A DNA stretch of 64,000 nt, taken from NCBI RefSeq assembly GCF_002563695.1, contig NZ_PDJI01000004.1:3658001-3722000 (forward strand). Reading direction: 5' to 3'. The DNA is from Georgenia soli (GTDB lineage: Bacteria; Actinomycetota; Actinomycetes; Actinomycetales; Actinomycetaceae). Positions within the stretch are counted from its first letter, which is position 1. Each line of letters starts with the position of its first letter. The notes beneath the pieces were generated by a model. The model was not told the origin of the DNA. It did not search any database and worked only from the letters and a program-made list of their open reading frames with translations. Below, one piece after another: positions 1 to 64,000 of this stretch. The position numbers and the translations under genes were made by a program.

Positions 1-1149
1 CAGGACCTCGTCGGCGGGGGACATCGGCCGGCCCTGGGTGGTGAAGATGACCTCCTCGGGGTCGTCGAGGCGGGTGAAGTTCAGCAGTCCCTCCGCCATG
101 CCGAACACCTGCTGCAGGGTGCAGCCCAGCGTTCCGGGCACGCGGCGCGCCACCTCGTCGGCCAGCCGCGAGCCGCCCACCTGGAGCACCTGGAGCGAGG
201 CGAGCTGGTCGGTCGGGTGCGCCGCCTGCTCGTCCAGCCACCGCTTGGCGACGGCGGGGACGACGGCGGTGTGCGTGACGCCCTCGGCCTCGATGGTGGC
301 GAAAGCCCGGACGGGCGAGGGACTGGGCAGCATGACCACCGTGCCCCCGGCTAGCAGGGTGCCGAGCACGCCGGGGCAGGCCAGCGGGAAGTTGTGCGTC
401 GCCGGGATGGCCACGAGGTAGACCGTCGTGGCGTCGAAGCCGCACACCCGGTTGGACTCCCTGGCGTTGTACGCGTAGTCGTCGTGCGAGCGGGGGATGA
501 GCTTCGGGATCCCGGTGGTGCCGCCGGAGAGGAGGAAGAGGGCGACGTCGGAGCTCGCCGGTTCCTCCGCGTCCCACCGCGCCCTGAGGGAGGCGGCCTC
601 GACGCCGTCGACCGGCGGCGCGCAGAGCGCCCGCAGGTCGACCGCCCCCTCCGCGACGTGCTCCCCGGCGACGAGCACGTGCTCGAGGACCGCGTGCTCG
701 GCGGTGAGGTCGAACCCGAGCTGCTGGTGGTCGAAGTCCTTCACCACGTCGGGCACCGCGACGGCGACCGCCTCGGCGTGCTCGACGAAGTAGGACATCT
801 CGTGGCGGCGGTGCCCGGGCAGGGCCATCACCGGCACGATCCCGGCGCGGAAGCAGGCGAGCGTCAGGACGACGAACTCCCAGCAGTTCGGCAGCTGGAC
901 GACGATCCGGTCGCCACGGGCCACGCCGAGGTCCCGGAGCCGGGAGGCGGCGGCGTCGGCACGGGCGACGAGATCGGCGTAGGTGATGCGCACGTCGCCG
1001 TCGACGACGGCGGTCCTGGCCTGACGCTCGTCGGCGGCGGCCCAGAGGTGGTGACCCAGGGTCCTGCCCTCCCAGTAGCCGGCGGCGGTGAACCGCTCGA
1101 CGAGCTCGGCGGGCCAGGGGACGATTCCTTCGGCGATGGGGCGGACCAT
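1..1149 (-). CDS. Aryl-AMP ligase / salicylyl-CoA ligase-like (EntE/SdgA type), 3' end cut by window edge
   Basis: Acyl-adenylating enzyme of the 2,3-dihydroxybenzoate/salicylate-AMP ligase group: it should activate salicylate or a related aryl acid with ATP. The 383 visible residues cover the N-terminal domain. The N-terminus (WPAELVERFTAAGYW) is typical of EntE/DhbE proteins, the P-loop-like motif reads LLSGGTTGIPKLIPR, and GRPMSPADEV near the edge matches the EntE-family GRPISP.DE segment. The C-terminal catalytic-lysine lobe lies outside the window. The ATG overlaps the TGA of the upstream synthetase gene by one base, so the two are translationally coupled. In Streptomyces WA46 the similar SdgA acts as a salicylyl-CoA ligase beside SdgC; with the hydroxylase two genes upstream, that role fits here. 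The exact aryl substrate is inferred. Confidence 0.85.
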   Translation of the reverse strand, partial: MVRPIAEGIVPWPAELVERFTAAGYWEGRTLGHHLWAAADERQARTAVVDGDVRITYADLVARADAAASRLRDLGVARGDRIVVQLPNCWEFVVLTLACFRAGIVPVMALPGHRRHEMSYFVEHAEAVAVAVPDVVKDFDHQQLGFDLTAEHAVLEHVLVAGEHVAEGAVDLRALCAPPVDGVEAASLRARWDAEEPASSDVALFLLSGGTTGIPKLIPRSHDDYAYNARESNRVCGFDATTVYLVAIPATHNFPLACPGVLGTLLAGGTVVMLPSPSPVRAFATIEAEGVTHTAVVPAVAKRWLDEQAAHPTDQLASLQVLQVGGSRLADEVARRVPGTLGCTLQQVFGMAEGLLNFTRLDDPEEVIFTTQGRPMSPADEVL

Positions 1150-3227
1150 CACGACTCCTTCGTGGTGACGACAGCGTCGAGGGCGACGAGCCCGTCCGCG
1201 GTGACCCGCAGCGGGTTGATCTCGACGTCGCCCAGGTGGGGGTGATCGAGCAGCAGGGTGCCGAGCGCGCTGAGCAGGCCGGCGAGCTCGGACCGGTCGA
1301 GGGTGGGCGAGCCGCGGAAGCCTTCCAGCAGGGCGCGCCCGGCGAGGTCGTCGGGCATGGTGGCGGCCTCGGCGGGGGAGAGCGGCGCGACGCGCAGGCT
1401 GACGTCCTGCAACGCCTCGGCAACGGTGCCGCCGAGCCCCAGCAGGACGACGGGGCCGAAGACCGGGTCCCGGCGGGCGCCGACGATGAGGTCGACGCCG
1501 GAGGGGGCCATCCTCTCGACGAGGACCCGGTCCGCCCCCGCGGCGCGCAGGGCGGTGAGGGCCTCGTCCAGCTCGTCGTGGGTGCGCACGCCCAGGCGCA
1601 CGCCGCCGATCTCGGTCTTGTGCAGCACGGCGGCGTCGAGCAGCTTCACGGCGACAGGCCCGCCGATCGCGTCGAGCGCCGCGTGGGCCTCGGCGTCGGT
1701 GGCGCAGGCGCGGCGGGGCATGGTGCGGAAGCCGAGCCGCTCCACGAGAGCCTTGGCCTCGTCCTCGTCCCACGCCGACCGGGTCACGACGGGCGACGGG
1801 CCGTCCTCTCCGCCGTCGGCCTGTGCCGCTCCGCCGCCGCCCACGGGTGCGGCGTCCCGGCGGGCGTGCTGCCGCCGGGCGTCCTCGACGAGCGCGGCCA
1901 CCCCGGTGGCCAGCGACGTGGGGGCGCCGTACGCGGGGACGCCGGCGGCGTGGAGACGACGGCGGATCTGACGGACCTCCTCCGGCGCGCCGCCGAGCCC
2001 GACGAGAGTGGGGACCGCGGAGCCGGCCGACGCGGCCGGGACCGTGGCGGCCAGGTCGATGCTGTCCGGCTCCGTGAGGGCGTACGTGGCGACGGCGTCC
2101 ACGCGGGGGTCGGCGGCGACGGCCTCCAGCACGGCGCCGAACGTCTCGCTCGGGCGACCGGTGTCGACGGGATTGCGCTGGTAGGTCAGCGGCGGAAGGA
2201 GCTCGCCGATGCGTGCGACCGTGCCGTCCGATAGGCCGGGCACGGCGACGCCGTGCCCGCGCAGGCTGTCCATGAGCAGCAGACCGGGGCCGGCCTGCGC
2301 CGTGACGATGCCGACACCGGGGTCCGCGGCCGGGGCGAGACGCGCGTGGGAGAGCGCCGCGACCGCGTCGACGAGCTGCTGCTCGTCGTCGACCAGCACC
2401 GCGCCGGCCTGCCGGAGCGCGGCGCGCGTGGTGCGCCAGGAGGTGGCCAGCGCACCGGTGTGCGACTGCGCGAACTCGGCAACGTCGTTGCGGCCGACCA
2501 CCAGTGCCACCACGGGCACCCGCTCCGTCAGCGCCCGGACGGACTCCACGAGGCGGCGCCCGTCGGCCACCGACTCCACGTGGAGCGCGACCACCCGGGT
2601 GGCGTCGTCCCCGCGGAGGTGATCGAGGACGTCGGCGGCGGTGACGTCGGTGGCGTTGCCCAGTCCCACCGCGAGGCTGACGCCCAGGCCGGCGTCGGCG
2701 AGGAGGAAGGACAGGGCGTGGTTGATCCCGCCGGACGCCGCGACGACGGCGACCCCGCCGGCCGGGACGTCGCCCGCCGCCGGCACGAAGCTCGCGGTGA
2801 GCTTGTGGGCGGGGGAGAAGAAGCCGGAGGTGTTCGGCCCGAGCAGGCGGACCCCGGTGCGGCGCGCCGCGGCGAGAAGGGCCGCCTGGTGGGCGGCGCC
2901 GTCCGCGCCGGACTCGGCGAACCCGCCGGCGCAGACGAGGGCGGCCCTGGTCCCGGCCGCGGCGGCGTCCTCGACGGCGGACGCGCACGCCGCGGCCGGC
3001 ACGCACAGGACGGCGAGGTCCAGCGGGGCGCCCAGCGCCTGCGACGCGGCAGCCACGGAGGCGTGCAGACCGGCGCCCGGGTCGGGGTTGCGCGAGTTGA
3101 CGAGCCCGAGGGCGCCGTCGAAGCTCCGCAGCGAGCGGGCCATGACCGCGCCGAGCTTGGCGCCGGAGCGGGAGGCCCCGACGACGGCGACGCCGCGAGG
3201 GGAGAAGAGCGGGCGCAGGTCAGACAT
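1149..3227 (-). CDS. NDP-forming acyl-CoA synthetase (CoA-binding plus ATP-grasp)
   Basis: 692-residue protein of the acetyl-CoA synthetase (ADP-forming)/Pat-like acyl-CoA synthetase superfamily, normally interconverting acid + CoA + ATP and acyl-CoA + ADP + Pi. A Rossmann CoA-binding domain opens the protein (LFSPRGVAVVGASRSG), succinyl-CoA-ligase-like flavodoxin domains follow, and a C-terminal ATP-grasp domain runs from about residue 480 (GPVAVKLL...HKTEIGGV). No GNAT domain is present. It overlaps the hydroxylase gene upstream by 8 bp and the aryl-AMP ligase downstream by 1 bp, so the three are one operon. A second ATP-dependent activating enzyme next to an aryl-AMP ligase is notable: it may handle CoA transfer, a different acid, or recapture energy from a CoA thioester. 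The family is clear; the substrate is not. Confidence 0.85.
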   Translation of the reverse strand: MSDLRPLFSPRGVAVVGASRSGAKLGAVMARSLRSFDGALGLVNSRNPDPGAGLHASVAAASQALGAPLDLAVLCVPAAACASAVEDAAAAGTRAALVCAGGFAESGADGAAHQAALLAAARRTGVRLLGPNTSGFFSPAHKLTASFVPAAGDVPAGGVAVVAASGGINHALSFLLADAGLGVSLAVGLGNATDVTAADVLDHLRGDDATRVVALHVESVADGRRLVESVRALTERVPVVALVVGRNDVAEFAQSHTGALATSWRTTRAALRQAGAVLVDDEQQLVDAVAALSHARLAPAADPGVGIVTAQAGPGLLLMDSLRGHGVAVPGLSDGTVARIGELLPPLTYQRNPVDTGRPSETFGAVLEAVAADPRVDAVATYALTEPDSIDLAATVPAASAGSAVPTLVGLGGAPEEVRQIRRRLHAAGVPAYGAPTSLATGVAALVEDARRQHARRDAAPVGGGGAAQADGGEDGPSPVVTRSAWDEDEAKALVERLGFRTMPRRACATDAEAHAALDAIGGPVAVKLLDAAVLHKTEIGGVRLGVRTHDELDEALTALRAAGADRVLVERMAPSGVDLIVGARRDPVFGPVVLLGLGGTVAEALQDVSLRVAPLSPAEAATMPDDLAGRALLEGFRGSPTLDRSELAGLLSALGTLLLDHPHLGDVEINPLRVTADGLVALDAVVTTKES

Positions 3228-4833
3228 CGGTGCCTCCGGTGGTCACGACGAGGTCGGCGCGGCCGGAGAGCACCAGGGTGGCGGCGCGGTCCTCGTCGGC
3301 CTGCTCCTCCACCAGGGCCACCGGCAGGCCGGCGGCCAGCCGGGCCTCCTCCGCGAGCAGCACCCGGGTCAGGGGGGTGCCTCCGTGGACCGCGACGAGC
3401 GTCGGCGCCTCGGTGCGGCAGGCGGCCACGACGGCCGCCGCACCGGCGACGCCGTCCTCGCTCTCGGGGGCGGCGAGCCACAGGCCCCACGGTTCGTCCT
3501 TGCCGAGGTGACGCGCCGGTGTGCCGCCGTCGTCCGCCGGGCAGCCGGCCAGCGGGACCTGGTTGCCGACGCCGTCGGCCACGAACCGGGCGCCGTCGCG
3601 CTCGACGATGCGGGCGGTGCGGCCCGGGAAGACCACGTCGCCGAGGTCGAGCGGGGTGCTCAGCGGGTCGCTGCCGTGGCGCTCGCGCCAGGCGGCGTCG
3701 ACGGCGGCAACGAAGTCCGGGTCGCGGCGGGCGATCTTGGCGCGGCCGATGGACCGGCTCATGAAGTGGAACGCGAACTGGGTGGGGTCGAACGCGGCGT
3801 GGTAGCGGCCGAAGTGCTCCCACCACGACAGGCTCGGGCGCGCCGATCCCTGGATCTTCTCCACCGACGGGCGGGCAGCCGCCTCGTAGGCGACGAGGGC
3901 CTGCTCGACGTCGTCGTGCTCGGCGACGGCGCGGGCGAGCTCGATCGCGTCCTCCATCGCCATCTTGGTGCCCGAGCCGACCGAGAAGTGGGCCGTGTGC
4001 GCGGAGTCGCCCAGGAGCGCGACCCTGCCGGCGTGCCAGGTGGCGGCGCGGCGGGTGCGGAAGTTGCCCCAGCGGGAGTTGTTGACCAGCAGCGGCTGCC
4101 CGTCGATCTCGTCGGCGAAGAGGTCCTCGAGGTACTTCCGGCTCTTCTCGTCGCTCGCCCCGGGCGGCTGGGTGACGTCGAACTCGTCAAGACCCGCGCG
4201 GCGCCAGGTCTCCTCGTCGGTCTCGACGATGAACGTGCTCACGTCGTCGGAGATCGGGTAGCCGTGGACGGCGAAGACTCCGTGCGGGCCCTCCTTGTGC
4301 ACGAAGGTCAGCCCGTCGAACATGTACGACGTCCCGAACCAGATGAACTTCGCGCTCGCCTCGACGGCGGACGGGCCGAACTCGCCGGCGAGTCGCTCGC
4401 GGGTTCGGGAGTTCGCGCCGTCGGAGGCGACGACGAGGTCATGGTCGGCGAGAACGTCGTCGACGTCGACGTCGGTCTCGAAGCGCAGGTCCACGCCCTC
4501 GGCGCGGGCACGCTCCTGCAGCAGGAGCAGGAGGGTCTTGCGGGAGATCGCGCCCATCCCGTTGCCGCCGACCGTGATCCGCTCGCCCTTGAGCCGGACC
4601 TCGATGTTCTCCCAGTGCCTCCCGTGCTCGCGCAGGGCGTCGATGAGAACCGGGTCGGCGTCGTCGATCTTCTTCAGGGTGGCGTCCGAGAAGACGACGC
4701 CGAAGCCGTAGGTGTCGTCGGCGCGGTTGCGCTCGTAGACGGTCACGCGGGCGTCCGGCCGGCGCTGCTTGATGAGCGTGGCGGCGAACAGCCCGCCTGG
4801 GCCGCCGCCGATGCAGGCTACAGAGAGCGACAT
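3220..4833 (-). CDS. Salicylyl-CoA 5-hydroxylase-like FAD monooxygenase
   Basis: 537-residue class A flavoprotein monooxygenase. It has an N-terminal FAD dinucleotide fold (GGGPGGLFAA, residues 8-17) and the second FAD motif GDSAHTAHFSVGSG. The YGFGVVFSD and FGTSYMFDGLTF segments are typical of the salicylyl-CoA 5-hydroxylase/2-aminobenzoyl-CoA monooxygenase group. Those enzymes use NAD(P)H and O2 to 5-hydroxylate an aryl-CoA thioester; in Streptomyces SdgC the product gentisyl-CoA hydrolyses to gentisate. The last 50 or so residues (RVLLAEEARLAAGLPVAL, then SGRADLV) look like the end of an Old Yellow Enzyme barrel, as if left from the bifunctional monooxygenase/reductase architecture. ATG with AGGAGA 5 bp upstream. 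First gene of the operon. Anthraniloyl-CoA is the main alternative substrate. Confidence 0.82.
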   Translation of the reverse strand: MSLSVACIGGGPGGLFAATLIKQRRPDARVTVYERNRADDTYGFGVVFSDATLKKIDDADPVLIDALREHGRHWENIEVRLKGERITVGGNGMGAISRKTLLLLLQERARAEGVDLRFETDVDVDDVLADHDLVVASDGANSRTRERLAGEFGPSAVEASAKFIWFGTSYMFDGLTFVHKEGPHGVFAVHGYPISDDVSTFIVETDEETWRRAGLDEFDVTQPPGASDEKSRKYLEDLFADEIDGQPLLVNNSRWGNFRTRRAATWHAGRVALLGDSAHTAHFSVGSGTKMAMEDAIELARAVAEHDDVEQALVAYEAAARPSVEKIQGSARPSLSWWEHFGRYHAAFDPTQFAFHFMSRSIGRAKIARRDPDFVAAVDAAWRERHGSDPLSTPLDLGDVVFPGRTARIVERDGARFVADGVGNQVPLAGCPADDGGTPARHLGKDEPWGLWLAAPESEDGVAGAAAVVAACRTEAPTLVAVHGGTPLTRVLLAEEARLAAGLPVALVEEQADEDRAATLVLSGRADLVVTTGGTDV

Positions 4834-4887
4834 GGATTCTCCTACGCGTCACGTCGTCGTGCGGTCGTGATGACCTCGTTCACCGAG

Positions 4888-4898
4888 TGTGTGACACA
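4888..4898. promoter_or_regulatory. Palindrome upstream of the hydroxylase operon
   Basis: TGTGTGACACA is symmetric except for its central base. It lies about 55 bp upstream of the hydroxylase ATG, in the 78-bp gap behind the PaaX-type gene. Its position suits an operator or activator site for the operon; the bound protein is unknown. Confidence 0.35.
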
Positions 4899-4911
4899 TG
4901 GGCGACGGCCG

Positions 4912-5826
4912 TCAAGTGAGTGACGCAGGAATGTCGTCCGCGCCGGCCGCGGCGGTGCGTGGGGCGGGGGTGGTCGGGGCCGTGGGTGTCACCGGAACCG
5001 TCGGTGGCTCCGGGTCCGTGCGCCGCGTGCCCGTCGCCTCGTCAACGGCGCGCTCGGCGGCGGGGCGCAGCAGCTCGGAGGCCTCGGTGAAGAGGTCGTA
5101 GGCGTCGTGGCCGAGCCAGCGGGCGGGGAGCAGCTCCAGCGGCAGCGCGGGGTCGCGGAAGGGGAACTTGCGCCACTCGCGGAAGAGCTCGATCCGCGCC
5201 ACGAGCGACTCGTCCGGGCCCACCCGGCCCGAGCGGTAGCGGGGGAGCTCTGCCCGGTAGCGCTCGAGGAACGCCTGGTAGTCGGCGTTGAGCGTGGTGA
5301 GGTCCCAGCAGCGCTCGGCCATGTCGCGGTCGGCCGGGAGGCCCTTGGAGCGGGCTCGCAGCAGGTCGAGCCGGATGTCGCCGTGGTGCGCGAACTTCTC
5401 CTCCACGCGCGCGAGCCGGTCGTGGGGGGAGATCCAGGTCGAGGCCGCCAGCGGGCCGAAGCCGAGCCAGGCGAGCTCCTTGCGCAGGCTCTCGCGGGCG
5501 GACCTCGCAGACTCCGGCACGTAGTAGATCACCATGTGCCACCAGCCCTCCCAGGAGGTTCGCGGGGTGCCGAGGATCCTTTCGCGCCCCTCGTCGAGCA
5601 TCTGCCAGCTGTGCTCGTTGAGGGCGTAGACGACCTCCCGGCCGTCGGCTCCCGGCCGGGTGTCGAGCCATCCCTCCTTCTTCAGGCGCGCCATCGTCAC
5701 CCGTGCGGTCGAGGCCCCCACGCCGAACTTCTCCAGGAGCGCCACGAGGTCGCGCAGCGGCGCGGCCCCTCCGCGGTAGCGCAGGTAGCCGCCGAAGAGG
5801 TCGATGACGATGGACCGCGGCTTCAT
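4912..5826 (-). CDS. PaaX-family transcriptional repressor
   Basis: 304-residue regulator with the PaaX layout: an N-terminal winged helix (KPRSIVIDLFGGYLRY, then GVGASTARVTMARLKKEGWL), a central PaaX domain and a C-terminal helical domain (FREWRKFPFRDPALPLELLP and WLGHDAYDLF). PaaX represses phenylacetate genes and is relieved by the aryl-CoA intermediate; here an aryl-CoA such as salicylyl-CoA is the obvious candidate effector. The ATG at 5826 is chosen because GAGGAG precedes it by 4 bases; an upstream in-frame TTG overlaps that ribosome site. The C-terminus ends in a Pro/Thr/Ala-rich tail beyond the normal family end. It lies in the same orientation just upstream of the hydroxylase operon and divergent from the transporter gene. 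Confidence 0.88.
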   Translation of the reverse strand: MKPRSIVIDLFGGYLRYRGGAAPLRDLVALLEKFGVGASTARVTMARLKKEGWLDTRPGADGREVVYALNEHSWQMLDEGRERILGTPRTSWEGWWHMVIYYVPESARSARESLRKELAWLGFGPLAASTWISPHDRLARVEEKFAHHGDIRLDLLRARSKGLPADRDMAERCWDLTTLNADYQAFLERYRAELPRYRSGRVGPDESLVARIELFREWRKFPFRDPALPLELLPARWLGHDAYDLFTEASELLRPAAERAVDEATGTRRTDPEPPTVPVTPTAPTTPAPRTAAAGADDIPASLT

Positions 5827-5836
5827 GGTGCTCCTC

Positions 5837-5851
5837 AAATCTGATTCGAAT
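5837..5851 (-). promoter_or_regulatory. Candidate PaaX operator
   Basis: The segment contains TGATTCG (5842-5848), the core I recall for the E. coli PaaX operator, inside an 8-bp perfect palindrome ATTCGAAT (5844-5851). It sits 11 bp upstream of the PaaX-type ATG and partly overlaps its ribosome-site region, which suits autorepression. TCTGA/TCAGA arms at 5840-5844 and 5868-5872 may extend it. Confidence 0.45.
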
Positions 5852-5897
5852 GCTTGACGACCGTCGTTCAGATGCCGTACACATTACCGGGAGTGAG

Positions 5898-5911
5898 GTG
5901 GTGCACACCAC
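5898..5911. promoter_or_regulatory. Palindrome in regulator-transporter divergent region
   Basis: GTGGTGCACACCAC is symmetric at 12 of 14 positions. It lies 120 bp upstream of the MFS transporter ATG, in the 205-bp divergent intergenic region. Its symmetry and position suggest an operator; it does not resemble the PaaX core. Confidence 0.35.
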
Positions 5912-6031
5912 TGCCTCGCCCTCCATGACCACGGCAGGTGCCCGTCACCACGGGCTCGTCCTGCGCCCGCGGCGACCGTCTGCCGGCATGACCTTTCATC
6001 CCCCTGAACCACCTCACCGCAGGAGACAACG

Positions 6032-7372
6032 ATGTCAGCATCCTCCGCCGCGCCGGCGGGGCCCGGGTCCCGCAAGGGCCTCGTCGTCGTCGCGCTCGCC
6101 TTCGCAGCCATCGTGCTCGACGGGTACGACCTCATGATCTACGGGGCGATGGTGCCAGCCCTCCTCCAGCACCCCACCTGGGAGCTGACCCCCGCGGACG
6201 TCGGCCTGATCGGCAGCTACGCCACCTTCGGCATGCTCGTCGGCGCGCTCGGCGTCGGTGCCCTGACGGACATCCTCGGCCGTCGGCGCATCATCATCGC
6301 GAGCATCATCTGGTTCAGCGCGGCCACGGCCGCCACCGCCATGGCGCCGACGCCGGAGCTGTTCGGGCTTTTCCGTCTCGTCGCAGGGATCGGTCTCGGC
6401 GGCGTCATGCCGACCGCCATCGCCCTGACCGTCGAGTACGCCCCGCGCGGCAAGCAGCAGTTCTACAACGCCATGATGTTCGTCGGGTACTCCTTCGGCG
6501 GGGTCTTCGCCGCACTGGCGGCGATGGCGCTTCTCGAGGACCACGGCTTCCGCCTGCTGCTCTGGCTGGGCGCCGCGCCGGCCCTGATCCTCGTGCCGCT
6601 CGTCTACCGCCACCTGCCTGAGTCGATGAGCTACCTCGCCGGCAAGGGGCGCAACGACGAGGCACAGGAGCTCGCTCGCGAGTACGGCGTCGAGGTCGAG
6701 GTGCGCTCGGCCGGCGGGTCGAAGAAGGCGCCGGGTGCGCTGCGGTTCCTCGTCTCGGCGAGCAACCGCGGCCCGCTGGCCCTGTTCTCCGTGGCGTCGT
6801 TCTCCGGGCTGCTGCTGGTGTACGGGCTCAACACGTGGCTGCCCCAGATCATGCGCAGCGCCGGGTACCCGCTCGGATCCTCGATCGCCTTCCTGCTGGT
6901 GCTCAACCTCGGCGCGATCGTCGGCAGCGTCGCCGCGGCCGCGCTGGCGGACAGGATGGGGCCGAAGTTCGCCGTCAGCCTCGCGTTCGGGGCCGCCGCG
7001 GTCACCCTCGTCGCCCTGAGCCTGCAGCCGCACGCCGCGCTGCTGTACCTCTTCGTCGCGGTCGCGGGACTCGGCTCGATCGGCACGCAGATTCTCGTCA
7101 ACGGCTACGCCGCGGCGTTCTTCCCCGCCTGGGCGCGCGGCAGCGCGGTGGGGGTCACCCTCGGCATCGGCCGGATCGGCGCCGTCGTCGCCCCGATCAT
7201 GGTCGGACTGATCATGGAGTCCGACCTCGGGTTCCGGTGGAACTTCTACTCCTTCATCGTCCCGGCCGTGATCGGTCTGCTCGTCATCCTTGCAGTGCCG
7301 CGCCGTACCGCGGCCGCCCGTGCGGCCGCGGTCGCGGAGGAAAGGGGCGCCGCCCCGGTGCGCCAGGGCTGA
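6032..7372 (+). CDS. MFS aromatic acid:H+ symporter (AAHS family)
   Basis: 446-residue, 12-TM major facilitator. The signature of the aromatic acid/H+ symporter group is clear: LDGYDLMIYGAMVPALL in TM1 (the D-G-x-D motif), GALTDILGRRR between TM2 and TM3, and RLVAGIGLGGVMPTAIAL in TM4. PcaK, BenK, MhpT and GenK belong here and import benzoate-type acids by proton symport. The ATG has AGGAGA 6 bases upstream. Being divergent from the PaaX-type gene and next to the salicylate-CoA module, it most likely imports salicylate, gentisate or a related acid. Substrate choice is inferred from context only. Confidence 0.9.
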   Translation: MSASSAAPAGPGSRKGLVVVALAFAAIVLDGYDLMIYGAMVPALLQHPTWELTPADVGLIGSYATFGMLVGALGVGALTDILGRRRIIIASIIWFSAATAATAMAPTPELFGLFRLVAGIGLGGVMPTAIALTVEYAPRGKQQFYNAMMFVGYSFGGVFAALAAMALLEDHGFRLLLWLGAAPALILVPLVYRHLPESMSYLAGKGRNDEAQELAREYGVEVEVRSAGGSKKAPGALRFLVSASNRGPLALFSVASFSGLLLVYGLNTWLPQIMRSAGYPLGSSIAFLLVLNLGAIVGSVAAAALADRMGPKFAVSLAFGAAAVTLVALSLQPHAALLYLFVAVAGLGSIGTQILVNGYAAAFFPAWARGSAVGVTLGIGRIGAVVAPIMVGLIMESDLGFRWNFYSFIVPAVIGLLVILAVPRRTAAARAAAVAEERGAAPVRQG

Positions 7373-7414
7373 CGCGCCGTTCGTCCGGCCCGGACACCAT
7401 CCGCCGGCCACCAT

Positions 7415-7451
7415 CCGAAGGGCTGTACCGCGCGGCGGTACGGCCCTTCGG
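7415..7451 (+). terminator. Terminator hairpin after AAHS transporter
   Basis: 17-bp stem with one G-U pair (arms begin CCGAAGGGC and end GCCCTTCGG) and a 3-base loop, 43 bp downstream of the transporter stop. There is no T tract, as is usual for actinobacterial hairpin terminators. Confidence 0.75.
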
Positions 7452-7526
7452 CTGTTGCCGGCCCGGGCGCACCGACGGGGGACGCGTGGATCCGCACGGC
7501 CCACCGTGGCGCCCGCAGTCCTCGAC

Positions 7527-7547
7527 GGGACCTCCTCTGGAGATCCC
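7527..7547 (-). terminator. Weak hairpin 3' of the MosC-like MFS gene
   Basis: 9-bp stem with one mismatch (GGGACCTCC/GGAGATCCC) and a 3-base loop, about 80 bp beyond the stop of the minus-strand transporter. It could terminate that gene. Confidence 0.35.
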
Positions 7548-7627
7548 GCCGGCGGCGGCTCCTGACGACGACGCACGCCCGCCTCGTGGTTCGGCAGAGC
7601 GGGGACGCGCTCGGGCGCGACGTCGGT

Positions 7628-8977
7628 TCAGCCGTCCGTCCGGGTCCGTGCGGCGGCGTCGGCGGACGAGGCGTCGTGGGGCAGCACGGCGTGCTGCGGC
7701 GCGCCGGTCTCGAGCACCCGCCCCAGCGCCAGGACCACCAGACCGGCCAGGGCGACGCTGACCAGCGCGGCGCGCAGGCTGATCGCGTCGGCAAGGAGGC
7801 CGATGATCGTCGGCGAGACGAGGAACCCGACCCGCAGCAGCCAGCCGACGACGGTGAGGCCGACGCCGGGCGCCAGGCCGGGGAGCTCGTCGGCCGTGTG
7901 CATCACCGCGGGGACGAGCGTGGCGACACCGAGGCCGGCGAGGGCGAACCCGGCCAGCGTCGTCGGCAGCGACGGTACGGCGAGCGCCAGAGCCATGCCG
8001 AGTGCGATGAGCACCCCGCCGGTACGCACCACGCGGCGCTGCCCGTAGCGGTTGATCACCCGGTCGCCGGTGAACCGACCGAAGACCATCGCGACCTGCA
8101 GCGCGACGAAGGCGAGGCCGCCGGCGGCAGCGCTCGCGCCGACCTCCTCGCGGAGGTAGAGGGCTCCCCAGGAGGAGCCGGCGTCCTGGACGAACGCCTC
8201 GCAGGCGGCGAGGAGACCGAGGGCCGCGAGCAGGACCGCGGTTCGGGTGGCGGTGCGGCGGGGGCCGTGGCTGGCGGAGTCGGCCACGGGTGCTCCGTGT
8301 CCGCCGTCGGGCCGGTCGCCGCCGTCGGGCCCGTGAGCGTCAGCGGGCCCAGCGCCGACCTCGGCGCTGCGTCCTGCCACGCGCTCGGCGTCCTCCGGTC
8401 CGGGCAGGAGGAAGCGGTAGGCGACGACAGCCGTCACGCTGAACACGACGGTGGAGACGGCGAGGTGGACGCCCAGCGGCACGTGCATCCCCGCCGCGGC
8501 GGAGCCGAGGAGGCCGCCGGCGACGGCCCCCACGCTCCACAGGCCGTGGAAGGCGTTGACGATCGAGCGCCGGTACAGCCGTTGCACGCGGAAACCGTGG
8601 GCGTTCTGCGCAACGTCCACCAGGGCGTCGAACGCACCGGCGACGAGCATCGCCGCGGCGAAGACCCACCAGGACCCCGACAGGGGCACCGCGCACACGG
8701 CGAGGGCCAGGCCGACCAGCCCGAAGGAGGCGACCCTCGCCGAGCTGAGGCGGTTGATGAGTGCAGGGGCGAGCAGCCCGGCGAGGAGCGCCCCGGCGGG
8801 CATCGCTGCGATGCCGGTCCCGAGCGCGGCGTTGGTCAGGTCGAGCTTCTCCTTCACCTCCGGCAGGCGAGGCACGAGGTTCGCGTACAGCACGGCGTTG
8901 AGGAAGAAGAGTGCGGACACCGCTGCGCGAGCGCGGCGCATCTGCGCGGTGACTGCGGTGCCGGTGGGTGCGGCCAT
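7628..8977 (-). CDS. MFS transporter, MosC-like
   Basis: 449-residue major facilitator with about 12 hydrophobic segments and a short cytosolic N-terminus. The opening (SALFFLNAVLYANLVPRLPEVKEKLDL), the central GLWSVGAVAGGLLGSAAAG and the second-half segment DAGSSWGALYLREE match the group that includes rhizobial MosC and many uncharacterised actinobacterial carriers. A hydrophilic linker of about 50 residues (Gly/Asp/His-rich) separates the two six-helix halves. The substrate cannot be told from sequence; sugars or drug-like molecules are possible. It is a single gene, convergent with the AAHS transporter and separated from it by hairpins. Confidence 0.8.
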   Translation of the reverse strand: MAAPTGTAVTAQMRRARAAVSALFFLNAVLYANLVPRLPEVKEKLDLTNAALGTGIAAMPAGALLAGLLAPALINRLSSARVASFGLVGLALAVCAVPLSGSWWVFAAAMLVAGAFDALVDVAQNAHGFRVQRLYRRSIVNAFHGLWSVGAVAGGLLGSAAAGMHVPLGVHLAVSTVVFSVTAVVAYRFLLPGPEDAERVAGRSAEVGAGPADAHGPDGGDRPDGGHGAPVADSASHGPRRTATRTAVLLAALGLLAACEAFVQDAGSSWGALYLREEVGASAAAGGLAFVALQVAMVFGRFTGDRVINRYGQRRVVRTGGVLIALGMALALAVPSLPTTLAGFALAGLGVATLVPAVMHTADELPGLAPGVGLTVVGWLLRVGFLVSPTIIGLLADAISLRAALVSVALAGLVVLALGRVLETGAPQHAVLPHDASSADAAARTRTDG

Positions 8978-9133
8978 GGCGACGAGCTCCGGTGGGTGAA
9001 CGGTGGCGCGGAGCGTCAGTCCTGGACCACCGCGCCCGTCATTCTAGGGCCGCGCCCGAGGGGTGTCCGGAAACGCTGCCCGGTGGGCAACACCATCGGG
9101 TGAGCCGGGTCGGACATCAGCTGTCAGGTGCTG

Positions 9134-11593
9134 TCACAGGCGTCCGAGCTGCTTCTCCACGTCGCTGCTGACCGCCCCGGTACCGCCGAGGATCACGACC
9201 TTCCGCGGGTCGAGCCGCCGGAGCTCCGCGAGCACCGATGCGGGCAGCGCACCCGGCTGGGTGAGCAGCACAGGGGCACCCTTCATGCCGGCCACCGGGG
9301 CGCCGGAGAGGGCGTCCACCGAGGTCAGGCCGTTGGCGACGTACACGACCGGTGCGCCCGCCGCGAAGCTCGACGCCGACACCGCTGCCGACACCGCGTA
9401 GCGGTCCTGCCCCGACCACCGCTCCACGGCGGGCGCGTACCGGGCCAGGTCCTCCTGCACCGTCGAGCTCACCGCGCCCGTGCCGCCGAGCACGACGATC
9501 TTGCGGGGCTTGAGGCGGGCGAGCTCGGTGCGGATCGCGGCGGGCAGGCCACCGGCCTGGGTCAGCAGCACGGGTGCACTGCTCGCCCCGGCGACCGGAG
9601 CGGCCGAGAGAGCGTCGGCGGAGGTCTGGCCGTTGGCGATGTAGGCCACCGCGACACCGGCACCGAAGTTCTCCCGCGAGACGGCCGCGGAGACGGCGTA
9701 GCGGTCCGCACCGGTCACCCGGGTGACAGTGGGGGCGTAGCGGGCGAGCTGCTGCTCGACGTTCGTGCTGACGGCCCCCGTGCCGCCGAGGACGACGATC
9801 TTGCGGGGCTGGAGCCGGGCGAGCTCCCCGGCGATGCTGGCCGGCAGTGCGCCGGTCTGGGTCAGCAGGACCGGGGCGTCCTTCATGGCGGCGACCGGGG
9901 CAGAGGTCAGCGCGTCGGCGGACGTCAGGCCGTTGGCCACGTAGGCGACCGCGACACCCGGCGCGAAGTTGGCCCGGGACGTCGCGGCCGACACCGCGAA
10001 CCGGTCGGCCCCGTCGACCCGTTCGAGCGAGAAGGGCGGGTGGGTCTTCGCGGCCACGGCCGTGCGCATGGTGGCGAGGCGCCCGTAGATGTCCTTGCCG
10101 GGGCACGCGGTGGCGGAGACGTCCATGTGGCCGAAGATGCGGGGCAGGTTCACGCCCTTGACCAGGGCGGGCGTGCCGGGGGAGTAGATGCCGCTGGTGG
10201 TGGTCGCGTTGAGGCCGGCGCGCCCGAACTGCCAGGCGAGCACGTTGGTCATCGAGTCGATCACCGCCGTCGGGACGGCCACCTTCGTGTAGTCGCCCAT
10301 GGCCGAGATGCCGACCGTGCCGTTGTTGACCGGGGCGGCGTGCGCCCCCTGGGGCATCATCCCCGCGGGCGACGCCAGTGAGCCGGTGCGACCCTCGTAC
10401 ACGCGGCCCCACTTGTCGACGAGGAAGTTGTACCCGATGTCGCCCCAGCCGCGGGTGACGGCGTGGTAGTAGTAGATGCCGCGCACGACGGAGGCGGCCT
10501 CGCTCTGGCTGTAGGTGTTGGTCCCCGCGGTGTGGTGCACGACGGCGGCCTTCAGGGCCCGGTAGGTCGGCTGCCAGTTCATCTGCGTCTCGTTCGCACC
10601 CCACCCGGCGCGGGAGATCATCGAGGGCCGGGGCGGAACGACCGTCGTGGCGACGGGCGAGGCCGCCACGCTGGCACCCACCATGCCGGCAGGGACGACG
10701 GCGTTCGAGCCGGGCGCCGCCGGCGTCACGGTCGGTACGGGGACGGGGGTGCTCTCCGGGGCCTCGGCGGCCACCGCGGGCGTCTCGAGAGCCTCGGTGG
10801 CGAGGACCGTGATGGCGAGGTTGTCGGGCAGCTCCGCCGCGGAACCCGTCACGCGGATCTGGATGGTCTCGGCACCGCCGGTGACGAACGGGTCCGTCCC
10901 CGCGGCCGTCTCCGAGCCGCCGGTCATGCCCTCCTCGTGCGAGGTCTCCTCCCACTCCGACCAGACGCCGTCCTCCTCCACCCGCACGAACACCTGGGCG
11001 TCGGCGGCCAGCTGCTGCCCCGCCTCCCAGGTCAGGCCGGCGACGAGGAACTCCTCGGTCGGGATCGGCTGGGTCAGCACGGCGTCGGTGCCGACGACGG
11101 CCTTCTCGGACGAGGTGGAGAACTCGCCGGCCGGGACGCTCACCTCGAGGCCGCTCGTGGCGACCTCGGTGCGCTCGCCGGCGGCGTCGGTCAGCGGGAT
11201 GACGACCGGCTCGACGGCGGTCTCTGGCGCCGACGCCGCCGCCGCGGACTCCGGCACGACAGACTCTGGCGCGACAGACTCTGGCGCCACGGACTGGGGT
11301 GCGTCGGTCGACTCAGGCGCCTCGTCGGGCGCGGGGGTCTCGCTGCGCCCGTCCGCCTCGCCCGCCGCGACCGTCTCGCTGGACGCGGTCGCCTCGGCGG
11401 GCGCCTGCGTTCCGTCGGGCACAGGCGCTTCGCTCGGCCCGGACGCCGCACCGGATGGCGGCGCCTCGACGGACCAGCGCTCCGGGGACGGGCCTGCGGC
11501 CGGCAGGGCGGCCGAGGCCGTGGTGCCGGAGAGGGCGACCAGAGCGGAGCTGAGCAGCATCCCGGCGACGAGCCGAGCAGGGTGAGGGCGCAT
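9134..11593 (-). CDS. Secreted N-acetylmuramoyl-L-alanine amidase with three CWB2 repeats
   Basis: 819-residue exported cell-wall hydrolase. A signal peptide (residues 1-29, MRPHPARLVAGMLLSSALVA then an ASA-type cut) is followed by about 290 residues of Ala/Pro/Ser/Glu-rich and beta-rich sequence. A PGRP/type 2 amidase domain spans about 323-506, with zinc ligands in VVHHTAG and in GHMDVSATACPG. Three tandem CWB2 repeats of about 97 residues fill 520-819, each with a R(V/W)(D/T/S)G.DR(F/Y)AVSAA start and a K(I/V)V(V/I)LGGTGAVS end. It should cleave the MurNAc-L-Ala bond while bound to wall polymers. ATG 11593 is chosen because it places the signal peptide at the N-terminus; the frame is open 26 codons further upstream. 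Confidence 0.9.
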   Translation of the reverse strand: MRPHPARLVAGMLLSSALVALSGTTASAALPAAGPSPERWSVEAPPSGAASGPSEAPVPDGTQAPAEATASSETVAAGEADGRSETPAPDEAPESTDAPQSVAPESVAPESVVPESAAAASAPETAVEPVVIPLTDAAGERTEVATSGLEVSVPAGEFSTSSEKAVVGTDAVLTQPIPTEEFLVAGLTWEAGQQLAADAQVFVRVEEDGVWSEWEETSHEEGMTGGSETAAGTDPFVTGGAETIQIRVTGSAAELPDNLAITVLATEALETPAVAAEAPESTPVPVPTVTPAAPGSNAVVPAGMVGASVAASPVATTVVPPRPSMISRAGWGANETQMNWQPTYRALKAAVVHHTAGTNTYSQSEAASVVRGIYYYHAVTRGWGDIGYNFLVDKWGRVYEGRTGSLASPAGMMPQGAHAAPVNNGTVGISAMGDYTKVAVPTAVIDSMTNVLAWQFGRAGLNATTTSGIYSPGTPALVKGVNLPRIFGHMDVSATACPGKDIYGRLATMRTAVAAKTHPPFSLERVDGADRFAVSAATSRANFAPGVAVAYVANGLTSADALTSAPVAAMKDAPVLLTQTGALPASIAGELARLQPRKIVVLGGTGAVSTNVEQQLARYAPTVTRVTGADRYAVSAAVSRENFGAGVAVAYIANGQTSADALSAAPVAGASSAPVLLTQAGGLPAAIRTELARLKPRKIVVLGGTGAVSSTVQEDLARYAPAVERWSGQDRYAVSAAVSASSFAAGAPVVYVANGLTSVDALSGAPVAGMKGAPVLLTQPGALPASVLAELRRLDPRKVVILGGTGAVSSDVEKQLGRL

Positions 11594-11669
11594 GCGAGTA
11601 CTTCCGATAGGGCACGAGGTGTGCGGGAGCGTCAGCTGGCGACGCGGGCAGGGACCAGGCGCACGCACC

Positions 11670-11687
11670 ATCTGTCACATCTGTAAC
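11670..11687 (-). promoter_or_regulatory. 9-bp tandem repeat upstream of the amidase gene
   Basis: ATCTGTCAC is followed directly by ATCTGTAAC, giving two TGT(C/A)AC(A) motifs 9 bp apart, 77 bp upstream of the amidase ATG. Tandem sites of this kind resemble those reported for the MtrA response regulator, which controls wall hydrolases in actinobacteria. The identification is tentative. Confidence 0.35.
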
Positions 11688-11793
11688 ACCCATCATGCGC
11701 CACACAGGTCCCGACCGTGCCCAAAAACGGCATGTGATTTCCGCCGGTGTCCGTATCTCACCTTGCGGACACAGGTTGGCTTCGGGACAGCCG

Positions 11794-11843
11794 ACGAGGT
11801 TGCCGATCTGGCCCGTGATCCACGACCAGATCGACAACCTCGT
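11794..11843 (-). terminator. Large hairpin 3' of the PNPOx-like gene
   Basis: Arms 11794-11811 and 11826-11843 are 18 bp long with one mismatch; the 14-base loop contains a further CGTG/CACG mini-stem. It begins 12 bp after the stop of the minus-strand gene and separates it from the amidase promoter region. Confidence 0.65.
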
Positions 11844-11855
11844 GCAGCCGACCGC

Positions 11856-12293
11856 TCAGTCGGGCACGTCCAGCCCGGCCGCTTCGCCCGGCACGTCGAG
11901 CGGTCGGCAGTCGCTGCCGCAGCCGGTGGGCGACGGCTCGGAGGTCGGTGTGGCCGGGCGGTGCAGCACCGCATGCCCGGGTCGGACCGACAGGCCGGAG
12001 GCGCCACCGCCGCCGTCGCGGGCCGGTTCGGTGCTGGGGACCGACGCGTCGCCGTCCACGATGAGGGTGTACCCACCGGCCTGACGCGGCGGGAACACGA
12101 GCGTGACAGCGGGGTGCTCGGCCGCCAGTTCGGTCGCGGACCGGCCGGGGGCGTCGACGACGAGCGTGCCGTCGACCAGGCGGGGCACCACCGCGACGAC
12201 GTGCGGGCGCTCGCGACCCGGGCTGAGCAGGTACGCGAAGTCGTGCTCCGCCATCGCGGCACCCAGCCCGGCGAGATCCACCTTGATGCTCAT
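11856..12293 (-). CDS. Pyridoxamine 5'-phosphate oxidase-like (split beta-barrel) protein
   Basis: 145-residue protein. The first 90 residues (LAGLGAAMAEHDFAYLLS, then PHVVAVVPRLVDGTLVV, then HPAVTLVFPP and YTLIVDGDASV) follow the split beta-barrel pattern of PNPOx/F420-binding oxidoreductase-like proteins. The C-terminal third is Gly/Pro-rich with a HAVLHRP motif. Many such proteins bind FMN or F420, but no diagnostic binding residues can be assigned here. Its ATG overlaps the TGA of the methyltransferase gene upstream (ATGA), so the two are co-translated. Function unknown beyond fold. Confidence 0.7.
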   Translation of the reverse strand: MSIKVDLAGLGAAMAEHDFAYLLSPGRERPHVVAVVPRLVDGTLVVDAPGRSATELAAEHPAVTLVFPPRQAGGYTLIVDGDASVPSTEPARDGGGGASGLSVRPGHAVLHRPATPTSEPSPTGCGSDCRPLDVPGEAAGLDVPD

Positions 12294-12913
12294 GGCCCCT
12301 CCCGTGCCGGCTTCCGCCCGTCCCGGCCATCTTCCCGCACGGCGCCGCACGCGGAGCCGGATCGAGGTCCTGGGCGGCGCAGCACGACCGTGGCCTCGCC
12401 GTGCCGCTCGACGTCCCGCAGCACCTCGCACCCGGAGGCCCGCGCCAGCCGGCTCAGCTCCCCGGCCTCGGCCGCGAACCTGGACGGCGCCGTCGCACCG
12501 ACGTCGGACAGCACCGTGAGGACGAGCACGCCGTCGGGCGCCAGCAGCCCGGGCAGCGAGCGGTGGAGGGCCGGGTCCCGGAACCGCTGGCACACGACGA
12601 GGTCGTAGGGGCCGGAGAGGTGCTCGGGCAGACCCGCGGCGAGGTCCGCCACCCGGCCGTGGACGCCGGTGAGCCCGAGGGCGTCGGCCCGGGCGGTGAG
12701 CCGCCTGATCGCGACGGCGGAGACGTCGAGCGCGTCGACGGCGAGGCCCCGCCCCGCGGCCCACAGCGTCACCGCGCCGAGGCCGCACGCCACGTCGAGG
12801 GCGCGGCCCTCTTCCGGCAGGAGGTGCACGAGACCGGTGAGCCCGTCCGGCGGGCGTGGGACCGGATCGGGGGCGTCGCGGTACCGCTCGTCCCACCGCG
12901 TGCCGTCGTCCAT
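12290..12913 (-). CDS. Class I SAM-dependent methyltransferase
   Basis: 207-residue protein with a Rossmann methyltransferase core: motif I ALDVACGLGAVTLWAA (about residues 39-54), the acidic motif II residue in VDALDVS, and motif IV in YDLVVCQRFRDPAL. The start WDERYRDAPDP resembles the TehB/Methyltransf_25 group found in many actinobacteria. Substrate unknown. ATG at 12913; it is divergent from the MocA-type gene with a gap of about 50 bp, so the two promoters must overlap. It is coupled to the downstream flavin-fold gene by a 4-bp overlap. Confidence 0.82.
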   Translation of the reverse strand: MDDGTRWDERYRDAPDPVPRPPDGLTGLVHLLPEEGRALDVACGLGAVTLWAAGRGLAVDALDVSAVAIRRLTARADALGLTGVHGRVADLAAGLPEHLSGPYDLVVCQRFRDPALHRSLPGLLAPDGVLVLTVLSDVGATAPSRFAAEAGELSRLARASGCEVLRDVERHGEATVVLRRPGPRSGSACGAVREDGRDGRKPAREGP

Positions 12914-12965
12914 GGCTCTTTCCTACCGTCCGGCTCCACCATGGCGCATGGGCCACACTGGGCGC

Positions 12966-13556
12966 GTGCCGACGCCCGACCCCCTGACGGTGACCGGCCT
13001 GCTGCTCGCTGCGGGCGCCGGCCGGCGCATGGGGATGCCCAAGGCGCTGGTCAGCACCGACGGCGTCCCGTGGGTCCGACGGGCGGCGGAGGTTCTCCTC
13101 GACGGGGGCTGTGCCGAGGTCGTCGTCGTCCTCGGCGCCGCGGAGCCGGAGGCACGGGAGGCCCTTGCCGACGTCGAGGAGGGCCTCACGGTCATCGTCT
13201 GCCCGACGTGGGAGCGCGGCATGGGCGAGTCGTTGCGCAGCGGGATCGCCGCCCTGCAGGCGCGGTCCGCGCAGGCGGCACTCGTCCACCTGGTCGACCT
13301 TCCCGACGTCGGAGCGGCCGTCGTCCGGCGCCTCCTCGCGGCGGCGACGGGTCGGGACGCACTCGCCCGGGCGGCGTACGACGGCGTCCCGGGCCATCCC
13401 GTGCTCATCGGTGGCGACCACCTCCCCGGCGTCGCCGAGCTCGCCGTCGGGGACAGCGGGGCTCGCGAGTACCTGCGCCGCCACCGGCCAGCGCTCGTCG
13501 AGTGCGGTGACCTCGCCGGCGGGCGCGACGTCGACCGCATGCCGCCGGATGCGTGA
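12966..13556 (+). CDS. MocA/MobA-like molybdenum cofactor nucleotidyltransferase
   Basis: 196-residue NTP transferase with the diagnostic N-terminal LLLAAGAGRRMGMPKAL and the later HLVDLPDVG (metal-binding D) and GVPGHPVLIGG motifs. MocA adds CMP to molybdopterin, giving the MCD cofactor of the xanthine oxidase family. Two such enzymes are encoded within the next 20 kb, so a role in supplying them is likely. GTG 12966 is preferred: CACACT lies 6 bp ahead, as in actinobacterial leaderless promoters, and no ribosome site precedes the alternative ATG at 12948. The protein ends shortly after a RDVDRMPPD segment, typical for this family. Confidence 0.82.
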   Translation: MPTPDPLTVTGLLLAAGAGRRMGMPKALVSTDGVPWVRRAAEVLLDGGCAEVVVVLGAAEPEAREALADVEEGLTVIVCPTWERGMGESLRSGIAALQARSAQAALVHLVDLPDVGAAVVRRLLAAATGRDALARAAYDGVPGHPVLIGGDHLPGVAELAVGDSGAREYLRRHRPALVECGDLAGGRDVDRMPPDA

Positions 13557-13609
13557 TGTCGGCGTGCGGGGCATCGTGGCCCCGGGCAATGACGTAGATG
13601 GAGGTTGTT

Positions 13610-14326
13610 GTGGCACGTGCTGGCGGTCAGGCGGGGCAGGCGGGCGACAGCCGGGGCGGAGGTCGCTCCGGCACGGACGTGAGCCGCGTCGTCGTCAGGC
13701 CGATGGGGACGCCGCTCCCGCTCGGGTTCCTCGGACTGTTCGTCGCGACCGTGGGCTTCAGCGCGCTCCAGCTCGGCTGGCTGCCTCCCGAGCAGGGACG
13801 CAACGTCGCGCTGGGCGTGCTCGCGCTCACCGTCCCCACCCAGCTCGTCTCCTCGCTGTACGGCTTTCTCGCACGCGACCCCGTGGCCGGCACAGGCATG
13901 GGGGTGCTCTTCGGCACCTGGGGCGCGGCGGCACTCGTCACCCTGACCTCGCCGCCCGGCGCGGCCTCGGCCGGCCTCGGCGTGCTGTTCCTCGCCGCAG
14001 GCGCCGCGATGCTCGTCCCGGCGGCCGCGGCTCTGACCAAGCTCACCGCCGCGGGCGTGATGGTCCTGACGGCACTGCGGTTCTGGCTGACCGGTCTGGC
14101 CGAGCTCACCGGTGACCCCGGCTGGAAGACCGCGGCCGGCGTGGCGGGGCTCGTGCTCGCCGCCGCCGCGCTCTACGCCGCCCTCGCCCTGGAGCTCGAG
14201 GACGCCAACCACCGCACCGTGCTGCCGGTGCTGCGCCGCGGCGCCGGCCGCGACGTCATGACGGGCTCGATCGACGACGAGCTCGAGAACATCTCGCACG
14301 AGGCGGGGGTGCGCAAGCAGCTCTGA
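13610..14326 (+). CDS. GPR1/FUN34/YaaH (SatP)-family membrane protein
   Basis: 238-residue protein with six hydrophobic segments. It resembles the acetate/succinate channel family: a proline-rich entry to TM1 (RPMGTPLPLGFLGLFVAT), then TM2 (ALGVLALTVPTQLVSSLYGFLARDPVAGTGMGV), then small-residue-rich helices. Family members pass acetate and other small carboxylates. The GTG at 13610 is chosen because GGAGG lies exactly 5 bases upstream; the ATG at 13598 has no ribosome site. The N-terminal 30 residues are Gly/Arg-rich. It is convergent with the end of the molybdenum hydroxylase operon. The precise NPAPLGL family motif is not conserved, so transport of acetate itself is uncertain. Confidence 0.7.
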   Translation: MARAGGQAGQAGDSRGGGRSGTDVSRVVVRPMGTPLPLGFLGLFVATVGFSALQLGWLPPEQGRNVALGVLALTVPTQLVSSLYGFLARDPVAGTGMGVLFGTWGAAALVTLTSPPGAASAGLGVLFLAAGAAMLVPAAAALTKLTAAGVMVLTALRFWLTGLAELTGDPGWKTAAGVAGLVLAAAALYAALALELEDANHRTVLPVLRRGAGRDVMTGSIDDELENISHEAGVRKQL

Positions 14327-14380
14327 CAGGCGGACGTCCCGGGCTTCTCCCACCTCCAGGTATCGGTGGCCAGGCCGGTC

Positions 14381-16711
14381 TCAGGAGGCCGAGGTGTTCG
14401 CGGTCGCCCGGTTTTCGCGCTCCCGCAGCGCCCGCCACACGCGTTCCGGCGTGAGCGGCAGCTCGCGGACGGTCACGCCGGTCGCCGCGGCGACAGCAGC
14501 CGCCAGAGCGGGGGCGGTACAGAGCAGCGCCCCCTCGCTTATTCCCTTGGCGCCGAAGGGGCCGGGACCGTCGCCGTTCTCGATCATGTCGGTGAAGAGC
14601 TCCGCCGGGACGTCCTTGGTCGTCGGGATGCGGTAGTCGAGGGCACCGAGGTTGATGATTCGGCCCGCATCGTCGAGGACGATGTTTTCCATGAGGGAGT
14701 GTCCGAGGCCCATGATGGCTGCGCCCTCGTCCTGGCTCTCGACCTGCAGCGGGTTGAGTGCCTTGCCGACGTCGGAGACGGTGACGTGCTTGTGGATGAG
14801 GATCTCGCCGGTCTCGTTGTCGACTTCTAGCTCGAACGCGGTGCAGTTGAACTCGAAGAACGCCGGCGTGCCCCCGAGAGGGTGGTCGGGCATGTGCGGT
14901 TTTCGCATGCGGCCGTTGCCGATGAGTTCCCCGTTCCATCTGCCGAGGCCGACCTGGACGAACTCGGCGATCGGGTGCCGCCCGTCCGGTAGGACGACAT
15001 GCCCGCCTTCGACCCGCACGTCCTCCTCGGTCAGGCCGTGCAGTTCGGCGGCGAACTCGCGCAGCTGGGTGTGGATGTCCTGGCATGCTCGAGTGATCGC
15101 GTTTCCCATGAAGACAGTGGACCGGCTTGCCGAGGTCTGGAGGTCGAAGGGGACGACGGAGGTGTCGCCCATGACGACGGTGACTTTCTCCAGCGGGGCG
15201 CCGAGGGCGTCCGCGGCGAGCTGGGCGAAGATCGTCCGGGCTCCCTGGCCCATGTCGGAGGTACCTGCGTAGACGATGACGCTTCCGTCGGCGAGGAGGC
15301 GCACCGTGGAGTTCGACAAGCCGGTCGTCGCGCCGGACTTGATGCCCACCGCGATGCCTCGCCCCCGGCCTTCCGGCAGGGGCTTGTCCCAGCCGACGAG
15401 CTCAGCAGCGCGGCGGAGTGAGGCGGGCCAGTCGCCGTCGGCCGGGATGTCCCCACGAACGATCTCATCGCCGCGGCCGGCGAGGTTGCGCAGCCGGATG
15501 GCGAGTCCGTCGATCCCGAGTTCGCGTGCGGCGGCGTCCATCTGGGACTCGACCGCCCAGATCATCTGCGGCGTGCCGAAGCCGCGGAAGGCGGTGGAGG
15601 GGGTGGTGTGGGACAGGACGGCGCGGGCGTCGATGCGGGCTGCGGGGACCCGGTAAGGGCCGCACGCGAGGTAGGCGCTCTTTGTCATGACGCGCTCGGC
15701 GATGTCGGCGTAGGCGCCGATGAGGTAGCTGGCGTCGATGTCCTGGAAGACGAGGTCGCCCTGGCTGGTGAACCCGGTCCTCACGTGCACCTCGCACGCG
15801 GCGCGGCGGACCGCCTGGAAGGTCTCTTCCAGGGTCAGGACAAGACGGCACGGGCGTGCCGTGCGCATGGAGAGGTAGATGACCACGGGTTCGAGCTTGG
15901 GGTTCTGCTTGCCACCGAAGCCGCCGCCGGGGTCGGGGGCGAAGACGCGCACCTGCGTGAGCGGCAGTCCGAACAGGGCCGCCATCATCTTCTGCAGCAG
16001 GTAGGGGTGCTGGACGGGGCTCCACAGCCGGATGCCGTCGGCGTCTGCGTGGGCGATGAACCCGTGCGGTTCGATCGCGAAGTGCGTGACCATCGGGAAG
16101 GTGTAGGTGTTCTCGACGACGAGGTCCGCCTGCGCCGTGTCGACGGCGTCGCGGTCCCAGCCGTAGCGACGCTCCTTGAGAATGTTCGTGCTCGCGAAGG
16201 GGTCGCCGTCGGCCCGGATCCCCGGGCCCTGGACGAGGGGTGCGTCGAGCGCGAGAGCGGCGGCCACCGTCGTGACGGCCGGGAGGACCTCGTGCTCGAC
16301 GACGACGAGGGAGGCGGCGAGCTCGGCCGCCTCCTTCGTCTCTGCGGCGACGGCGGCGACCGGTTCGCCGTGGTAGCTCGTGATGCCGTCCGCGAGGATC
16401 GGCCGGTCCTGGTACGCGGGCCCGAAGCGCGGCATGGGGCTGGGGAGATCCGCCGGGGTGATGATGTCGACGACGCCCGGCACGGCGAGGGCCGTCGAGG
16501 TGTCGATGTGCAGGATTCTGGCCCGGGCAGCGTCGATCGTGACGAGCTTGACGTGCAGCATGCCGTCGAGCTTGATGTCGGCGAGGAACTCCTGGCTGCC
16601 CGTGACGCGTTCGCGCCCGCCCAGACGCCGGGCCGCTGTGCCGACGCTGAGGCCGTCGCTGACTGCGCTGCCTGTGCCGGTGCTGATGCCCGCACCGCCG
16701 TGCACGCTCAT
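14381..16711 (-). CDS. Molybdenum hydroxylase, molybdopterin-binding large subunit (cluster 1)
   Basis: 776-residue catalytic subunit of the xanthine oxidase family, hydroxylating a carbon of an aromatic or N-heterocycle with water as oxygen donor. Seen are the Ald_Xan_dh_C start (GTAARRLGGRERVTGSQEFL), the moco motif PGGGFGGKQNPK, the active-site loop AFRGFG (residues 374-379), SDMGQGARTIFAQ and the catalytic Glu in KGISEG near the C-terminus. AFRGFG.PQ is the xanthine dehydrogenase/hydroxybenzoyl-CoA reductase type of loop, unlike the second cluster. The ATG overlaps the TGA of the [2Fe-2S] gene. It is the last gene of a nine-gene operon with phosphotransferase, phosphatase and aldehyde dehydrogenase. 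Substrate unknown. Confidence 0.9.
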   Translation of the reverse strand: MSVHGGAGISTGTGSAVSDGLSVGTAARRLGGRERVTGSQEFLADIKLDGMLHVKLVTIDAARARILHIDTSTALAVPGVVDIITPADLPSPMPRFGPAYQDRPILADGITSYHGEPVAAVAAETKEAAELAASLVVVEHEVLPAVTTVAAALALDAPLVQGPGIRADGDPFASTNILKERRYGWDRDAVDTAQADLVVENTYTFPMVTHFAIEPHGFIAHADADGIRLWSPVQHPYLLQKMMAALFGLPLTQVRVFAPDPGGGFGGKQNPKLEPVVIYLSMRTARPCRLVLTLEETFQAVRRAACEVHVRTGFTSQGDLVFQDIDASYLIGAYADIAERVMTKSAYLACGPYRVPAARIDARAVLSHTTPSTAFRGFGTPQMIWAVESQMDAAARELGIDGLAIRLRNLAGRGDEIVRGDIPADGDWPASLRRAAELVGWDKPLPEGRGRGIAVGIKSGATTGLSNSTVRLLADGSVIVYAGTSDMGQGARTIFAQLAADALGAPLEKVTVVMGDTSVVPFDLQTSASRSTVFMGNAITRACQDIHTQLREFAAELHGLTEEDVRVEGGHVVLPDGRHPIAEFVQVGLGRWNGELIGNGRMRKPHMPDHPLGGTPAFFEFNCTAFELEVDNETGEILIHKHVTVSDVGKALNPLQVESQDEGAAIMGLGHSLMENIVLDDAGRIINLGALDYRIPTTKDVPAELFTDMIENGDGPGPFGAKGISEGALLCTAPALAAAVAAATGVTVRELPLTPERVWRALRERENRATANTSAS

Positions 16712-17277
16712 CGTCCGGTCTCCTTCGGCCCGTGCGTGGCGGCGTCGGCGATCGCCCCTTCCCAGTTGGTGGCAAGTATGGGGACGGAGTCCCGGCGGCG
16801 GGCCGTGACGGTTCCGTCGGCCACCGCGCGCACGGCGGCGAACATTCGCGCGTACCCGGCGCAGCGGCACAGGTTGCCGGACAGGCCCTCCCTGATCTCC
16901 TCCTCGCTCGGGTCGGGGTTCTCGGTCAGAAGTGCCTCGGCGGACATGAGCATGCCGGGGATGCAGAAGCCGCACTGGACGGCGCCGTGGTCGAGGAAGG
17001 CCTGCTGGAGCGGGCTCAGCTCGCCGTCGGCGGCGAGGGCCTCGACGGTGCGCACGTCGGCGCCGTCGGCCTCGACGGCGAGCACGAGGCAGGAGTTCAC
17101 TGTGCGACCGTCCATGGTGACGGTGCAGGCGCCGCACTCGCCGACCGCGCAGCACTCCTTGGTCCCGGGGAGCCCGCACTCGTCGCGCAGCGCGTCGAGG
17201 AGCGCCCGGTTCGCTGGCACGTCGACGATCCTGTCCGTGCCGTTGACGGTCATCGTGATGCGGTGCATGTCGCTCAT
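16708..17277 (-). CDS. Molybdenum hydroxylase [2Fe-2S] subunit (cluster 1)
   Basis: 189-residue electron-transfer subunit with both iron-sulfur clusters of the family: a plant-ferredoxin-type motif CCAVGECGACTV with a distal NSC, and the helical motif CGFCIPGM followed by NLCRCAGY. It carries electrons from the molybdenum centre to the FAD subunit. At 189 residues it is about 25 longer than usual, ending in a non-conserved tail after the second cluster. AGGAGGAG precedes the ATG. It overlaps both neighbours by 4 bp (ATGA), so FAD, FeS and Mo subunits are tightly coupled. Confidence 0.93.
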   Translation of the reverse strand: MSDMHRITMTVNGTDRIVDVPANRALLDALRDECGLPGTKECCAVGECGACTVTMDGRTVNSCLVLAVEADGADVRTVEALAADGELSPLQQAFLDHGAVQCGFCIPGMLMSAEALLTENPDPSEEEIREGLSGNLCRCAGYARMFAAVRAVADGTVTARRRDSVPILATNWEGAIADAATHGPKETGR

Positions 17278-18131
17278 CTCTCCTCCTGCGTGGCGAGGTT
17301 CGCCTGAGCTCGGTGCAGTGCTCGCCGGAGGAGCACCCCCACCATGGCGCGCCGGTACTCGGCGCTGGCACGTACGTCGCTGATGGGGGTGGCGCGGTCC
17401 GCGACCGCGTCGAGGGCCGCGGCCCGGTCCGCCGGGTCGGCGCCTTGGGACAGCGCACCGCTGTCGTCGCGCACCACGACCGGTACGGGGGCGACGGCGC
17501 CGAGGACGAACGTCACGCCGAGCTTGTCGGCCATGCAGCTGACGTTGATGGTCGCAAGGTCGACCCCGCGGCGGCGCGTCATCCGCTCGAACGCGGCGCC
17601 GTAGGGCCTGCTAGGGACCGGCAGCCGGACCCGCGTGACGAGCTCACCGCGGCCCAGGTCGGTGCGGCGGTTGCCCTGGATGAAGTCGACGACCGCGATC
17701 TCGCGGTCCCCGTCCGGTCCCTGAACGGTGAGGGCGGCGTCGTGCATCACCAGGACGGGAGCGGTGTCGGCGGCGGGGGAGGCGTTGCAGACGTTGCCGG
17801 CGAGGGTGGCGCGATGGCGGATCTGTGCGGAGCCGACGACGCTCGCCGCCTCGACGAGGGCGGGGAAGTGCTTCCGGACGGCGTCGTGGAGCAGCACGTC
17901 GCTGAGCGGCGTCGTCGCAGAGACGCTGACGGTCCCGTTGTCGACGGCGACCGCCGGAGCGAGCTCGATCACCCGTTTGATGTCGACGACGATGCCGGGT
18001 CGGATCTTGCCGTCGCGCAGCCCGACCGTGAGGTCGGTGCCGCCCGCGAGGACGCGGGCGTTCTCGTGAGCGGCCAGCAGCGCCACGGCCTCGTCGAGCC
18101 GTTGGGGGCGGGCGTAGTCGAACGGCAGCAC
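17274..18131 (-). CDS. Molybdenum hydroxylase FAD-binding subunit (cluster 1)
   Basis: 285-residue CoxM/XdhB-type flavoprotein. The FAD pyrophosphate motif VLAGGTDLTVGL occurs at about residues 27-38 and the second FAD motif AQIRHRATLAGNVCNASPAAD near 102-122. Electrons pass from here to the final acceptor. The GTG start lies 3 bp after the aldehyde dehydrogenase stop and lacks a good ribosome site, suggesting translational coupling. The second motif keeps the TLAGN sequence of typical quinoline/aldehyde-type oxidoreductases, whereas the cox-type cluster has TLGG. Confidence 0.9.
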   Translation of the reverse strand: MLPFDYARPQRLDEAVALLAAHENARVLAGGTDLTVGLRDGKIRPGIVVDIKRVIELAPAVAVDNGTVSVSATTPLSDVLLHDAVRKHFPALVEAASVVGSAQIRHRATLAGNVCNASPAADTAPVLVMHDAALTVQGPDGDREIAVVDFIQGNRRTDLGRGELVTRVRLPVPSRPYGAAFERMTRRRGVDLATINVSCMADKLGVTFVLGAVAPVPVVVRDDSGALSQGADPADRAAALDAVADRATPISDVRASAEYRRAMVGVLLRRALHRAQANLATQEER

Positions 18132-18134
18132 CGG

Positions 18135-19547
18135 TTACTCTGTGGCTGGTCCGGGCGCAGGTGTCCCTGCGCCGACGTAGTACGTGCGTGCGTTGGTGAA
18201 CTCGAGCGCGCCGGCCTCGCCGAGCTCGCGACCGTAGCCGCTGCGTCGTGTCCCGCCGAAGGGCAGGCGCGGGTCGGAGGCGACGACGGCGTTGACGAAC
18301 ATCGCGCCGGAGGTGATCCTTTTGCCGACGGCGAGGGCCCGGTTCGGGTCGGCGCTCCACACGCTGGCCCCTAGGCCGTAGGTGGTGGCGTCGGCGACCT
18401 GGGCGGCCTGCTCGTCGTCGCGCACGGCGACCACGGCCGCGACCGGGCCGAAGGTCTCCTGCTGCATGACCGGCATGTCCAGGTCGACGTCTGCCAGGAC
18501 GGTGGGGGCGAACCAGGCGCCCGGACGCTCGAGCCGGGCGCCGCCGGAGCGGACGGTGGCGCCCATGGCGACGGAGTCGGTGACCTGGCGCTCGAGTGCG
18601 GTGGCGAGGTCCTCGCGCGCGAGGGGACCGACGTTGGTTCCCGGGTCCGACGGGTCGCCGACGGTGAGAGCGTCGACGGCGTCGGCGTACCGGTCGAGGA
18701 ACTCGGCCACGACGGCCTCGTGGACGATGAACCGTTTGGCGGCCAGGCAGCTCTGCCCGGAGTTGATGAAGCGGGCCTTGACCGCCGCGGCGACGACGGT
18801 GTCGAGGTCGGCGTCGTCGAGGACGACGAAGGGGTCGGAGCCGCCGAGCTCGAGGAGGCTCTTCTTGATGTGCCGGCCGGCTTCTGCGGCGACGGCGGAC
18901 CCCGCACGTTCGCTGCCGGTGAGTGTCACGGCGGCGACCCGGTCGTCGGCCAGGAGGGAGGCGGTCGTGGCTGGTACGTCGTCCTCGGCGATGACCAGCG
19001 TGCGGAGGACGCCGTCGGGCAGGCCTGCGTCCCGGACGAGCTGCTCGATGGCGAGCGCGCAGCCTGTGACGTTGGGCGAATGCTTGAGCAGGGCTGTGTT
19101 GCCGGCCAGCAGCGTGGGCGCGGCGAAGCGCAGCACCTGCCAGTACGGGAAGTTCCACGGCATGATCGCGAGCACGACGCCGAGCGGTTCGTAGGAGACC
19201 CAGCTGCGCTCGGCGTCCGTCGTCACCTCTCGGTCTGCGAGGAAACCGGGGCCGTGCTCGGCGTAGTAGTCGCAGACCCACGCGCACTTGTCGACCTCGG
19301 CAAGCGCCTCGCCGATCGGCTTGCCCATCTCGTTGACGGCCAGGCGGGCGAGCTCTTCACGCCGGCTGCGGATCGCCGCACCCAACGCCTTCACGCGGCT
19401 GGCCCGCTCGGCGATGTCGAGGGCGGCCCAGGCCGGCTGAGCGGCGTGGACCTCGGCGACGGCGGCCTCGACCTGCTGAGGTGTGAAGGCTTTGTAGGTG
19501 GCGAGGGTTTCCCCGGTCGCCGGGTTGACGGTGGTGATCTGCGGCAT
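18135..19547 (-). CDS. NAD(P)-dependent succinate-semialdehyde dehydrogenase-like enzyme
   Basis: 470-residue aldehyde dehydrogenase. Seen are MPWNFPYWQV, the catalytic Glu233 in LLELGGSDPF and the nucleophile Cys267 in FINSGQSCLAAKRF; NPATGETLATY opens the protein as in GabD/YneI-type enzymes. It should oxidise succinate semialdehyde or a related short aldehyde acid to the acid. In this operon it would complete degradation of a ring-opened intermediate and feed succinate to the TCA cycle. GAGGAG lies 5 bp ahead of the ATG. Glutarate semialdehyde or another carboxy-aldehyde is an equal alternative; sequence alone does not decide. Confidence 0.88.
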   Translation of the reverse strand: MPQITTVNPATGETLATYKAFTPQQVEAAVAEVHAAQPAWAALDIAERASRVKALGAAIRSRREELARLAVNEMGKPIGEALAEVDKCAWVCDYYAEHGPGFLADREVTTDAERSWVSYEPLGVVLAIMPWNFPYWQVLRFAAPTLLAGNTALLKHSPNVTGCALAIEQLVRDAGLPDGVLRTLVIAEDDVPATTASLLADDRVAAVTLTGSERAGSAVAAEAGRHIKKSLLELGGSDPFVVLDDADLDTVVAAAVKARFINSGQSCLAAKRFIVHEAVVAEFLDRYADAVDALTVGDPSDPGTNVGPLAREDLATALERQVTDSVAMGATVRSGGARLERPGAWFAPTVLADVDLDMPVMQQETFGPVAAVVAVRDDEQAAQVADATTYGLGASVWSADPNRALAVGKRITSGAMFVNAVVASDPRLPFGGTRRSGYGRELGEAGALEFTNARTYYVGAGTPAPGPATE

Positions 19548-19573
19548 GTCGCTCCTCAGGGTGGTGCGTCAGG

Positions 19574-20248
19574 TCAGGGTGCGGCGGCGAGCACGGCCGT
19601 GCGAACGGACCGGTCGGGTTGGATCTCGAGGACCAGGCCCGCCACCCACGGGGGTTCGCCCGTGTCCTCACCGAGCTCGGCGAGTGCGACGGCCCGCAGC
19701 ACGGGGGAGTGGGTGACCGCGACCGTGAGGCCGGGGCGGGGGCGGTCGGCGAGGCTGCCGGCGAAGGCGCGGATGCGGCGGGCGACGGTCGCGGCGTCGT
19801 CACCGGGCGGGGAGGCGTGGTGCAGCCACCACCCGATGCGGTCCGGTGCGGCGAGGAAGCCGGCGAAGAACGGTACGCGCGCGGCGCCCTGCTCGTCGAG
19901 GCCGTCGAGCTGTTCCGCCAGCGCCGTCACGGAGGAGACCATGTTGACCCGCTGCCCGGCGACGTACAGGTCGGGGTTGCGCAGTGCGAACGCGGTGGCG
20001 GGTCCGTCGACTTCGGCTCCGGCCTCCCGGGCACCGGTGGCGATGGACTCGGCGGTCTCGCGCGTGCGCCGGGTCTCGCCGGTGAGGACGGAGATCTTCT
20101 CGGGTGACTCGGCGGCGAGACGGCGGCCCACCTCTGCCGCGCGCTCGCGGCCCGCGGGGGTGACTGGCACGTCGCCCCGGTGGGACTCGACCTCGCCGTG
20201 CCGCAGCAGCAGGAGTCGCTGCGGCACGGCAGCTGTGTCGTCAGGCAT
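19574..20248 (-). CDS. Histidine phosphatase family protein
   Basis: 224-residue phosphoglycerate-mutase-like phosphatase. The N-terminal LLLLRHGEVESHRG carries the catalytic R16-H17-G18 motif; a second conserved His is in TVAVTHSPVLRAVAL. The proton-donor region lies between them. It likely hydrolyses a phosphate monoester. Its place inside an operon that begins with a phosphotransferase resembling phenylphosphate synthase is striking: it could remove the phosphate from a pathway intermediate. It overlaps the ABM gene by 8 bp and precedes the aldehyde dehydrogenase by 26 bp. A general metabolite-repair role is the alternative. Confidence 0.83.
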   Translation of the reverse strand: MPDDTAAVPQRLLLLRHGEVESHRGDVPVTPAGRERAAEVGRRLAAESPEKISVLTGETRRTRETAESIATGAREAGAEVDGPATAFALRNPDLYVAGQRVNMVSSVTALAEQLDGLDEQGAARVPFFAGFLAAPDRIGWWLHHASPPGDDAATVARRIRAFAGSLADRPRPGLTVAVTHSPVLRAVALAELGEDTGEPPWVAGLVLEIQPDRSVRTAVLAAAP

Positions 20249-20534
20249 CGATCGTCTCGTAGGTGGCCACCTCGCGCTTCTCCAGGTAGTCGATCGCGTA
20301 CCCGAAGACGTGCTTCTGGAAGTGGTCGGTGTTCTTGTGGTCCTCGTAGGCCTGCGGGGAGGTGTACTGCTCGTAGAGGAAGAACTTCGTGGGGTCCTCC
20401 GGGTCCACCTGCGCCTGGTAGTAGAGGTTCCCGGGTTCCTCCCGCGACAGGGGCGTCATCGTCTTGATGACGTCGACGATGCGGTGCTCCTCGCCCTGCT
20501 TGGCCTTCCAGATGGCGGCGACGACGAATGCCAT
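20241..20534 (-). CDS. ABM-fold (antibiotic biosynthesis monooxygenase-like) small protein
   Basis: 97-residue protein with the dimeric alpha/beta-barrel pattern of the ABM family: an initial beta strand (MAFVVAAIWKAK), a helix with LSREEPGNLYYQ, then FFLYEQYTSPQAYEDHKNTDHFQKHVF. YEQ(W/Y).S..A...H..T.HF is the hallmark. Members include cofactorless quinone-forming monooxygenases and also non-enzymatic or heme-related relatives. In this operon an oxygenation of a hydroxylated ring or a quinone-related step is possible. ATG 20534 follows AAAGGA; the frame continues upstream but into the FAH gene. Confidence 0.8.
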   Translation of the reverse strand: MAFVVAAIWKAKQGEEHRIVDVIKTMTPLSREEPGNLYYQAQVDPEDPTKFFLYEQYTSPQAYEDHKNTDHFQKHVFGYAIDYLEKREVATYETIDA

Positions 20535-20568
20535 GACTTCGGTGTCCTTTCGTAGGGGTTGCTGATTT

Positions 20569-21402
20569 TCAGGGTTTGTGGCCGACACGGTTCCGGAGGA
20601 CGCCGATGCCTTCGGCCTCCATCTCGATGAGGTCGCCGGGACTGAGCCAGCGGTCGAGCTCAAGGCCTGAGCCGCCGGCGGCCGTGCCCGAGCCCAGGAC
20701 CTCGCCTGGGCGCAGTGTGAGGTCGCGGGAGGTGTACTCGATCATGGTGGCGAAGGTGTGGTGCATGTTCGCCGTCGTGTCCGACCCCCACGTCTCGCCG
20801 TTGACGCGCACGGTGAGGGTGAGGTCGGTGACGTCGAGCTCGTCGGCGGTGACGATGCAGGGACCGAGGACGTTGGACCCGTCCCAGTCCTTGGCCTTAC
20901 CGGGGCCCATGCCGACCGGGAGCTCCCGGCGCTGCGTGTCACGTGCTGACATGTCGTTCCAGATGGTGTACCCGAAGATGTGCTCGGCGGCCCGGTCCGC
21001 CGGGATGTTCCGGCCTGGCCGGCCGATGACCGCCGCCAATTCCAGCTCGTGGTCGAGCTGGTCGCTGTAGGAGGGCCACGGGATCTCCTCGTCGGGTCCT
21101 ATGACGGTGTCGGGCAGGCCCTTGTAGCAGGCCGGGACGTCGTACCACTCGGCGGGGATCTCCCGGCCGAGGATGCGGTACGCGTTCTTCAGGTGCCCCT
21201 CGAAGGCGAGGAAATCGCGCAGCGTGCGTGGGCGGAGCGGTGCGAGGAGCCCGGCGTCGGGGACGGGCCGGGTCGTCCCGACGGGGGCACCGGCCTCGAT
21301 GAAGGCGACCATGTCGCCGTCGAAGCCGGCGTCGAGCACCGTGTCGGCGTCCAGGATCCCGACGCGCGGGGTGCTGCCGGTCGTGTAGGTCACGTACTTC
21401 AT
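20569..21402 (-). CDS. Fumarylacetoacetate hydrolase (FAH)-family protein
   Basis: 277-residue FAH-superfamily protein. The family core is seen as HELELAAVIGRPGRNI (metal-binding E-x-E), FGYTIWNDMSARDTQ, NVLGPCIVTADEL, the MIEYTSRDLTLRPGEVL segment and GSGTAAGGSG. Members cleave C-C bonds of beta-diketo acids, hydrate 2-oxo-dienoates or decarboxylate oxo-acids during aromatic catabolism. Here it probably acts on the ring-opened product. ATG 21402 is preceded by AAGGGC; upstream in-frame sequence belongs to the neighbouring gene. It lies 11 bp after the ATP-grasp subunit gene. Confidence 0.88.
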   Translation of the reverse strand: MKYVTYTTGSTPRVGILDADTVLDAGFDGDMVAFIEAGAPVGTTRPVPDAGLLAPLRPRTLRDFLAFEGHLKNAYRILGREIPAEWYDVPACYKGLPDTVIGPDEEIPWPSYSDQLDHELELAAVIGRPGRNIPADRAAEHIFGYTIWNDMSARDTQRRELPVGMGPGKAKDWDGSNVLGPCIVTADELDVTDLTLTVRVNGETWGSDTTANMHHTFATMIEYTSRDLTLRPGEVLGSGTAAGGSGLELDRWLSPGDLIEMEAEGIGVLRNRVGHKP

Positions 21403-21413
21403 GTCGCCCTTCC

Positions 21414-22235
21414 CTAGACCGTCGTGATGGGGCGGGACTGGAGCAGGAACAGGACGCCGTTGTCGTCGATCGCCCATTCGATGTCCTGCGGGCACCCGTG
21501 CAGGTTTTCCAGCTGCTGGCCCATCGCGGCGAGCTCGGCCGACTCCTCCGGGCCCAGGACCGGCTCGGAAACGATCTTGCTTCGCTTGATCGTGCCCTTA
21601 CGGTCCAGGACGTAGTGGTCGGGCGTCATCTCCCCGTTGACGACGTTCTCACCGAGGCCTAGGGCGGCCTCGACAACCATCCGGTCCTTGCGCTGGTGGA
21701 CCGGGTCGACGGTGAACATGACCCCTGACTTCTTCGAGTCGACCATCTGCTGGACGACGACCGCCATGGCCACGTCCTCGAGCGAGCCCTTCTCCTCCCG
21801 GTAGAAGACGGCTCGGTCGGTGAAGAAGGAGAGCCAGCACTCCACGACCTTGTCCAGCACCGTGTCGAGGCCGTCGACGTTGAGGAACGTCTCCTGCTGA
21901 CCGGCGTAGCTGGCCCCCTCGGAGTCCTCGGCGCACGCGGACGACCGGACGGCGACCAGCCCGGTCAGGTCGTTGTACTGCTCGGTGACCAGCTCCACCG
22001 GTGGCCTCGCCGCGGCGACGATCGACCGGGCGCCGGCCATGTCCTTGGCCCTGGCGCGTTCCCGCAGCGCATCCTCGTCCACGGCCGCGGAGAACGCGGC
22101 CGAGGTGATGATGAACCCGGGCGGTACCGGGAGGCCCTCCGATGTCATCGTGGCGAGCGAGGCGCCCTTCCCGCCGCTCAGGGCCACCTCTCGGGCCCGC
22201 GGGTCGGTGAAGGGCAGCACCAGTGGTTCGGTCAC
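21414..22235 (-). CDS. PEP-synthase-like ATP-grasp subunit (resembles phenylphosphate synthase subunit B)
   Basis: 273-residue protein equal to the ATP-binding (PPDK_N) third of PEP synthase: SGGKGASLATM (residues 20-30, Lys23), VAVRSSACAEDSEGASYAGQ, GVMFTVDPV, EAALGLGENVVNGEMTPD and the terminal DIEW...LQSRPI. It should bind ATP and phosphorylate the swivelling His domain, which is carried by the separate gene just upstream (17-bp gap). Neither gene has the C-terminal PEP/pyruvate barrel, so pyruvate is unlikely to be the acceptor. This split layout matches phenylphosphate synthase of Thauera (about 70- and 40-kDa subunits), which makes phenylphosphate, AMP and Pi from phenol and ATP. Confidence 0.85.
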   Translation of the reverse strand: MTEPLVLPFTDPRAREVALSGGKGASLATMTSEGLPVPPGFIITSAAFSAAVDEDALRERARAKDMAGARSIVAAARPPVELVTEQYNDLTGLVAVRSSACAEDSEGASYAGQQETFLNVDGLDTVLDKVVECWLSFFTDRAVFYREEKGSLEDVAMAVVVQQMVDSKKSGVMFTVDPVHQRKDRMVVEAALGLGENVVNGEMTPDHYVLDRKGTIKRSKIVSEPVLGPEESAELAAMGQQLENLHGCPQDIEWAIDDNGVLFLLQSRPITTV

Positions 22236-22252
22236 GGCTGTCGTCCTCCTTC

Positions 22253-24043
22253 TCAGATGTGGGCGGAGAGGTCGCGGACGGCGCGGTGCTCGGAGGAGCG
22301 CTCGAAGCCCTCGAGGATCTCCACCTGGCCGGTCGAGCCGTTGACCCTGATGCGGTCACCGGTCTTGATACGGCGCGTCGCGTCAGAGGTTCCGACGACG
22401 GCGGGGATCGAGAACTCCCGGGAGACCACCGCGGGGTGGGAGGCCATGCCGCCGGCGTCCGTGACGAGGCCGCCGATCTTGGTGAACAGGACGACCCAGG
22501 CCGGCGAGGTCATGCGGCACACGACGATCTCGCGCTTCTGGACCTGGTCGAACTCCTCTGGAGAGACCACGACGCGGGCGGTGCCCTCGACGACCCCGGA
22601 CGACGCGGGCAACCCGGTGACGAGGTCCTCCGACTCCGGAGGCTTGCGCTCGAGCTTCTCGGGGAACGCCCACAGCGACCAGTAGGGGAAGGCGACCTGC
22701 TCCGGGTCGGCCGTGCCCACCCAGTCACGCGGGCGGATCTCGTAGGCGTCCTCACGTGCGTCCCGACGGTCGGAGACGAGCTCGGCGGCGTCGCCGGGGT
22801 AGCCGCCGGCCATGACGGCGCGCAGCTCGTTGTACCGCAGGTACATCACGTCCTCCGGGTCCGTGAGCACCCCCGCCTCGACAAGCTTGCGGCCGATCGC
22901 GACGAGCACGATGCGCACGCGCGCGTTCGTGCCCTGGTCGATGTAGAAGTGATGGTCCGGGGTGAGCGGGTTCATCTTCAGGCTCAGCTCGAGCGCGGAG
23001 GTCAGTCTGTCTCGCGCCTCGCCCTCGGGGACGCCCTCCATGACCTCGCGCTTCGCCGCCTCGAGGTCCTCGGCGACGGCCTTGATCTCGGCGGGGAAGT
23101 CGTAGTCGTTCTCCAGATACCCGCGGACCGCCTCGACGATCGGGGCCGGGTTCTCCCGCCACGTCTTGAAGGAGAACTCGTGAGCCCACATGGACTTGTA
23201 GCCGTAGACCTTCTGGTACGGCTCAAGCTGGTCGGCGATGAAGGCGCGGCCGGCCTCAGTTTCCTTCAGCGCGGCGAGGATGTCCGTGGCGGTCGCCTTC
23301 TCGAAGGCCTCCGCTACAGGGCCGCCGTCGGCCTTGATCTTCTCCTTCATCTTCCACAGCTCGTTGATCGAGTCCCAGTTGCGGTTCTCGGTCGAGCTCT
23401 GCAGCCGGCCCATCAGGGCGGAATGGTCACCCTCTCCCTTGGCCTCCGCGATCGCCGCGTTAAGCGCCGTCGTGGAGGAGAACTGGGCGAAGTTAAGCAC
23501 CCAGTGGATCTGCCAGTGCCGGTCGTGCATGTCGATGACGTCCTCGAGGAGGATCGCCAGCTCCAGCAGGCTCGCGCCGTCGTGGTCGTAGTTGTCGAAC
23601 CGCTCGAAGTTGCGCTCCATCTCGGGACGAAGACGCTCGCGCCACCACACGAGGAAGTTGTCGGCGTAGTAGGGGAGCGTCCACCCCAGGTACGCGCCGA
23701 TCTGGTTCGGATACTCCGGGTCCAGCGGGACACGCGGGGTGTAGCGCGCGCCGAACTCGTTGCCCTCGGCGTGCAGGCCCGCCTTGGCCGGCACCGCGGC
23801 GGTGTACACGTACCCGTTGATGATCTTCATGATCCAGTCGGAGGCGAACGGGGTGCCGAACCGCCGGAACATGTAGTCGCACTTGAGCCACCAGCCCCCG
23901 ATGTCCGCGTACATCGGCGAGATCGGGTTGGGGATGTGCAGGTCGTCGTGCACCCAGAAGAGGTCCTTCTGGCCGTCCTCCCACTCGACGGGGAAGTCGT
24001 CGTCACCGAAGAACGTCGGGACAGAGGGCGTGCTGTCGGTCAT
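22253..24043 (-). CDS. PEP-synthase-like His-domain subunit (resembles phenylphosphate synthase subunit A)
   Basis: 596-residue protein, first gene of the operon. The C-terminal 110 residues are a PEP-utilizing mobile (swivelling) domain with VTDAGGMASHPAVVSREF; His536 is the predicted phosphorylated residue (usual motif SHAA). The preceding 480 residues are Trp/Tyr-rich and helical (for example MYADIGGWWLKCDYMFRRFG) and probably bind the acceptor substrate, as the central domain does in rifampin phosphotransferase and phenylphosphate synthase. Partner: the ATP-grasp subunit 17 bp downstream. GGAGTGG precedes the ATG. The divergent FadR-type regulator probably controls the promoter. The acceptor (phenol, hydroxypyridine or other) cannot be read from sequence. 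Confidence 0.83.
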   Translation of the reverse strand: MTDSTPSVPTFFGDDDFPVEWEDGQKDLFWVHDDLHIPNPISPMYADIGGWWLKCDYMFRRFGTPFASDWIMKIINGYVYTAAVPAKAGLHAEGNEFGARYTPRVPLDPEYPNQIGAYLGWTLPYYADNFLVWWRERLRPEMERNFERFDNYDHDGASLLELAILLEDVIDMHDRHWQIHWVLNFAQFSSTTALNAAIAEAKGEGDHSALMGRLQSSTENRNWDSINELWKMKEKIKADGGPVAEAFEKATATDILAALKETEAGRAFIADQLEPYQKVYGYKSMWAHEFSFKTWRENPAPIVEAVRGYLENDYDFPAEIKAVAEDLEAAKREVMEGVPEGEARDRLTSALELSLKMNPLTPDHHFYIDQGTNARVRIVLVAIGRKLVEAGVLTDPEDVMYLRYNELRAVMAGGYPGDAAELVSDRRDAREDAYEIRPRDWVGTADPEQVAFPYWSLWAFPEKLERKPPESEDLVTGLPASSGVVEGTARVVVSPEEFDQVQKREIVVCRMTSPAWVVLFTKIGGLVTDAGGMASHPAVVSREFSIPAVVGTSDATRRIKTGDRIRVNGSTGQVEILEGFERSSEHRAVRDLSAHI

Positions 24044-24095
24044 GAACCCACTCCATCGTTGGTCTTGCGCCTGGCCGGACGGCCTGGCGGTTCAC

Positions 24096-24116
24096 CGATA
24101 TGCGAATATCGATGAT
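24096..24116 (-). promoter_or_regulatory. Candidate GntR operator, phosphotransferase side
   Basis: On the minus strand 24103-24116 reads ATCATCGATATTCG, one base different from the plus-strand site at 24195-24208. It overlaps an inverted repeat CGATAT/ATATCG (24096-24111). It lies 53 bp upstream of the operon's first ATG. Confidence 0.5.
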
Positions 24117-24194
24117 TGCGGAGTGGCGCCCGTCACGTCAAGTGGTTCCCAAGCTCACGTTTCGCGCGTTTCCTCCTTGACGGCCGGTCTCGCG

Positions 24195-24208
24195 ATCATC
24201 GATAATCG
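24195..24208 (+). promoter_or_regulatory. Candidate GntR operator, regulator side
   Basis: ATCATCGATAATCG contains the near-palindrome ATCATCGATAAT (10 of 12 positions symmetric) and sits 46 bp upstream of the GntR ATG. The facing copy at 24103-24116 lies near the divergent operon. Paired sites fit autoregulation plus control of the operon. Confidence 0.5.
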
Positions 24209-24253
24209 GTTGCTCCGGTACTGTGCGGTGACGGACCAGAAGGGGGAAGTCCC

Positions 24254-24931
24254 ATGGAACAGCCCATCGTGCGCACCGTGCTGCGCGAGGAGATCAAGGC
24301 TCGAATCATCGAGCGAATCGTCGACGGCACGTACGGGCCGGGGGACCGGATCGTCGAGAGCCAGCTTGCGAAGGAGTTCGGCACGAGCCAGGCGCCCGTG
24401 CGCGAGGCCCTGCGTGACCTCGAGGGACAGCACCTCATCGAGAGCAGGCCGCACAAGGGCGCTCGCGTGCGCGAGCTGTCGCCGGAGCGGCTCTTCCAGG
24501 TCTATCCCGTCCGGGCCGCCCTGGAGGAGCTGGCGGCGCAGGAGGCGGCGTCCAGGATGACCGACGACGTGCTCGACGCTCTCGCCGTGGAGGTCGAGGC
24601 CATGCGCGAGGCCGCGAGCGACAACGACCCGCGCGCACAGATGGTCCACGACACGAGGTTCCACGAGATCATCGTCGAGACGGCCGGCAACGAGGTCCTC
24701 CTGGACACCTGGCGGGCCCTGCGAGTGGAGACCGGCACGCTGGTCAGCGTCATCAGGTCCGAGTGGGACCTGCACATGGTCTGCGAGATGCACCGCCCGG
24801 TCCTGCAGGCGCTCCGGCTGCAGGACCCGGCCCTCGCCGGCTCCGAGGCGCGCGCCCACATCGAGTTCTTCGGGAACCTGGTCCGTCGGCACTCCGATCC
24901 GGTCGGCGCCAACGCTCCCGCCCGGCCGTAA
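24254..24931 (+). CDS. GntR-family regulator, FadR/FCD subgroup
   Basis: 225-residue regulator with an N-terminal winged helix (KARIIERIVDGTYGPGDRIVESQLAKEFG then SQAPVREALRDLEGQHLIE) and a C-terminal all-helical FCD ligand domain with the metal-binding histidine in DTRFHEIIVETAGN and a later H in MCEMHRPVL. FCD regulators sense carboxylic acids or related catabolites. GGGGGAAG precedes the ATG. It is divergent from the phosphotransferase-molybdenum hydroxylase operon and starts the plus-strand series, so it likely represses both until the substrate or an acid intermediate appears. Confidence 0.9.
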   Translation: MEQPIVRTVLREEIKARIIERIVDGTYGPGDRIVESQLAKEFGTSQAPVREALRDLEGQHLIESRPHKGARVRELSPERLFQVYPVRAALEELAAQEAASRMTDDVLDALAVEVEAMREAASDNDPRAQMVHDTRFHEIIVETAGNEVLLDTWRALRVETGTLVSVIRSEWDLHMVCEMHRPVLQALRLQDPALAGSEARAHIEFFGNLVRRHSDPVGANAPARP

Positions 24932-24972
24932 GCCGCCACCACCACGCTTCGACGCACAGAGAGGTACGTCCA

Positions 24973-25839
24973 TTGGAGAAGGTCACCGACAACGTCTTCG
25001 TCGAGACGAAGGTCCGAGGAAGCAACCCCGCCTACGTCGTCACCTCCGACGGGACCGTCGTCATCGACACCCCGCAGCTGCCGACCAGAGCGGTCGCCAT
25101 GAGGAAGGAGGTGGAGAGTTGGGGGCCCGTCCGGTACGTCATCAACACCGAGCATCACGTCGACCACATCTTCGGCAACTACTACTTCCGCGGTGCGGGG
25201 ACCGTCGTCCACCACCAGGGCGTGTATGACAACTTCATGACGGTCTACCCCGAGCTGGACCCTTTCGAGTACGCCCGGGAAGCGCTGCCGGACGACCCGG
25301 GCGGTGAGGAGCTCTTCCCGGACAGGGACGAGTACTACCGCGACCCCAACAAGGGCCAGGTCGTCTTCACAGGCGACCTGACCCTGCGGGTCGGCAACCA
25401 CACCTTCAACCTCCTGCACACCCCTGGTCACACACCGGGCCAGATCGCCGTCCACGTCCCGGAGGAGCGCGTCGTCTTCACCGGAGACACGATCTTCAAC
25501 GACTGTCAGACGTGGCTCATGACGTCCGACGTGGACGAGTGGCTGAGGTCCCTGGACCGGATCAGGTCGCTCGACGTCGACCATGTCGTCCCCGGGCACG
25601 GTCCCGTGACAACCCTCGGCTACGTCAACAAGCAGCGGGCCATCCTCATGGAGTGGAAGAGCGCCGTGGCCGACGCCATCGCCCAGGGCTGGAGCCGTGA
25701 GGAGACGATCGAACGGGTGAACTTCGCGGACCGGTTCCCTGTCGACGTCGGCCAGGAGTACATGATGGACTACATCCAGTCCCTCAACGCCGGATCCCTG
25801 TACGACAAGCTCATCGCGGTCCCGGCGAAGGTCTACTAG
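24973..25839 (+). CDS. Metallo-beta-lactamase-fold hydrolase
   Basis: 288-residue MBL-fold protein. Metal motifs are NTEHHVDHIFGN (E60, H62, D64, H65), HTPGHTPGQ, FTGDTIFND and VPGHGPV. The first His of H-x-H-x-D-H is Glu, a variant seen in several MBL subgroups, which should change the Zn1 site. Likely a lactonase, thioesterase or phosphodiesterase-type hydrolase acting in the adjacent catabolic pathway. TTG 24973 is chosen: GAGAGG lies 8 bases ahead and the homologous fold starts there (KVTDNVFVE). It follows the GntR gene by 41 bp and may be co-transcribed. The C-terminal extension (LMEWKSAVADAIAQGWS onward) matches the MBL hydrolases with a helical tail. Confidence 0.8.
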   Translation: MEKVTDNVFVETKVRGSNPAYVVTSDGTVVIDTPQLPTRAVAMRKEVESWGPVRYVINTEHHVDHIFGNYYFRGAGTVVHHQGVYDNFMTVYPELDPFEYAREALPDDPGGEELFPDRDEYYRDPNKGQVVFTGDLTLRVGNHTFNLLHTPGHTPGQIAVHVPEERVVFTGDTIFNDCQTWLMTSDVDEWLRSLDRIRSLDVDHVVPGHGPVTTLGYVNKQRAILMEWKSAVADAIAQGWSREETIERVNFADRFPVDVGQEYMMDYIQSLNAGSLYDKLIAVPAKVY

Positions 25840-25942
25840 GTGCCGGTCCGGGGCCGCGTCCCCTTCCCGGATCCGCGACATGATCGAGGCGCCGGTGCGC
25901 GGTTCGGTGGACGCAGATGCCGCGGGTCGGCATGCTCGGGCC

Positions 25943-26896
25943 ATGGAGCCAACGGAGGTCTTCGCCAGCCCGTCCGCCGTGACGACCGCTCTGGAGACCA
26001 CCGGCTACCTCGCCGACCCGGGTCTGGCCACCGTCACGTACCTCGCGCACCAGCTCTCCCGGCCGCTGCTGCTGGAGGGCGAGCCCGGCACCGGCAAGAC
26101 GGCCCTGGCCGAGGCGCTCGCCGAGGTGCTCGGCCGGCCCCTGATCCGCCTGCAGTGCTACGAGGGCATCGACGCCACCCAGGCGCTGTACGACTGGGAC
26201 TTCCCGCGCCAGATCCTCCACCTGCGCGCCGTGGAGGCGCTCGCCGCCGCCCGCGCGCGGGCCGTCCCCGTCAACGGCCGGAGCGGCGACGACCTCACCG
26301 ATAGCGCGCCCGCCCCGCCCACCGCCCAGGACCTCGAGGCCGAGCTGTTCGACGAGCGGTTCCTGCTGGCCCGGCCCGTCCTGCGCGCGTTGCGCGAGAG
26401 CCCCTGCGTGCTCCTCGTCGACGAGATCGACCGCGCCGACGACGAGTTCGAGGCTTTCCTCCTCGAGGTCCTGTCCACGTGGCAGGTGACCATCCCGGAG
26501 CTCGGCACGGTCGCCGCCGCGCGGCCACCGTTCGTGGTGCTGACCTCCAACCGCACCCGCGAGCTGCACGACGCCCTCAAGCGTCGCTGCCTCTACCACT
26601 GGATCGACCACCCGGGCCTGGCACGCGAGCTGGCGATCGTGCGGACGCGCCTGCCGGGGGTCGACCCCGCCCTGTGCGAGCAGGTCGTCAACCTGGTCCA
26701 GGCACTGCGAGGCCAGGGCGAGCTCATCAAGGCGCCGGGCGTCGCCGAGACGCTCGACTGGGCCCGCGCGCTCGCGGCGCTCGGCACCAGCGAGGTCGAC
26801 GTGGAGTCGGCGGCCCGGACCCTCGGGACGGCCGTGAAGTACCGGGAGGACGCCGAACGGGTCCGCCAGCTCCTCGACAAGATGCTCACCCGGTAG
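25943..26896 (+). CDS. MoxR-type AAA+ ATPase, CoxD-like
   Basis: 317-residue AAA+ ATPase with Walker A GEPGTGKT (residues 46-53), Walker B VLLVDEIDRAD, sensor 1 VLTSNRTREL and the lid. MoxR ATPases pair with von Willebrand A proteins as metallo-enzyme chaperones; CoxD works in insertion of the active-site metal of CO dehydrogenase-type enzymes. The next two genes are coxE- and xdhC-like, and coxSLMG follow, so this role is well supported. The start is uncertain: ATG 25943 gives the usual family N-terminus; an in-frame ATG at 25880 would add 21 residues, and neither has a clear ribosome site. Confidence 0.85.
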   Translation: MEPTEVFASPSAVTTALETTGYLADPGLATVTYLAHQLSRPLLLEGEPGTGKTALAEALAEVLGRPLIRLQCYEGIDATQALYDWDFPRQILHLRAVEALAAARARAVPVNGRSGDDLTDSAPAPPTAQDLEAELFDERFLLARPVLRALRESPCVLLVDEIDRADDEFEAFLLEVLSTWQVTIPELGTVAAARPPFVVLTSNRTRELHDALKRRCLYHWIDHPGLARELAIVRTRLPGVDPALCEQVVNLVQALRGQGELIKAPGVAETLDWARALAALGTSEVDVESAARTLGTAVKYREDAERVRQLLDKMLTR

Positions 26897-26902
26897 GCCG
26901 GC

Positions 26903-27997
26903 ATGTGGACCGCGACCGAGACCCTGCTGGGCCTGGCCCGTGCCCTGCGCGCCGCCGGGCTGCCCGTCACCGCCGACCGGGAACGCTCCTTCCTCCAGGC
27001 CGCGGCCCTCGTCACCCTCGACGACCGCTCCGGCGTGTACTGGGCCGGCCGCGCCACGATGACCGCCGACCCCGCCGACGCCCCCGTCTACGACCAGGTC
27101 TTCACCGCCTGGTTCGGCGGCACCGCCATGCACCTGACCCCGCGCCCGCGTCCGCCGTCGTCCACGACGCCGCAGGCGTCCCTGACCCCGACCGCCGACG
27201 GCGAGGGCGGGGCGGGGGAGCCGCTCTCCGCCGCCGCGTCGGGGACCGAGGTGCTCCGCCACCGCGACGTCGCCACGCTCGCCGCCGCCGAACGGGCCCA
27301 GCTCGCCCGACTCTTCGCCACCCTGCGGCCCCGGCCGCCGGCTCGCCGCGCCCACCGGCACGTGCCCGCGCGCACCGGCGCCGTCGACGGGCGGGCCACC
27401 CTGCGGGCGCAGCTGCGCCGCATGGGCGAGCCCGGCCCTGTGCACCACCGGCGCCGGTCGACCACGCCCCGCCGGGTGGTCGTCCTGCTCGACGTCTCCG
27501 GCTCGATGGCCCCCTACGCCGACTCGCTGCTGCGCCTGGCCCACACCATGGTGCGCGCGGCCCCGCGCACCACCGAGGTCTTCACCCTCGGCACGCGGCT
27601 GACCCGGGTGAGCGCCGCCCTGGGCGAGCGCGACGTCGAGCGCGCCCTCGCCGCGGCCGGCGAGGCCGTCCCGGACTGGTCCGGCGGGACCCGCCTGGGG
27701 GAGACCCTCGGCGCGTTCCTGGACCGGTGGGGCCGGCGGGGCACCGCGCGCCAGGCCGTCGTCGTCATCTGCTCGGACGGCTGGGAGCGGCAGGGCCCGG
27801 ACCTGCTCGCCGAGCAGATGCGCCGCCTGCACGCTCTCGCGCACACGGTCGTGTGGGCGAACCCGCACCGCGGAAGGCCGGGCTACCGGCCGGTCCAGGC
27901 CGGTATCGTCGCGGCCCTGCCGCACGTCGACGTCTTCGTCCCCGGCCACTCGCTGGCCAGTTTCACCGAGCTGCTGGAGGTGGTGGGCAGTGCGTGA
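26903..27997 (+). CDS. VWA-domain protein, CoxE-like
   Basis: 364-residue CoxE-family protein. The C-terminal von Willebrand A domain has the MIDAS motif LLDVSGSM, a TRLGE segment supplying the MIDAS threonine, and CSDGWERQG. The N-terminal part (TLLGLARALRAAGLPVTADRERSFL) is CoxE-typical, then a Pro/Thr/Ala-rich linker. CoxE acts with the MoxR ATPase CoxD in maturation of the bimetallic or molybdenum active site. It starts 6 bp after the ATPase gene and overlaps the xdhC-like gene by 8 bp. Confidence 0.86.
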   Translation: MWTATETLLGLARALRAAGLPVTADRERSFLQAAALVTLDDRSGVYWAGRATMTADPADAPVYDQVFTAWFGGTAMHLTPRPRPPSSTTPQASLTPTADGEGGAGEPLSAAASGTEVLRHRDVATLAAAERAQLARLFATLRPRPPARRAHRHVPARTGAVDGRATLRAQLRRMGEPGPVHHRRRSTTPRRVVVLLDVSGSMAPYADSLLRLAHTMVRAAPRTTEVFTLGTRLTRVSAALGERDVERALAAAGEAVPDWSGGTRLGETLGAFLDRWGRRGTARQAVVVICSDGWERQGPDLLAEQMRRLHALAHTVVWANPHRGRPGYRPVQAGIVAALPHVDVFVPGHSLASFTELLEVVGSA

Positions 27998-29267
27998 CGT
28001 TCTCGACGAGCTCCTGGGGTGGTGGCAGGCCGGCAAGGAGGTGGCGATGGGGACCGTCGTCGCCACCTTCAGCTCCGCGCCGCGGCCGCCCGGTGCGGCG
28101 ATGCTGGTCGGTCCGGGCGGGGAGGCGGTCGGCTCCGTCTCCGGCGGCTGCGTCGAGGGTGCCGTCTACGCCACCGGCGAGGAGGTGATCGCCTCCGGCA
28201 CCCCGACCCTCGAGCGGTACGGCGTCAGCGACGAGTCCGCCTTCGCCGTCGGGCTGACCTGCGGCGGCATCCTCGACGTCTTCGTCGAACGGGTCTCGCA
28301 GGCCGACTTCCCCGAGCTCGGGGACGTGGCCGACGACGTGCGGTCGGGGCGGCCCGTCGCCGTCGCCACCGTCGTGACGCACCCCGACCCGGGCCGCGTG
28401 GGCCGCCGCCTCGTCATCCGCCCCGAGGGCGCCCCCGTCCAGGGCGGCCTGGGGTCGGACCGCGCCGACGACGCCGTGACCGACGACGCCCGGGGCCTCC
28501 TGGCCGCCGGACGCACCGAGACCCTCGAGTACGGGCCCGACGGCGAGCGTCGCGGCCAGGGCATGCGCGTGTTCGTCTCCTCCTACGCCCCTCGCCCGCG
28601 GATGCTCGTCTTCGGGGCGATCGACTTCGCGGCCGCCGTCGCCGGGATCGGGGCCTTCCTCGGCTACCAGGTCACGGTGTGCGACGCGCGCCCCGTCTTC
28701 GCCACCGCGTCCCGGTTCCCGCACGCCCACGAGGTCGTGGTGCGCTGGCCGCACGAGTACCTCGCGGAGGAGATCGCGGCCGGCCGGGTCGACTCCCGCA
28801 CGGTCGTCTGCGTCCTCACGCACGACCCGAAGTTCGACGTCCCGCTGCTCACCGCCGCGCTGACGGGGCCGGACGTCGCCTACGTCGGGGCGATGGGCAG
28901 CCGCCGCACGCACACCGACCGCCTGCGGCGGCTGCGGGAGAACGGGCTGACCGAGCAGCAGCTGTCCCGGCTCTCCTCCCCGGTGGGGCTCAACCTCGGG
29001 GCGCGCACGCCGGAGGAGACCGCGGTGAGCATCGCCGCGGAGATCATCGCCCTGCAGTGGGGCGGCGACGGCGAGCGGCTCACCGAGACCTCCGGCCCGA
29101 TCCACCAGCACGCGGCGGCGTTCGTGGACGACGCGGAGCCGCGGCTCGACGAGGACGCCGAGCTCGCGGCGATCCAGGACGAGGCCGAGCTCGCGGCCGT
29201 CGCGGAGGCGGCCTCGGACGACGACGACCGTGACCCGGACGACGACGGCGCCATGACCCGCTCGTGA
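27990..29267 (+). CDS. XdhC/CoxF-family molybdoenzyme maturation protein
   Basis: 425-residue XdhC-type protein. The N-terminal XdhC/CoxI domain has FSSAPRPPGAAMLVG and SVSGGCVEGAVY, and the C-terminal Rossmann domain reads MLVFGAIDFAAAVAGIGAFLGYQVTV with GAMGSRRTHTDRL. XdhC binds the cytidylylated molybdenum cofactor, promotes its sulfuration and delivers it to the large subunit. GTG start, 8-bp overlap with the coxE-like gene. A tail of about 40 Asp/Glu-rich residues is an unusual addition. It may serve both molybdenum hydroxylases in the window. Confidence 0.87.
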   Translation: MRDVLDELLGWWQAGKEVAMGTVVATFSSAPRPPGAAMLVGPGGEAVGSVSGGCVEGAVYATGEEVIASGTPTLERYGVSDESAFAVGLTCGGILDVFVERVSQADFPELGDVADDVRSGRPVAVATVVTHPDPGRVGRRLVIRPEGAPVQGGLGSDRADDAVTDDARGLLAAGRTETLEYGPDGERRGQGMRVFVSSYAPRPRMLVFGAIDFAAAVAGIGAFLGYQVTVCDARPVFATASRFPHAHEVVVRWPHEYLAEEIAAGRVDSRTVVCVLTHDPKFDVPLLTAALTGPDVAYVGAMGSRRTHTDRLRRLRENGLTEQQLSRLSSPVGLNLGARTPEETAVSIAAEIIALQWGGDGERLTETSGPIHQHAAAFVDDAEPRLDEDAELAAIQDEAELAAVAEAASDDDDRDPDDDGAMTRS

Positions 29268-29275
29268 CCGTCGTG

Positions 29276-29291
29276 TGTGATCCGGGTCACC
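29276..29291 (+). promoter_or_regulatory. CRP/GlxR-type box upstream of coxS
   Basis: TGTGATCCGGGTCACC matches the CRP/GlxR consensus TGTGA-N6-TCACA at 9 of 10 positions. It lies 9 bp after the xdhC stop and about 50 bp before the predicted transcription start, a position suited to cAMP-CRP-type activation. Confidence 0.5.
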
Positions 29292-29298
29292 GAAATGC

Positions 29299-29327
29299 TT
29301 GCCCGTTCCGGCGATGCCCGACATGAT
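29299..29327 (+). promoter_or_regulatory. Candidate sigma-70-type promoter for coxSLMG
   Basis: TTGCCC (29299-29304) and CATGAT (29322-29327) are spaced by exactly 17 bp, each matching 4 of 6 consensus bases. Placed between the CRP-like box and the coxS ribosome site, it would make the structural genes a separate transcript from coxDEF. Confidence 0.45.
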
Positions 29328-29362
29328 CCGAGGTGACGACGACGTCCCTACCTGGAGGATCC

Positions 29363-29848
29363 ATGACCCGCATCAGCGTGACTGTCGACGGCACCCGGTA
29401 CACCGACGAGGTCGAACCCAGGACGCTCCTGGTCCACTACCTGCGTGAGACGCTCGGGAAGACCGGGACGGTGATCGGGTGCGACACCTCGAACTGCGGC
29501 GCCTGCACCGTCCACCTCGACGGCCGCTCCGTGAAGTCCTGCAACGTCCTCGCCGTCCAGGCCGACGGGCGCGAGGTCACCACCATCGAGGGGCTCGCCA
29601 CCGACGGCGAGCTCCACCCCGTCCAGCAGGCGTTCCACGACTGCCACGCCCTGCAGTGCGGCTACTGCACGCCCGGCATGATCATGCAGGCCGCCGACCT
29701 GATCGCCCACACCGAGGACCTCACCGAGGAGAAGATCCGCGAGGGCATGGAGGGCAACCTCTGCCGGTGCACCGGCTACCACAACATCGTCAAGGCCGTG
29801 CAGCAGGCGGCCGCCCGCCCCGTGCCCGTCATGGAGGTGCAGCCGTGA
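29363..29848 (+). CDS. CoxS-like [2Fe-2S] subunit of carbon monoxide dehydrogenase-type hydroxylase
   Basis: 161-residue iron-sulfur subunit, the usual CoxS length. It has [21 protein letters not shown] for the first cluster and CGYCTPGM with [12 protein letters not shown] for the second. It relays electrons from the molybdenum subunit to CoxM. GGAGG precedes ATG 29363 by 5 bp; an upstream in-frame codon adds ten non-conserved residues. Its TGA overlaps the GTG of the large subunit (GTGA). Confidence 0.92.
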
Positions 29849-32469
29849 CCGCCGTCGAGGACCGCCCGACCACCGAGGTCGGCGCCGCCCGGAAGCGCAA
29901 GGAGGACCGCCGGCTCATCACCGGCCGCACCCGCTGGACGGACAACATCGTGCTGCCCGGCATGCTGCACCTGTCGATGGTGCGCAGCCCGTTCGCGCAC
30001 GCGCGGATCACGTCGGTCGACACCGCCGCGGCCCGGGAGTCCGACGGCGTCGTCGCCGTCCTGACGGGGCGCGACGTGGCCGACGTGCAGGGCTCTCTGC
30101 CCAACGCCTGGCCGATCACCCCGGACCAGAAGGCTCCACCGCACCCGGCGGTCGCCGTCGACCGCGTGGCCTTCGCCGGCGAGATCGTCGCCGTGGTGGT
30201 CGCGCGCAGCGCGGCCGCCGCCCGGGACGCGGCGGAGCTGGTGGACGTCGACTACGAGGAGCTGCCCGCCGCCGTCGACCTCAAGGAGGCGGCAGCTGGC
30301 GCGGTGCTCGCCCATCCGGACCTCGGCACCAACGTCTCCGCCGTGTGGACGTTCGACTCCGCGCAGGCCGGGACTGGCTCGGACGTCGAGGACGCCATCC
30401 GTGACGCCGAGGTGCTCGTGGAGCGGGAGTTCCGCCAGCAGCGCCTCATCCCGTCCTACATGGAGCCACGCTCCACGGTCGTCGACCCCACGGGCGAGCA
30501 GTTCACCATGTGGTCCGCCACCCAGGTGCCGCACATCCTGCGGCTCATGCTCGCCCTCACCCTGGGCGTGCCGGAGTCGAAGGTCCGGGTCATCGCCCCC
30601 GACGTCGGAGGCGGGTTCGGCGGCAAGCTGCAGGTCACGCCGGAGGAGGTCATCACCTTCCTCGCGGCCCGTCACACCGGGAAGCCGTGCAAGTGGACCG
30701 AGACGCGCAGCGAGTCGCTGCTCTCCGGCCACCACGGCCGCGACCAGTGGCAGAAGCTCACCCTCGCCGCGCGCAAGGACGGCACCGTCACCGGCCTGAA
30801 GGTGGAGCTGACCGCGGACATGGGCGCCTACCTCGGGCTCGTCACCTCGGGGGTGCCCATCCTCGGCGCGTTCATGTTCAACGCGATCTACAAGTTCCCC
30901 GCGTACCACTTCACCTGCACCAACGTCTTCACCAACAAGACGTGGACGGACGCCTACCGCGGTGCGGGCCGGCCCGAGGCCACCTTCGCGATCGAGCGGA
31001 TGATGGACGAGCTCGCCGTCGAGCTGGGCATGGACCCGCTGGAGGTGAGGGAGAAGAACTGGATCAGGCACGAGGAGTTCCCGTTCACCACCGTGGCCGG
31101 GCTGGAGTACGACTCGGGCAACTACGAGGCGGCGACGGCGCGGGCCAAGGAGCTCTTCGGCTACGACGGGCTGCGCCGGGAGCAGGCGGAGCGGCGGGCG
31201 AGCGGCGACCCGGTCCAGCTGGGCATCGGCATCTCCACCTTCACGGAGATGTGCGGGCTGGCGCCCTCCCGGGTGCTCGGCGCGCTGAGCTACGGGGCCG
31301 GCGGCTGGGAGCACGCCTCCATCCGGATGCTGCCCTCGGGGAAGGTCGAGGTCATCACGGGGTCCTCCCCGCACGGCCAGGGGCACGAGACCGCCTGGAG
31401 CCAGATCGTCGCCGACCGGCTGGGCGTGCCGTTCGACGACGTCGAGGTCCTGCACGGCGACACCCAGATCTCCCACAAGGGGCTGGACACCTACGGCTCC
31501 CGCTCCCTCGTCGTCGGCGGCCAGGCCGTGGTCAAGGCCGCCGACAAGGTGATCGAGAAGGCGCGGCCGCTCGCCGCGCACGTCCTCGAGGCGGCCGAGG
31601 AGGACCTGGAGTTCGCGGGCGGGAAGTTCCAGGTCAAGGGCACCGACACCGCGATCGGGCTGACCGACCTCGCCCTGGCCGTCTTCGGCGCCCACGACCT
31701 GCCCGACGGGATGGAGCCGAGCCTCGACGCCGACGCCACGTTCGACCCGGTGAACTTCTCCTACCCGCACGGCACCCACCTGTGCGCGATGGAGGTCGAC
31801 ACCGAGACCGGGCAGTCGAAGATGCGCAGCTACGTCTGCGTGGACGACGTCGGCACGATCGTCAACCCGCTCCTCGTCGAGGGACAGATCCACGGCGGGC
31901 TGGTGCAGGGCATCGCGCAGGCGCTGTGGGAGGAGGCCGTCTACGACGAGCAGGGCACCCTCGTGACCGGCTCGTTCGTCGACTACACGCTCCCCACGAC
32001 GGCCGACACGATCTCCTTCGTCACCGACAACACGGTCACGCCGTCGACGACGAACGATCTCGGCACCAAGGGCGTCGGCGAGGCAGGCACCATCGCCTCG
32101 ACCCCCGCCGTCGTCAACGCCGTGCTCGACGCCGTCCGGCACCTCGGGGTCGACGACATCACCATGCCGCTCACCCCGGCGAAGGTGTGGCGGGCCGTCC
32201 AGGACGCCGGTGCCACCGGAAAGGGCGCTCACGCCGACGGCGGAGCCTCCGCCGTCGGGGCCTCCGCGGCGCGGGCGAGCGCGGCGGACGGACCGGACGC
32301 CATGGCCGAAGCGATCCGCGCGGGCACGACGGCCGGCACGGACTCCGGAGCCGCCCCGGCCGGACCGACCGCCGGCACCGCGCCCGACGACCCCGGCCGG
32401 CCCGAGGCGCCACCGCACTTCGCGCCCGGCCAGCCCAACCAGGACGACCCGGAAGGTGGTGCGCGATGA
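29845..32469 (+). CDS. Form II CoxL-like molybdopterin-binding subunit
   Basis: 874-residue catalytic subunit. Motifs: [15 protein letters not shown] at the start, [12 protein letters not shown], active-site loop AYRGAGR (residues 370-376), [12 protein letters not shown] and the catalytic Glu in KGVGEAG. Form I CO dehydrogenases have AYRCSFR with a copper-binding Cys; AYRGAGR defines form II, whose physiological substrates are mostly unknown. Oxidation of CO is therefore not expected as the main role. After VWRAVQDA, where relatives end, about 85 residues of Ala/Gly/Pro-rich sequence are added. GTG start overlapping the coxS stop; ATGA overlap with coxM. Confidence 0.9.
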
Positions 32470-33329
32470 TCCCCGCGACGTTCGACTACGTGGCGCCCGC
32501 GAGCCTCGAGGAGGCTCTCGCGACGCTGGCCGAGCACGGCGACGACGCCAAGGTGATCGCCGGCGGGCAGTCACTGCTGCCCGTGCTGCGGATGCGGCTG
32601 AACACCCCTGAGGTGCTCGTGGACCTGAGCCGGGTGCCCGGCCTCGCCGGGATCACCGACGCCGGCGACCACCTGCGGGTCGGGGCGATGACCACCTACC
32701 AGCAGCTCCTCGACGACCCCTCGGTGGCCGAGCACGCAGGGGTCCTCGTCAAGGCGGTCACCACGGTCGCCGACCCGCAGATCCGCCACCGCGGCACGCT
32801 CGGCGGGGCGCTGGCCCACGCGGACCCGGCCGGTGACGTCGGCGCCCCGGTCCTCGCCCTCGACGCGACGATGGTCATCGGCGGGCCCGGCGGGGCCGAG
32901 CGGCGGGTGCCCGCGACCGAGTTCTTCGTCGACCTCTTCGAGACGGCGGTCGGCGAGGGGGAGGTGCTCGTCGCGATCGAGATCCCCAAGCACACCGGCT
33001 GGGGGAGCGCGTACGAGAAGTTCGTCCGCGTCGCCCACCAGTGGGCGATCGTCGGGGTCGCCGTCACCGCCCGCGCCGAGGGCGGAACCATCGCGGAGGC
33101 GCGGGTGGCGCTGACGAACATGGGCTCGACGCCGGTGCGCGCCCACGACGTCGAACGCGCACTCCTCGGCGTCGCGGCCACGGCGGAGAACCTCCGGGAC
33201 ATCTGCGCGCGGGTGGGGGAGGGGACGCAGCCACCGTCCGACCTCAACGGCGACGCCGACTACCGCCGGCACCTCGCCGGCGTGCTCACGCGCAGGGCTG
33301 TCCTGTCGGCCGTGGGCGCGGGAGCCTGA
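32466..33329 (+). CDS. CoxM-like FAD subunit
   Basis: 287-residue flavoprotein subunit. FAD motifs KVIAGGQSLLPVLRMR (about residues 31-46) and DPQIRHRGTLGGALAHADPAGD are both intact. AGGQSLLP and TLGG are the CoxM-type versions. It passes electrons from CoxS to the respiratory chain or another acceptor. ATG overlaps the coxL stop, and the coxG-like gene follows after 4 bp. Confidence 0.92.
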   Translation: MIPATFDYVAPASLEEALATLAEHGDDAKVIAGGQSLLPVLRMRLNTPEVLVDLSRVPGLAGITDAGDHLRVGAMTTYQQLLDDPSVAEHAGVLVKAVTTVADPQIRHRGTLGGALAHADPAGDVGAPVLALDATMVIGGPGGAERRVPATEFFVDLFETAVGEGEVLVAIEIPKHTGWGSAYEKFVRVAHQWAIVGVAVTARAEGGTIAEARVALTNMGSTPVRAHDVERALLGVAATAENLRDICARVGEGTQPPSDLNGDADYRRHLAGVLTRRAVLSAVGAGA

Positions 33330-33333
33330 GCCG

Positions 33334-34179
33334 ATGGAGCTGACGCACTCCTTCACCGTCCCGGCCGACCCGGACCGGGCGTGGCAGCTGCTCACCGACC
33401 TGCACCGGGTGGGCAGCTGCTTCCCCGGCGCGACGGTCACCGAGGCCGACGCCGAGCAGTTCTCCGGGACCGTCAAGGTCAAGCTCGGGCCCATCGCCCT
33501 GACGTACGCGGGGTCCGGGAAGTTCGTCGAGCGCGACGACGCCGGACACCGGGCCGTCATCGAGGCCCGGGGCAAGGACAGGCGCGGCAACGGCACCGCG
33601 TCGGCGACGGTGACGGTGTCGCTGACCGGCGACGGCAACGGCACCCGGGCGGAGGTCCTCACGGACCTGTCGGTCACGGGCAAGCCGGCCCAGTTCGGCC
33701 GGGGCGTGATGCAGGACGTCTCCGACAAGCTGCTCGGGCAGTTCGTCGCCTGCATCGAGGGTCAGTTCGCGGAGAGCGGCGACGGTGAGGCCACGCGCAC
33801 CCGTCCGGCGGTGCCGGCTGCCGTCTCCGCCGGCGCCGGGGACGGTGCCACCGCGGAGCCGGACGGCGGGACGGGCGCGGAGTCGGACGCGGCGGCGTCC
33901 GACGGCGTTCCGGTGACGTCACCGCCGCGGGCGGCCCCGTCACCCTCGCCGCAGGCGGCGCCGGCGGAGCGACCGCAGCGCGCCGCCGACGGCGCCCCGC
34001 GTCCCGCGCCCTCCTCCGCGCCGCGCCGGGAACCGACCGCGACGCCGCCGGGCGACGACGCCATCGACCTCGGGTCCGCCGTCCTGCCCGTGCTGCTCCA
34101 GCGGTACGCGGGGGCGCTCGCCGTCGGGGTCGCGGGGTTCGCGGCCGGCGTCCTCGTCGGCCGGGCCGGCCGCCGCTGA
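33334..34179 (+). CDS. CoxG-like SRPBCC protein with C-terminal membrane anchor
   Basis: 281-residue protein. Residues 1-150 form a CoxG/SRPBCC domain (LTHSFTVPADPDRAWQLLTDLHRVGSCFPGA, then GKPAQFGRGVMQDVSDKLLGQF). About 90 residues of Ala/Pro/Ser/Gly-rich linker follow, and a hydrophobic segment near the C-terminus (YAGALAVGVAGFAAGVLVGR) is a likely anchor. CoxG helps fix CO dehydrogenase to the membrane in Oligotropha; the tail anchor here suits that. Last gene of the plus-strand series, followed by a strong hairpin. Confidence 0.87.
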   Translation: MELTHSFTVPADPDRAWQLLTDLHRVGSCFPGATVTEADAEQFSGTVKVKLGPIALTYAGSGKFVERDDAGHRAVIEARGKDRRGNGTASATVTVSLTGDGNGTRAEVLTDLSVTGKPAQFGRGVMQDVSDKLLGQFVACIEGQFAESGDGEATRTRPAVPAAVSAGAGDGATAEPDGGTGAESDAAASDGVPVTSPPRAAPSPSPQAAPAERPQRAADGAPRPAPSSAPRREPTATPPGDDAIDLGSAVLPVLLQRYAGALAVGVAGFAAGVLVGRAGRR

Positions 34180-34187
34180 GCGCGGCA

Positions 34188-34240
34188 CGCCCTCGGGCCG
34201 CCTCGGTCGGCGCCGCGCCGTCAGGTCCGGCCCGAGGGCG
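34188..34240. terminator. Bidirectional terminator hairpin
   Basis: Perfect 13-bp arms CGCCCTCGGGCCG and CGGCCCGAGGGCG around a 27-base loop. It lies between the convergent coxG-like gene and the alpha/beta hydrolase gene, 8 and 14 bp from their stops. Confidence 0.75.
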
Positions 34241-34254
34241 CCCCCGACGTGGCG

Positions 34255-35202
34255 TCAGCCTCGGCCGACGGCGGCCCCGACCTGCCGGACGGCCCAGTCG
34301 GTGACCAGCCTGACCACGCGGTCGTCGAGCGGCCGGCGCACCTCCTTCTTGTAGGCGCTCAGTGACGCAGGTCCGTCCTGACGGCGCAGGATGTGGGTGA
34401 CGTCAGGGACCTCGTGCGTCTCCACGGCAGCCGGCACGGTGCTCGCGATGGTGGCGAGGTCGCCGACCGGCGTCTGGAGGTCCTTGGTGCCCGTGACCGC
34501 CAGGACGGGGACGTGGATGCGGGCGAGGTCGACGCGCGGGTCGTAGGCCATGAACTCCCGGTGCCAGCGGGCGTTGAGCCGGGTGCCGTCGACGCGGGCC
34601 ACGTCCGTCGTCGTCGCCCTGATCGTCCGGTGGTTCTTCGCGACCCGCTTCTCCAGGTCGGTGCGCATCAGTCGCAGGACCGCACGCACCGCAGCGGGCA
34701 GCGTCGGCGCGATCTGGCGGGCCTGCCAGCGCAGCAGCTCCTCCCCGGGCGTCGCCGAGCCGGAGAGGAGAACCACCCCGGCGGGCACGCCCGAGCGTGC
34801 CGCGACCATGCCGGCGAGCAGCGCCCCCTCGCTGTGACCGAGCACCAGCACGCGCTCGGGATCGACGCCGGGCGCGGCGGCGAGCACCTCGAGCGCGGCC
34901 TCGGCGTCGTCCGCGCCGTCGAGGAACCCGGCGCTGCGGAACTCCCCGGTGCTGGCGCCCACGCCGCGCTTGTCGTAGCGCAGGGTCGCCAGGCCGGCGC
35001 CGGCCAGCGCCCGCGCGAGCTGCCCGGTGACGTCCAGGGGAAGCCTCTTGACGTTGGAGTCCCGGTCCACGGGGCCGGAGCCCGGAACGAGGAGGACCGC
35101 CGGGAACGGGCCCGCCCCCTCCGGGACGGTGAGGGTCCCGGCCAGGATGTGCTCGCCGGAGCGGATGCTGATCTCGGCCGTGTCGGTCCGTGTCGCGGTC
35201 AT
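34255..35202 (-). CDS. Alpha/beta hydrolase
   Basis: 315-residue alpha/beta hydrolase of the Hydrolase_4/serine aminopeptidase S33 type. The oxyanion region is LLVPGSGPVDRD, the nucleophile elbow GHSEG, the acid probably in TGTKDLQTP, and the His in VTHILRR. LRYDKRGVGASTG is typical of this group. Esterase or lipase-like activity is likely; substrate unknown. It is divergent from an HTH regulator and the pair share a palindromic operator, so it is probably controlled by that regulator. Confidence 0.85.
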   Translation of the reverse strand: MTATRTDTAEISIRSGEHILAGTLTVPEGAGPFPAVLLVPGSGPVDRDSNVKRLPLDVTGQLARALAGAGLATLRYDKRGVGASTGEFRSAGFLDGADDAEAALEVLAAAPGVDPERVLVLGHSEGALLAGMVAARSGVPAGVVLLSGSATPGEELLRWQARQIAPTLPAAVRAVLRLMRTDLEKRVAKNHRTIRATTTDVARVDGTRLNARWHREFMAYDPRVDLARIHVPVLAVTGTKDLQTPVGDLATIASTVPAAVETHEVPDVTHILRRQDGPASLSAYKKEVRRPLDDRVVRLVTDWAVRQVGAAVGRG

Positions 35203-35257
35203 GTCGGTCCTTCGGGGAGTGCCAGCGGCTCGGGCGCCGCCGGTCTGGCGCTGCTAT

Positions 35258-35277
35258 CGTTCCCACAAGTGAGAACG
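35258..35277. promoter_or_regulatory. Palindromic operator between hydrolase and HTH regulator
   Basis: CGTTCNCACNNGTGNGAACG: 16 of 20 positions are symmetric. It lies in the 106-bp divergent region. A second ATCGTTCCC half-site copy (35283-35291, first copy 35256-35264) follows close to the regulator's ribosome site. Confidence 0.6.
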
Positions 35278-35308
35278 GTGTCATCGTTCCCGAGGAGGAG
35301 ATGGGCTC

Positions 35309-35875
35309 GTGCGCCCGACGGAGATCCTTCTGCACCCCGTCCGGCTGCAGGTCGTCCACGCCTTCCTCGGCGGACGCTCGCTGACGACGGCTGACCTGCG
35401 CCGGGAGCTTCCGGAGGTCCCGGCCGCCACCCTGTACCGCCAGGTCGCGGCGCTGGTGGCGGGCGGGGTGCTCGAGACGGTCGCCGAACGGCCGGTGCGC
35501 GGCGCCGTCGAACGGACCTACCGGCTCGCCGCCGACGCGCCGGTCGCGGTCGGCTCGGAGGACGCGCAGGGCATGAGCCGGCGCGACCACGAGCAGGCGT
35601 TCCTCACGTTCGCACTCGGGCTCGTCGCGGACCACGACCGGTACGTCGCCGGGGAGGACGTCGACCTGGCGCGCGACCAGGTGGGCTACCGCCGCGCCGC
35701 CCTCCACCTGAGCGACGAGGAGACCGCGCGGCTCGTCGCCGACCTGCGTGCCGTCGTCGCCCCTTACCGCGAGCTGCCGCCGGCGCAGGGGAGGAGGCGG
35801 CGGATCCTCGCCACCGTGCTGCTGCCCGCCGACCCGCCCGAGACGGTCAGTGGATGCCCGCCATCTTCCGGGTGA
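35309..35875 (+). CDS. Helix-turn-helix transcriptional regulator
   Basis: 188-residue ArsR/HTH_20-like regulator. The N-terminal winged helix covers LHPVRLQVVHAFLGGRSLTT, then ELPEVPAATLYRQVAALVAGGVL and a wing ending in ERTYRLA. The C-terminal half is helical (HEQAFLTFALGLVADHDRYVAG) and may bind a ligand or dimerise. GTG start with GAGGAGGAG about 8 bases upstream. It is divergent from the alpha/beta hydrolase. Its last 29 bp overlap the 3' end of the POT transporter gene on the other strand. Confidence 0.78.
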   Translation: MRPTEILLHPVRLQVVHAFLGGRSLTTADLRRELPEVPAATLYRQVAALVAGGVLETVAERPVRGAVERTYRLAADAPVAVGSEDAQGMSRRDHEQAFLTFALGLVADHDRYVAGEDVDLARDQVGYRRAALHLSDEETARLVADLRAVVAPYRELPPAQGRRRRILATVLLPADPPETVSGCPPSSG

Positions 35876-37343
35876 TCCACCGGTTCATCACGGCGATCAC
35901 GATGCCGATGACGATGGAGGTACCGCCGAGGAACAGGAAGTAGGGCACCTCGTTGTTCGGGTCGTAGAACCGTGCGAGCCAGCCGGCGGCGGCGGAGCCG
36001 ACGGCGACGGAGAGGAAGAACAGCGCGATCATCTGCGTGTGGAACGCCCGGGGCGCCAGCTTCGTGGAGAGTGACTGCCCCACCGGCGAGAGGAACAGCT
36101 CGGCCATCGTGAACAGGAACAGGATCAGCACCAGCCAGAGCAGCGGCGTGCTGTTCGCGCCCCCGCCGGCATAGGGGATGAAGAGCAGGAACGCGACGCC
36201 CATCACCATGGTCCCGATCGCGAACTTCCACGGGGAGGTCGGCTGGCGCGGCCCCATGCGCTGCCACATCGCCGCGAAGACGCCGGCGAAGATGATGATG
36301 AAGATGGGGTTGATGGACTGCACCCAGCTCGGCGGCATGGTCCAGCCGAAGAACGTGCGGTCCAGGCGCTGGTCGGCGTAGACCGAGACCACCGTGAACT
36401 GCTGCTGGAAGAGCGACCAGAACGCGGCGCTGGCGATGAACATCGGGATGAACGAGACGACGCGGCCGCGCTCGATCTCGTCGATCTTGCGCGAGCGCAG
36501 CATGAGGGTGAACAGCGCCACCGCCGCGAGGAGCGTCAGGACGACGACGATCGCGGCGAGACGTTCAGCGGTGATGACACCGAGCAGGGAGAGGGCGGCG
36601 ACCACCACGACGACGGCGATCGCGACGCCCGCGTACCGCACGCGCTGGTTCGTGGGCAGCGGGTTGGTGACCTCGTGGCCCGCCGACCCGATGGTCGAGC
36701 GGCGCAGGATGAGGTACTGCACCAGACCCGCAGCCATGCCGAGGGCCGCGAGCCCGAAGCCCCAGTGGAAGCCCTGCATCTTCCACAGCAGGCCGGTGAG
36801 CAGCGGACCGATGAGGGCACCGAGGTTGACGCCCATGTAGTAGATGGAGAACCCGGCGTCGCGCCGTGTGTCGTCCGGCTCGTACATGTCGCCGAGCACG
36901 GAGCTGGTCGTCGCCTTGAGTGTCCCGGAGCCGAACGCGATGCAGACCAGGCCGATCCCCACCCCCAGGAAGCCGGGAACGACGGCCAGCGAGATGTGCC
37001 CGCACATGATGAGGACGGCGGCGCCCAGCAGCGTGTGCTCGGCGCCGAAGAGCCGGTCGGACACCCAGGCGCCGAGGATGGCCGAGAGGTACACCAGCCC
37101 GCCGTACGCACCGACGATCGAGGTCGCTGCCGCCTCGGAGAGGCCCAGCCCGCCCTGGGTGGCGGAGTAGTACAGGTAGAAGATGAGGATGCCCTGCATC
37201 CCGTAGAAGCTGAACCGCTCCCACATCTCCACGCCGGCGAGGTTCGCCAGGCCGGGCGGGTGACCGAAGAACGAGCGGGGCTTTCCCTGCGGGGCGCCGG
37301 GGTCCGGCAGGGGGGTCGTGGGTGCGGGTGCGTCGCGGTCCAC
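35847..37343 (-). CDS. POT-family peptide:H+ symporter
   Basis: About 498-residue proton-dependent oligopeptide transporter with 12-14 hydrophobic segments. The family signature ERFSFYGMQGILIFYLYY (the E-x-x-E-R-F-x-Y-Y-type region of TM1) is near the N-terminus, with GAWVSDRLFGAEHTLL and FSIYYMGVNLGALIGPLLTG (PTR2 signature). It imports di- and tripeptides. GTG 37343 is preferred since upstream codons look non-coding, but the frame is open to another GTG at 37397. The 3' end overlaps the convergent regulator by 29 bp. Confidence 0.88.
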   Translation of the reverse strand: MDRDAPAPTTPLPDPGAPQGKPRSFFGHPPGLANLAGVEMWERFSFYGMQGILIFYLYYSATQGGLGLSEAAATSIVGAYGGLVYLSAILGAWVSDRLFGAEHTLLGAAVLIMCGHISLAVVPGFLGVGIGLVCIAFGSGTLKATTSSVLGDMYEPDDTRRDAGFSIYYMGVNLGALIGPLLTGLLWKMQGFHWGFGLAALGMAAGLVQYLILRRSTIGSAGHEVTNPLPTNQRVRYAGVAIAVVVVVAALSLLGVITAERLAAIVVVLTLLAAVALFTLMLRSRKIDEIERGRVVSFIPMFIASAAFWSLFQQQFTVVSVYADQRLDRTFFGWTMPPSWVQSINPIFIIIFAGVFAAMWQRMGPRQPTSPWKFAIGTMVMGVAFLLFIPYAGGGANSTPLLWLVLILFLFTMAELFLSPVGQSLSTKLAPRAFHTQMIALFFLSVAVGSAAAGWLARFYDPNNEVPYFLFLGGTSIVIGIVIAVMNRWITRKMAGIH

Positions 37344-37479
37344 CAGACGAGAGTCGCACGCGTACCGGCGGTGCGCTACCCCGGGCGATGGCGGCACCGC
37401 CGAGCCCGCTCCGGTCCCGCGCCCCGACGGCGGACGCGCATGTCCGTCGTCCGCCGCCCCTGGCCACCCCGTCGCGGCC

Positions 37480-37518
37480 CGACGGCGCCCGTGCGGTCCG
37501 CGCGCACGGGCGCCGTCG
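37480..37518 (-). terminator. Strong terminator hairpin
   Basis: Perfect 16-bp arms CGACGGCGCCCGTGCG and CGCACGGGCGCCGTCG with a 7-base loop, 31 bp beyond the stop of the minus-strand gene at 37550. Confidence 0.75.
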
Positions 37519-37549
37519 TCTCAGCGGTCGCCGAGGACCGCGAGGGTCG

Positions 37550-38389
37550 CTACGACCCGAGCGTCGCCGTGACCTTGAAGCGCTCGGCGAGCTCGACGTC
37601 GACCGCGGTGACGTGGGCGCCGGCGAAGGTCTGCTTCTTCAGGTCGATCGTCCGGTTGCGGTACCGACCCAGCATCGACTCGATGATGCCGCCGGCGAGC
37701 TTGCCGATCATGCCGCCCGCCTTCGCCGTCAGCTCCTCGACGTGGACGACCATGTCCTCGTCCAGCCGGAGCTGGGCGTGCCCGGTGACGTTGGCGGAGG
37801 CGATCCCCTTCGTCACCTTGGCCTCGAGGTCCACGCTCCAGCGGTTCGGGCCCGTGGTCCGCGGGGTGACCTTGACGTCCTTGATCGTGACGCCCTTCTT
37901 CTTCCCCACCTCGGCGGCCACGGTCGTGGCGGCGGCGCTGACGGCGGCGACCTCTCCCTCGACCACCGCGCGGCCGGAGGTCGAACCGGTGGTGGACCGC
38001 TCGTCACGGAACGCGAGCCAGAGCTGGGCCGAGTCGTCGTGCAGCCACGTGGCGGGCACGTGGTTCGCCTCCACCTGCACGGAGACCGGGGCGCCGAAGG
38101 CGGTCACCGGCTGCCCGACGAGGGTGAACGACTGCAGCTCGGCGGGCGTGCCGCCGGCGGTGGACCGCGGCGGGCGCAGGCTGATCGACGTGCGGGAGAG
38201 GTAACGGTTGTCGATGACGCTGCCGGAGAGGTCGACGTTGAGGACGTCGACCGCGTCCGGGGAGGTCATCTCCGCGGTGACGGTGACGTCGCTCTCGCGC
38301 AGGTGCAGGGAGTCGCGGAGCGACCCGGCGACCCGCCGGGCGAGGTCGTCACCATCGACCGGGATCTCACCGGCGCCTGCAGGGATCAT
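37550..38389 (-). CDS. Hypothetical protein, possible DUF2993/LmeA-like lipid-binding fold
   Basis: 279-residue protein without signal peptide or membrane segment. The pattern of alternating amphipathic strands (VTVTAEMTSPDAVDVLNVDLSGSVI, FGAPVSVQVEANHVPATWL, IKDVKVTPR, WSVDLEAKVTKGIASANV) and the terminal AHVTAVDVELAERFKVTATLG recall LmeA/DUF2993 proteins that bind phosphoinositides or other lipids in actinobacteria. I cannot confirm the family. It is a single gene with its own terminator, divergent in position from no clear partner (the next gene upstream is on the same strand 159 bp away). Confidence 0.55.
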   Translation of the reverse strand: MIPAGAGEIPVDGDDLARRVAGSLRDSLHLRESDVTVTAEMTSPDAVDVLNVDLSGSVIDNRYLSRTSISLRPPRSTAGGTPAELQSFTLVGQPVTAFGAPVSVQVEANHVPATWLHDDSAQLWLAFRDERSTTGSTSGRAVVEGEVAAVSAAATTVAAEVGKKKGVTIKDVKVTPRTTGPNRWSVDLEAKVTKGIASANVTGHAQLRLDEDMVVHVEELTAKAGGMIGKLAGGIIESMLGRYRNRTIDLKKQTFAGAHVTAVDVELAERFKVTATLGS

Positions 38390-38547
38390 GTGTGCTCCTC
38401 ATGAATTCGGGTCGCCGCATCGTGCGACCGCTGGGCTCGACGAAAGTCCCGTCGATGCTACGCAGCCGGAGCGGCGCCCGCGCCACCGGGGGGCCGCCCC
38501 GCCGTGGCTCCGCCTCCTCGTCCTGCCGCGCCGGCAGAGGCCCGAGG

Positions 38548-39183
38548 TCAGTCCGGCCCCACGTGGGCGACCACCCAATCGGCGAGCGGCCGGAGCTCCC
38601 CCCACATCTGCTGCACGTGGTCCAGAGCCTCGGGGGTGGGCAGCCACTCCGGCGTGCCGACGTTGGTGACCGCCATCAGCTCCTTCCGTCGCAGCAGGTC
38701 GATGCGGGGGTGGTCGGCCGGGTAGCCGCGGGGCCGGGTCTTCAGTGCGGCGCCCTCGATGACGTATCCCCGGCCGACGAGGGAGGAGACGATGCCCTCC
38801 AGCGCGGCTCCGGCGTCGGAGGCGACCGCATTGCGGAAGCGGTCGGTCTGGGCGGGGGAGTGCGCGCGGAAGCCGCCGCCGACGGTGAGCCCGTCGGCGT
38901 CGAGCGCGACGTAGTAGCCGAGGGCGGGCGCGGGACCGGCGGTCGCCCCCTGGTGGGTCTTGTACGGCGACCTGTCCCGGGCGAACCGCAGGTCGCGATA
39001 GGGACGGAAGACCACGGCGGGGCCGAACTCGGGCTCGAGCGCAGCGACGAGCGCGCGCATGGGGCCCTGCACGTCGTGCTCCCAGCGCTCCTTGTTGGCC
39101 GCCCAGAAGTCGCGGGTGTTGTGACGCTCGAGCTCGGCGTAGAACTGCGGGCCCCAGGCGGGGAAGCCGGTGAAGTCGGCCAT
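38548..39183 (-). CDS. DUF2461 family protein
   Basis: 211-residue protein of the DUF2461/TIGR02453 family. It has FPAWGPQFYAELERHNTRDFWAANKERWE at the start, then FRPYRDLRFARDRSPYKTHQG and a GYYVALDADGLTVGGGFR region, all family hallmarks. Function is unknown. ATG 39183 gives the common N-terminus; two ATG codons just upstream are in frame. Monocistronic. Confidence 0.85.
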   Translation of the reverse strand: MADFTGFPAWGPQFYAELERHNTRDFWAANKERWEHDVQGPMRALVAALEPEFGPAVVFRPYRDLRFARDRSPYKTHQGATAGPAPALGYYVALDADGLTVGGGFRAHSPAQTDRFRNAVASDAGAALEGIVSSLVGRGYVIEGAALKTRPRGYPADHPRIDLLRRKELMAVTNVGTPEWLPTPEALDHVQQMWGELRPLADWVVAHVGPD

Positions 39184-39650
39184 GGGTCTCATCATGCCCG
39201 GCCGGCAGGAAGTCGAACCCCCATTTCCCTGCGCCCGGTACACCCTCCGCCCTATCCTCGGCAGTGGCTTTTGTCCCACCATCCGTCCAAAACCGGTGGC
39301 ACGCTTGCGGACGGAAACGGGGCTCGGGGCCAGGCCGTCCTCGTGCTGCGGACGGCCGCCCCGGGGGAGCACGCTCACCCGCGGAAGTGCGACGTGACCC
39401 GCCCGGTCACGTGAGGCCACCGCGGGCGGCCGAGCGGGGACGGGGTGGCGCGCCACCCCGTCCCGGACCGCGGCTCGCCCGCCCGCCTGGACGTCACGTC
39501 CGAACGGCGGGCTCCTCCCGCCGCGCGGAGTCGCCGGTCCCTCCAGCCGTGCACTGTGGACGACCCGGGCCGCCGCCATGACGTTGTGGATCGCGCCGAA
39601 CGGTGGCCGCGCCCCAGCCGTAGCGTCCACGGGGACGAAAGGAGAGGGCG
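39184..39650. other. Gene-free divergent region with a perfect palindrome
   Basis: 467 bp between divergent DUF2461 and DUF4262 genes. I find no credible coding frame. It holds a TTTTGTCC/GTCCAAAACC stretch near 39266-39296, the 28-bp palindrome at 39437-39464 and, at the right end, a TAGCGT -10-like element about 25 bp before the AAGGAG ribosome site of the DUF4262 gene. Confidence 0.5.
39437..39464. repeat. 28-bp perfect palindrome
   Basis: Half-sites GGGACGGGGTGGCG and CGCCACCCCGTCCC are exact reverse complements with no spacer. In RNA this gives a hairpin of at least 12 bp. It lies between divergent genes, where no terminator is expected. Confidence 0.8.
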
Positions 39651-40154
39651 ATGTCGGGAACGGAAGAGGCCAGGATCGCGGCGTGGCTGGACCAGCAGGC
39701 CCAGCTCGTGGGGCAGCACATCCGGGAGACCGGGGTCCACCTGGAGTACGTCATCGGGGACTTCGAGGCCGGGCGGACGTCGTTGTGCTACACGATCGGA
39801 CTGTTCGGCGTCGGCCACCCCGAGCTGCTGGCCACAGGGCTGAACATGCACAACGCGCAGGGCCTGCTGAACGACCTGTCCCGCCAGGTCTACGAGGGGC
39901 GCCAGCTGGTCCCCGGCGAGGTGGTGACGTTCGAGCACTGGCAGCACCGGGTCTTCGTCGAGGAGTCTCCCAACCCCGGCGAGATCGTCTTCGCCGCCAA
40001 CCTTCACTACCAGCGGCCGGCGGAGCACTCCGTCCCCGTGCTGCAGCTGACCACGGACGACGTCCTCGGCAACTTCCCGTGGGACCCGGGCTACTCGGTG
40101 GACGCGTGGCGACAGCCGCGGCCCGGGACGTTCGACGCCTACCTCAGGGAGTGA
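39651..40154 (+). CDS. DUF4262 domain protein
   Basis: 167-residue soluble protein. The DUF4262 core is seen as CYTIGLFGVGHPELLATGL and GEVVTFEHWQHRVF..., with a PWDPGYS near the end. Family function is unknown; members are common in actinobacteria. AAGGAGAG precedes the ATG by 6 bp. The last 16 bp overlap the stop region of a GNAT remnant on the other strand. Confidence 0.85.
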   Translation: MSGTEEARIAAWLDQQAQLVGQHIRETGVHLEYVIGDFEAGRTSLCYTIGLFGVGHPELLATGLNMHNAQGLLNDLSRQVYEGRQLVPGEVVTFEHWQHRVFVEESPNPGEIVFAANLHYQRPAEHSVPVLQLTTDDVLGNFPWDPGYSVDAWRQPRPGTFDAYLRE

Positions 40155-40330
40155 CTCCTCACGGCGCGGTTGACCCACACCGCCGTGACCTCCATGCCGA
40201 CGCGCTGGTAGAGCCCGAGCGCACCGGTGCGGGAGTCCGTGGCCAGCTCCGAGCGGGTCGCGCCCTGCTCACGGGCACGCTGGAACGCGTCGGCGAGGAG
40301 CGCTCTGCCGCGCCGGCAGCCGGTTCGACG
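40139..40330 (-). pseudogene. C-terminal remnant of a GNAT acetyltransferase
   Basis: About 63 codons reading GRALLADAFQRAREQGA, then LATDSRTGALGLYQRVGMEV and TAVWVNRAV, ending at TAG. These are the last third of a GNAT fold: the acetyl-CoA-binding helix 3 (normally R/Q-x-x-G-x-G/A, here GCRRGRALL) and strands 6-7 with N/TxxALxLYxxxGM. No N-terminal half or start codon lies upstream; the frame runs into the CueP gene region in antisense. A decayed gene is the simplest reading. Confidence 0.6.
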
Positions 40331-40429
40331 CTCCGTGGACGTGACCTTCGGCCCATACCGGGCGCATCGGACAATGCCATTGTTACGGACGGTGATGAAC
40401 CCGCGGGGTTCGGGAACGGAGGAGAGACG

Positions 40430-41032
40430 ATGGTGCGACGACTGACCGTGGCGGTGGCCGGAGCGGCGCTGCTGCTGGCGGGCTGCTCCACGGAACCGGC
40501 ACCGCAGGCGGCCGGGAACGGGGCGGCGACCGCGAGCGAGGCTCCGGCGTCGGGCGTCGACGCCAGCCTCGCGGCCTACGACCTCGACGGTCGGCCGGCG
40601 AAGGACGTCATCGACGAGCTCGACCGCCTGCCGGTGGCCGAGCGCCCCGCGGACCTCATGGCGTCCGTCCGCGTCGACCAGCTCGTGGTCTCCACCGGGC
40701 AGGAGGAGGCTGCGCTCGAGCTGCCCGAGGACCAGTTCTACCTGTCCGTGGCGCCGTTCGTGGACCAGACGCACGAGTGCTTCTACCACTCGCTCACCAC
40801 CTGCAAGGGCGAGCTCGGGGGCAAGGACGTCGAGGTGACGATCGTGGACGACGCGGGCGAGGTGCTCGTCGACGAGCAGACCACCACCTACGACAACGGG
40901 TTCGTCGGTTTCTGGCTGCCGCGTGACATCGACGGCACGCTGACGGTCTCCTACGACGGCAAGGTCGGCGAGGTGGACTTCTCCACCCGGGAGGACAGCC
41001 CGACCTGCGTCACCACGCTGCAGCTGGCCTGA
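40430..41032 (+). CDS. CueP-family copper-binding lipoprotein
   Basis: 200-residue exported lipoprotein: a signal peptide with lipobox LLAG-C19, then an Ala/Pro-rich spacer, then the CueP domain (DVIDELDRLPVAERPADLMASVR, YLSVAPFVDQTHECFYHSLTTC and GFVGFWLPRDI). The three conserved cysteines of CueP are present (HEC, TTC and the late PTC), as needed for Cu binding. CueP binds copper outside the cytoplasmic membrane and contributes to copper resistance in Salmonella; the lipid-anchored form is common in actinobacteria. GGAGGAGAG precedes the ATG. Confidence 0.9.
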   Translation: MVRRLTVAVAGAALLLAGCSTEPAPQAAGNGAATASEAPASGVDASLAAYDLDGRPAKDVIDELDRLPVAERPADLMASVRVDQLVVSTGQEEAALELPEDQFYLSVAPFVDQTHECFYHSLTTCKGELGGKDVEVTIVDDAGEVLVDEQTTTYDNGFVGFWLPRDIDGTLTVSYDGKVGEVDFSTREDSPTCVTTLQLA

Positions 41033-41051
41033 CCGCACCCCTCGCCGCTCG

Positions 41052-41363
41052 TCACAGGAGGATGCCCGCGATCAGGGCGAGCACGGCAAGGGCGGCGATG
41101 ACCTTGGCGGGGCGCACCCACCAGCCGCCGGGAAAGAGGAGCCACCAGGACGCGACGACCCCCGCCGCGACCGTCAGTGCCGCCGCCAGGTACCAGACCG
41201 GCCCGGGGACGTCCGCGCCGGAGCCGGGCTGGTCGGCCCGGGTCCCGGCCACGACGAAGACGAACGACAGCACGCTCGTCACGACGGCGATGGCCGCGAA
41301 CACCGGGCCGTGGTTGGCCGGGCGGGCAGGGTTGCGCTGCTGCTCGGGCGTCGGCGCGTCCAT
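41052..41363 (-). CDS. Small membrane protein, hypothetical
   Basis: 103 residues with a polar Gln/Pro/Asn-rich N-terminus and three hydrophobic segments (VFAAIAVVTSVLSFVFVVAG, VWYLAAALTVAAGVVASWWLLF, VIAALAVLALIAGILL). No family recognised. The ATG is chosen because the frame upstream loses protein-like composition. Convergent with the CueP gene, 19 bp apart. Confidence 0.6.
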   Translation of the reverse strand: MDAPTPEQQRNPARPANHGPVFAAIAVVTSVLSFVFVVAGTRADQPGSGADVPGPVWYLAAALTVAAGVVASWWLLFPGGWWVRPAKVIAALAVLALIAGILL

Positions 41364-41517
41364 GGGAAATGATGTGCGCCGGGCCCGCCGGGGGGTCCGG
41401 CGCCACGCCGACGACGGGACGTCGAAGTCAGCGTCGTCCGATGCGTAGGGCCGCCGTCCGGGACCGCGCCGTGGACCCGGGTCGCGACAACTGCCGGCCC
41501 CACCTAGCCTTCGGGGC

Positions 41518-41751
41518 GTGAAGAACAACGAAACACCTGTCTCCGACGCCGAGACGAGTCTCGGGGACAGCACCGCGCCGGTCGACGTCGACCGGCTGGT
41601 CGCCGGCGCCTTCTTCTTCCGAGAGCTCACCGCCGCCCAGTGGGACGAGTACGTCAGCGCCCGGGTGGCGCTGCGCCGGACCCCCGGCGCGCTGGTCGAC
41701 GAGCTGGACTTCGTGGCCGAGCTCGTCGAGCGCGACCGCGCGACGGCCTAG
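41518..41751 (+). CDS. Small acidic hypothetical protein
   Basis: 77 residues, Asp/Glu/Val-rich, no signal peptide or membrane segment (DVDRLVAGAFFFRELTAAQW, then ARVALRRTPGALVDELDF). No family recognised. GTG start without ribosome site; TAGCCT lies about 8 bp upstream, fitting a leaderless transcript as common in actinobacteria. Evidence is codon composition and clean start/stop only. Confidence 0.5.
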   Translation: MKNNETPVSDAETSLGDSTAPVDVDRLVAGAFFFRELTAAQWDEYVSARVALRRTPGALVDELDFVAELVERDRATA

Positions 41752-41854
41752 CCGACCACCCCCGGTCACCTCCCTCTCCCCAGCTCTCCCGCCGGTCCCC
41801 GCCCGGGCCACGGACATGCTGGACAATCGTTCGTAAGTCTGTTCGAATGAGCGC

Positions 41855-42886
41855 ATGCGTTGGGAGGCCCGCGAGCTCGGTGGCACCGACCCGGCGGCGC
41901 TCCTGCCGCTGGCGGGCCTGGTCCGTACCGTCCGGACGCCGGACTTCGCCGGGGTCACGTTCCACGAGGTGCTGTGCCGCAGTGCGCTGAACCGCGTGCC
42001 GGCCGCCTCCTCCATGCCGTTCGCCTGGACGATCAACCCCACCCGCGGGTGCCTGCACCGCTGCACCTACTGCTTCGCCCGACGCACCCACGAGTATCTC
42101 GACCTGGACCCGGGCAAGGACTTCGACACCCAGATCGTCGTCAAGACGAACATCGCCGAGGTGCTGCGCAAGGAGCTGGCCCGCGCGTCCTGGAAGCACG
42201 AGCACGTCGCGCTCGGCACCAACTCCGACCCGTACATGCGGGCCGAGGGCCGCTACCGGCTGATGCCCGGCATCATCGCGGCGCTGGCCGAGTCCGGCAC
42301 GCCGTTCTCCATCCTCACCAAGGGGCCGCTGCTGAGGCGGGACCTGCCGCTCCTCGTCGAGGCCGCCCGCACGGTGGACGTGTCCGTCGCGGTCTCGCTC
42401 GCGCTGGTCGACCCCGAGCTGCAGCAGCGCCTCGAGCCGGGTACCCCGACGCCCCGGGCGCGTCTGGACCTCGTCCGCGCCATCACCGACGCCGGGCTGG
42501 AGTGCTCCGTCCTCGCCATGCCGATCCTGCCGTGGCTGACCGACTCGGAGGAGCAGCTGGACTCCCTCTACGCGGCTCTCGCCGACGCCGGAGCCTCCGA
42601 CGTCACCGCGGGTGCGCTCCACCTCCGCCCCGGCGCGCGCGAGTGGTTCCTCGCCTGGCTGGGCCGTGAGCACCCCGCCCTCCTGCCGCGGTACCGGCGC
42701 CTCTACGCGGGTGGCTCCTACGCGCCGGCCGACTACCGCAAGTGGCTCGGCGAACGCACCGGGCGGGTCCGCCGTCGGCACGGGTTCGACCGACGGCCGC
42801 CTCGACGCTGGGCCCGGTCGCCGGAGCCGGTGCCGACGGCGGCTCCGCCCGCGGCGCTCGAGCCCGCGCAGCTGGCCCTGTTCTGA
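41855..42886 (+). CDS. Radical SAM protein, Rv2578c type
   Basis: 343-residue radical SAM enzyme. The 4Fe-4S motif C-x3-C-x2-C is in GCLHRCTYCFARRTHEYLD; GTNSDPYM and SILTKGPLLRRDLPLL are typical of the SplB-like/Rv2578c group. It would cleave S-adenosylmethionine to a 5'-deoxyadenosyl radical; substrate unknown, with DNA-repair-like relatives (spore photoproduct lyase group). The last 50 residues are Arg/Pro-rich. The opening MRWEARELG matches actinobacterial homologues. Convergent with the GT2 gene. Confidence 0.88.
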   Translation: MRWEARELGGTDPAALLPLAGLVRTVRTPDFAGVTFHEVLCRSALNRVPAASSMPFAWTINPTRGCLHRCTYCFARRTHEYLDLDPGKDFDTQIVVKTNIAEVLRKELARASWKHEHVALGTNSDPYMRAEGRYRLMPGIIAALAESGTPFSILTKGPLLRRDLPLLVEAARTVDVSVAVSLALVDPELQQRLEPGTPTPRARLDLVRAITDAGLECSVLAMPILPWLTDSEEQLDSLYAALADAGASDVTAGALHLRPGAREWFLAWLGREHPALLPRYRRLYAGGSYAPADYRKWLGERTGRVRRRHGFDRRPPRRWARSPEPVPTAAPPAALEPAQLALF

Positions 42887-42923
42887 GGATCGCGCCCGGG
42901 ATCGCCCGCGCCGCGGTGGCCCG

Positions 42924-43823
42924 CTACTCGTACCGGCGCGCGGTGGACCGGCGCTGGTCGGTCTCCAGCGCCCGGAAGCGCGCCTCGGCGTGGGCGGGCA
43001 GCACCCGTCTTTCCCGCAGGACCCACGGCAGCCCGCGTGCGGCCGCCAGGACGCCCGCGGCCGTCGCCCGGCTGATGCGGAGCTGCCGCAGGACGACGGC
43101 GGTCCGGCGCAGCGCAGCCGGCAGCGGGCGCCGGAGCCAGGTGAACCACAGCGTGTTGCGTACGCCGTCACGTAGGCGTTTCGCGGAGTCCCGGACCCTG
43201 GAGGCGGCGTGGTGGACCGTCAGGTCCTCGAGGTAGCACAGCTCCCACCCGGCGGCGGCGAGATCGGCCGCCAGCAGCTCCTCCTCGCCGCCGAGCCAGA
43301 GCCGCGGGTGGAAGCCGCCCACTGCCTGGAACGCGTCGCGGCGCAGGACGGACGCCCCCGCGAGGAAGCTGCCGAGCGCCGGACCGGGCAGCCCGGGCCG
43401 CCCCTGCACGGGCGAGTCGCGCAGCTCCGCGACGATGGGGTCCTCACGCCCGCCCGGCTCGACGACGATCCGGGCGGTGAGCACCGCGACGTCCGGGTGG
43501 GCGTCCAGCACGTCGGCGGCGCGGGCGAGGCTGCCCGGTTCCCACCAGGTGTCGTCGTCGCAGAACGCGACGTACGGCGTGTCCAGCCGCGCGACGCCCA
43601 CGTTGCGGCCGAGGGCGCCGAGGTTGGTGCGGCTGGCGACCAGCTCCACCCACGGGTGGTCGCGGCGGACGGTCTCGGCGGTGCCGTCTGCGGAGCCGTT
43701 GTCGACGACGACCACGCGTGGGGCCTCGGGCAGCTGGCGGAGGCGGTGGAGGGTGCGGTCGAGCTCCGTGCGGCGGTTGTGCGTGATGACGACGACGCCG
43801 GTGCGAGTGTCGGGGGAAACCAT
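42924..43823 (-). CDS. Glycosyltransferase family 2
   Basis: 299-residue GT-A fold enzyme: VVVITHNRRTELDRTL at the N-terminus, VVVDNGSADGT, and the metal-binding AFCDDDTWWEPGSL (D-x-D type). GSFLAGASVLRRDAFQAVGGFHP and GGEEELLAADL are typical for rhamnosyl-like GT2 enzymes that build surface glycans. No membrane segment. Single gene; substrate unknown. The ATG has GGAGG only 1 bp away, so initiation spacing is odd. Confidence 0.85.
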   Translation of the reverse strand: MVSPDTRTGVVVITHNRRTELDRTLHRLRQLPEAPRVVVVDNGSADGTAETVRRDHPWVELVASRTNLGALGRNVGVARLDTPYVAFCDDDTWWEPGSLARAADVLDAHPDVAVLTARIVVEPGGREDPIVAELRDSPVQGRPGLPGPALGSFLAGASVLRRDAFQAVGGFHPRLWLGGEEELLAADLAAAGWELCYLEDLTVHHAASRVRDSAKRLRDGVRNTLWFTWLRRPLPAALRRTAVVLRQLRISRATAAGVLAAARGLPWVLRERRVLPAHAEARFRALETDQRRSTARRYE

Positions 43824-43983
43824 GCCTCCATTCCATCGCGGGTGGAGCGCCTCGGCACTCCTGGGCCCGGGGCAGCGCCCGGACCCGAGGTTGCGGTCGA
43901 CGCGCGGCCGGTGGGAGCCGCTGCCTAGCGTGGACGGACGCGCGGCGACCGCCACGCACCCGACGACGATGTGGGGAACCGAG

Positions 43984-44634
43984 ATGTCTCTTCTTGGCCG
44001 CGCCGCAACCGGCGCAGGAACACTGATCGCCGCCGTCCTCCTGGCGGCCTCCCCGGCCTCGGCCGCACCGTCCGAGCAGGACACCACCTGGATGGTCGCT
44101 GCCCACCAGAGCAACCTCGCGGAGATCGCCGCGGGCACGGCCGCCCAGGAACAGGCGGCGAGCGAGGACGTCCGGCAGATGGGTGCCATGCTCATCGCCG
44201 ACCACCAGAAGCTGGACGCCGACCTGACCGCGGCGGCGCAGCAGCTCGGCGTGCAGCTGCCCGACGCGCCGTCGCCGGAGCAGCAGGCCGCGCTGGCGGA
44301 GGTGAAGGCCAAGCAGGGGGAGGCCTTCGACACCGCATGGATCGCCTCCCAGGTCGAGGGTCACCGGATGACCATCGCAGCGACCGAGCAGGAGATCGCC
44401 CAGGGCGAGGACGCGACGGTCGTCGGCCTGGCCCGTGCGGCGACACCCGTGGTCCAGGGACACCTGGACCATCTGATGCAGCTGTCCGGTGCGCACGGCG
44501 TCCCCGGCGCTGTTCCCGGTGGCATCGCCGAGTCGCCCGGTCCGCTCGCCGGGGTCCTGATCACGGTGGGACTCGCGGCGCTGGCCGGATCGCTGCTGCT
44601 GGCGGCGCGCAGGCCCGCCCGGGCGCGCGCCTGA
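43984..44634 (+). CDS. Secreted DUF4142 protein with C-terminal membrane segment
   Basis: 216 residues: signal peptide (residues 1-31, GRAATGAGTLIAAVLLAASPASA), a DUF4142 ferritin-like helical domain (MVAAHQSNLAEIAAGTAAQEQAASEDVRQMGAMLIADHQKLD, HLDHLMQL) and a C-terminal hydrophobic helix with Arg-rich end (VLITVGLAALAGSLLLAARR). The end looks like a sortase-substrate tail, yet no LPxTG stands before it (sequence ESPGPLAG). A class F sortase gene follows 7 bp downstream. Function of DUF4142 is unknown; some link it to envelope stress. Confidence 0.82.
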   Translation: MSLLGRAATGAGTLIAAVLLAASPASAAPSEQDTTWMVAAHQSNLAEIAAGTAAQEQAASEDVRQMGAMLIADHQKLDADLTAAAQQLGVQLPDAPSPEQQAALAEVKAKQGEAFDTAWIASQVEGHRMTIAATEQEIAQGEDATVVGLARAATPVVQGHLDHLMQLSGAHGVPGAVPGGIAESPGPLAGVLITVGLAALAGSLLLAARRPARARA

Positions 44635-44641
44635 GCCGGAG

Positions 44642-45334
44642 GTGAGCGGCAGCCGGACGGTCTCGTCGGGGCGAGGCTGGAGCCTGGTCCTGGGAGTGGT
44701 GGGCGCAGTCCTCGTGCTCGTCGGCACGCTGCTCCTCGTCCGGCCCCAGGTGGTGGGGGCGCGGCCGTTCGAGGTCGCGACCCCGACCTCGCCGGCCGGT
44801 CCGGCGGTCCTGGTCGGCGACGCCGAGTACCGGGCGGGCGAGGTGCCGGCGGCCGTCGCCGTGGCTCCACTCTCTCCGGTCCCGCCCGGCAGGCTCGAGT
44901 TCCCGTCCGTCGGCGTGGACGCCGAGGTGGTCCCCGTCGGGGTGCTCCCGTCGGGTGACCTCCAGCTTCCGGAGGACCCTGCGCGGGTCGGCTGGTGGGC
45001 CGGCGGCGCCCTGCCCGGCGAGTCGCGGGGCACGGTGGTGCTTGCCGGGCACATGGACGGCCTGCGACGCAGCGGCGCGATGAGCGCCCTGCTGAGCGTG
45101 GAGGAGAACGACGTCGTGCGCGTCGAGGACCTGCGCGGCCGCGTCCACGAGTACCGCGTCGTCGCGCGACGTCTCTCGCCCCGGCAGAGCCTGGACCCCG
45201 CTCTGTTCGCCACAGACGGGAGCCACCGCCTCGTGCTCATCACCTGCGGAGGCACGTTCGACGCCGATGCCGGTCGCTACACCGACAACATCGTGGTGGT
45301 CGCCGAACCGGTGCTCACCGAAAGGCGCCCCTGA
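44642..45334 (+). CDS. Class F sortase
   Basis: 230-residue membrane-anchored transpeptidase: an N-terminal TM helix (SLVLGVVGAVLVLVGTLLLV), then the sortase barrel starting RLEFPSVGVDAEVVPVG. Catalytic residues are in VVLAGHMDG (His), VLITCGG (Cys) and GRYTDNIVVVA (Arg). Class F sortases of actinobacteria join surface proteins to the wall or act on unknown tails. GTG start. With the DUF4142 gene upstream it forms a two-gene unit. Confidence 0.88.
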   Translation: MSGSRTVSSGRGWSLVLGVVGAVLVLVGTLLLVRPQVVGARPFEVATPTSPAGPAVLVGDAEYRAGEVPAAVAVAPLSPVPPGRLEFPSVGVDAEVVPVGVLPSGDLQLPEDPARVGWWAGGALPGESRGTVVLAGHMDGLRRSGAMSALLSVEENDVVRVEDLRGRVHEYRVVARRLSPRQSLDPALFATDGSHRLVLITCGGTFDADAGRYTDNIVVVAEPVLTERRP

Positions 45335-45368
45335 ACCCGGGGGCGTTCCTACGACGAAGGAGAGAGTT

Positions 45369-45926
45369 GTGGAGAACAGCAACACCGTGGTTCGAAGCAT
45401 GCACGACCTCGGGCTCGCCGCCTGGTTCGGCGGCTCGCTCATGGGAGCCGTGGGCCTCAACGGTGCCGCGTCCCACGCGACCGACCCCACGGAACGTCTC
45501 ACCCTCGCCTCGAAGGGCTGGGGCATGTGGGCGCCTGTCAACGCTGCTGCGATCGGCGCCCACGTCGTCGGCAGCCTCGGACTCATCGCCGCGAACAAGA
45601 GCAGGCTGGCGGTCCAGCCGGGCGCGCAGGTCAACACGATGGTGAAAGCGGCCCTGACGGTTGTCGCCGCCGGGGTGACCGCCTACAGCGGAGTGCTCGG
45701 GGCCAAGGTCGGCAAGCTCGCCAAGGAGGGCGAGGGCGGGGAGGGTGCCACCGAGCCGCAGCCGACCTCGTCGAAGAAGCTGAGCGCGGCGCAGACCCAG
45801 CTGAAGGCGCTGCAGTGGGCGATCCCCGTGCTCACCGGGACCCTCGTCGTGCTCGGGGCCCAGCAGGGCGAGCAGCAGAGGTACGAGCCACCGGCCTCGC
45901 GGTGGTGGTCGCGCGGGCGGGTCTGA
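45369..45926 (+). CDS. Membrane protein, hypothetical
   Basis: 185 residues with four hydrophobic segments (LGLAAWFGGSLMGAVGLNGA, VNAAAIGAHVVGSLGLIAA, ALTVVAAGVTAYSGVLGA, ALQWAIPVLTGTLVVLGAQ). MHDLGLAAWFGGSLMGAVGLN recurs in many actinobacterial membrane proteins of unknown role. AAGGAGAG precedes the GTG by 6 bp. It lies 34 bp after the sortase gene and ends before a strong terminator, so DUF4142, sortase and this gene may be one transcript. Confidence 0.7.
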   Translation: MENSNTVVRSMHDLGLAAWFGGSLMGAVGLNGAASHATDPTERLTLASKGWGMWAPVNAAAIGAHVVGSLGLIAANKSRLAVQPGAQVNTMVKAALTVVAAGVTAYSGVLGAKVGKLAKEGEGGEGATEPQPTSSKKLSAAQTQLKALQWAIPVLTGTLVVLGAQQGEQQRYEPPASRWWSRGRV

Positions 45927-45966
45927 CCGGCTGACGCCCGCACCGTCCACGACGGCCGCGCGAGCC

Positions 45967-46005
45967 GCGCGGGGTGGTCCGGCGAGCCGCCGGGCCACCC
46001 CGCGC
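45967..46005. terminator. Terminator hairpin between convergent genes
   Basis: 17-bp stem with one G-U pair (GCGCGGGGTGGTCCGGC against GCCGGGCCACCCCGCGC) and a 5-base loop, 40 bp after the membrane protein stop and 29 bp from the GT4 stop. Confidence 0.78.
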
Positions 46006-46034
46006 CGCGCCTCAGGTCTGCTGCTTGGCGAGCC

Positions 46035-47237
46035 TCAGGCCTGCTGCTCGAGGGTGAGCCGGACCGGCCGAGCGCTGCCCCGGGCGTGCTCGACGGCGCT
46101 CTGGCGCGCCGCGGCGGCCATCGTCTTGTCCGTCGCCGTCACCGGACGCATGCCCGCGGCGACCGGAGTGCGGGTGCGGGCGCCGGGAGCGCGGTGGGTC
46201 GCCGTGCGGCCCGTGACGTCGCGGTAGACCTCCTCGTAGCGTGCCGCCATCACCTGCGGCGTGAAGCGGTCCACCACCTCCTGCCGGCACCGGAACGGGT
46301 CGATGTCGCCGACGGCGTCGAGCGCGGCGGGCAGGTCCTCCAGCCGGTCGCGGATGAGGCCCGTGACGCCGTCGGTCACGATCTCCGGAGCCGCACCCCG
46401 CGGCATCGTGACCACCGGGGTCCCGGACGCCAGAGCCTCGACCATCACCATCCCGAACGGCTCTTCCCACTGCAGCGGGAAGAGGAGGCAGCGTGCCGCG
46501 GCCAGGGCGTCACGCTTGTCCTGCCCGCCGATCTCGCCCAGCCACTCCACGCCGGCGCCAAGACGCGGCCGGATCTCCTGCTCGAAGTAGGCCTTCTCCG
46601 ACGGTTCGCTGCACTTGGCCGCCAGCTTGATCCCGCGTCCGGCCTCGCGGGCCGCGTCGATCGCCAGGTGCATGCCCTTGTCGGGCGTGCACCGGCCGAG
46701 GAACAGCACCCAGTCCTCCTTCTGCGCGCGGAAGTCGAGGTCCGCCGGGTCGACGGCGTTGTGCACGGTCCCCGCCCAGGCGAGATCCGGGGCGAAGCCG
46801 CGCTGCGCCTCCGAGATGGCGACCAGGTGGGCCGTGTCGCCGAGGCGGCGGTAGTAGGTGCCGGGCTCGCCGATGACCGGGCCGTGGACGGTCGCCACGG
46901 TCGGCGTCGCGCGGCCGCGTGCCTGCAGCGGTCCGAGCAGCGTGTGGTCGTGCACCACGTCGACGTGCAGGTGGTCGAGGATCTCCGCCGCGGCCGCCGC
47001 GTGGACGGCCTCGGGCAGCGGCTCTCCCAGGCGCTCCGCCTGCGGCTCGGAGTAGGTCCGCCGGAAGCGGGCCTTGGTGCCGTTGCGGCCGGCGCCGATC
47101 ATGGTGACCTCGTGACCGCGGTCGACCAGGGCGTCGATGAGCTTGGCCACCACCACCTCGATGCCGCCGTAGCCGCGCGGGGGCAGCTCGTAGAACGGCG
47201 GGACGACCATGGCGATGCGAAGGGGGGACTGGGGCAC
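46035..47237 (-). CDS. Glycosyltransferase family 4
   Basis: 400-residue GT-B enzyme. The N-terminal domain has MVVPPFYELPPRGYGGIEVVV and VVHDHTLLG; the C-terminal domain has VLFLGRCTPDKGMHLAID and the sugar-nucleotide site LFPLQWEEPFGMVMVEALASGTPVV (E-x7-E). Likely builds a trehalose-, glycan- or lipid-linked sugar. GTG 47237 is chosen because AAGGAG lies 7 bases ahead; the frame is open further upstream through tandem repeats. The C-terminal 60 residues are Arg/Ala/Thr-rich and non-conserved. Confidence 0.87.
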   Translation of the reverse strand: MPQSPLRIAMVVPPFYELPPRGYGGIEVVVAKLIDALVDRGHEVTMIGAGRNGTKARFRRTYSEPQAERLGEPLPEAVHAAAAAEILDHLHVDVVHDHTLLGPLQARGRATPTVATVHGPVIGEPGTYYRRLGDTAHLVAISEAQRGFAPDLAWAGTVHNAVDPADLDFRAQKEDWVLFLGRCTPDKGMHLAIDAAREAGRGIKLAAKCSEPSEKAYFEQEIRPRLGAGVEWLGEIGGQDKRDALAAARCLLFPLQWEEPFGMVMVEALASGTPVVTMPRGAAPEIVTDGVTGLIRDRLEDLPAALDAVGDIDPFRCRQEVVDRFTPQVMAARYEEVYRDVTGRTATHRAPGARTRTPVAAGMRPVTATDKTMAAAARQSAVEHARGSARPVRLTLEQQA

Positions 47238-47287
47238 GAGGGCTCCTTTCGGTAGGGCGGCGCGCGGGAGTGCGGCAGCCGCGTCGG

Positions 47288-47370
47288 GTACGCAGGTGTG
47301 TGGGGACGCGGGTGCGTCGGGACGCAGGTACGTCATGGACGGAGGTGCGCCGAGGACGCAGCTGCGTCGG
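47288..47370. repeat. Five tandem 16-17-bp repeats
   Basis: Units begin at 47288, 47305, 47321, 47338 and 47355 with consensus GACGCAGGTGCGTCGG. Each contains a dyad; unit five has the perfect 14-bp palindrome GACGCAGCTGCGTC. The array lies 50-135 bp upstream of the GT4 start. Confidence 0.7.
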
Positions 47371-47395
47371 GACGACGGCGGACGTGCCGTCGGGG

Positions 47396-47421
47396 GCGGC
47401 GTCACCTGGCGGTGACGCCGC
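47396..47421 (-). terminator. Hairpin 3' of the glucosidase gene
   Basis: Perfect 11-bp stem GCGGCGTCACC/GGTGACGCCGC with a 4-base loop, 127 bp after the glucosidase stop. A possible terminator, though distant. Confidence 0.45.
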
Positions 47422-47547
47422 GTCGCCGCTCCGTGCCCGGCCCGGGCCGAGGACGGCCCGGGGGCGGACCGACCGGAGGCTCCGGGACGAAGCTCGGCGA
47501 CGGTGTCGCCCCCGGACGCCCGGCCGCAGAGGGCGTGGAGTCCGGCG

Positions 47548-49764
47548 TCAGGCCGGTCCGGCCGCCTCGTTGGCGGGTCGGGTCGTCTCGGTGGCGGGGC
47601 CGGCGACTGCTGCGGCGGGCGGGTCGTCGTCGACCAGCCCGGCGTAGCAGTGCGGGCAGGTGCCGGTGCTGAGCGTCACGTCGTCGGGAAGGGGACTCAC
47701 GGTGGCGACGCCGTCGTGCACCTCGACGTCGATCTCCCCGCCGGCGAACGGGAGCCCGCGCAGGCTCAGGGGCTGCAGCTCCGCGGGCAGGGTCGGCGCG
47801 AGGCCGACGTGGTGGTGGGGCAGGCACGGCTCAGCCCCGAGGAGCACGCGCAGCAGCTCGACAGGGGCGGCCGACGCCCAGGCCTGCGGGGAGCAGGCTG
47901 CCGGGTAGGGCACGGGGCGGCCGTACTCCGAGCGGTCGAACCCGCACATCAGCTCGGGCAGGCGCCCGCCCAGGACGGCGGCGGCGTCGAGGACGGCCCG
48001 GGTCACCTGCGTGGCGTGGTCGACGAAGCCGTAACGGCGCAGGCCGGCCGCGATGATGGCGTTGTCGTGCGGCCAGACGGAGCCGTTGTGGTAGCTCATC
48101 GGGTTGTACGCGCCCATCGACCTCGCGAGGGTGCGCACCCCCCAGCCGCTGAACAGGTCGGGGGAGAGGAGGTGGTCGGCCACCTGGCGGGCGCGGTGCG
48201 GCGGGACGACGCCGGTCCACAGGGCGTGGCCCATGTTCGAGGCGAGGGAGTCGACCGGCCGCTTCTCGCCGTCGAGCGCGAGGGCGTACCACCCGCGCCC
48301 CGGCAGCCAGAAGGTCTCGTCGAAGCTCTGCCGGAACCGCTCCGCGCGGGCGCGCCACCGGGCGGCGGCCGGCTCGTCGTCCTCGAGCGCCTCGGCGAGC
48401 AGGGCTCGGGCCAGGTAGGCGCCGTAGACGTAGGCCTGCACCTCGACGAGGGCGATCGGCCCCTCGGGGATGCGGCCGTCGGCGTCGGTGACACCGTCGA
48501 ACGAGTCCTTCCAGCCCTGGTTGACCAGGCCGCGGTCGGTGGTGCGGCGGTACTCCACGAACCCGTCGCCGTCGCCGTCGCCGTACCTCTCGACCCACTC
48601 CAGCGCGCGGTCGACGTGCGGCAGCAGGGCCCGGACGCGTGAGGGGTCGGCGCCCCAGCGGACCAGCTCGCCGACCAGCATGACGAAGAGGGGGGTGGCG
48701 TCGGCCGTGCCGTAGTAGACGTTGCCGCCGAGGGCGTCCTCCGCGTCGACGCCGAAGCGCAGCTCGTGGGGGATGCGGCCGGGCTGCTCCTCGGTCACCG
48801 GGTCGACGGCGCTGCCCTGGTGACGGGCCAGCGCCTCCGCCGTGCCGAGGGCGAGCGAGGGGTTGATGGCCAGCGTCATCAACGCCGTGAGGATCGAGTC
48901 GCGGCCGAAGAGGGCCATGAACCACGGCGCGCCCGCGGCCACCGCCACGGAGTCCGGGTGGGCGGGGTCGTCGATGCGCAGGGACTCCAGGTCGCGGCTG
49001 CTCGTGCGCAGCGTGTGCGCCAGCACCGGGTCCGGCAGCGAGAGGCTGGGTGTCTCGTCGCGCCACGCGGTGCGCCGGACCTGCGGGGCCGTGCGCTCGA
49101 CGGGCTGGTCCTCGGGGAACGCCTGCGGCAGGGCCTCGCCGTCGTCCACCGGGGTGAGGCGCACGGAGGTGCGCCAGGTGCCGCGTGGCGGGACCACCAC
49201 CCGGAAGCTCAGCGTGTCCGCGGAGATCCTGGCGTCGGGGGCGGAGACGACGACCTCCCGGGTGTGGTCCTGCCAGCGCCGGCCCAGCCGCAGCTCGTGG
49301 TCGTCGTAGCGGATGGAGTGGTCGCCGCGGCTGGTGACCTGCCCCTGCTTGACCTCGAACAGGTCGCCGAAGTCGGAGCCCACGTGCAGCGTCAGGAGGA
49401 ACGCCGCCGTCTCGCGGCCGAGGTTGCGCACCACGAGGTCCTCGCGCATGCCGGTGGAGACGAAGCGGTGGCGCTCCACCAGGATGGTCGAGTCGGCCAG
49501 GCCGGCGCGCGGCCGGCCGCGTCCGACGTACGTGGCCCGGTAGGTCTCGTCGGCGAGCACGGTCAGCGGCTCGACGGGTTCGCCGTCCACGCGCAGCTCC
49601 CACCGGGAGAGCACACGGGTGTCGCGGACGAAGAGCCCGTGCACGCCGCCGGGCGAGATGTCTCCGACGGCGTCGGAGATGCAGAAGGACGACCCCTCGA
49701 TCAGGGTCACCGCGCCCGCCGCGAGGCCGTCCGGCGAGCCGGCAAAGTTCCACGCCTGCGTCAT
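47548..49764 (-). CDS. Glycogen debranching-type amylo-alpha-1,6-glucosidase
   Basis: 738-residue GH63/GH133-like glycosidase. The N-terminal domain (GDISPGGVHGLFVRDTRVLSRWEL) is the GDE_N_bis domain; the (alpha/alpha)6 catalytic domain has APWFMALFGRDSILTAL, NQGWKDSFDG and SYHNGSVWPHDNAI, where acidic residues act. Such enzymes occur beside trehalose or glucosylglycerate genes and hydrolyse alpha-1,6 or glucosylated compatible solutes. GGAGGTGG lies 5 bp ahead of ATG 49764. A Pro/Ala/Thr-rich tail and a CPHCYAG segment end the protein. Neighbour of the GT4 gene, possibly the same pathway. Confidence 0.87.
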   Translation of the reverse strand: MTQAWNFAGSPDGLAAGAVTLIEGSSFCISDAVGDISPGGVHGLFVRDTRVLSRWELRVDGEPVEPLTVLADETYRATYVGRGRPRAGLADSTILVERHRFVSTGMREDLVVRNLGRETAAFLLTLHVGSDFGDLFEVKQGQVTSRGDHSIRYDDHELRLGRRWQDHTREVVVSAPDARISADTLSFRVVVPPRGTWRTSVRLTPVDDGEALPQAFPEDQPVERTAPQVRRTAWRDETPSLSLPDPVLAHTLRTSSRDLESLRIDDPAHPDSVAVAAGAPWFMALFGRDSILTALMTLAINPSLALGTAEALARHQGSAVDPVTEEQPGRIPHELRFGVDAEDALGGNVYYGTADATPLFVMLVGELVRWGADPSRVRALLPHVDRALEWVERYGDGDGDGFVEYRRTTDRGLVNQGWKDSFDGVTDADGRIPEGPIALVEVQAYVYGAYLARALLAEALEDDEPAAARWRARAERFRQSFDETFWLPGRGWYALALDGEKRPVDSLASNMGHALWTGVVPPHRARQVADHLLSPDLFSGWGVRTLARSMGAYNPMSYHNGSVWPHDNAIIAAGLRRYGFVDHATQVTRAVLDAAAVLGGRLPELMCGFDRSEYGRPVPYPAACSPQAWASAAPVELLRVLLGAEPCLPHHHVGLAPTLPAELQPLSLRGLPFAGGEIDVEVHDGVATVSPLPDDVTLSTGTCPHCYAGLVDDDPPAAAVAGPATETTRPANEAAGPA

Positions 49765-50040
49765 CAACCACCTCCGGTGCACACGTCCGCCGGGCCTCAG
49801 GCCCGCCGCGGGGCCGCGGTGGCGGACAGGCAGGCTGGACGTCCGTGCCGCCGCGGCGTCGGGAAGGGATCTGTCCGAAAGTTTAGCCCACGGGACTCAA
49901 GGACTGGCGGAGGCGCCGTCCGGGCCACGGTCGGCCGGGTGTGCCCGGGGGACGTCTCGGGGGTCACACCTGTTGCGCCCGCCGACATCTCGGACGACGG
50001 TGGGAGCGGTCGGAGCAGGGCTGAGCAGGGAGAGGGAGCG

Positions 50041-50397
50041 GTGGAGAGCGACATGCGCCAGACGTCGGGGGCCTGGACGTTCCGCGACGGGCCGCACGAC
50101 ATCGAGGGCCTCGTCAGCTGGACCGTCGAGGCGCGGGACGGGGAGGTCGGCAAGGTCGACGACGCCTCGCTCGACGCGGGCGAGGGCGCGATCGTCGTCG
50201 CCACGGGGCCGGTCCTGCTCGGCCACATGGTGCTCCTGCCCGCCGGACTGGTCGAGCGGGTGGACCCCGAGCACCGGCGCGTCCACGTCGGTGCCACCCG
50301 GGAGCAGATCGAGAGCTCGCCCCGGCGCCGGACCAGCGTCCGGCTCGACGACGAGGACTTCCGCGCCAGGGTGGCCGCGCACTACGGGCTCTCCTGA
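50041..50397 (+). CDS. PRC-barrel domain protein
   Basis: 118-residue protein with one PRC-barrel: GLVSWTVEARDGEVGKVDDASLDA, then VVATGPVLLGHMVLLPAGLVERVD and EQIESSP. PRC-barrels occur in photosynthetic reaction-centre H subunits, RimM and many stress proteins of unknown function. GTG 50041 follows GGGAG by 4 bp; ATG 50053, 4 codons later, is an equally good start. Convergent with the EF-G-like gene. Confidence 0.75.
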   Translation: MESDMRQTSGAWTFRDGPHDIEGLVSWTVEARDGEVGKVDDASLDAGEGAIVVATGPVLLGHMVLLPAGLVERVDPEHRRVHVGATREQIESSPRRRTSVRLDDEDFRARVAAHYGLS

Positions 50398-50427
50398 CGC
50401 GCCGCCGGGCGCAGGGCCCGGAAGCCG

Positions 50428-52509
50428 CTACCTTCCGGCGGGGACCGTGGTGCGCGTGGCGGCCACGAGGTGCTCGGGCACGGGGTCGTAGTGGTCGTGC
50501 GACGCCCGCACGGTGCCGCGGCCCCCGGTGATCGCCCGGAGGTCCACCGTGTAGTGCCGCAGCTCCGCCGTCGGCACGTGCGCCTCGATGATCCCCGAGC
50601 CGTCGTCCGCGGTCCCGGTGTCGACGACGCGGCCGCGCCGGGCGGAGAGGTCGCCCAGGACGTCGCCCTGCGCCTCGACAGGCACGGTCACGGTCACCGC
50701 GGAGACCGGCTCGAGCACCACGCTGCCCGCCTGCTGCAGCGCGGCGGCGACGGCCTGCGCGGCGGCCGTGCGGAACGCCATGTCGGAGGAGTCCACCGAG
50801 TGGTACTTCCCGTCGACGCACTCCACGTGCAGGTCGGTGATGCGGTGCCCGTTCGGGCCCCCGGCCAGCAGCGCGTCCTGGACGCCCTTCTCCACCGCCG
50901 GCAGGTACTGGCGCGGGATGGCCCCGCCGACGATCGAGTCGACGAACGTCAGCCCCGCACCCCGCGGTGCGGGGCGGACGACGAGCCGGACGACGGCGAA
51001 CTGGCCGTGCCCGCCCGACTGCTTCTTCACCTTCCCCTCCACCTCGGCCTCGCCCGCGACGGTCTCGCGGTAGGGCAGCCGGACCTCCTCCGTGGAGACG
51101 CGGACGCCGAACTTCCGCTCGAGCCGTTCGAGCGCGACGGCGAGGTGGGTGTCGCCGACGGCGGTGACGAGCGTCTGCCCGGACTCGTCGTCCTGCACGA
51201 CGGTCAGCGCCGGGTCCTCGGCGCACAGACGCCGCAGCGCGTCGGTGAGCTTGTCGTCGTCGGACTGGGTGAGCGGCCTGACCGCCTGGGTGTAGCCGCC
51301 GGGCGGGACGGGCAGCTGGGGCAGCCTGACCGGCCGGCCGGGCCGCGCCAGGAGGGTCCGGGTGGGGGAGTCGGTGAGCTTGGCGACGGCGGCCAGGTCG
51401 CCCGCGACGACCCGCCTCACCTCGAGGTGGGTCTTGCCGCGCAGGCCGAACAGGCCGTGCAGCCGCTCCTCGGCGCCGGTGGAGGTGTTGACGAGGCGGT
51501 CGTCCTCCCGCACGGTCCCGGAGAGCACCTTGAGAAGGGAGACCTGCCCGACGAACTGGTCCGCGAGGGTGCGGAAGACGTGGACGAGCGGCTCCCCGTC
51601 CGGGTCGGCCGGGACCGCGACCGGTTCGCCGTCGACGAGGACCGTGGCGGGGCGGGTGTCGGGGGAGGGACCGATCTCGCAGATGAAGTCGCCGAGCCGG
51701 TCGACGGCGGCGCCCGTGGCGCCCGAGCCGACCAGGACCGGGAAGATGGCGCTCTCCGCCACGGCGCGCCGCAGCGTCCGCTCCAGCTCGGCGGGCGGCG
51801 GCTCCTCCCCGGCGAGGTAGTGCTCGAGCTGGTCGTCGTCGCCGCTGACGACCTCCTCGACCAGCTCGGTGTGCCGGCTGCGCTCGAGGTCGGCCAGCTC
51901 CGGCGGCACGGGCCCGGTGGTCTCCCGCCCGTCGTCGTCGTAGAGGTGGGCGACGTCGAAGAGCACGTCGGCGACCCCGGTGAACTTGGTCCTCTCGCCG
52001 ATCGGCAGCTCGAGCGGGAAGAGTCTGTCGCCGAGCCGTCCGCGCAGGTCGGCCAGCACGCTCTCGAAGTCGGCGCTCGGCTTGTCCTCCTTCGTGACGA
52101 AGATGAACCGCGGGATGCCGAGCTCGCGGCACCTCGCCCAGACCCGCTCGTCCCCCGGCTGGACGCCCTCGACCGCGCTGACGACGACGACCGCCAGGTC
52201 CGCCACCGACAGGGCCGCGTCGACCACCAGGCCGAACTCGTCGTGGCCCGGGGTGTCGAGCAGATTGAGCTTGCAGGTCTGCCCCGAGGCCGTGGTCCAG
52301 GGCACCGTGGCGACGGCGAGCGTGAGCGTCTGCCGTCGGCGGACCTCCTCGGGGTCCGTGTCCAGCACGGAGGTGCCCTCGTCGACCCGGCCGAGGCGCT
52401 GGGTGGCGCCGGACCGGTGGAGCAGCGCCTCGGCGAGGGAGGTCTTGCCGCCCGCGGCATGGCCGACCAGGGCGACGTTGCGGATGGCTGAGGTGACGAC
52501 GTCGTCCAT
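50428..52509 (-). CDS. EF-G-like translational GTPase (FusA2 type)
   Basis: 693-residue paralogue of elongation factor G with all five domains. G1 is GHAAGGKTS (canonical AHIDAGKT), G3 DTPGHDEF and the G4 position reads VTKEDK instead of NKMD. Domain IV has GHGQFAVVRLVV and domain V RRGRVVDT. The changed G1 and G4 suggest altered nucleotide handling; mycobacterial FusA2-type paralogues are similar and do not replace EF-G. GGAGAG lies 6 bases ahead of ATG 52509. Not beside ribosomal genes, which also indicates a paralogue. Confidence 0.88.
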   Translation of the reverse strand: MDDVVTSAIRNVALVGHAAGGKTSLAEALLHRSGATQRLGRVDEGTSVLDTDPEEVRRRQTLTLAVATVPWTTASGQTCKLNLLDTPGHDEFGLVVDAALSVADLAVVVVSAVEGVQPGDERVWARCRELGIPRFIFVTKEDKPSADFESVLADLRGRLGDRLFPLELPIGERTKFTGVADVLFDVAHLYDDDGRETTGPVPPELADLERSRHTELVEEVVSGDDDQLEHYLAGEEPPPAELERTLRRAVAESAIFPVLVGSGATGAAVDRLGDFICEIGPSPDTRPATVLVDGEPVAVPADPDGEPLVHVFRTLADQFVGQVSLLKVLSGTVREDDRLVNTSTGAEERLHGLFGLRGKTHLEVRRVVAGDLAAVAKLTDSPTRTLLARPGRPVRLPQLPVPPGGYTQAVRPLTQSDDDKLTDALRRLCAEDPALTVVQDDESGQTLVTAVGDTHLAVALERLERKFGVRVSTEEVRLPYRETVAGEAEVEGKVKKQSGGHGQFAVVRLVVRPAPRGAGLTFVDSIVGGAIPRQYLPAVEKGVQDALLAGGPNGHRITDLHVECVDGKYHSVDSSDMAFRTAAAQAVAAALQQAGSVVLEPVSAVTVTVPVEAQGDVLGDLSARRGRVVDTGTADDGSGIIEAHVPTAELRHYTVDLRAITGGRGTVRASHDHYDPVPEHLVAATRTTVPAGR

Positions 52510-52657
52510 GACCACTCTCCAGCGAGCTCGCACCCGGATCAGGGCTGTGCGCCCGATCGTAGTCGCGTGGCGCTGCGGCGCGGGAGGCTACGGTCCCTTG
52601 CCCGCGCTCGCCCGGACCGGTAGGGAACGAGGCGGCCGGCGCTCCGGGACGGCGGGC

Positions 52658-53542
52658 TCAGGTGGCCGACGCCGCGGCGATGCTCGCGATGGACTGGTCG
52701 AGCACCCGGTCGAAATCCTCCGGGGACTGCGAGACGGAGAGGCCTTCCGTCAGCGCCCGCGAGAAGCTGGCGATCGCGCCGTGGTTGCGCGCCAGGCGCG
52801 CGTTGGCCTCCTCGCGGCTGTAGCCGCCGGAGAGGAACAGCACCCGAAGCACGTTCGGGTGCGCGACCAGCGGGGCGTAGAGGTTGTCCGTCTCCGGCGG
52901 CGTCAGCTTGAGCATCACGAGGTGCTCGGGCGGGAGACGGTCGAGCCGCTCGGTCAGCGCCTCGAGGAGCTGGTCCTCCGCCTCGGCCTTGCGCGGGCTG
53001 CCGATGTCGATCTCCGGCTCCACGATGGGCACCAGACCGGTGGTGAGGATGTGCTCGGCGACGTCGAGCTGCTGGGTGACGACGTCCGCCAGACCGGGGC
53101 CGGGCAGGGTGATGGTCGAGCGCATCTTGGTGGCGAAGACTCCCTGGGCCAGCGCACGCTCGAGCAGGCCGTCGAGGTACGGGATGCGCTTCATCAGGCG
53201 GGCGCCGTCGGCCTCCTTCTGCAGGCCCTTGTCGACCTTGAGGAACGGGACGACGTGCTTGACGTTCCAGAGGTAGTCCGCAGACGGGCGGCCGAGGATC
53301 TCCCGGTCCATGGTGTTCTCGAACAGGATCGTGCCGATGATCCGGTCCCCGCCGAAGACGGGGGAGGTGATGATCCTCGTGCGCATCTCGTGGACGAGGT
53401 CGAACATCTCGTTCTCGTCGGCGTAGGCGTCCTCCGCGATGCCGTACCGCCGGAGCGTCTTCGGCGTGCTGCCGCCGCTCTGGTCGAGCGCCGCGACGAA
53501 GCCGACGCCGTCGCGGACCTTGGTCAGCTGCTGCTCGTTCAT
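52658..53542 (-). CDS. Class I fructose-bisphosphate aldolase
   Basis: 294-residue Schiff-base aldolase of the bacterial class I group. The start (VGFVAALDQSGGSTPKTLRRYG) is diagnostic, and the catalytic Lys is likely in VMLKLTPPETDN. It splits fructose 1,6-bisphosphate to triose phosphates. GGGAG precedes the ATG by 6 bases. Single gene. Confidence 0.9.
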   Translation of the reverse strand: MNEQQLTKVRDGVGFVAALDQSGGSTPKTLRRYGIAEDAYADENEMFDLVHEMRTRIITSPVFGGDRIIGTILFENTMDREILGRPSADYLWNVKHVVPFLKVDKGLQKEADGARLMKRIPYLDGLLERALAQGVFATKMRSTITLPGPGLADVVTQQLDVAEHILTTGLVPIVEPEIDIGSPRKAEAEDQLLEALTERLDRLPPEHLVMLKLTPPETDNLYAPLVAHPNVLRVLFLSGGYSREEANARLARNHGAIASFSRALTEGLSVSQSPEDFDRVLDQSIASIAAASAT

Positions 53543-53685
53543 GGCGCGCTCCCGTGGTACGTCCCTGTGCCCCGTGGTCCCATCGTCCTCCGGCGGCGGG
53601 CCGGGCGGGGGCGGGTTGAGCACCTGACGGCAGGAGGCCGGCGAACCTCAGGTGGCCGCCCGGGCCGGCGGACCGCCGAGGCTTC

Positions 53686-54993
53686 TCACGTGGCGGCGTC
53701 GGCCGACGGGCGGTCGGCGCCGGTCCCCGGCGGCTGCGCCGGCGGCTCGGGACCCGTAGGGCTGACCCGGACGTCGGCGGGGGCGTGCTGGCGGCGCGAG
53801 AGCGCCAGGAAGGGCAGCGCCAGCACGGTGATGCCGCCGCTCAGCACGAACGAGCCGCCGTAGCCCCACGCGTCGGCGGACCGGCCGAGCAGGGGCTGCG
53901 ACCACACCCCGCCCGCGGAGCCGACGAGGGAGTCGAAGGACAGGATCGTCGCGCGCTGCTGCGAGGGGATGAGGCCGTTGAGGTAGGACTGGCGGATCGG
54001 CAGCTCGGCGGCGTACAGCAGGGCCCAGACGACGATGAGGGCGACGGCGGCGAGGAAGCTGCTGATCCCGCCGATCGCCACCAGGGCGACCGCGCTGCCC
54101 ACCGTCGTCGCGATCAGGGCCGAGGTGCGACGGCGGAAGAGCCGGCGGATCCACGGGGCGGCGAGCCCGCCGAGGATCTGGGCGCCGGCGACGATGGCGG
54201 CCACGAGGCCGGCGATCTGGTACGCCTTCGGGTTGCCGTACAGCTGCAGCAGGTAGGGCTGGAGGGCGTAGAAGACGTAGAACCCTACGCCGCCGGTGAA
54301 GAACGCCTCGACCATGAGCCACTTCACCGCGGGCCTGCGCCACCCGTGGTCGACGGACTCGCGCAGCACGCGCGTCATCTCCCGCCACGGGTGCCGGACC
54401 TTGCGGGGGGTGAAGCCGAGGTCGCGCATGAGCCACAGGGCGATGCCGAACATGGCCAGGAGGATCGCCCCGCGGACCAGGAACGGGACGCCGAGGTTGG
54501 TCCGGGACGCGATGTACCCACCGGCCAGGGACCCCACCAGCATGGCGGCGCCGGAGACCACCTGGCCCCGCCCGAAGACGGGCTCCATCTCGCCGGTGTA
54601 GCCGGCCGCCCCGAGCGCGTCGACCAGCCACGCCTCGACGGCGCCGGAGAAGAAGGTGAAGCCCAGCCCGATGAGCACCGAGGCGATCGCCCACTGCCAG
54701 AACGGGCCGTGCCGGTACCACAGCAGGACGTAGACGAGCGTGGTCAGGCTCAGCGTCACGGTGCCGAGCAGGTACGAGGCGCGGCGGCCGATCGTGTCGG
54801 CCACCACCCCGGTCGGCACCTCGAAGAGCACCATGCCGAGGGTGAAGAACGCGTTGGCGGAGAACGCCTCGAGGTTGGTCAGCCCGGCGTCGAGCAGGAA
54901 GATCGTGTTGATGCCCCAGATCAGCGACGCCGCCAGGGTGTTGCCGAGCTGCAGCACCAGGTAGATCCGGATGATCGCCGCCGGGGAGCGCAT
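53686..54993 (-). CDS. MFS transporter
   Basis: 435-residue, 12-TM major facilitator with FEVPTGVVADTIGRRASYLLG (loop 2-3 motif A) and LIGLGFTFFSGAVEAWLVDALG. This pattern is common in drug or sugar efflux-type carriers of actinobacteria; substrate unknown. A Pro/Gly-rich hydrophilic tail of about 35 residues ends the protein. Divergent from the sugar ABC genes but with no evident link. Confidence 0.85.
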   Translation of the reverse strand: MRSPAAIIRIYLVLQLGNTLAASLIWGINTIFLLDAGLTNLEAFSANAFFTLGMVLFEVPTGVVADTIGRRASYLLGTVTLSLTTLVYVLLWYRHGPFWQWAIASVLIGLGFTFFSGAVEAWLVDALGAAGYTGEMEPVFGRGQVVSGAAMLVGSLAGGYIASRTNLGVPFLVRGAILLAMFGIALWLMRDLGFTPRKVRHPWREMTRVLRESVDHGWRRPAVKWLMVEAFFTGGVGFYVFYALQPYLLQLYGNPKAYQIAGLVAAIVAGAQILGGLAAPWIRRLFRRRTSALIATTVGSAVALVAIGGISSFLAAVALIVVWALLYAAELPIRQSYLNGLIPSQQRATILSFDSLVGSAGGVWSQPLLGRSADAWGYGGSFVLSGGITVLALPFLALSRRQHAPADVRVSPTGPEPPAQPPGTGADRPSADAAT

Positions 54994-55143
54994 CGGTCAG
55001 ACCGCTCTCGCAGGGCTCGGCGGCAGCGGCCTGCAGGGCGGGGTGGTTCCGGAGACGGCCACGGCGGCTCCTCGTCGAGATCCCTCGATGCTACGCGGGT
55101 GCCCGGCCGCAGGAACAGGTGCGAAAACGCCGCGCGAACCCCG

Positions 55144-55170
55144 GACTTTGTCACAACATTAAGACCAATG
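55144..55170 (+). promoter_or_regulatory. AT-rich promoter/operator segment of the sugar module
   Basis: The only AT-rich stretch of the 232-bp divergent region, including TTGTCACAACATTAAGACC. TAAGACCAAT resembles one half of the GACCA-type operators bound by GntR/UTRA regulators such as NagR/DasR; the other half is not clear. Confidence 0.3.
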
Positions 55171-55225
55171 CCGCGGTGCAGGAGGCAACGACGCCGATGC
55201 CGCGACGCCGTCGAAGGAGACGCTG

Positions 55226-56578
55226 ATGGACGTCAACCGGAACCGGTCCAGGAGAGGCACGTTCGCCGCGGTCGCGGCCGCTCTCGCGCTCACGCTCGCG
55301 GCGTGCTCCTCGGGCGGGGGGCAGTCGTCCCCCACCGGGAGCGCGAGCGCCGGAGGGGGCGGCGAGCCGCAGAAGATCACCTTCCTCACCCACTGGGGCC
55401 CGGAGCAGGTGTCGCAGCTCGAGGACGCGGCGAAGAAGTTCTCCCAGGAGGAGCCGGGCATCACCGTGACGGTGCAGGCCGTCCCGTTCGCCAACCTGCT
55501 CAGCACGCTGCGGACCCAGGGCGGCTCGCCCAACGGTCCCACCATGGCGAGCATCTACGACGCCTGGCTGCCCGAGCTGGTCCGTGACGGCGTCGCCGCC
55601 CCGGCACCGAAGGACGTCGCCGACGACGTCCAGGGCGCCTGGGCGCAGAACGTGGTCTCGGCCTCCAGCGCCGAGGACCAGGTGTACGGCTTCCCGAACG
55701 AGATCGACCTCTACGCCCTCAACTACAACACCCGCCTGCTGAAGGAGGCCGGTCTCGACGGCCCGCCCACCACTTTCGAGGAGCTGCGGTCGTACGCGCA
55801 GAAGCTGACCGACGAGGCGGCGGGCCGGCACGGGTTCGGCGTGATCACCAACTGGGCCTCGGGTGCCGTCCACCCGTTCCTCTCGCTCGCCGCCTCCAAC
55901 GGCGGCCACCTGCTGGACGACCAGGGGAAGGCGGCGCTGACGGACGACCGCGTGGTCGCCGTCGCGGAGCTGTACAAGCAGATGCTGGACGACGGCTCGA
56001 TCGACCCCGAGGCGAGTGCGGCCAACGCCAACACCACGGGCCCCTACCTCGACAACTTCGCCGGCGGCAGGACGGCGATGATCATCATGGCGAACTGGTG
56101 GCAGGGCTCCCTGAAGGAGACCATGGGCGACGCCTACGCCGACGTCGCGACGGCGCCCATCCCGGTCGGCCCCGACGGTGACAGATCGTCGTCGATCTCG
56201 TACTCCTGGCTCACCATGGTCAACGGCAACGCCGACGAGAAGGCCCAGGAAGCCTCGTGGAAGTTCCTCAGCTGGCTCAACGGCCCGGACTCCGGCGAGA
56301 ACGGCTCCTCCGCGATGGGCGACATCCTCGTCGGCATGGGCATCCTGCCGTCCCGCACCTCCGACATCGACGCGCACAAGGACGCGCTCTCCGACCCGTT
56401 CCTCAAGACCTACGTCGACGGCCTGCCGGACGCCACCCCGTTCCCCACCGTCGTCGGCGGGGACGCGGCGAGCCAGGCGGTGCAGAAGCACGTCGAGAGC
56501 CTGATCTTCGGGCGCGAGGACCCGCAGCAGGCCATGGAGGCGGCCGCCTCAGAGGTCGACGCCGCCCTCGGCAAGTAG
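55226..56578 (+). CDS. ABC sugar transporter, lipoprotein substrate-binding protein
   Basis: 450-residue extracellular solute-binding protein of family 1. The signal peptide ends in the lipobox LTLAAC with Cys27, then a Gly/Ser linker and the mature domain from ITFLTHWGPEQ. It binds a sugar or aminosugar outside the membrane and delivers it to the two permeases encoded downstream. The ATG has GGAGAC upstream. Followed by permeases, ROK protein, regulator and SIS protein in one direction, so it starts the operon. Confidence 0.93.
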   Translation: MDVNRNRSRRGTFAAVAAALALTLAACSSGGGQSSPTGSASAGGGGEPQKITFLTHWGPEQVSQLEDAAKKFSQEEPGITVTVQAVPFANLLSTLRTQGGSPNGPTMASIYDAWLPELVRDGVAAPAPKDVADDVQGAWAQNVVSASSAEDQVYGFPNEIDLYALNYNTRLLKEAGLDGPPTTFEELRSYAQKLTDEAAGRHGFGVITNWASGAVHPFLSLAASNGGHLLDDQGKAALTDDRVVAVAELYKQMLDDGSIDPEASAANANTTGPYLDNFAGGRTAMIIMANWWQGSLKETMGDAYADVATAPIPVGPDGDRSSSISYSWLTMVNGNADEKAQEASWKFLSWLNGPDSGENGSSAMGDILVGMGILPSRTSDIDAHKDALSDPFLKTYVDGLPDATPFPTVVGGDAASQAVQKHVESLIFGREDPQQAMEAAASEVDAALGK

Positions 56579-56600
56579 CGGCACGGCCGGGACCACCGCC

Positions 56601-57551
56601 GTGACGACGACGCTCGACGCACCCGGGCGAGGCACCCGCCCCGCCCGGGGCGGCGGCGCGCCGACGTCGAAGCAGGCGGGGACGAAGAAGTACCGGCTGG
56701 CCGCGGTCGGGTTCCTCAGCCCCGCCCTGCTCCTCATCTGTGCCTTCGTCGTCGTCCCGATGGTGCTGACGTTCTGGATCAGTCTGCACCGCTGGTCGAT
56801 GTTCACCCCGCTGACGGACATGGAGTTCGTGGGGACGGAGAACTACCGGTCCGTGCTGTCGAGCGCCTCCCACCTGGCGGCGCTGACCAACACGGTCGTC
56901 TACGTGGGCCTGAGCGCGGCGGTCACCATCCCGCTGGCCTTCCTGCTCGCCCTGCTGCTCTACTTCCCCGGCCTGCACGGGCGCGGCCTGGTCCGGGTGC
57001 TGCTGTTCTCCACCTACGTCGTGCCGACCGTTGCGATCGTCATCATCTGGTCGAACCTGTACGCGCCGGGCCACGGGCCGATCGACAACGTGCTCGCCCT
57101 CGCCGGCATCTCCTCGCCCGGCTGGCTCAGCAACCCCGACACCGCCCTGCTCTCCCTCGTCGTCTTCAACGTCTGGCAGATGCTCGGGTACTACGTGGTC
57201 CTGCTGGTGGCCGGGCTGACCCAGATCCCCGAGGAGATCTACGAGGCGGCGCGCCTCGACGGCGCCGGTCCCGTGCGGCAGACCGTGAGCATCACCGTGC
57301 CGCTCCTGCGCAACACCCTCGTCTTCGTGCTGCTGATGACCGTCATCAACTCCATCCAGGTCTTCGACCCGGTCTACCTGCTCACGCAGGGCGGCCCCGT
57401 CGACTCCACGAACGTGCTGTCCTTCGACATCCAGCGCACGGCGTTCCAGTTCGGCCTCGCGGGCGAGGCCAGCGCCATGGCGTTCAGCCTCCTGGTCCTG
57501 CTGGCCGCCGTCGCAGGCATCCTCGTGGGCGCAGGACGGAGGCGGTCGTGA
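56601..57551 (+). CDS. ABC sugar permease 1 (MalF-like)
   Basis: 316-residue inner-membrane permease with six TM helices and the EAA loop EEIYEAARLDGAGPVRQTVSITVPLL. N-terminal 35 residues are Gly/Ala-rich cytosolic sequence. Forms the channel with the second permease (4-bp overlap). No ATPase gene follows, so a shared MsiK-type ATPase elsewhere is expected. GTG start. Confidence 0.93.
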   Translation: MTTTLDAPGRGTRPARGGGAPTSKQAGTKKYRLAAVGFLSPALLLICAFVVVPMVLTFWISLHRWSMFTPLTDMEFVGTENYRSVLSSASHLAALTNTVVYVGLSAAVTIPLAFLLALLLYFPGLHGRGLVRVLLFSTYVVPTVAIVIIWSNLYAPGHGPIDNVLALAGISSPGWLSNPDTALLSLVVFNVWQMLGYYVVLLVAGLTQIPEEIYEAARLDGAGPVRQTVSITVPLLRNTLVFVLLMTVINSIQVFDPVYLLTQGGPVDSTNVLSFDIQRTAFQFGLAGEASAMAFSLLVLLAAVAGILVGAGRRRS

Positions 57552-58468
57552 GCCTCCCGCCGCCCGTGAGCGTGCCGCCGCCGGTGGACGACGTCGCACC
57601 AGTCGTCGGGACGGACCGAAACGCCCCCGACAGACGTCGTCCTCGCCGGTCGCGGTGGCGCCGCCTCGCGCTCTACGCCGTCCTGGTGGCCGTCGCCGTC
57701 ATCCAGTTCGCACCGCTGTACTGGCTGATCATCTCGACGCTGAAGACGCCGCAGGAGTTCGCCAGCATCCCGCCCACCTGGTTCCCGGAGGCTCCCACGC
57801 TGGAGGCCTACGCCCGGGTGTTCCAGGACGTCCCGTTCGGCAGGTCGATCCTCAACAGCATCTTCATCGCCGGGGTGAGCAGCCTCGCGGTGCTCGTGAC
57901 CTCGACGATGGCGGGGTACGTCTTCGCCAAGTACCGCTTCCCCGGCCGGGACGCGATCTTCTGGGGCGTCGTCGCCACGATGTTCCTGCCGCCCATCGTG
58001 ACGCTCGTCCCGCTCTACCACGTCGTCTCCAGCCTCGGGCTGTCGGACTCCTACCTCGGGGTGATGCTGCCCTGGCTGGTCAACGCGTTCGGCATCTTCC
58101 TCATGCGGCAGTTCATCGCGGACGTCCCGGACGAGCTCATCGACGCGGCCCGCATCGACGGCGCCAGCGAGCTGCGCATCCTCGTGCAGGTGGTGGCGCC
58201 GCTGCTCCGTCCGGCGACCATCACCCTCCTGGTCTTCACGATCGTCTACTACTGGAACAACTTCCTCTGGCCGCTCTCGATCCTGCAGTCCGAGGCGAAG
58301 TACCCCGTGGTGCTGACGCTCTCGCGTCTGCTGTCCTACACGATGGGGGTGGGCTACCAGAACGTCGTGATGGCGGGGGCGCTCGTCGCGAGCCTGCCGA
58401 CCCTGCTGATCTTCCTCCTCGCCCAGCGGGTGTTCGTGCAGGGCATCGCGCGCACGGGGGTGAAGTGA
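57548..58468 (+). CDS. ABC sugar permease 2 (MalG-like)
   Basis: 306-residue permease with six TM helices and EAA loop DELIDAARIDGASELRILVQVVAPLL. TLKTPQEFASIPPTWFP is typical of MalG-like proteins. GTG start in a GTGA overlap; its TGA overlaps the ATG of the ROK gene (TGATG). Partner of permease 1. Confidence 0.93.
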   Translation: MSLPPPVSVPPPVDDVAPVVGTDRNAPDRRRPRRSRWRRLALYAVLVAVAVIQFAPLYWLIISTLKTPQEFASIPPTWFPEAPTLEAYARVFQDVPFGRSILNSIFIAGVSSLAVLVTSTMAGYVFAKYRFPGRDAIFWGVVATMFLPPIVTLVPLYHVVSSLGLSDSYLGVMLPWLVNAFGIFLMRQFIADVPDELIDAARIDGASELRILVQVVAPLLRPATITLLVFTIVYYWNNFLWPLSILQSEAKYPVVLTLSRLLSYTMGVGYQNVVMAGALVASLPTLLIFLLAQRVFVQGIARTGVK

Positions 58469-59433
58469 TGCGCCGCCCCGGAGGGACGGCGCCCGGTCCC
58501 CAGGCGTCTGTCCCGGGCGGGTCCGTTCGCGGCGGCTCTGTCCGCGACGGCTCTGTCCGCGACGGCGTGACCCTGGGGGTCGACGTCGGCGGCACCCACC
58601 TGCGGGTGCTCGCCGCGCGCGGTGACGGCGCCCGCGGCGGTGTGCATGACATTCCCGTGCCCCGCAGCACCGACGCGCTGGTCGACGCGATCACCGAGCT
58701 CGGGCTCGAGGCCGCCGGCGGGGCGCCGGTGCGCTCCGTCGCGGTGGGACTGCCCGGCTGGACCACGGCCAGCGTCCCGCGGTGGGTGCCCAACCTGCCC
58801 TTCCTCGACGGCGCCCCGCTCGCGGCCGCGGTGGGGGAGCGGCTCGGCACCACCTGCACCCTGCTCAACGACGCGCAGGCGACCCTCCTGGCGGAACGCA
58901 GCGAGGGGGTGCTGCGGGGCCGGACGGCGGCGGTGCTCGTGGCCCTGGGGACCGGGATCGGCGGCGCCGTGCTGCTGGACGGGCGGATCGTCCGGGGCCA
59001 CCGCGGCTGCGCGGGGTCGTTCGGGTGGCTGCCCGTCGGCGAGACGGCCGCCGACCACCAGCACGGCGGCTGGGAGCAGAACGCCTCCGGTGCCGCGCTC
59101 GAGGCAGCCGGGCGACCCTGGGGCGGTGCGGAGGGCCTCGTGGCCGCGGCCCGTCGGGGGGACGACGCCGCCACCGCGGTGATCCAGAGGTTCGGCACCC
59201 TGCTGGGCCGGGGGACGGCGGCGCTCGCGAGCCTGTTCGACCCTGAGGTGATCGTCGTCGCCGGGGGGCTCAGCGACGCTCTCGACCTGCTGCGGGGGCC
59301 GACGCTGCGTGCCCATGCCGCGTACGCCTCGCCCGCGGGACGGGACGTGCCGGTGGTGCGCGCGGCGCTCGGCCCGGGTGCCGGCGTCGTCGGGGCGCTG
59401 CGCGCCGCCACCGAGCCGGAGGTGCTCCGGTGA
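58468..59433 (+). CDS. ROK-family protein (sugar kinase-like)
   Basis: 321-residue ROK protein: TLGVDVGGTHLRVLAARG (phosphate 1), GTGIGGAVLLDGRIVRGHRGCAGSFGWLPV and DPEVIVVAGGLSDAL. The zinc-binding C-x-C-G-x2-G-C motif of most ROK kinases is absent. The N-terminus carries a Gly/Ser/Val repeat (SVRGGSVRDGSVRDG) encoded by a duplicated 15-bp unit. Acts probably as kinase for the imported sugar; no winged helix, so it is not a repressor. Coupled to the permease gene by a one-base overlap. Confidence 0.82.
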   Translation: MRRPGGTAPGPQASVPGGSVRGGSVRDGSVRDGVTLGVDVGGTHLRVLAARGDGARGGVHDIPVPRSTDALVDAITELGLEAAGGAPVRSVAVGLPGWTTASVPRWVPNLPFLDGAPLAAAVGERLGTTCTLLNDAQATLLAERSEGVLRGRTAAVLVALGTGIGGAVLLDGRIVRGHRGCAGSFGWLPVGETAADHQHGGWEQNASGAALEAAGRPWGGAEGLVAAARRGDDAATAVIQRFGTLLGRGTAALASLFDPEVIVVAGGLSDALDLLRGPTLRAHAAYASPAGRDVPVVRAALGPGAGVVGALRAATEPEVLR

Positions 59434-60254
59434 CGGCCCGCGTGCAGGGCACCACCCCGGGACCGGCCACCCCGGGGCCGGCCATCTCCGTGCACGGGCC
59501 CGCCACCTCCGTGCCGGGCGCGACAGCCCTCGACCCGGCCTCGGCGGTGCCGCTGTACGCGCAGCTGGAGGAGGTCCTGCTCCGGCGGGTCGAGGCGGGG
59601 GAGTGGCCCGCCGGCGCCCAGATCCCGACGGAGTCCCAGCTCTGCGAGGCCTACGGCGTCAGCCGCGTGACCGTGCGCCAGGCGCTCGGCCGGCTGGCGA
59701 GGCGAGGGCTGCTCAGCCGGGGGCGCGGCCGTGGCACCTTCGTCCGCGACGCGCGGCTCACGGCAGGGGCGCGCTCGGTCTCGTCGTTCTCCGCAGAGCT
59801 GAGCGAGAGGGGGATGCGTCCGGGCTCCCGCGTGCTCGACGTCGGAGAGGTCCCGGCCACCGCGGAGGTGGCGACCGCCCTCGGCCGCGAGCCGGGCACG
59901 ACCCTGATCCGGCTTCGCCGGGTGCGGCTGGGGGACGGGCTGCCGATCGGCGTCCAGAGCAGCCTCCTGGTCGCCGAGCGCTTCCCGGGGCTGGCGGCCC
60001 ACCTCGGCGACGACGTGTCGCTGTACGAGGTGCTCCGCACCCGGTACGGGACCGCACCGGTCGAGGCCACCGAGGTGTTCCGGGTGACCGGGATGCCGCG
60101 AGAGATCGCCCCGCTGCTCGAGGTCGGCCGCGGCACCCACGGATTTCACGCCACGCGCGTGACCTACGACGGCCGCGAGGCCTTCGAGCACACCACCAGC
60201 TACCTGCGGGGGGACCGGTACGAGATCCGGCTGTCCCTGCGCAACACGAGGTAG
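59430..60254 (+). CDS. GntR-family regulator, HutC/UTRA subgroup
   Basis: 274-residue regulator with winged helix (ALDPASAVPLYAQLEEVLL, PTESQLCEAYGVSRVTVRQALGRLARRG) and a C-terminal UTRA ligand domain (SLYEVLRTRYG, ATRVTYDGREAFEHTTSYLRGDRYE). UTRA regulators of the NagR/DasR kind sense aminosugar phosphates. It is within the sugar operon and probably represses it. GTG start overlapping the ROK stop. The first 35 residues are Pro/Gly/Ala/Thr-rich and extra. Confidence 0.88.
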   Translation: MTARVQGTTPGPATPGPAISVHGPATSVPGATALDPASAVPLYAQLEEVLLRRVEAGEWPAGAQIPTESQLCEAYGVSRVTVRQALGRLARRGLLSRGRGRGTFVRDARLTAGARSVSSFSAELSERGMRPGSRVLDVGEVPATAEVATALGREPGTTLIRLRRVRLGDGLPIGVQSSLLVAERFPGLAAHLGDDVSLYEVLRTRYGTAPVEATEVFRVTGMPREIAPLLEVGRGTHGFHATRVTYDGREAFEHTTSYLRGDRYEIRLSLRNTR

Positions 60255-60274
60255 CGCAACCGAGAGGAACCACC

Positions 60275-61072
60275 ATGTCGAACAGGTCCGCCTACACCGC
60301 GCGGCTGATCGAGCTGCTCGAGAACCTGGCCGCCACGCAGGACGAGGCGCTGGACACGGTCGCGCACCGGTGTGCGGACACGCTGGAGCACCGGGGCCTG
60401 ATCCACCTGTTCGGCAGCGGCCACTCGGTCATCCCGACCCTCGAGGCGTTCCCGCGCTACGGCAGCTTCGTGGGCCTGTACCCGCTCAACGACCCGCGGC
60501 TGATGTGGCACAACGTGCTCGGCCCCGGCGGCGTCCGTGAGCTGCTCTGGCTGGAGCGCACCGAGGGCTACATCGACAAGTTCCTCGCGCACGAGCCGTT
60601 GGACGCGGGCGACGTGCTGGTCGTGTACTCGCACAGCGGGCTGAACGCCGCCGGCATCGACGCGGCCCTGTACGCCCGGGAGCGTGGCCTGTTCGTGGTG
60701 GCGGTGACGTCGGGCGCGAGCCTCGCCCGGCCCACCCCGCACTCGAGCGGGAACCGGCTCGCGGACGTCGCCGACGTCATGATCGACACCGGGGTGCCGG
60801 TGGAGGACGCCGTCGTCCCCGTGCCGGGCTGGGACCGCCCGGTCGGCGGCTCCTCGACGGTGGTGGCGGCCGTCGTCAGCCACGAGATCATCGTCCGGAC
60901 TGCGACCGTGCTCGCCGAGCGTGGCATCACGGTCCCGACCTTCGTCTCACCCACGGTGCCCGGCGCGACGCTGTCGTCGAACGACGAGGTCTTCGCCGAC
61001 CACGAGCGCTACGTCCACGCGGCCCGCGGCCGGTCCCTCGTCCGGTCGCCCTCGGCGTCGCGCCCGGAGTGA
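60275..61072 (+). CDS. SIS-domain sugar isomerase/etherase-like protein
   Basis: 265-residue SIS protein. The phosphosugar-binding motif is seen in LIHLFGSGHSVIPTLEAF and VLVVYSHSGLNAAGIDAALYARE. This type is annotated as a sugar isomerase-domain protein and resembles MurQ and phosphoheptose isomerases but lacks a MurQ-specific tail. It likely converts a sugar phosphate made after import. GAGAGGAAC precedes the ATG. Last gene of the module; 5 bp from the convergent lipoprotein stop. Confidence 0.8.
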   Translation: MSNRSAYTARLIELLENLAATQDEALDTVAHRCADTLEHRGLIHLFGSGHSVIPTLEAFPRYGSFVGLYPLNDPRLMWHNVLGPGGVRELLWLERTEGYIDKFLAHEPLDAGDVLVVYSHSGLNAAGIDAALYARERGLFVVAVTSGASLARPTPHSSGNRLADVADVMIDTGVPVEDAVVPVPGWDRPVGGSSTVVAAVVSHEIIVRTATVLAERGITVPTFVSPTVPGATLSSNDEVFADHERYVHAARGRSLVRSPSASRPE

Positions 61073-61077
61073 CGCCG

Positions 61078-61917
61078 TCACTCGAACACCGCGCACAGCC
61101 GCTCGCGGGCGCCGGCCGGGTCCTGCACGCGGTCCCAGCGGCCGGACACGACGGTCGTTGCCGCGTCACCGTCGGGGTTCTCGACGCGCAGCTCGCCGTG
61201 GTCGACCCAGATCAGCTCACCCGGGAGGGAGTACTGGTAGGACTCGGTGCCGACGATCCGCCGGGTGCGGACGGTCGCGGCGTCCGGAGCGAGGTCGTCG
61301 ACGACGTAGACGTCGGTGCCGCCGCGGGTGCTGAGGTCGGAGCCCGGGACGGTGTAGTGCTCGTCGTACGTCTCGTGGGTGATCTGCTGCGTCAGGCGCC
61401 CGTCGGGCCCGTACGTCCGGTGGGTGACGACCGAGTGGCCGACGCGGTGCCGCTCCAGCTGCACGGCGCCGCACCCGGGACCCGGTGACGGCTCGAACCG
61501 GACCGCGTCACCGAGGCCGAGACAGACGGCCGTGCCCGCGCCGTCCTCGGTCAGGCACCTCCACTCGTGGTCCTCGGGCAACGGCGGGACCAGCCCGGCA
61601 CGGTCGACCGTGCCGTCGTCCGTCACCTGCCGGAAGCCGTCCCGCGTGACGACGAGGAGACCCGGGTGGTTGGAGGCGACGAAGTCGCCGGACTCGGCGA
61701 TGAACCGGGCGAGCTCGAGCTGCGACGTGGACAGCGTGGGTCGCTGAGCCGTCGCCGTCGGGGGCGCCGTCGAGGTCGGCCCGTCCGGCGGCGGGGACGG
61801 GTCGACGTCGCGACCCGGCGGACCGGTGCACGCCGCGAGCAGCACGGCGAGGCCGGCGGCGCCCACGGCGACCGCGCCCGGCCTGCGGGCGACGAGGCCC
61901 CCGGCGCGGGTGTCCAT
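61078..61917 (-). CDS. Lipoprotein, hypothetical
   Basis: 279-residue exported protein with lipobox LAVLLAAC and Cys30, then a Pro/Thr/Ala-rich spacer and a mature domain (LSTSQLELARFIAESGDF, then CLTEDGAGTAVCLGLGDAVRF, then RRIVGTESYQYSLPGELIW). No family recognised. AGGAGGAG precedes the ATG. Convergent with the sugar module; no functional partner seen. Confidence 0.75.
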   Translation of the reverse strand: MDTRAGGLVARRPGAVAVGAAGLAVLLAACTGPPGRDVDPSPPPDGPTSTAPPTATAQRPTLSTSQLELARFIAESGDFVASNHPGLLVVTRDGFRQVTDDGTVDRAGLVPPLPEDHEWRCLTEDGAGTAVCLGLGDAVRFEPSPGPGCGAVQLERHRVGHSVVTHRTYGPDGRLTQQITHETYDEHYTVPGSDLSTRGGTDVYVVDDLAPDAATVRTRRIVGTESYQYSLPGELIWVDHGELRVENPDGDAATTVVSGRWDRVQDPAGARERLCAVFE

Positions 61918-62073
61918 GACGCCTCCTCCTCGAGACGACACCAGACTACGAGGCCCGCAGGTGGCGCCCCCGGCCGGTGACGGAATCCCGCAGGCGGGGG
62001 CCGACGTATCTTCTTGCGACCCCGGCACGTGGGGTCGATCGTGTGAGAACCGTTCGACGTCAGGAGTGCGCCG

Positions 62074-62961
62074 ATGGACCGGACGCCGAGGCCGTGGCCC
62101 TGGCCGGCGCTCGCGGCCGGGCTCGCCGGGAGCCTTGCCGTCCCGCTTGCCCTGGTGTGCACCGGGTGGGCGGAGCGCGAACCGACAGCGGGCGGGGGAG
62201 CTGCCCAGGTGGCCGGGGGAGAGGCCGCCGTGTTCGGGGTCGTGGTCTACGCCGTCGGGGCGGCGGCCGTCGCAGTGCGCTGGCCCCGGCGTGTGCTCGG
62301 CGCGGCCAACGCCGTGACGCTGCTGAGGCTCGTGATCGTGTCCTGGCTCGCCGGACTTCTCGCGGTCCCCGACCCCGGGGTCTGGCGGGTGCCGGTGGTC
62401 GTGGCCGCGCTGTGCTGCCTGGCGCTCGACGGCGTCGACGGCCGCGTGGCGCGCCGGCGCGGGCTCGTCAGTGCGTTCGGCGCGCGGTTCGACATCGAGG
62501 TCGACGCCGCACTCGCACTGATCCTCAGCGTCGCCGTCGTGGGGCTCGGCGTGGCGGGGTGGTGGGTCGTCTCCCTCGGGCTCGTGCGGTACGTCTACGT
62601 CGCGGCCTCCTTGCGGTGGGCGTGGCTGCGTGGGGCACTGTTCCCGAGCCGGGCCCGCAAGGTGATCGGCGTCTGCGAGGTGGCGGTGCTCGTCGTGGCG
62701 CTGCTCTCCCCGCTGCTGACGCCGAACCTCACGGGGCCCGCGGCGGCCTGGCCGACGGTGACCCTCCTCGTCACGCTCGGCGCGGTGTGCTGGTCGTTCG
62801 CACGTGACGTCCGCTGGAAGCACGCCATTGCGAAGCGCTCCCGGGCGGCCTGGTGGCTGCCCGGGAGCGCGCCGCCGGACGCTCAGCGGTTCGAGGTCAC
62901 GCCTTCCCCACGGAGGACCGGGCGGCTGCCGCCGTCAGAGCTCCCCGTTCCTGACCCGTGA
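62074..62961 (+). CDS. CDP-alcohol phosphatidyltransferase family protein
   Basis: 295-residue membrane enzyme. The family motif D-x2-D-G-x2-A-R-x8-G-x3-D-x3-D is complete in LDGVDGRVARRRGLV through FDIEVDA, with 6-8 hydrophobic segments. It swaps CMP of a CDP-activated lipid for an alcohol; PG or PI-type product cannot be told. It has an extra N-terminal hydrophobic part before the usual catalytic core. ATG with AGGAG 8 bp upstream. The last 65 bp overlap the convergent secreted protein gene. Confidence 0.85.
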   Translation: MDRTPRPWPWPALAAGLAGSLAVPLALVCTGWAEREPTAGGGAAQVAGGEAAVFGVVVYAVGAAAVAVRWPRRVLGAANAVTLLRLVIVSWLAGLLAVPDPGVWRVPVVVAALCCLALDGVDGRVARRRGLVSAFGARFDIEVDAALALILSVAVVGLGVAGWWVVSLGLVRYVYVAASLRWAWLRGALFPSRARKVIGVCEVAVLVVALLSPLLTPNLTGPAAAWPTVTLLVTLGAVCWSFARDVRWKHAIAKRSRAAWWLPGSAPPDAQRFEVTPSPRRTGRLPPSELPVPDP

Positions 62962-63871
62962 TGACACCCGCGACCCTCAGCTCCGTGGTCACCGCGGTCA
63001 CGTGCTCGACGAACTCGCCGTGGTCGTCCCACTGCTGCTCGTCGAGGATGAGGTCGTCGATCGTGCAGCCCAGGTCGTCGGCCGGCACGTTGGCCACGCC
63101 GCTGTCGACGTCCCCGAGGACGACCGTCGACGAGGGGTCCGTGACGCACGGCCCGGTCGCCGTGCCGGTGACGACGAGATCGCGGATGCGGCCGACGTTG
63201 TCGAACGAGCCGAATCCCACGCGGCCCGACGAGAACGTGGTGTCGACGGCCGTCATCAGCGGCGTGTCCGCCCCGTCGACGTAGACGGCGATCTCGCCCG
63301 TGTCCGCGCAGTGGGTGACCTTGACGTCGTGCCAGTCCTCGTCGGTCACCGCGGGCGGCGCCCCGGTGGTGCCGTCCCACTGGTGCTCGATGCGGAACCG
63401 GTCGGCGTTGTCCACCCGGAAGATCCCGTTGTGGGCGTAGATGGTGTTGTCCTGGGAGAGGTGGGCGTAGTAGAACTCCGTGTCCGACTGGTAGCCGAAC
63501 ACGATGATGACGTCGCGGTTGGAGATCGTGGCAGGGGTGTCGAGGCGCACCTCGGCCTCGATCTGGACGTTCCCGAGCTCGCGGCCCTCGGTCAGGATCG
63601 CGTACTCGAACGGGCGCCGGTAGCCTCCCGGGTTCACGCCGGCCTCGGCGAGGATGACCTCGTCGCCGGGGAACTCCCACTTCTCCGGTGTCAGCGGGGC
63701 CCAGTTCTCCGCGGCCATGACGTCGGTGATCCTCGTGTCACCGATGTCGCAGCGCGCGAAGCCGTCCGACGGCGCGGTGGCCTCGCCGGCCTGGGCCGCG
63801 GCGGGGATCGCGCCCAGGGCCAGCGCGAGGCCCGCGGCCCCTGCGCACGCTCGTGCTGTCGCTGCTCTCAT
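62897..63871 (-). CDS. Secreted protein, jelly-roll (DUF1080/3-keto-disaccharide hydrolase-like) domain
   Basis: 324-residue exported protein: signal peptide (GAAGLALALGAIPAAAQAGEA), then a beta-rich domain with EAEVRLDTPATISNRDVIIVF, FYYAHLSQDNTIYAHNG, DWHDVKVTHCADTGEIAVYVDG and RVGFGSFDN. The spacing of these strands fits a LamG/DUF1080 jelly roll that binds or acts on glycans. A C-terminal stretch follows with no family seen. It overlaps the phosphatidyltransferase gene by 65 bp and lies 32 bp downstream of another minus-strand gene that runs off the window. Confidence 0.65.
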   Translation of the reverse strand: MRAATARACAGAAGLALALGAIPAAAQAGEATAPSDGFARCDIGDTRITDVMAAENWAPLTPEKWEFPGDEVILAEAGVNPGGYRRPFEYAILTEGRELGNVQIEAEVRLDTPATISNRDVIIVFGYQSDTEFYYAHLSQDNTIYAHNGIFRVDNADRFRIEHQWDGTTGAPPAVTDEDWHDVKVTHCADTGEIAVYVDGADTPLMTAVDTTFSSGRVGFGSFDNVGRIRDLVVTGTATGPCVTDPSSTVVLGDVDSGVANVPADDLGCTIDDLILDEQQWDDHGEFVEHVTAVTTELRVAGVITGQERGALTAAAARSSVGKA

Positions 63872-63903
63872 GTCCTCACGTCCTTGTGTGTCGGGTCGGG
63901 CGT

Positions 63904-64000
63904 TCAGCTGTGGCCGTACCGGTTGACCCGGACCACGACCTGCGGTCCGGCCGGACGAGTCGACGGGTCAGAGGTGCGGCTGGACGAGCCGGCCGTACCG
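63904..64000 (-). CDS. C-terminal end of a minus-strand gene cut by the window edge
   Basis: 32 visible codons end at TGA, with a Ser/Thr-rich start and a closing strand (PQVVVRVNRYGHS) typical of the last beta strand of secreted enzymes or binding modules. It lies 32 bp ahead of the secreted jelly-roll protein gene on the same strand, so both may be an operon. Identity not readable from this fragment. Confidence 0.4.
   Translation of the reverse strand, partial: GTAGSSSRTSDPSTRPAGPQVVVRVNRYGHS

Follow-up and report, generated by a model that had tools for sequence, protein, structure and literature searches.

A GntR-linked operon of Georgenia soli pairs a predicted split dikinase with a molybdenum hydroxylase, a linkage conserved across three phyla

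A kinase of split-dikinase architecture and a molybdenum (Mo) hydroxylase appear to belong together in a nine-gene operon of Georgenia soli, and their linkage is conserved across three phyla. We analysed the operon within the window, that is, the whole stretch of 64,000 nucleotides under study, and in related loci and genomes. The best explanation, which we hold to be somewhat more probable than its negation, is a GntR-controlled catabolic operon in which a small molecule is phosphorylated and then oxidised by the Mo enzyme.

Results

Layout of the operon

An ORF check of the window found nine ORFs at 14381-24043, all open and all on the minus strand, confirming the nine-gene run described in the sequence-only reading, with gaps of -8 to +34 bp. 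From PEPU downstream the spacings are 17, 11, 34, -8, 26, 3, -4 and -4 bp, the final one being set by the ATG of the Mo subunit at 16711. The Pfam assignments of the nine genes are above gathering scores. The features of the region are:

14381..16711, minus strand: molybdopterin subunit of the Mo hydroxylase, 776 aa, lineage type A by tree (PF01315, PF02738, PF20256; MoCoBD_1/2)
16708..17277, minus strand: Mo hydroxylase [2Fe-2S] subunit, 189 aa (PF00111, PF01799; Fer2/Fer2_2)
17274..18131, minus strand: Mo hydroxylase FAD subunit, 285 aa (PF00941, FAD_binding_5; PF03450, CO_deh_flav_C)
18135..19547, minus strand: aldehyde dehydrogenase, SSADH-like, 470 aa (PF00171, Aldedh, 451 bits)
19574..20248, minus strand: histidine phosphatase (HisP), branch 1, 224 aa (PF00300, His_Phos_1, 61 bits; RHG and THS motifs)
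20241..20534, minus strand: ABM-domain protein, LsrG-like, 97 aa (PF03992, 61 bits)
20569..21402, minus strand: FAH-family hydrolase/isomerase, 277 aa (PF01557, FAA_hydrolase, 206 bits)
21414..22235, minus strand: PPDK_N, separate ATP-grasp subunit, 273 aa (PF01326, 254 bits; 36% to PpsB)
22253..24043, minus strand: PEPU, swivel-His and acceptor-domain subunit of a two-component dikinase, 596 aa, His536 (PEP-utilizers, 84.9 bits)
24105..24116, minus strand: palindromic box ATCATCGATATT before PEPU (motif match)
24195..24206, plus strand: second box ATCATCGATAAT before the divergent GntR gene (motif match)
24254..24931, plus strand: divergent GntR/FCD regulator (PF00392, PF07729)
24973..25839, plus strand: metallo-beta-lactamase-fold hydrolase (PF00753)
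25880..29267, plus strand: Mo-enzyme maturation set (PF07728, PF05762; PF02625, PF13478), with the three members below
25880-26896, plus strand: CoxD-like AAA protein
26903-27997, plus strand: CoxE-like VWA protein
27990-29267, plus strand: XdhC/CoxI protein

The name SSADH is a best-family label only, as the match to NF006915 (523 bits) is below the cut-off of 730. The closest solved structures to the FAH gene product are of the HpcE/HpaG type (6iym and 1gtt), and the top PDB match of the ABM protein is LsrG (2gff), weak at 30 bits. On the plus strand, the metallo-beta-lactamase-fold gene is possibly co-transcribed with the GntR gene (gap 41 bp), and the maturation set may serve the operon's Mo hydroxylase. 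The distribution of the operon is patchy, the 596-aa protein being found at E<=1e-60 in 0/148 other relatives (8 same-genus); a protein of Georgenia yuyongxinii is 89% identical to PEPU.

A palindromic box before PEPU

The pattern ATNATCGATWNT matches twice in the window (0.01 expected), and these two boxes are its sole matches in the 4.27-Mb genome, both in the intergene between PEPU and the GntR gene. The same box stands upstream of PEPU in relatives and marks the operon in three phyla. Judging from the sequence, it is probably the GntR operator. Of the 82 loci, 54 contain a GntR gene. The operon is probably controlled by the divergent GntR protein.

The kinase pair forms a separate subfamily

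The ATP-grasp and swivel/acceptor domains are encoded by two adjacent genes, PPDK_N and PEPU, so that the PpsAB-like split of an ATP-grasp chain from a swivel-His/acceptor chain, recognised earlier from the letters, is borne out. PEPU has the swivel motif TDAGGMASH with the catalytic His536, an Ala at -2 and no regulatory Thr. Split dikinases have the motif T/SxxGGxxxH, with Met at -2 in HpeH (PMC12167813). The predicted model of PEPU (mean pLDDT 79) consists of an RPH acceptor domain and a swivel domain, without a PEP/pyruvate domain; its sole full-length structural matches at E<=0.001 are RPH entries, and PEP-synthase structures align with the swivel part only. A PEP synthase or plain PPDK was rejected on these grounds. 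The phmmer matches of PPDK_N are to RPH and PEP synthase structures. The scores of the RIF_Ptrans_rph profile, 140 and 199 bits, fall short of its cut-off of 999, and two genes stand here in place of the single chain of a rifampin phosphotransferase. PEPU aligned over its full length at 27% identity both with PpsA (of a ppsAB-ppcABGD cluster) and with a cre-like protein, whereas these two share 43%, indicating that PEPU is a separate subfamily. Sequence and model together suggest that PEPU/PPDK_N acts as a small-molecule dikinase of the PpsAB/CreHI/HpeHI type, in a distinct subfamily.

The kinase is linked to Mo hydroxylases of two lineages

The MoCoBD, FAD and [2Fe-2S] subunits carry the family motifs of a three-subunit XDH-family hydroxylase. 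The Mo subunit keeps the Glu of GAKGISE (residues 720-726), presumably the XDH-family catalytic Glu. Its best solved relatives are 4-hydroxybenzoyl-CoA reductase (4-HBCR; 1rm6, 329 bits) and quinoline 2-oxidoreductase (1t3q, 231 bits), followed by CO dehydrogenase, xanthine dehydrogenase and aldehyde oxidoreductase. No characterised orthologue of the Mo subunit was found, and all listed NCBIfam cut-offs were missed (for 4-HBCR alpha, 436 vs 995 bits).

We drew 251 Chloroflexota and 236 Actinomycetota genomes, the draws being centred on genomes already known as PEPU carriers and including some genomes whose loci were already in our set (e.g., G158, G159, G161 and the source genomes of L022 and L023). 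A Mo hydroxylase was in the same cluster in 29 of the 30 PEPU genomes, and in the 30th the contig ends. The co-occurrence of kinase and hydroxylase, on which the sequence-only reading had staked its interpretation, thus held, and chance neighbourhood is rejected on the strength of the draws. Type A Mo (at least 63%) was present in 12/251 Chloroflexota; each of the 12 is one of the 24 genomes with PEPU and has both genes on one contig (Fisher p 3e-14, with genomes counted individually and relatedness ignored); counting type A and the second Mo type, 23 of these 24 carry a hydroxylase. All six PEPU genomes among the 236 Actinomycetota have one, five of the second type. Whole clusters may move as a unit, a caveat on such co-occurrence counts.

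Where 6 kb or more of downstream sequence was available (53 loci), one or more of the three Mo-subunit genes adjoins PEPU in 46, and in the remaining seven the type A orthologue (59-62%) is encoded at another place in the genome. Types A and B formed separate clades in the tree (support 100/100). The PEPU tree requires five Mo-type changes, four of them forced and one label doubtful, namely that of L088, set by score; the first Mo subunit of this locus falls outside both clades and its type A match lies at a contig end. The same kinase is thus accompanied by Mo enzymes of two distinct lineages, one having been exchanged for the other.

Accessory genes and the absence of the ATP-grasp gene from one branch

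Gene content was counted by ORF cluster in the 82 loci, 31 with PPDK_N (c4) and 28 with c5, an unrecognised PEPCK-fold kinase that is often in the locus in a mostly chloroflexotal branch where the ATP-grasp gene is absent. The phosphatase, FAH and ABM genes, taken as pathway parts in the sequence-only reading, mostly accompany PPDK_N and are not universal: HisP is in 21 loci (20/31 with PPDK_N, 0/28 with c5), FAH in 21 (20/31 and 1/28) and ABM in 19 (17/31 and 0/28). Dephosphorylation in the c5 loci must therefore happen otherwise. The metallo-beta-lactamase-fold hydrolase (c6) is in 26 of the 82 loci. PF04199 'cyclase' hydrolases were detected in 15 of the 31 PPDK_N loci and none in the G. 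soli operon; the solved structures related to them are those of isatin hydrolase and kynurenine formamidase (weak, and for the T. roseum protein only). For a ring-cleavage step lacking a dioxygenase, as read earlier from the window, such hydrolases of relatives could open the ring, though the window's own operon has no such gene.

By ORF cluster, c4 and c5 co-occur in none of the 82 loci; L013 and L014 also carry PPDK_N by tblastn. G338 was dismissed as a locus with both, its PPDK_N being the fused PPDK-like c13. The idea that c5 simply takes the place of PPDK_N is weakened by a long frame with a PPDK_N domain, which lies on the PEPU contig in 10 of 12 Chloroflexota genomes. This frame is c13 in those checked (G160, G161, G338 and G362); in G160 another PpsAB-like pair lies at a distance of 31-35 kb.

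Discussion

Relation to known systems

HpdA of Ensifer adhaerens HP1 is a 3-hydroxypyridine dehydrogenase that starts hydroxy-N-heterocycle catabolism (Wang et al. 2020, AEM, doi 10.1128/AEM.01313-20). The enzyme is reported to belong to the XDH-family Mo hydroxylases and to involve a PEP-utilizing protein and a PPDK in its activity; it reportedly has a separate SRPBCC subunit, with 2,5-dihydroxypyridine ring cleavage following. By this description the G. soli operon is alike in having PEP-utilizing and PPDK partner genes with a Mo hydroxylase, but has no SRPBCC/CoxG gene among its nine, CoxG being only at a second Mo cluster of the window (33334-34179). A CoxG homologue is mentioned in PMC11962113. 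An HpdA-like cluster was absent from the records examined, one of seven Agrobacterium plasmid records and one Ensifer record. PEPU matches at E<=1e-25 were present in 6/337 Alphaproteobacteria, the centre genome with 1019 bits and five others with at most 147 bits; the two of these five that were inspected are PpsAB-type, with no window-like Mo genes within 18 kb.

PpsAB, CreHI and HpeHI (PMC12167813, PMC9618137) share with the G. soli pair the swivel-His/acceptor chain, the separate ATP-grasp chain, T/SxxGGxxxH and the RPH-like fold, and a hydroxyl is phosphorylated ahead of an otherwise hard step, with later dephosphorylation in Hpe. The three are about 38-46% identical to one another and their partner step is a carboxylase or P450, whereas PEPU, at only 27%, is outside that group and its partner is a Mo hydroxylase. 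In RPH all domains are fused in one chain and the enzyme inactivates an antibiotic, whereas here the ATP-grasp gene is separate and the setting is catabolic. 4-HBCR and quinoline 2-oxidoreductase have the same three-subunit architecture and conserved Mo-domain motifs. The concept has precedents in HpdA (with its reported partner genes) and the cre and hpe pathways, and is less new than the sequence-only reading supposed. A literature search, with subscription papers mostly outside its reach, found no paper on this cluster.

Proposed pathway and alternatives

By homology with the PEP-synthase/PpsAB dikinase mechanism, PPDK_N would bind ATP and phosphorylate His536 of PEPU, giving AMP and Pi, and the swivel domain would carry the phosphoryl group to a small-molecule hydroxyl in the RPH-type acceptor domain. 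The Mo hydroxylase may then oxidise this phosphorylated molecule, or something derived from it, HisP would take the phosphate off later, and FAH and aldehyde dehydrogenase, with the cyclase-type hydrolase in relatives, might process the opened carbon chain. We infer both the small-molecule acceptor and the order of steps. The distance of PEPU from characterised phenol kinases (27%) and the absence of HisP from every c5-bearing locus count against this scheme, and the box-linked genes of relatives described below fit its aromatic part poorly.

Two accounts give the kinase another role. That the pair energises or matures the Mo enzyme, acting on a protein or cofactor, would suit the tight linkage to two Mo lineages and the reported involvement of the HpdA partner genes in hydroxylase activity; we consider it improbable, given the RPH-type acceptor domain of the PEPU model, the numerous aromatic residues that do not vary across the family and the known maturation proteins (XdhC, CoxD/E-like) already adjoining the operon. 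Characterised split relatives, moreover, phosphorylate small phenols (PMC12167813). A rifamycin-type drug phosphotransferase or PEP synthase relic beside a Mo operon by chance would agree with the exclusively RPH full-length matches and with the generic annotation 'PEP-utilizing enzyme', but it is contradicted by the kinase/hydroxylase linkage in the two draws, and the swivel-only fit of PEP-synthase structures and the common box also oppose it, leaving it highly improbable.

The chances that the substrate is a hydroxylated (N-hetero)aromatic appear about even. The split architecture and the linkage claimed in the sequence-only reading stand; its aromatic or hydroxypyridine substrate, step order and finish to succinate are not established. 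No 2,5-dihydroxypyridine-route genes, dioxygenase included, were found among the nine genes or the annotated recurrent neighbours, leaving a strict route through that compound unsupported by them. In relatives the box is also found before genes for transaldolase, transketolase and Gfo/Idh proteins; the aromatic reading did not foresee this, and it favours a compound of sugar type. The kinase-then-Mo logic would then be kept with a sugar-like, polyol or enolic substrate: the kinase would yield a sugar-like phosphate, on which the Mo enzyme would work as an aldehyde/alcohol-level oxidoreductase, and aldolase/transaldolase, FAH and aldehyde dehydrogenase (ALDH) would follow, with oxidative pentose or inositol-type routes as analogies. 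We give this version an appreciable but clearly minor probability. The box is near the transaldolase start in 15/82 loci, often common to the divergent PEPU, and near starts of transketolase N (2), Gfo/Idh (2), SDR (2), MDR-ADH (1) and ALDH (1); c17 resembles IolM (216 bits, cut-off 450), c27 weakly resembles IolE (33 bits), and L-2,4-diketo-3-deoxyrhamnonate hydrolase is among the FAH relatives. The transaldolase (c7) is in 11 of 12 Chloroflexota genomes with PEPU and type A Mo, but also in 10/239 others of the same draw, all PEPU-free, and so may be a general enzyme, which weakens it as a pathway-specific gene. The confinement of the box to one intergene in G. soli, the two ring enzymes closest to the Mo subunit and the weak kinship of the T. 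roseum cyclase likewise argue against a sugar-like substrate.

A wider form of the preferred phosphorylation-then-oxidation reading can be put as one joint claim, which we regard as doubtful: Actinomycetota, Chloroflexota and marine Rhodobacteraceae would share a widespread undescribed aerobic pathway whose split dikinase, of a third subfamily, obligately feeds a lineage-swapped XDH-family Mo hydroxylase, the ring is opened by hydrolysis and not by an oxygenase, and, in a mostly chloroflexotal branch, the PEPCK/HprK-fold c5 replaces the ATP-grasp donor, either phosphorylating the swivel histidine or recovering phosphate afterwards.

Significance

As a handle for aerobic catabolism, phosphorylation is known for a handful of phenols and, reportedly, one hydroxypyridine. 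A conserved cassette that joins the kinase to a Mo hydroxylase, has a box of its own and occurs in three or more phyla would make it a general route and not a curiosity. If c5 were confirmed as the donor, a swivel-His enzyme would here receive its phosphoryl group from a donor of a new type. For some orphan XDH-family hydroxylases that resist substrate assignment, the true substrate may be a phosphate ester.

Operon structure and gene content

The nine-gene minus-strand run proposed by the sequence-only reading was confirmed: its nine ORFs are real, lie head to tail between 24043 and 14381, and are spaced by -8 to +34 bp. In order, their Pfam assignments are PEP-utilizers, PPDK_N, FAA_hydrolase (FAH), ABM, His_Phos_1 and Aldedh, followed by the FAD, [2Fe-2S] and molybdopterin (Mo) subunits of a hydroxylase. 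The first gene encodes a dikinase subunit with swivel-histidine and acceptor domains (hereafter, PEPU; 596 aa), whose swivel histidine is residue 536 in the motif TDAGGMASH, and the second a separate ATP-grasp subunit (PPDK_N; 273 aa). The Mo subunit retains GGGFGG and GAKGISE; its likely start, an ATG at 16711, would make it 776 aa long. The genes divergent from PEPU encode a GntR/FCD regulator, a hydrolase of the MBL fold, and maturation proteins resembling CoxD, CoxE and XdhC.

A second XDH-family Mo hydroxylase cluster (29333-34179, plus strand) lies directly after CoxD-, CoxE- and XdhC-like genes. The CSFR motif, which is specific to CO dehydrogenase, was looked for in its Mo subunit and was absent.

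Other features of the window
29333-29848, plus strand: [2Fe-2S] subunit of the second cluster
29845-32469, plus strand: Mo subunit of the second cluster
32466-33329, plus strand: FAD subunit of the second cluster
33334-34179, plus strand: CoxG of the second cluster
9134-11671: protein of 845 aa that combines an Amidase_2 domain with three CWB2 (cell-wall-binding) repeats

Linkage of the kinase and the hydroxylase

We compared 82 loci, many of them on short contigs: the window, the T. roseum plasmid and the best 80 of the 242 related ones found in genome_contigs. In 53 loci at least 6 kb lie downstream of PEPU, and in 46 of these it is adjoined by one or more of the three genes for Mo-hydroxylase subunits. 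The remaining seven (L012, L013, L014, L016, L018, L021 and L042) all have a window-type Mo orthologue (59-62%) elsewhere in the genome, the next-best Mo subunits there being at 31-38%.

A tree was built from 54 Mo subunits, 49 of them different. In it, the lineage of the window operon (type A, 27 rows) and a second one from relatives' operons (type B, 16 rows) form separate clades, each fully supported. Mo type was assigned by similarity for loci outside this tree. A quick tree of the 82 PEPU proteins (40 labelled A, 15 B and 27 unlabelled) requires five Mo-type changes, four of them forced by supported branches, and one change may be spurious as the label of L088 is doubtful. Repeated recruitment of one kind of enzyme speaks for a functional need rather than hitchhiking.

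Genomes were also drawn around known PEPU carriers, partially overlapping the 82 loci. Among 251 drawn Chloroflexota, PEPU (E<=1e-100) was found in 24 and a Mo subunit (E<=1e-150) in 17. Orthologous type A (at least 63% identity) accounts for 12 of the 17, all among the 24 PEPU genomes and sharing a contig with PEPU; the remaining five have 40-42% paralogues only and lack PEPU (Fisher p for PEPU and type A 3e-14, kinship ignored). As for the 12 PEPU genomes without type A, five carry another kind of Mo hydroxylase in their operon, six are Thermogemmatispora-type with that same other kind (five identified among the 82 loci via handle or coordinates, one separately), and in the last, G371, the contig ends there. 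PEPU occurs in six of 236 drawn Actinomycetota. One is the window genome, whose Mo hydroxylase is type A; the other five belong to one family and have the other Mo type in their operon. Three of the 236 yield a Mo subunit at E<=1e-130, namely the window genome and two that lack PEPU and carry paralogues at 39-40%. Summed over both draws, a Mo hydroxylase lies within the cluster in 29 of 30 PEPU carriers. The Alphaproteobacteria (n = 337) gave no family-level PEPU match outside the centre genome, five others scoring at most 147 bits. The pairing survived the refuting condition set by the sequence-only reading, homologues found mostly without the hydroxylase, in the loci and in the draws alike, and kinase-hydroxylase coupling is strongly supported.

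Other genes accompany the cluster in relatives. One (c5) is a previously unrecognised PEPCK/HprK-fold P-loop kinase family with the motif GGESNHGKS, present in the 251 Chloroflexota solely with the PEPU/Mo cluster (11 of 11). Tm-1-like (UPF0261) and PEP-hydrolase-like genes form clusters c16 (15 of the 82 loci) and c23 (10 of 82). Genome G160 has a further split pair, 31-35 kb from its PEPU cluster, with 38% identity to PpsB and 27% to PpsA of the known phenolic dikinase.

Cluster-associated and other genes in relatives
L076:12470-13357: example of c5, found in 27 other loci of the 82
L007:6493-8596: Tm-1-like and PEP-hydrolase-like genes
L131:3954-7809: further split PpsAB-like pair of G160

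A palindromic box and its putative regulon

The 210-bp PEPU/GntR intergene contains two copies of ATNATCGATWNT, an operator-like palindromic motif (hereafter, box), with 0.01 expected per shuffled window; these are the sole matches in the 4.27-Mb genome. Among the best 80 of 242 loci plus two, 85 box sites fall in 55 of 82, and ten simulations give 0-3. The box lies -160 to +350 bp from the called PEPU start in 33 of the 82 loci and 78-92 bp ahead of the PEPU match in three more (L009, L013 and L014), where the start is mis-called. These PEPU-associated boxes span Actinomycetota, Chloroflexota and Rhodobacteraceae. Boxes in relatives also lie near the starts of genes for transaldolase (15 loci, often common to the divergent PEPU), GntR (12), a membrane protein with weak similarity to DUF1097 (5), Tm-1/UPF0261 (3), transketolase N, SDR and Gfo/Idh (2 each), and ALDH, MDR-ADH and MBL (1 each), and near a branched-chain-type ABC permease (6) and a second permease (3). 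The box is an inferred binding site of the GntR protein. A box precedes c16 in three loci.

Substrate and ring opening

The two closest solved relatives of the window Mo subunit act on rings, CO dehydrogenase being next. The sequence-only reading saw no ring-cleavage dioxygenase. PF04199 cyclases occur in 15 of 31 PPDK_N loci (within the best 80 of 242 plus two), so ring opening need not be oxygenolytic; this hydrolytic alternative applies to relatives, and the nine genes of the window operon include no PF04199 cyclase. The best solved relatives of the T. roseum cyclase are isatin hydrolase and kynurenine formamidase, both weak matches. FAH relatives include enzymes acting on deoxy-sugar acids, which, together with the box-adjacent sugar-type enzymes in relatives, argues against a purely aromatic reading. 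Overall, we consider the chances of an (N-hetero)aromatic substrate to be about even.

In four Chloroflexota loci (L061, L069, L070 and L047), sugar-type transporter genes (Peripla_BP_4) adjoin PEPU and an AP_endonuc_2 TIM-barrel gene (c27) lies beside it, with a DeoC-family aldolase (c49) nearby in some; these neighbours hint at sugar-like carbon flow.

Precedents for the pathway logic

In the Cre route, a P450 and a phosphatase complete a scheme of phosphorylation, hard step and dephosphorylation. The study of the 3-hydroxypyridine dehydrogenase HpdA in Ensifer adhaerens HP1 reportedly offers a Mo hydroxylase precedent in which a PEP-utilizing protein and PPDK have a role. The Hpe route phosphorylates a ring hydroxyl, carries out the hard step and then removes the phosphate, and the Cre kinase is a precedent for ring-hydroxyl phosphorylation (PMC9618137, PMC12167813); a route from 3-hydroxypyridine to 2,5-dihydroxypyridine is likewise described for Agrobacterium sp. 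DW-1 (PMC6525221). The window operon fits the phosphorylate, hard step, dephosphorylate logic of the Hpe, Cre and HpdA systems.
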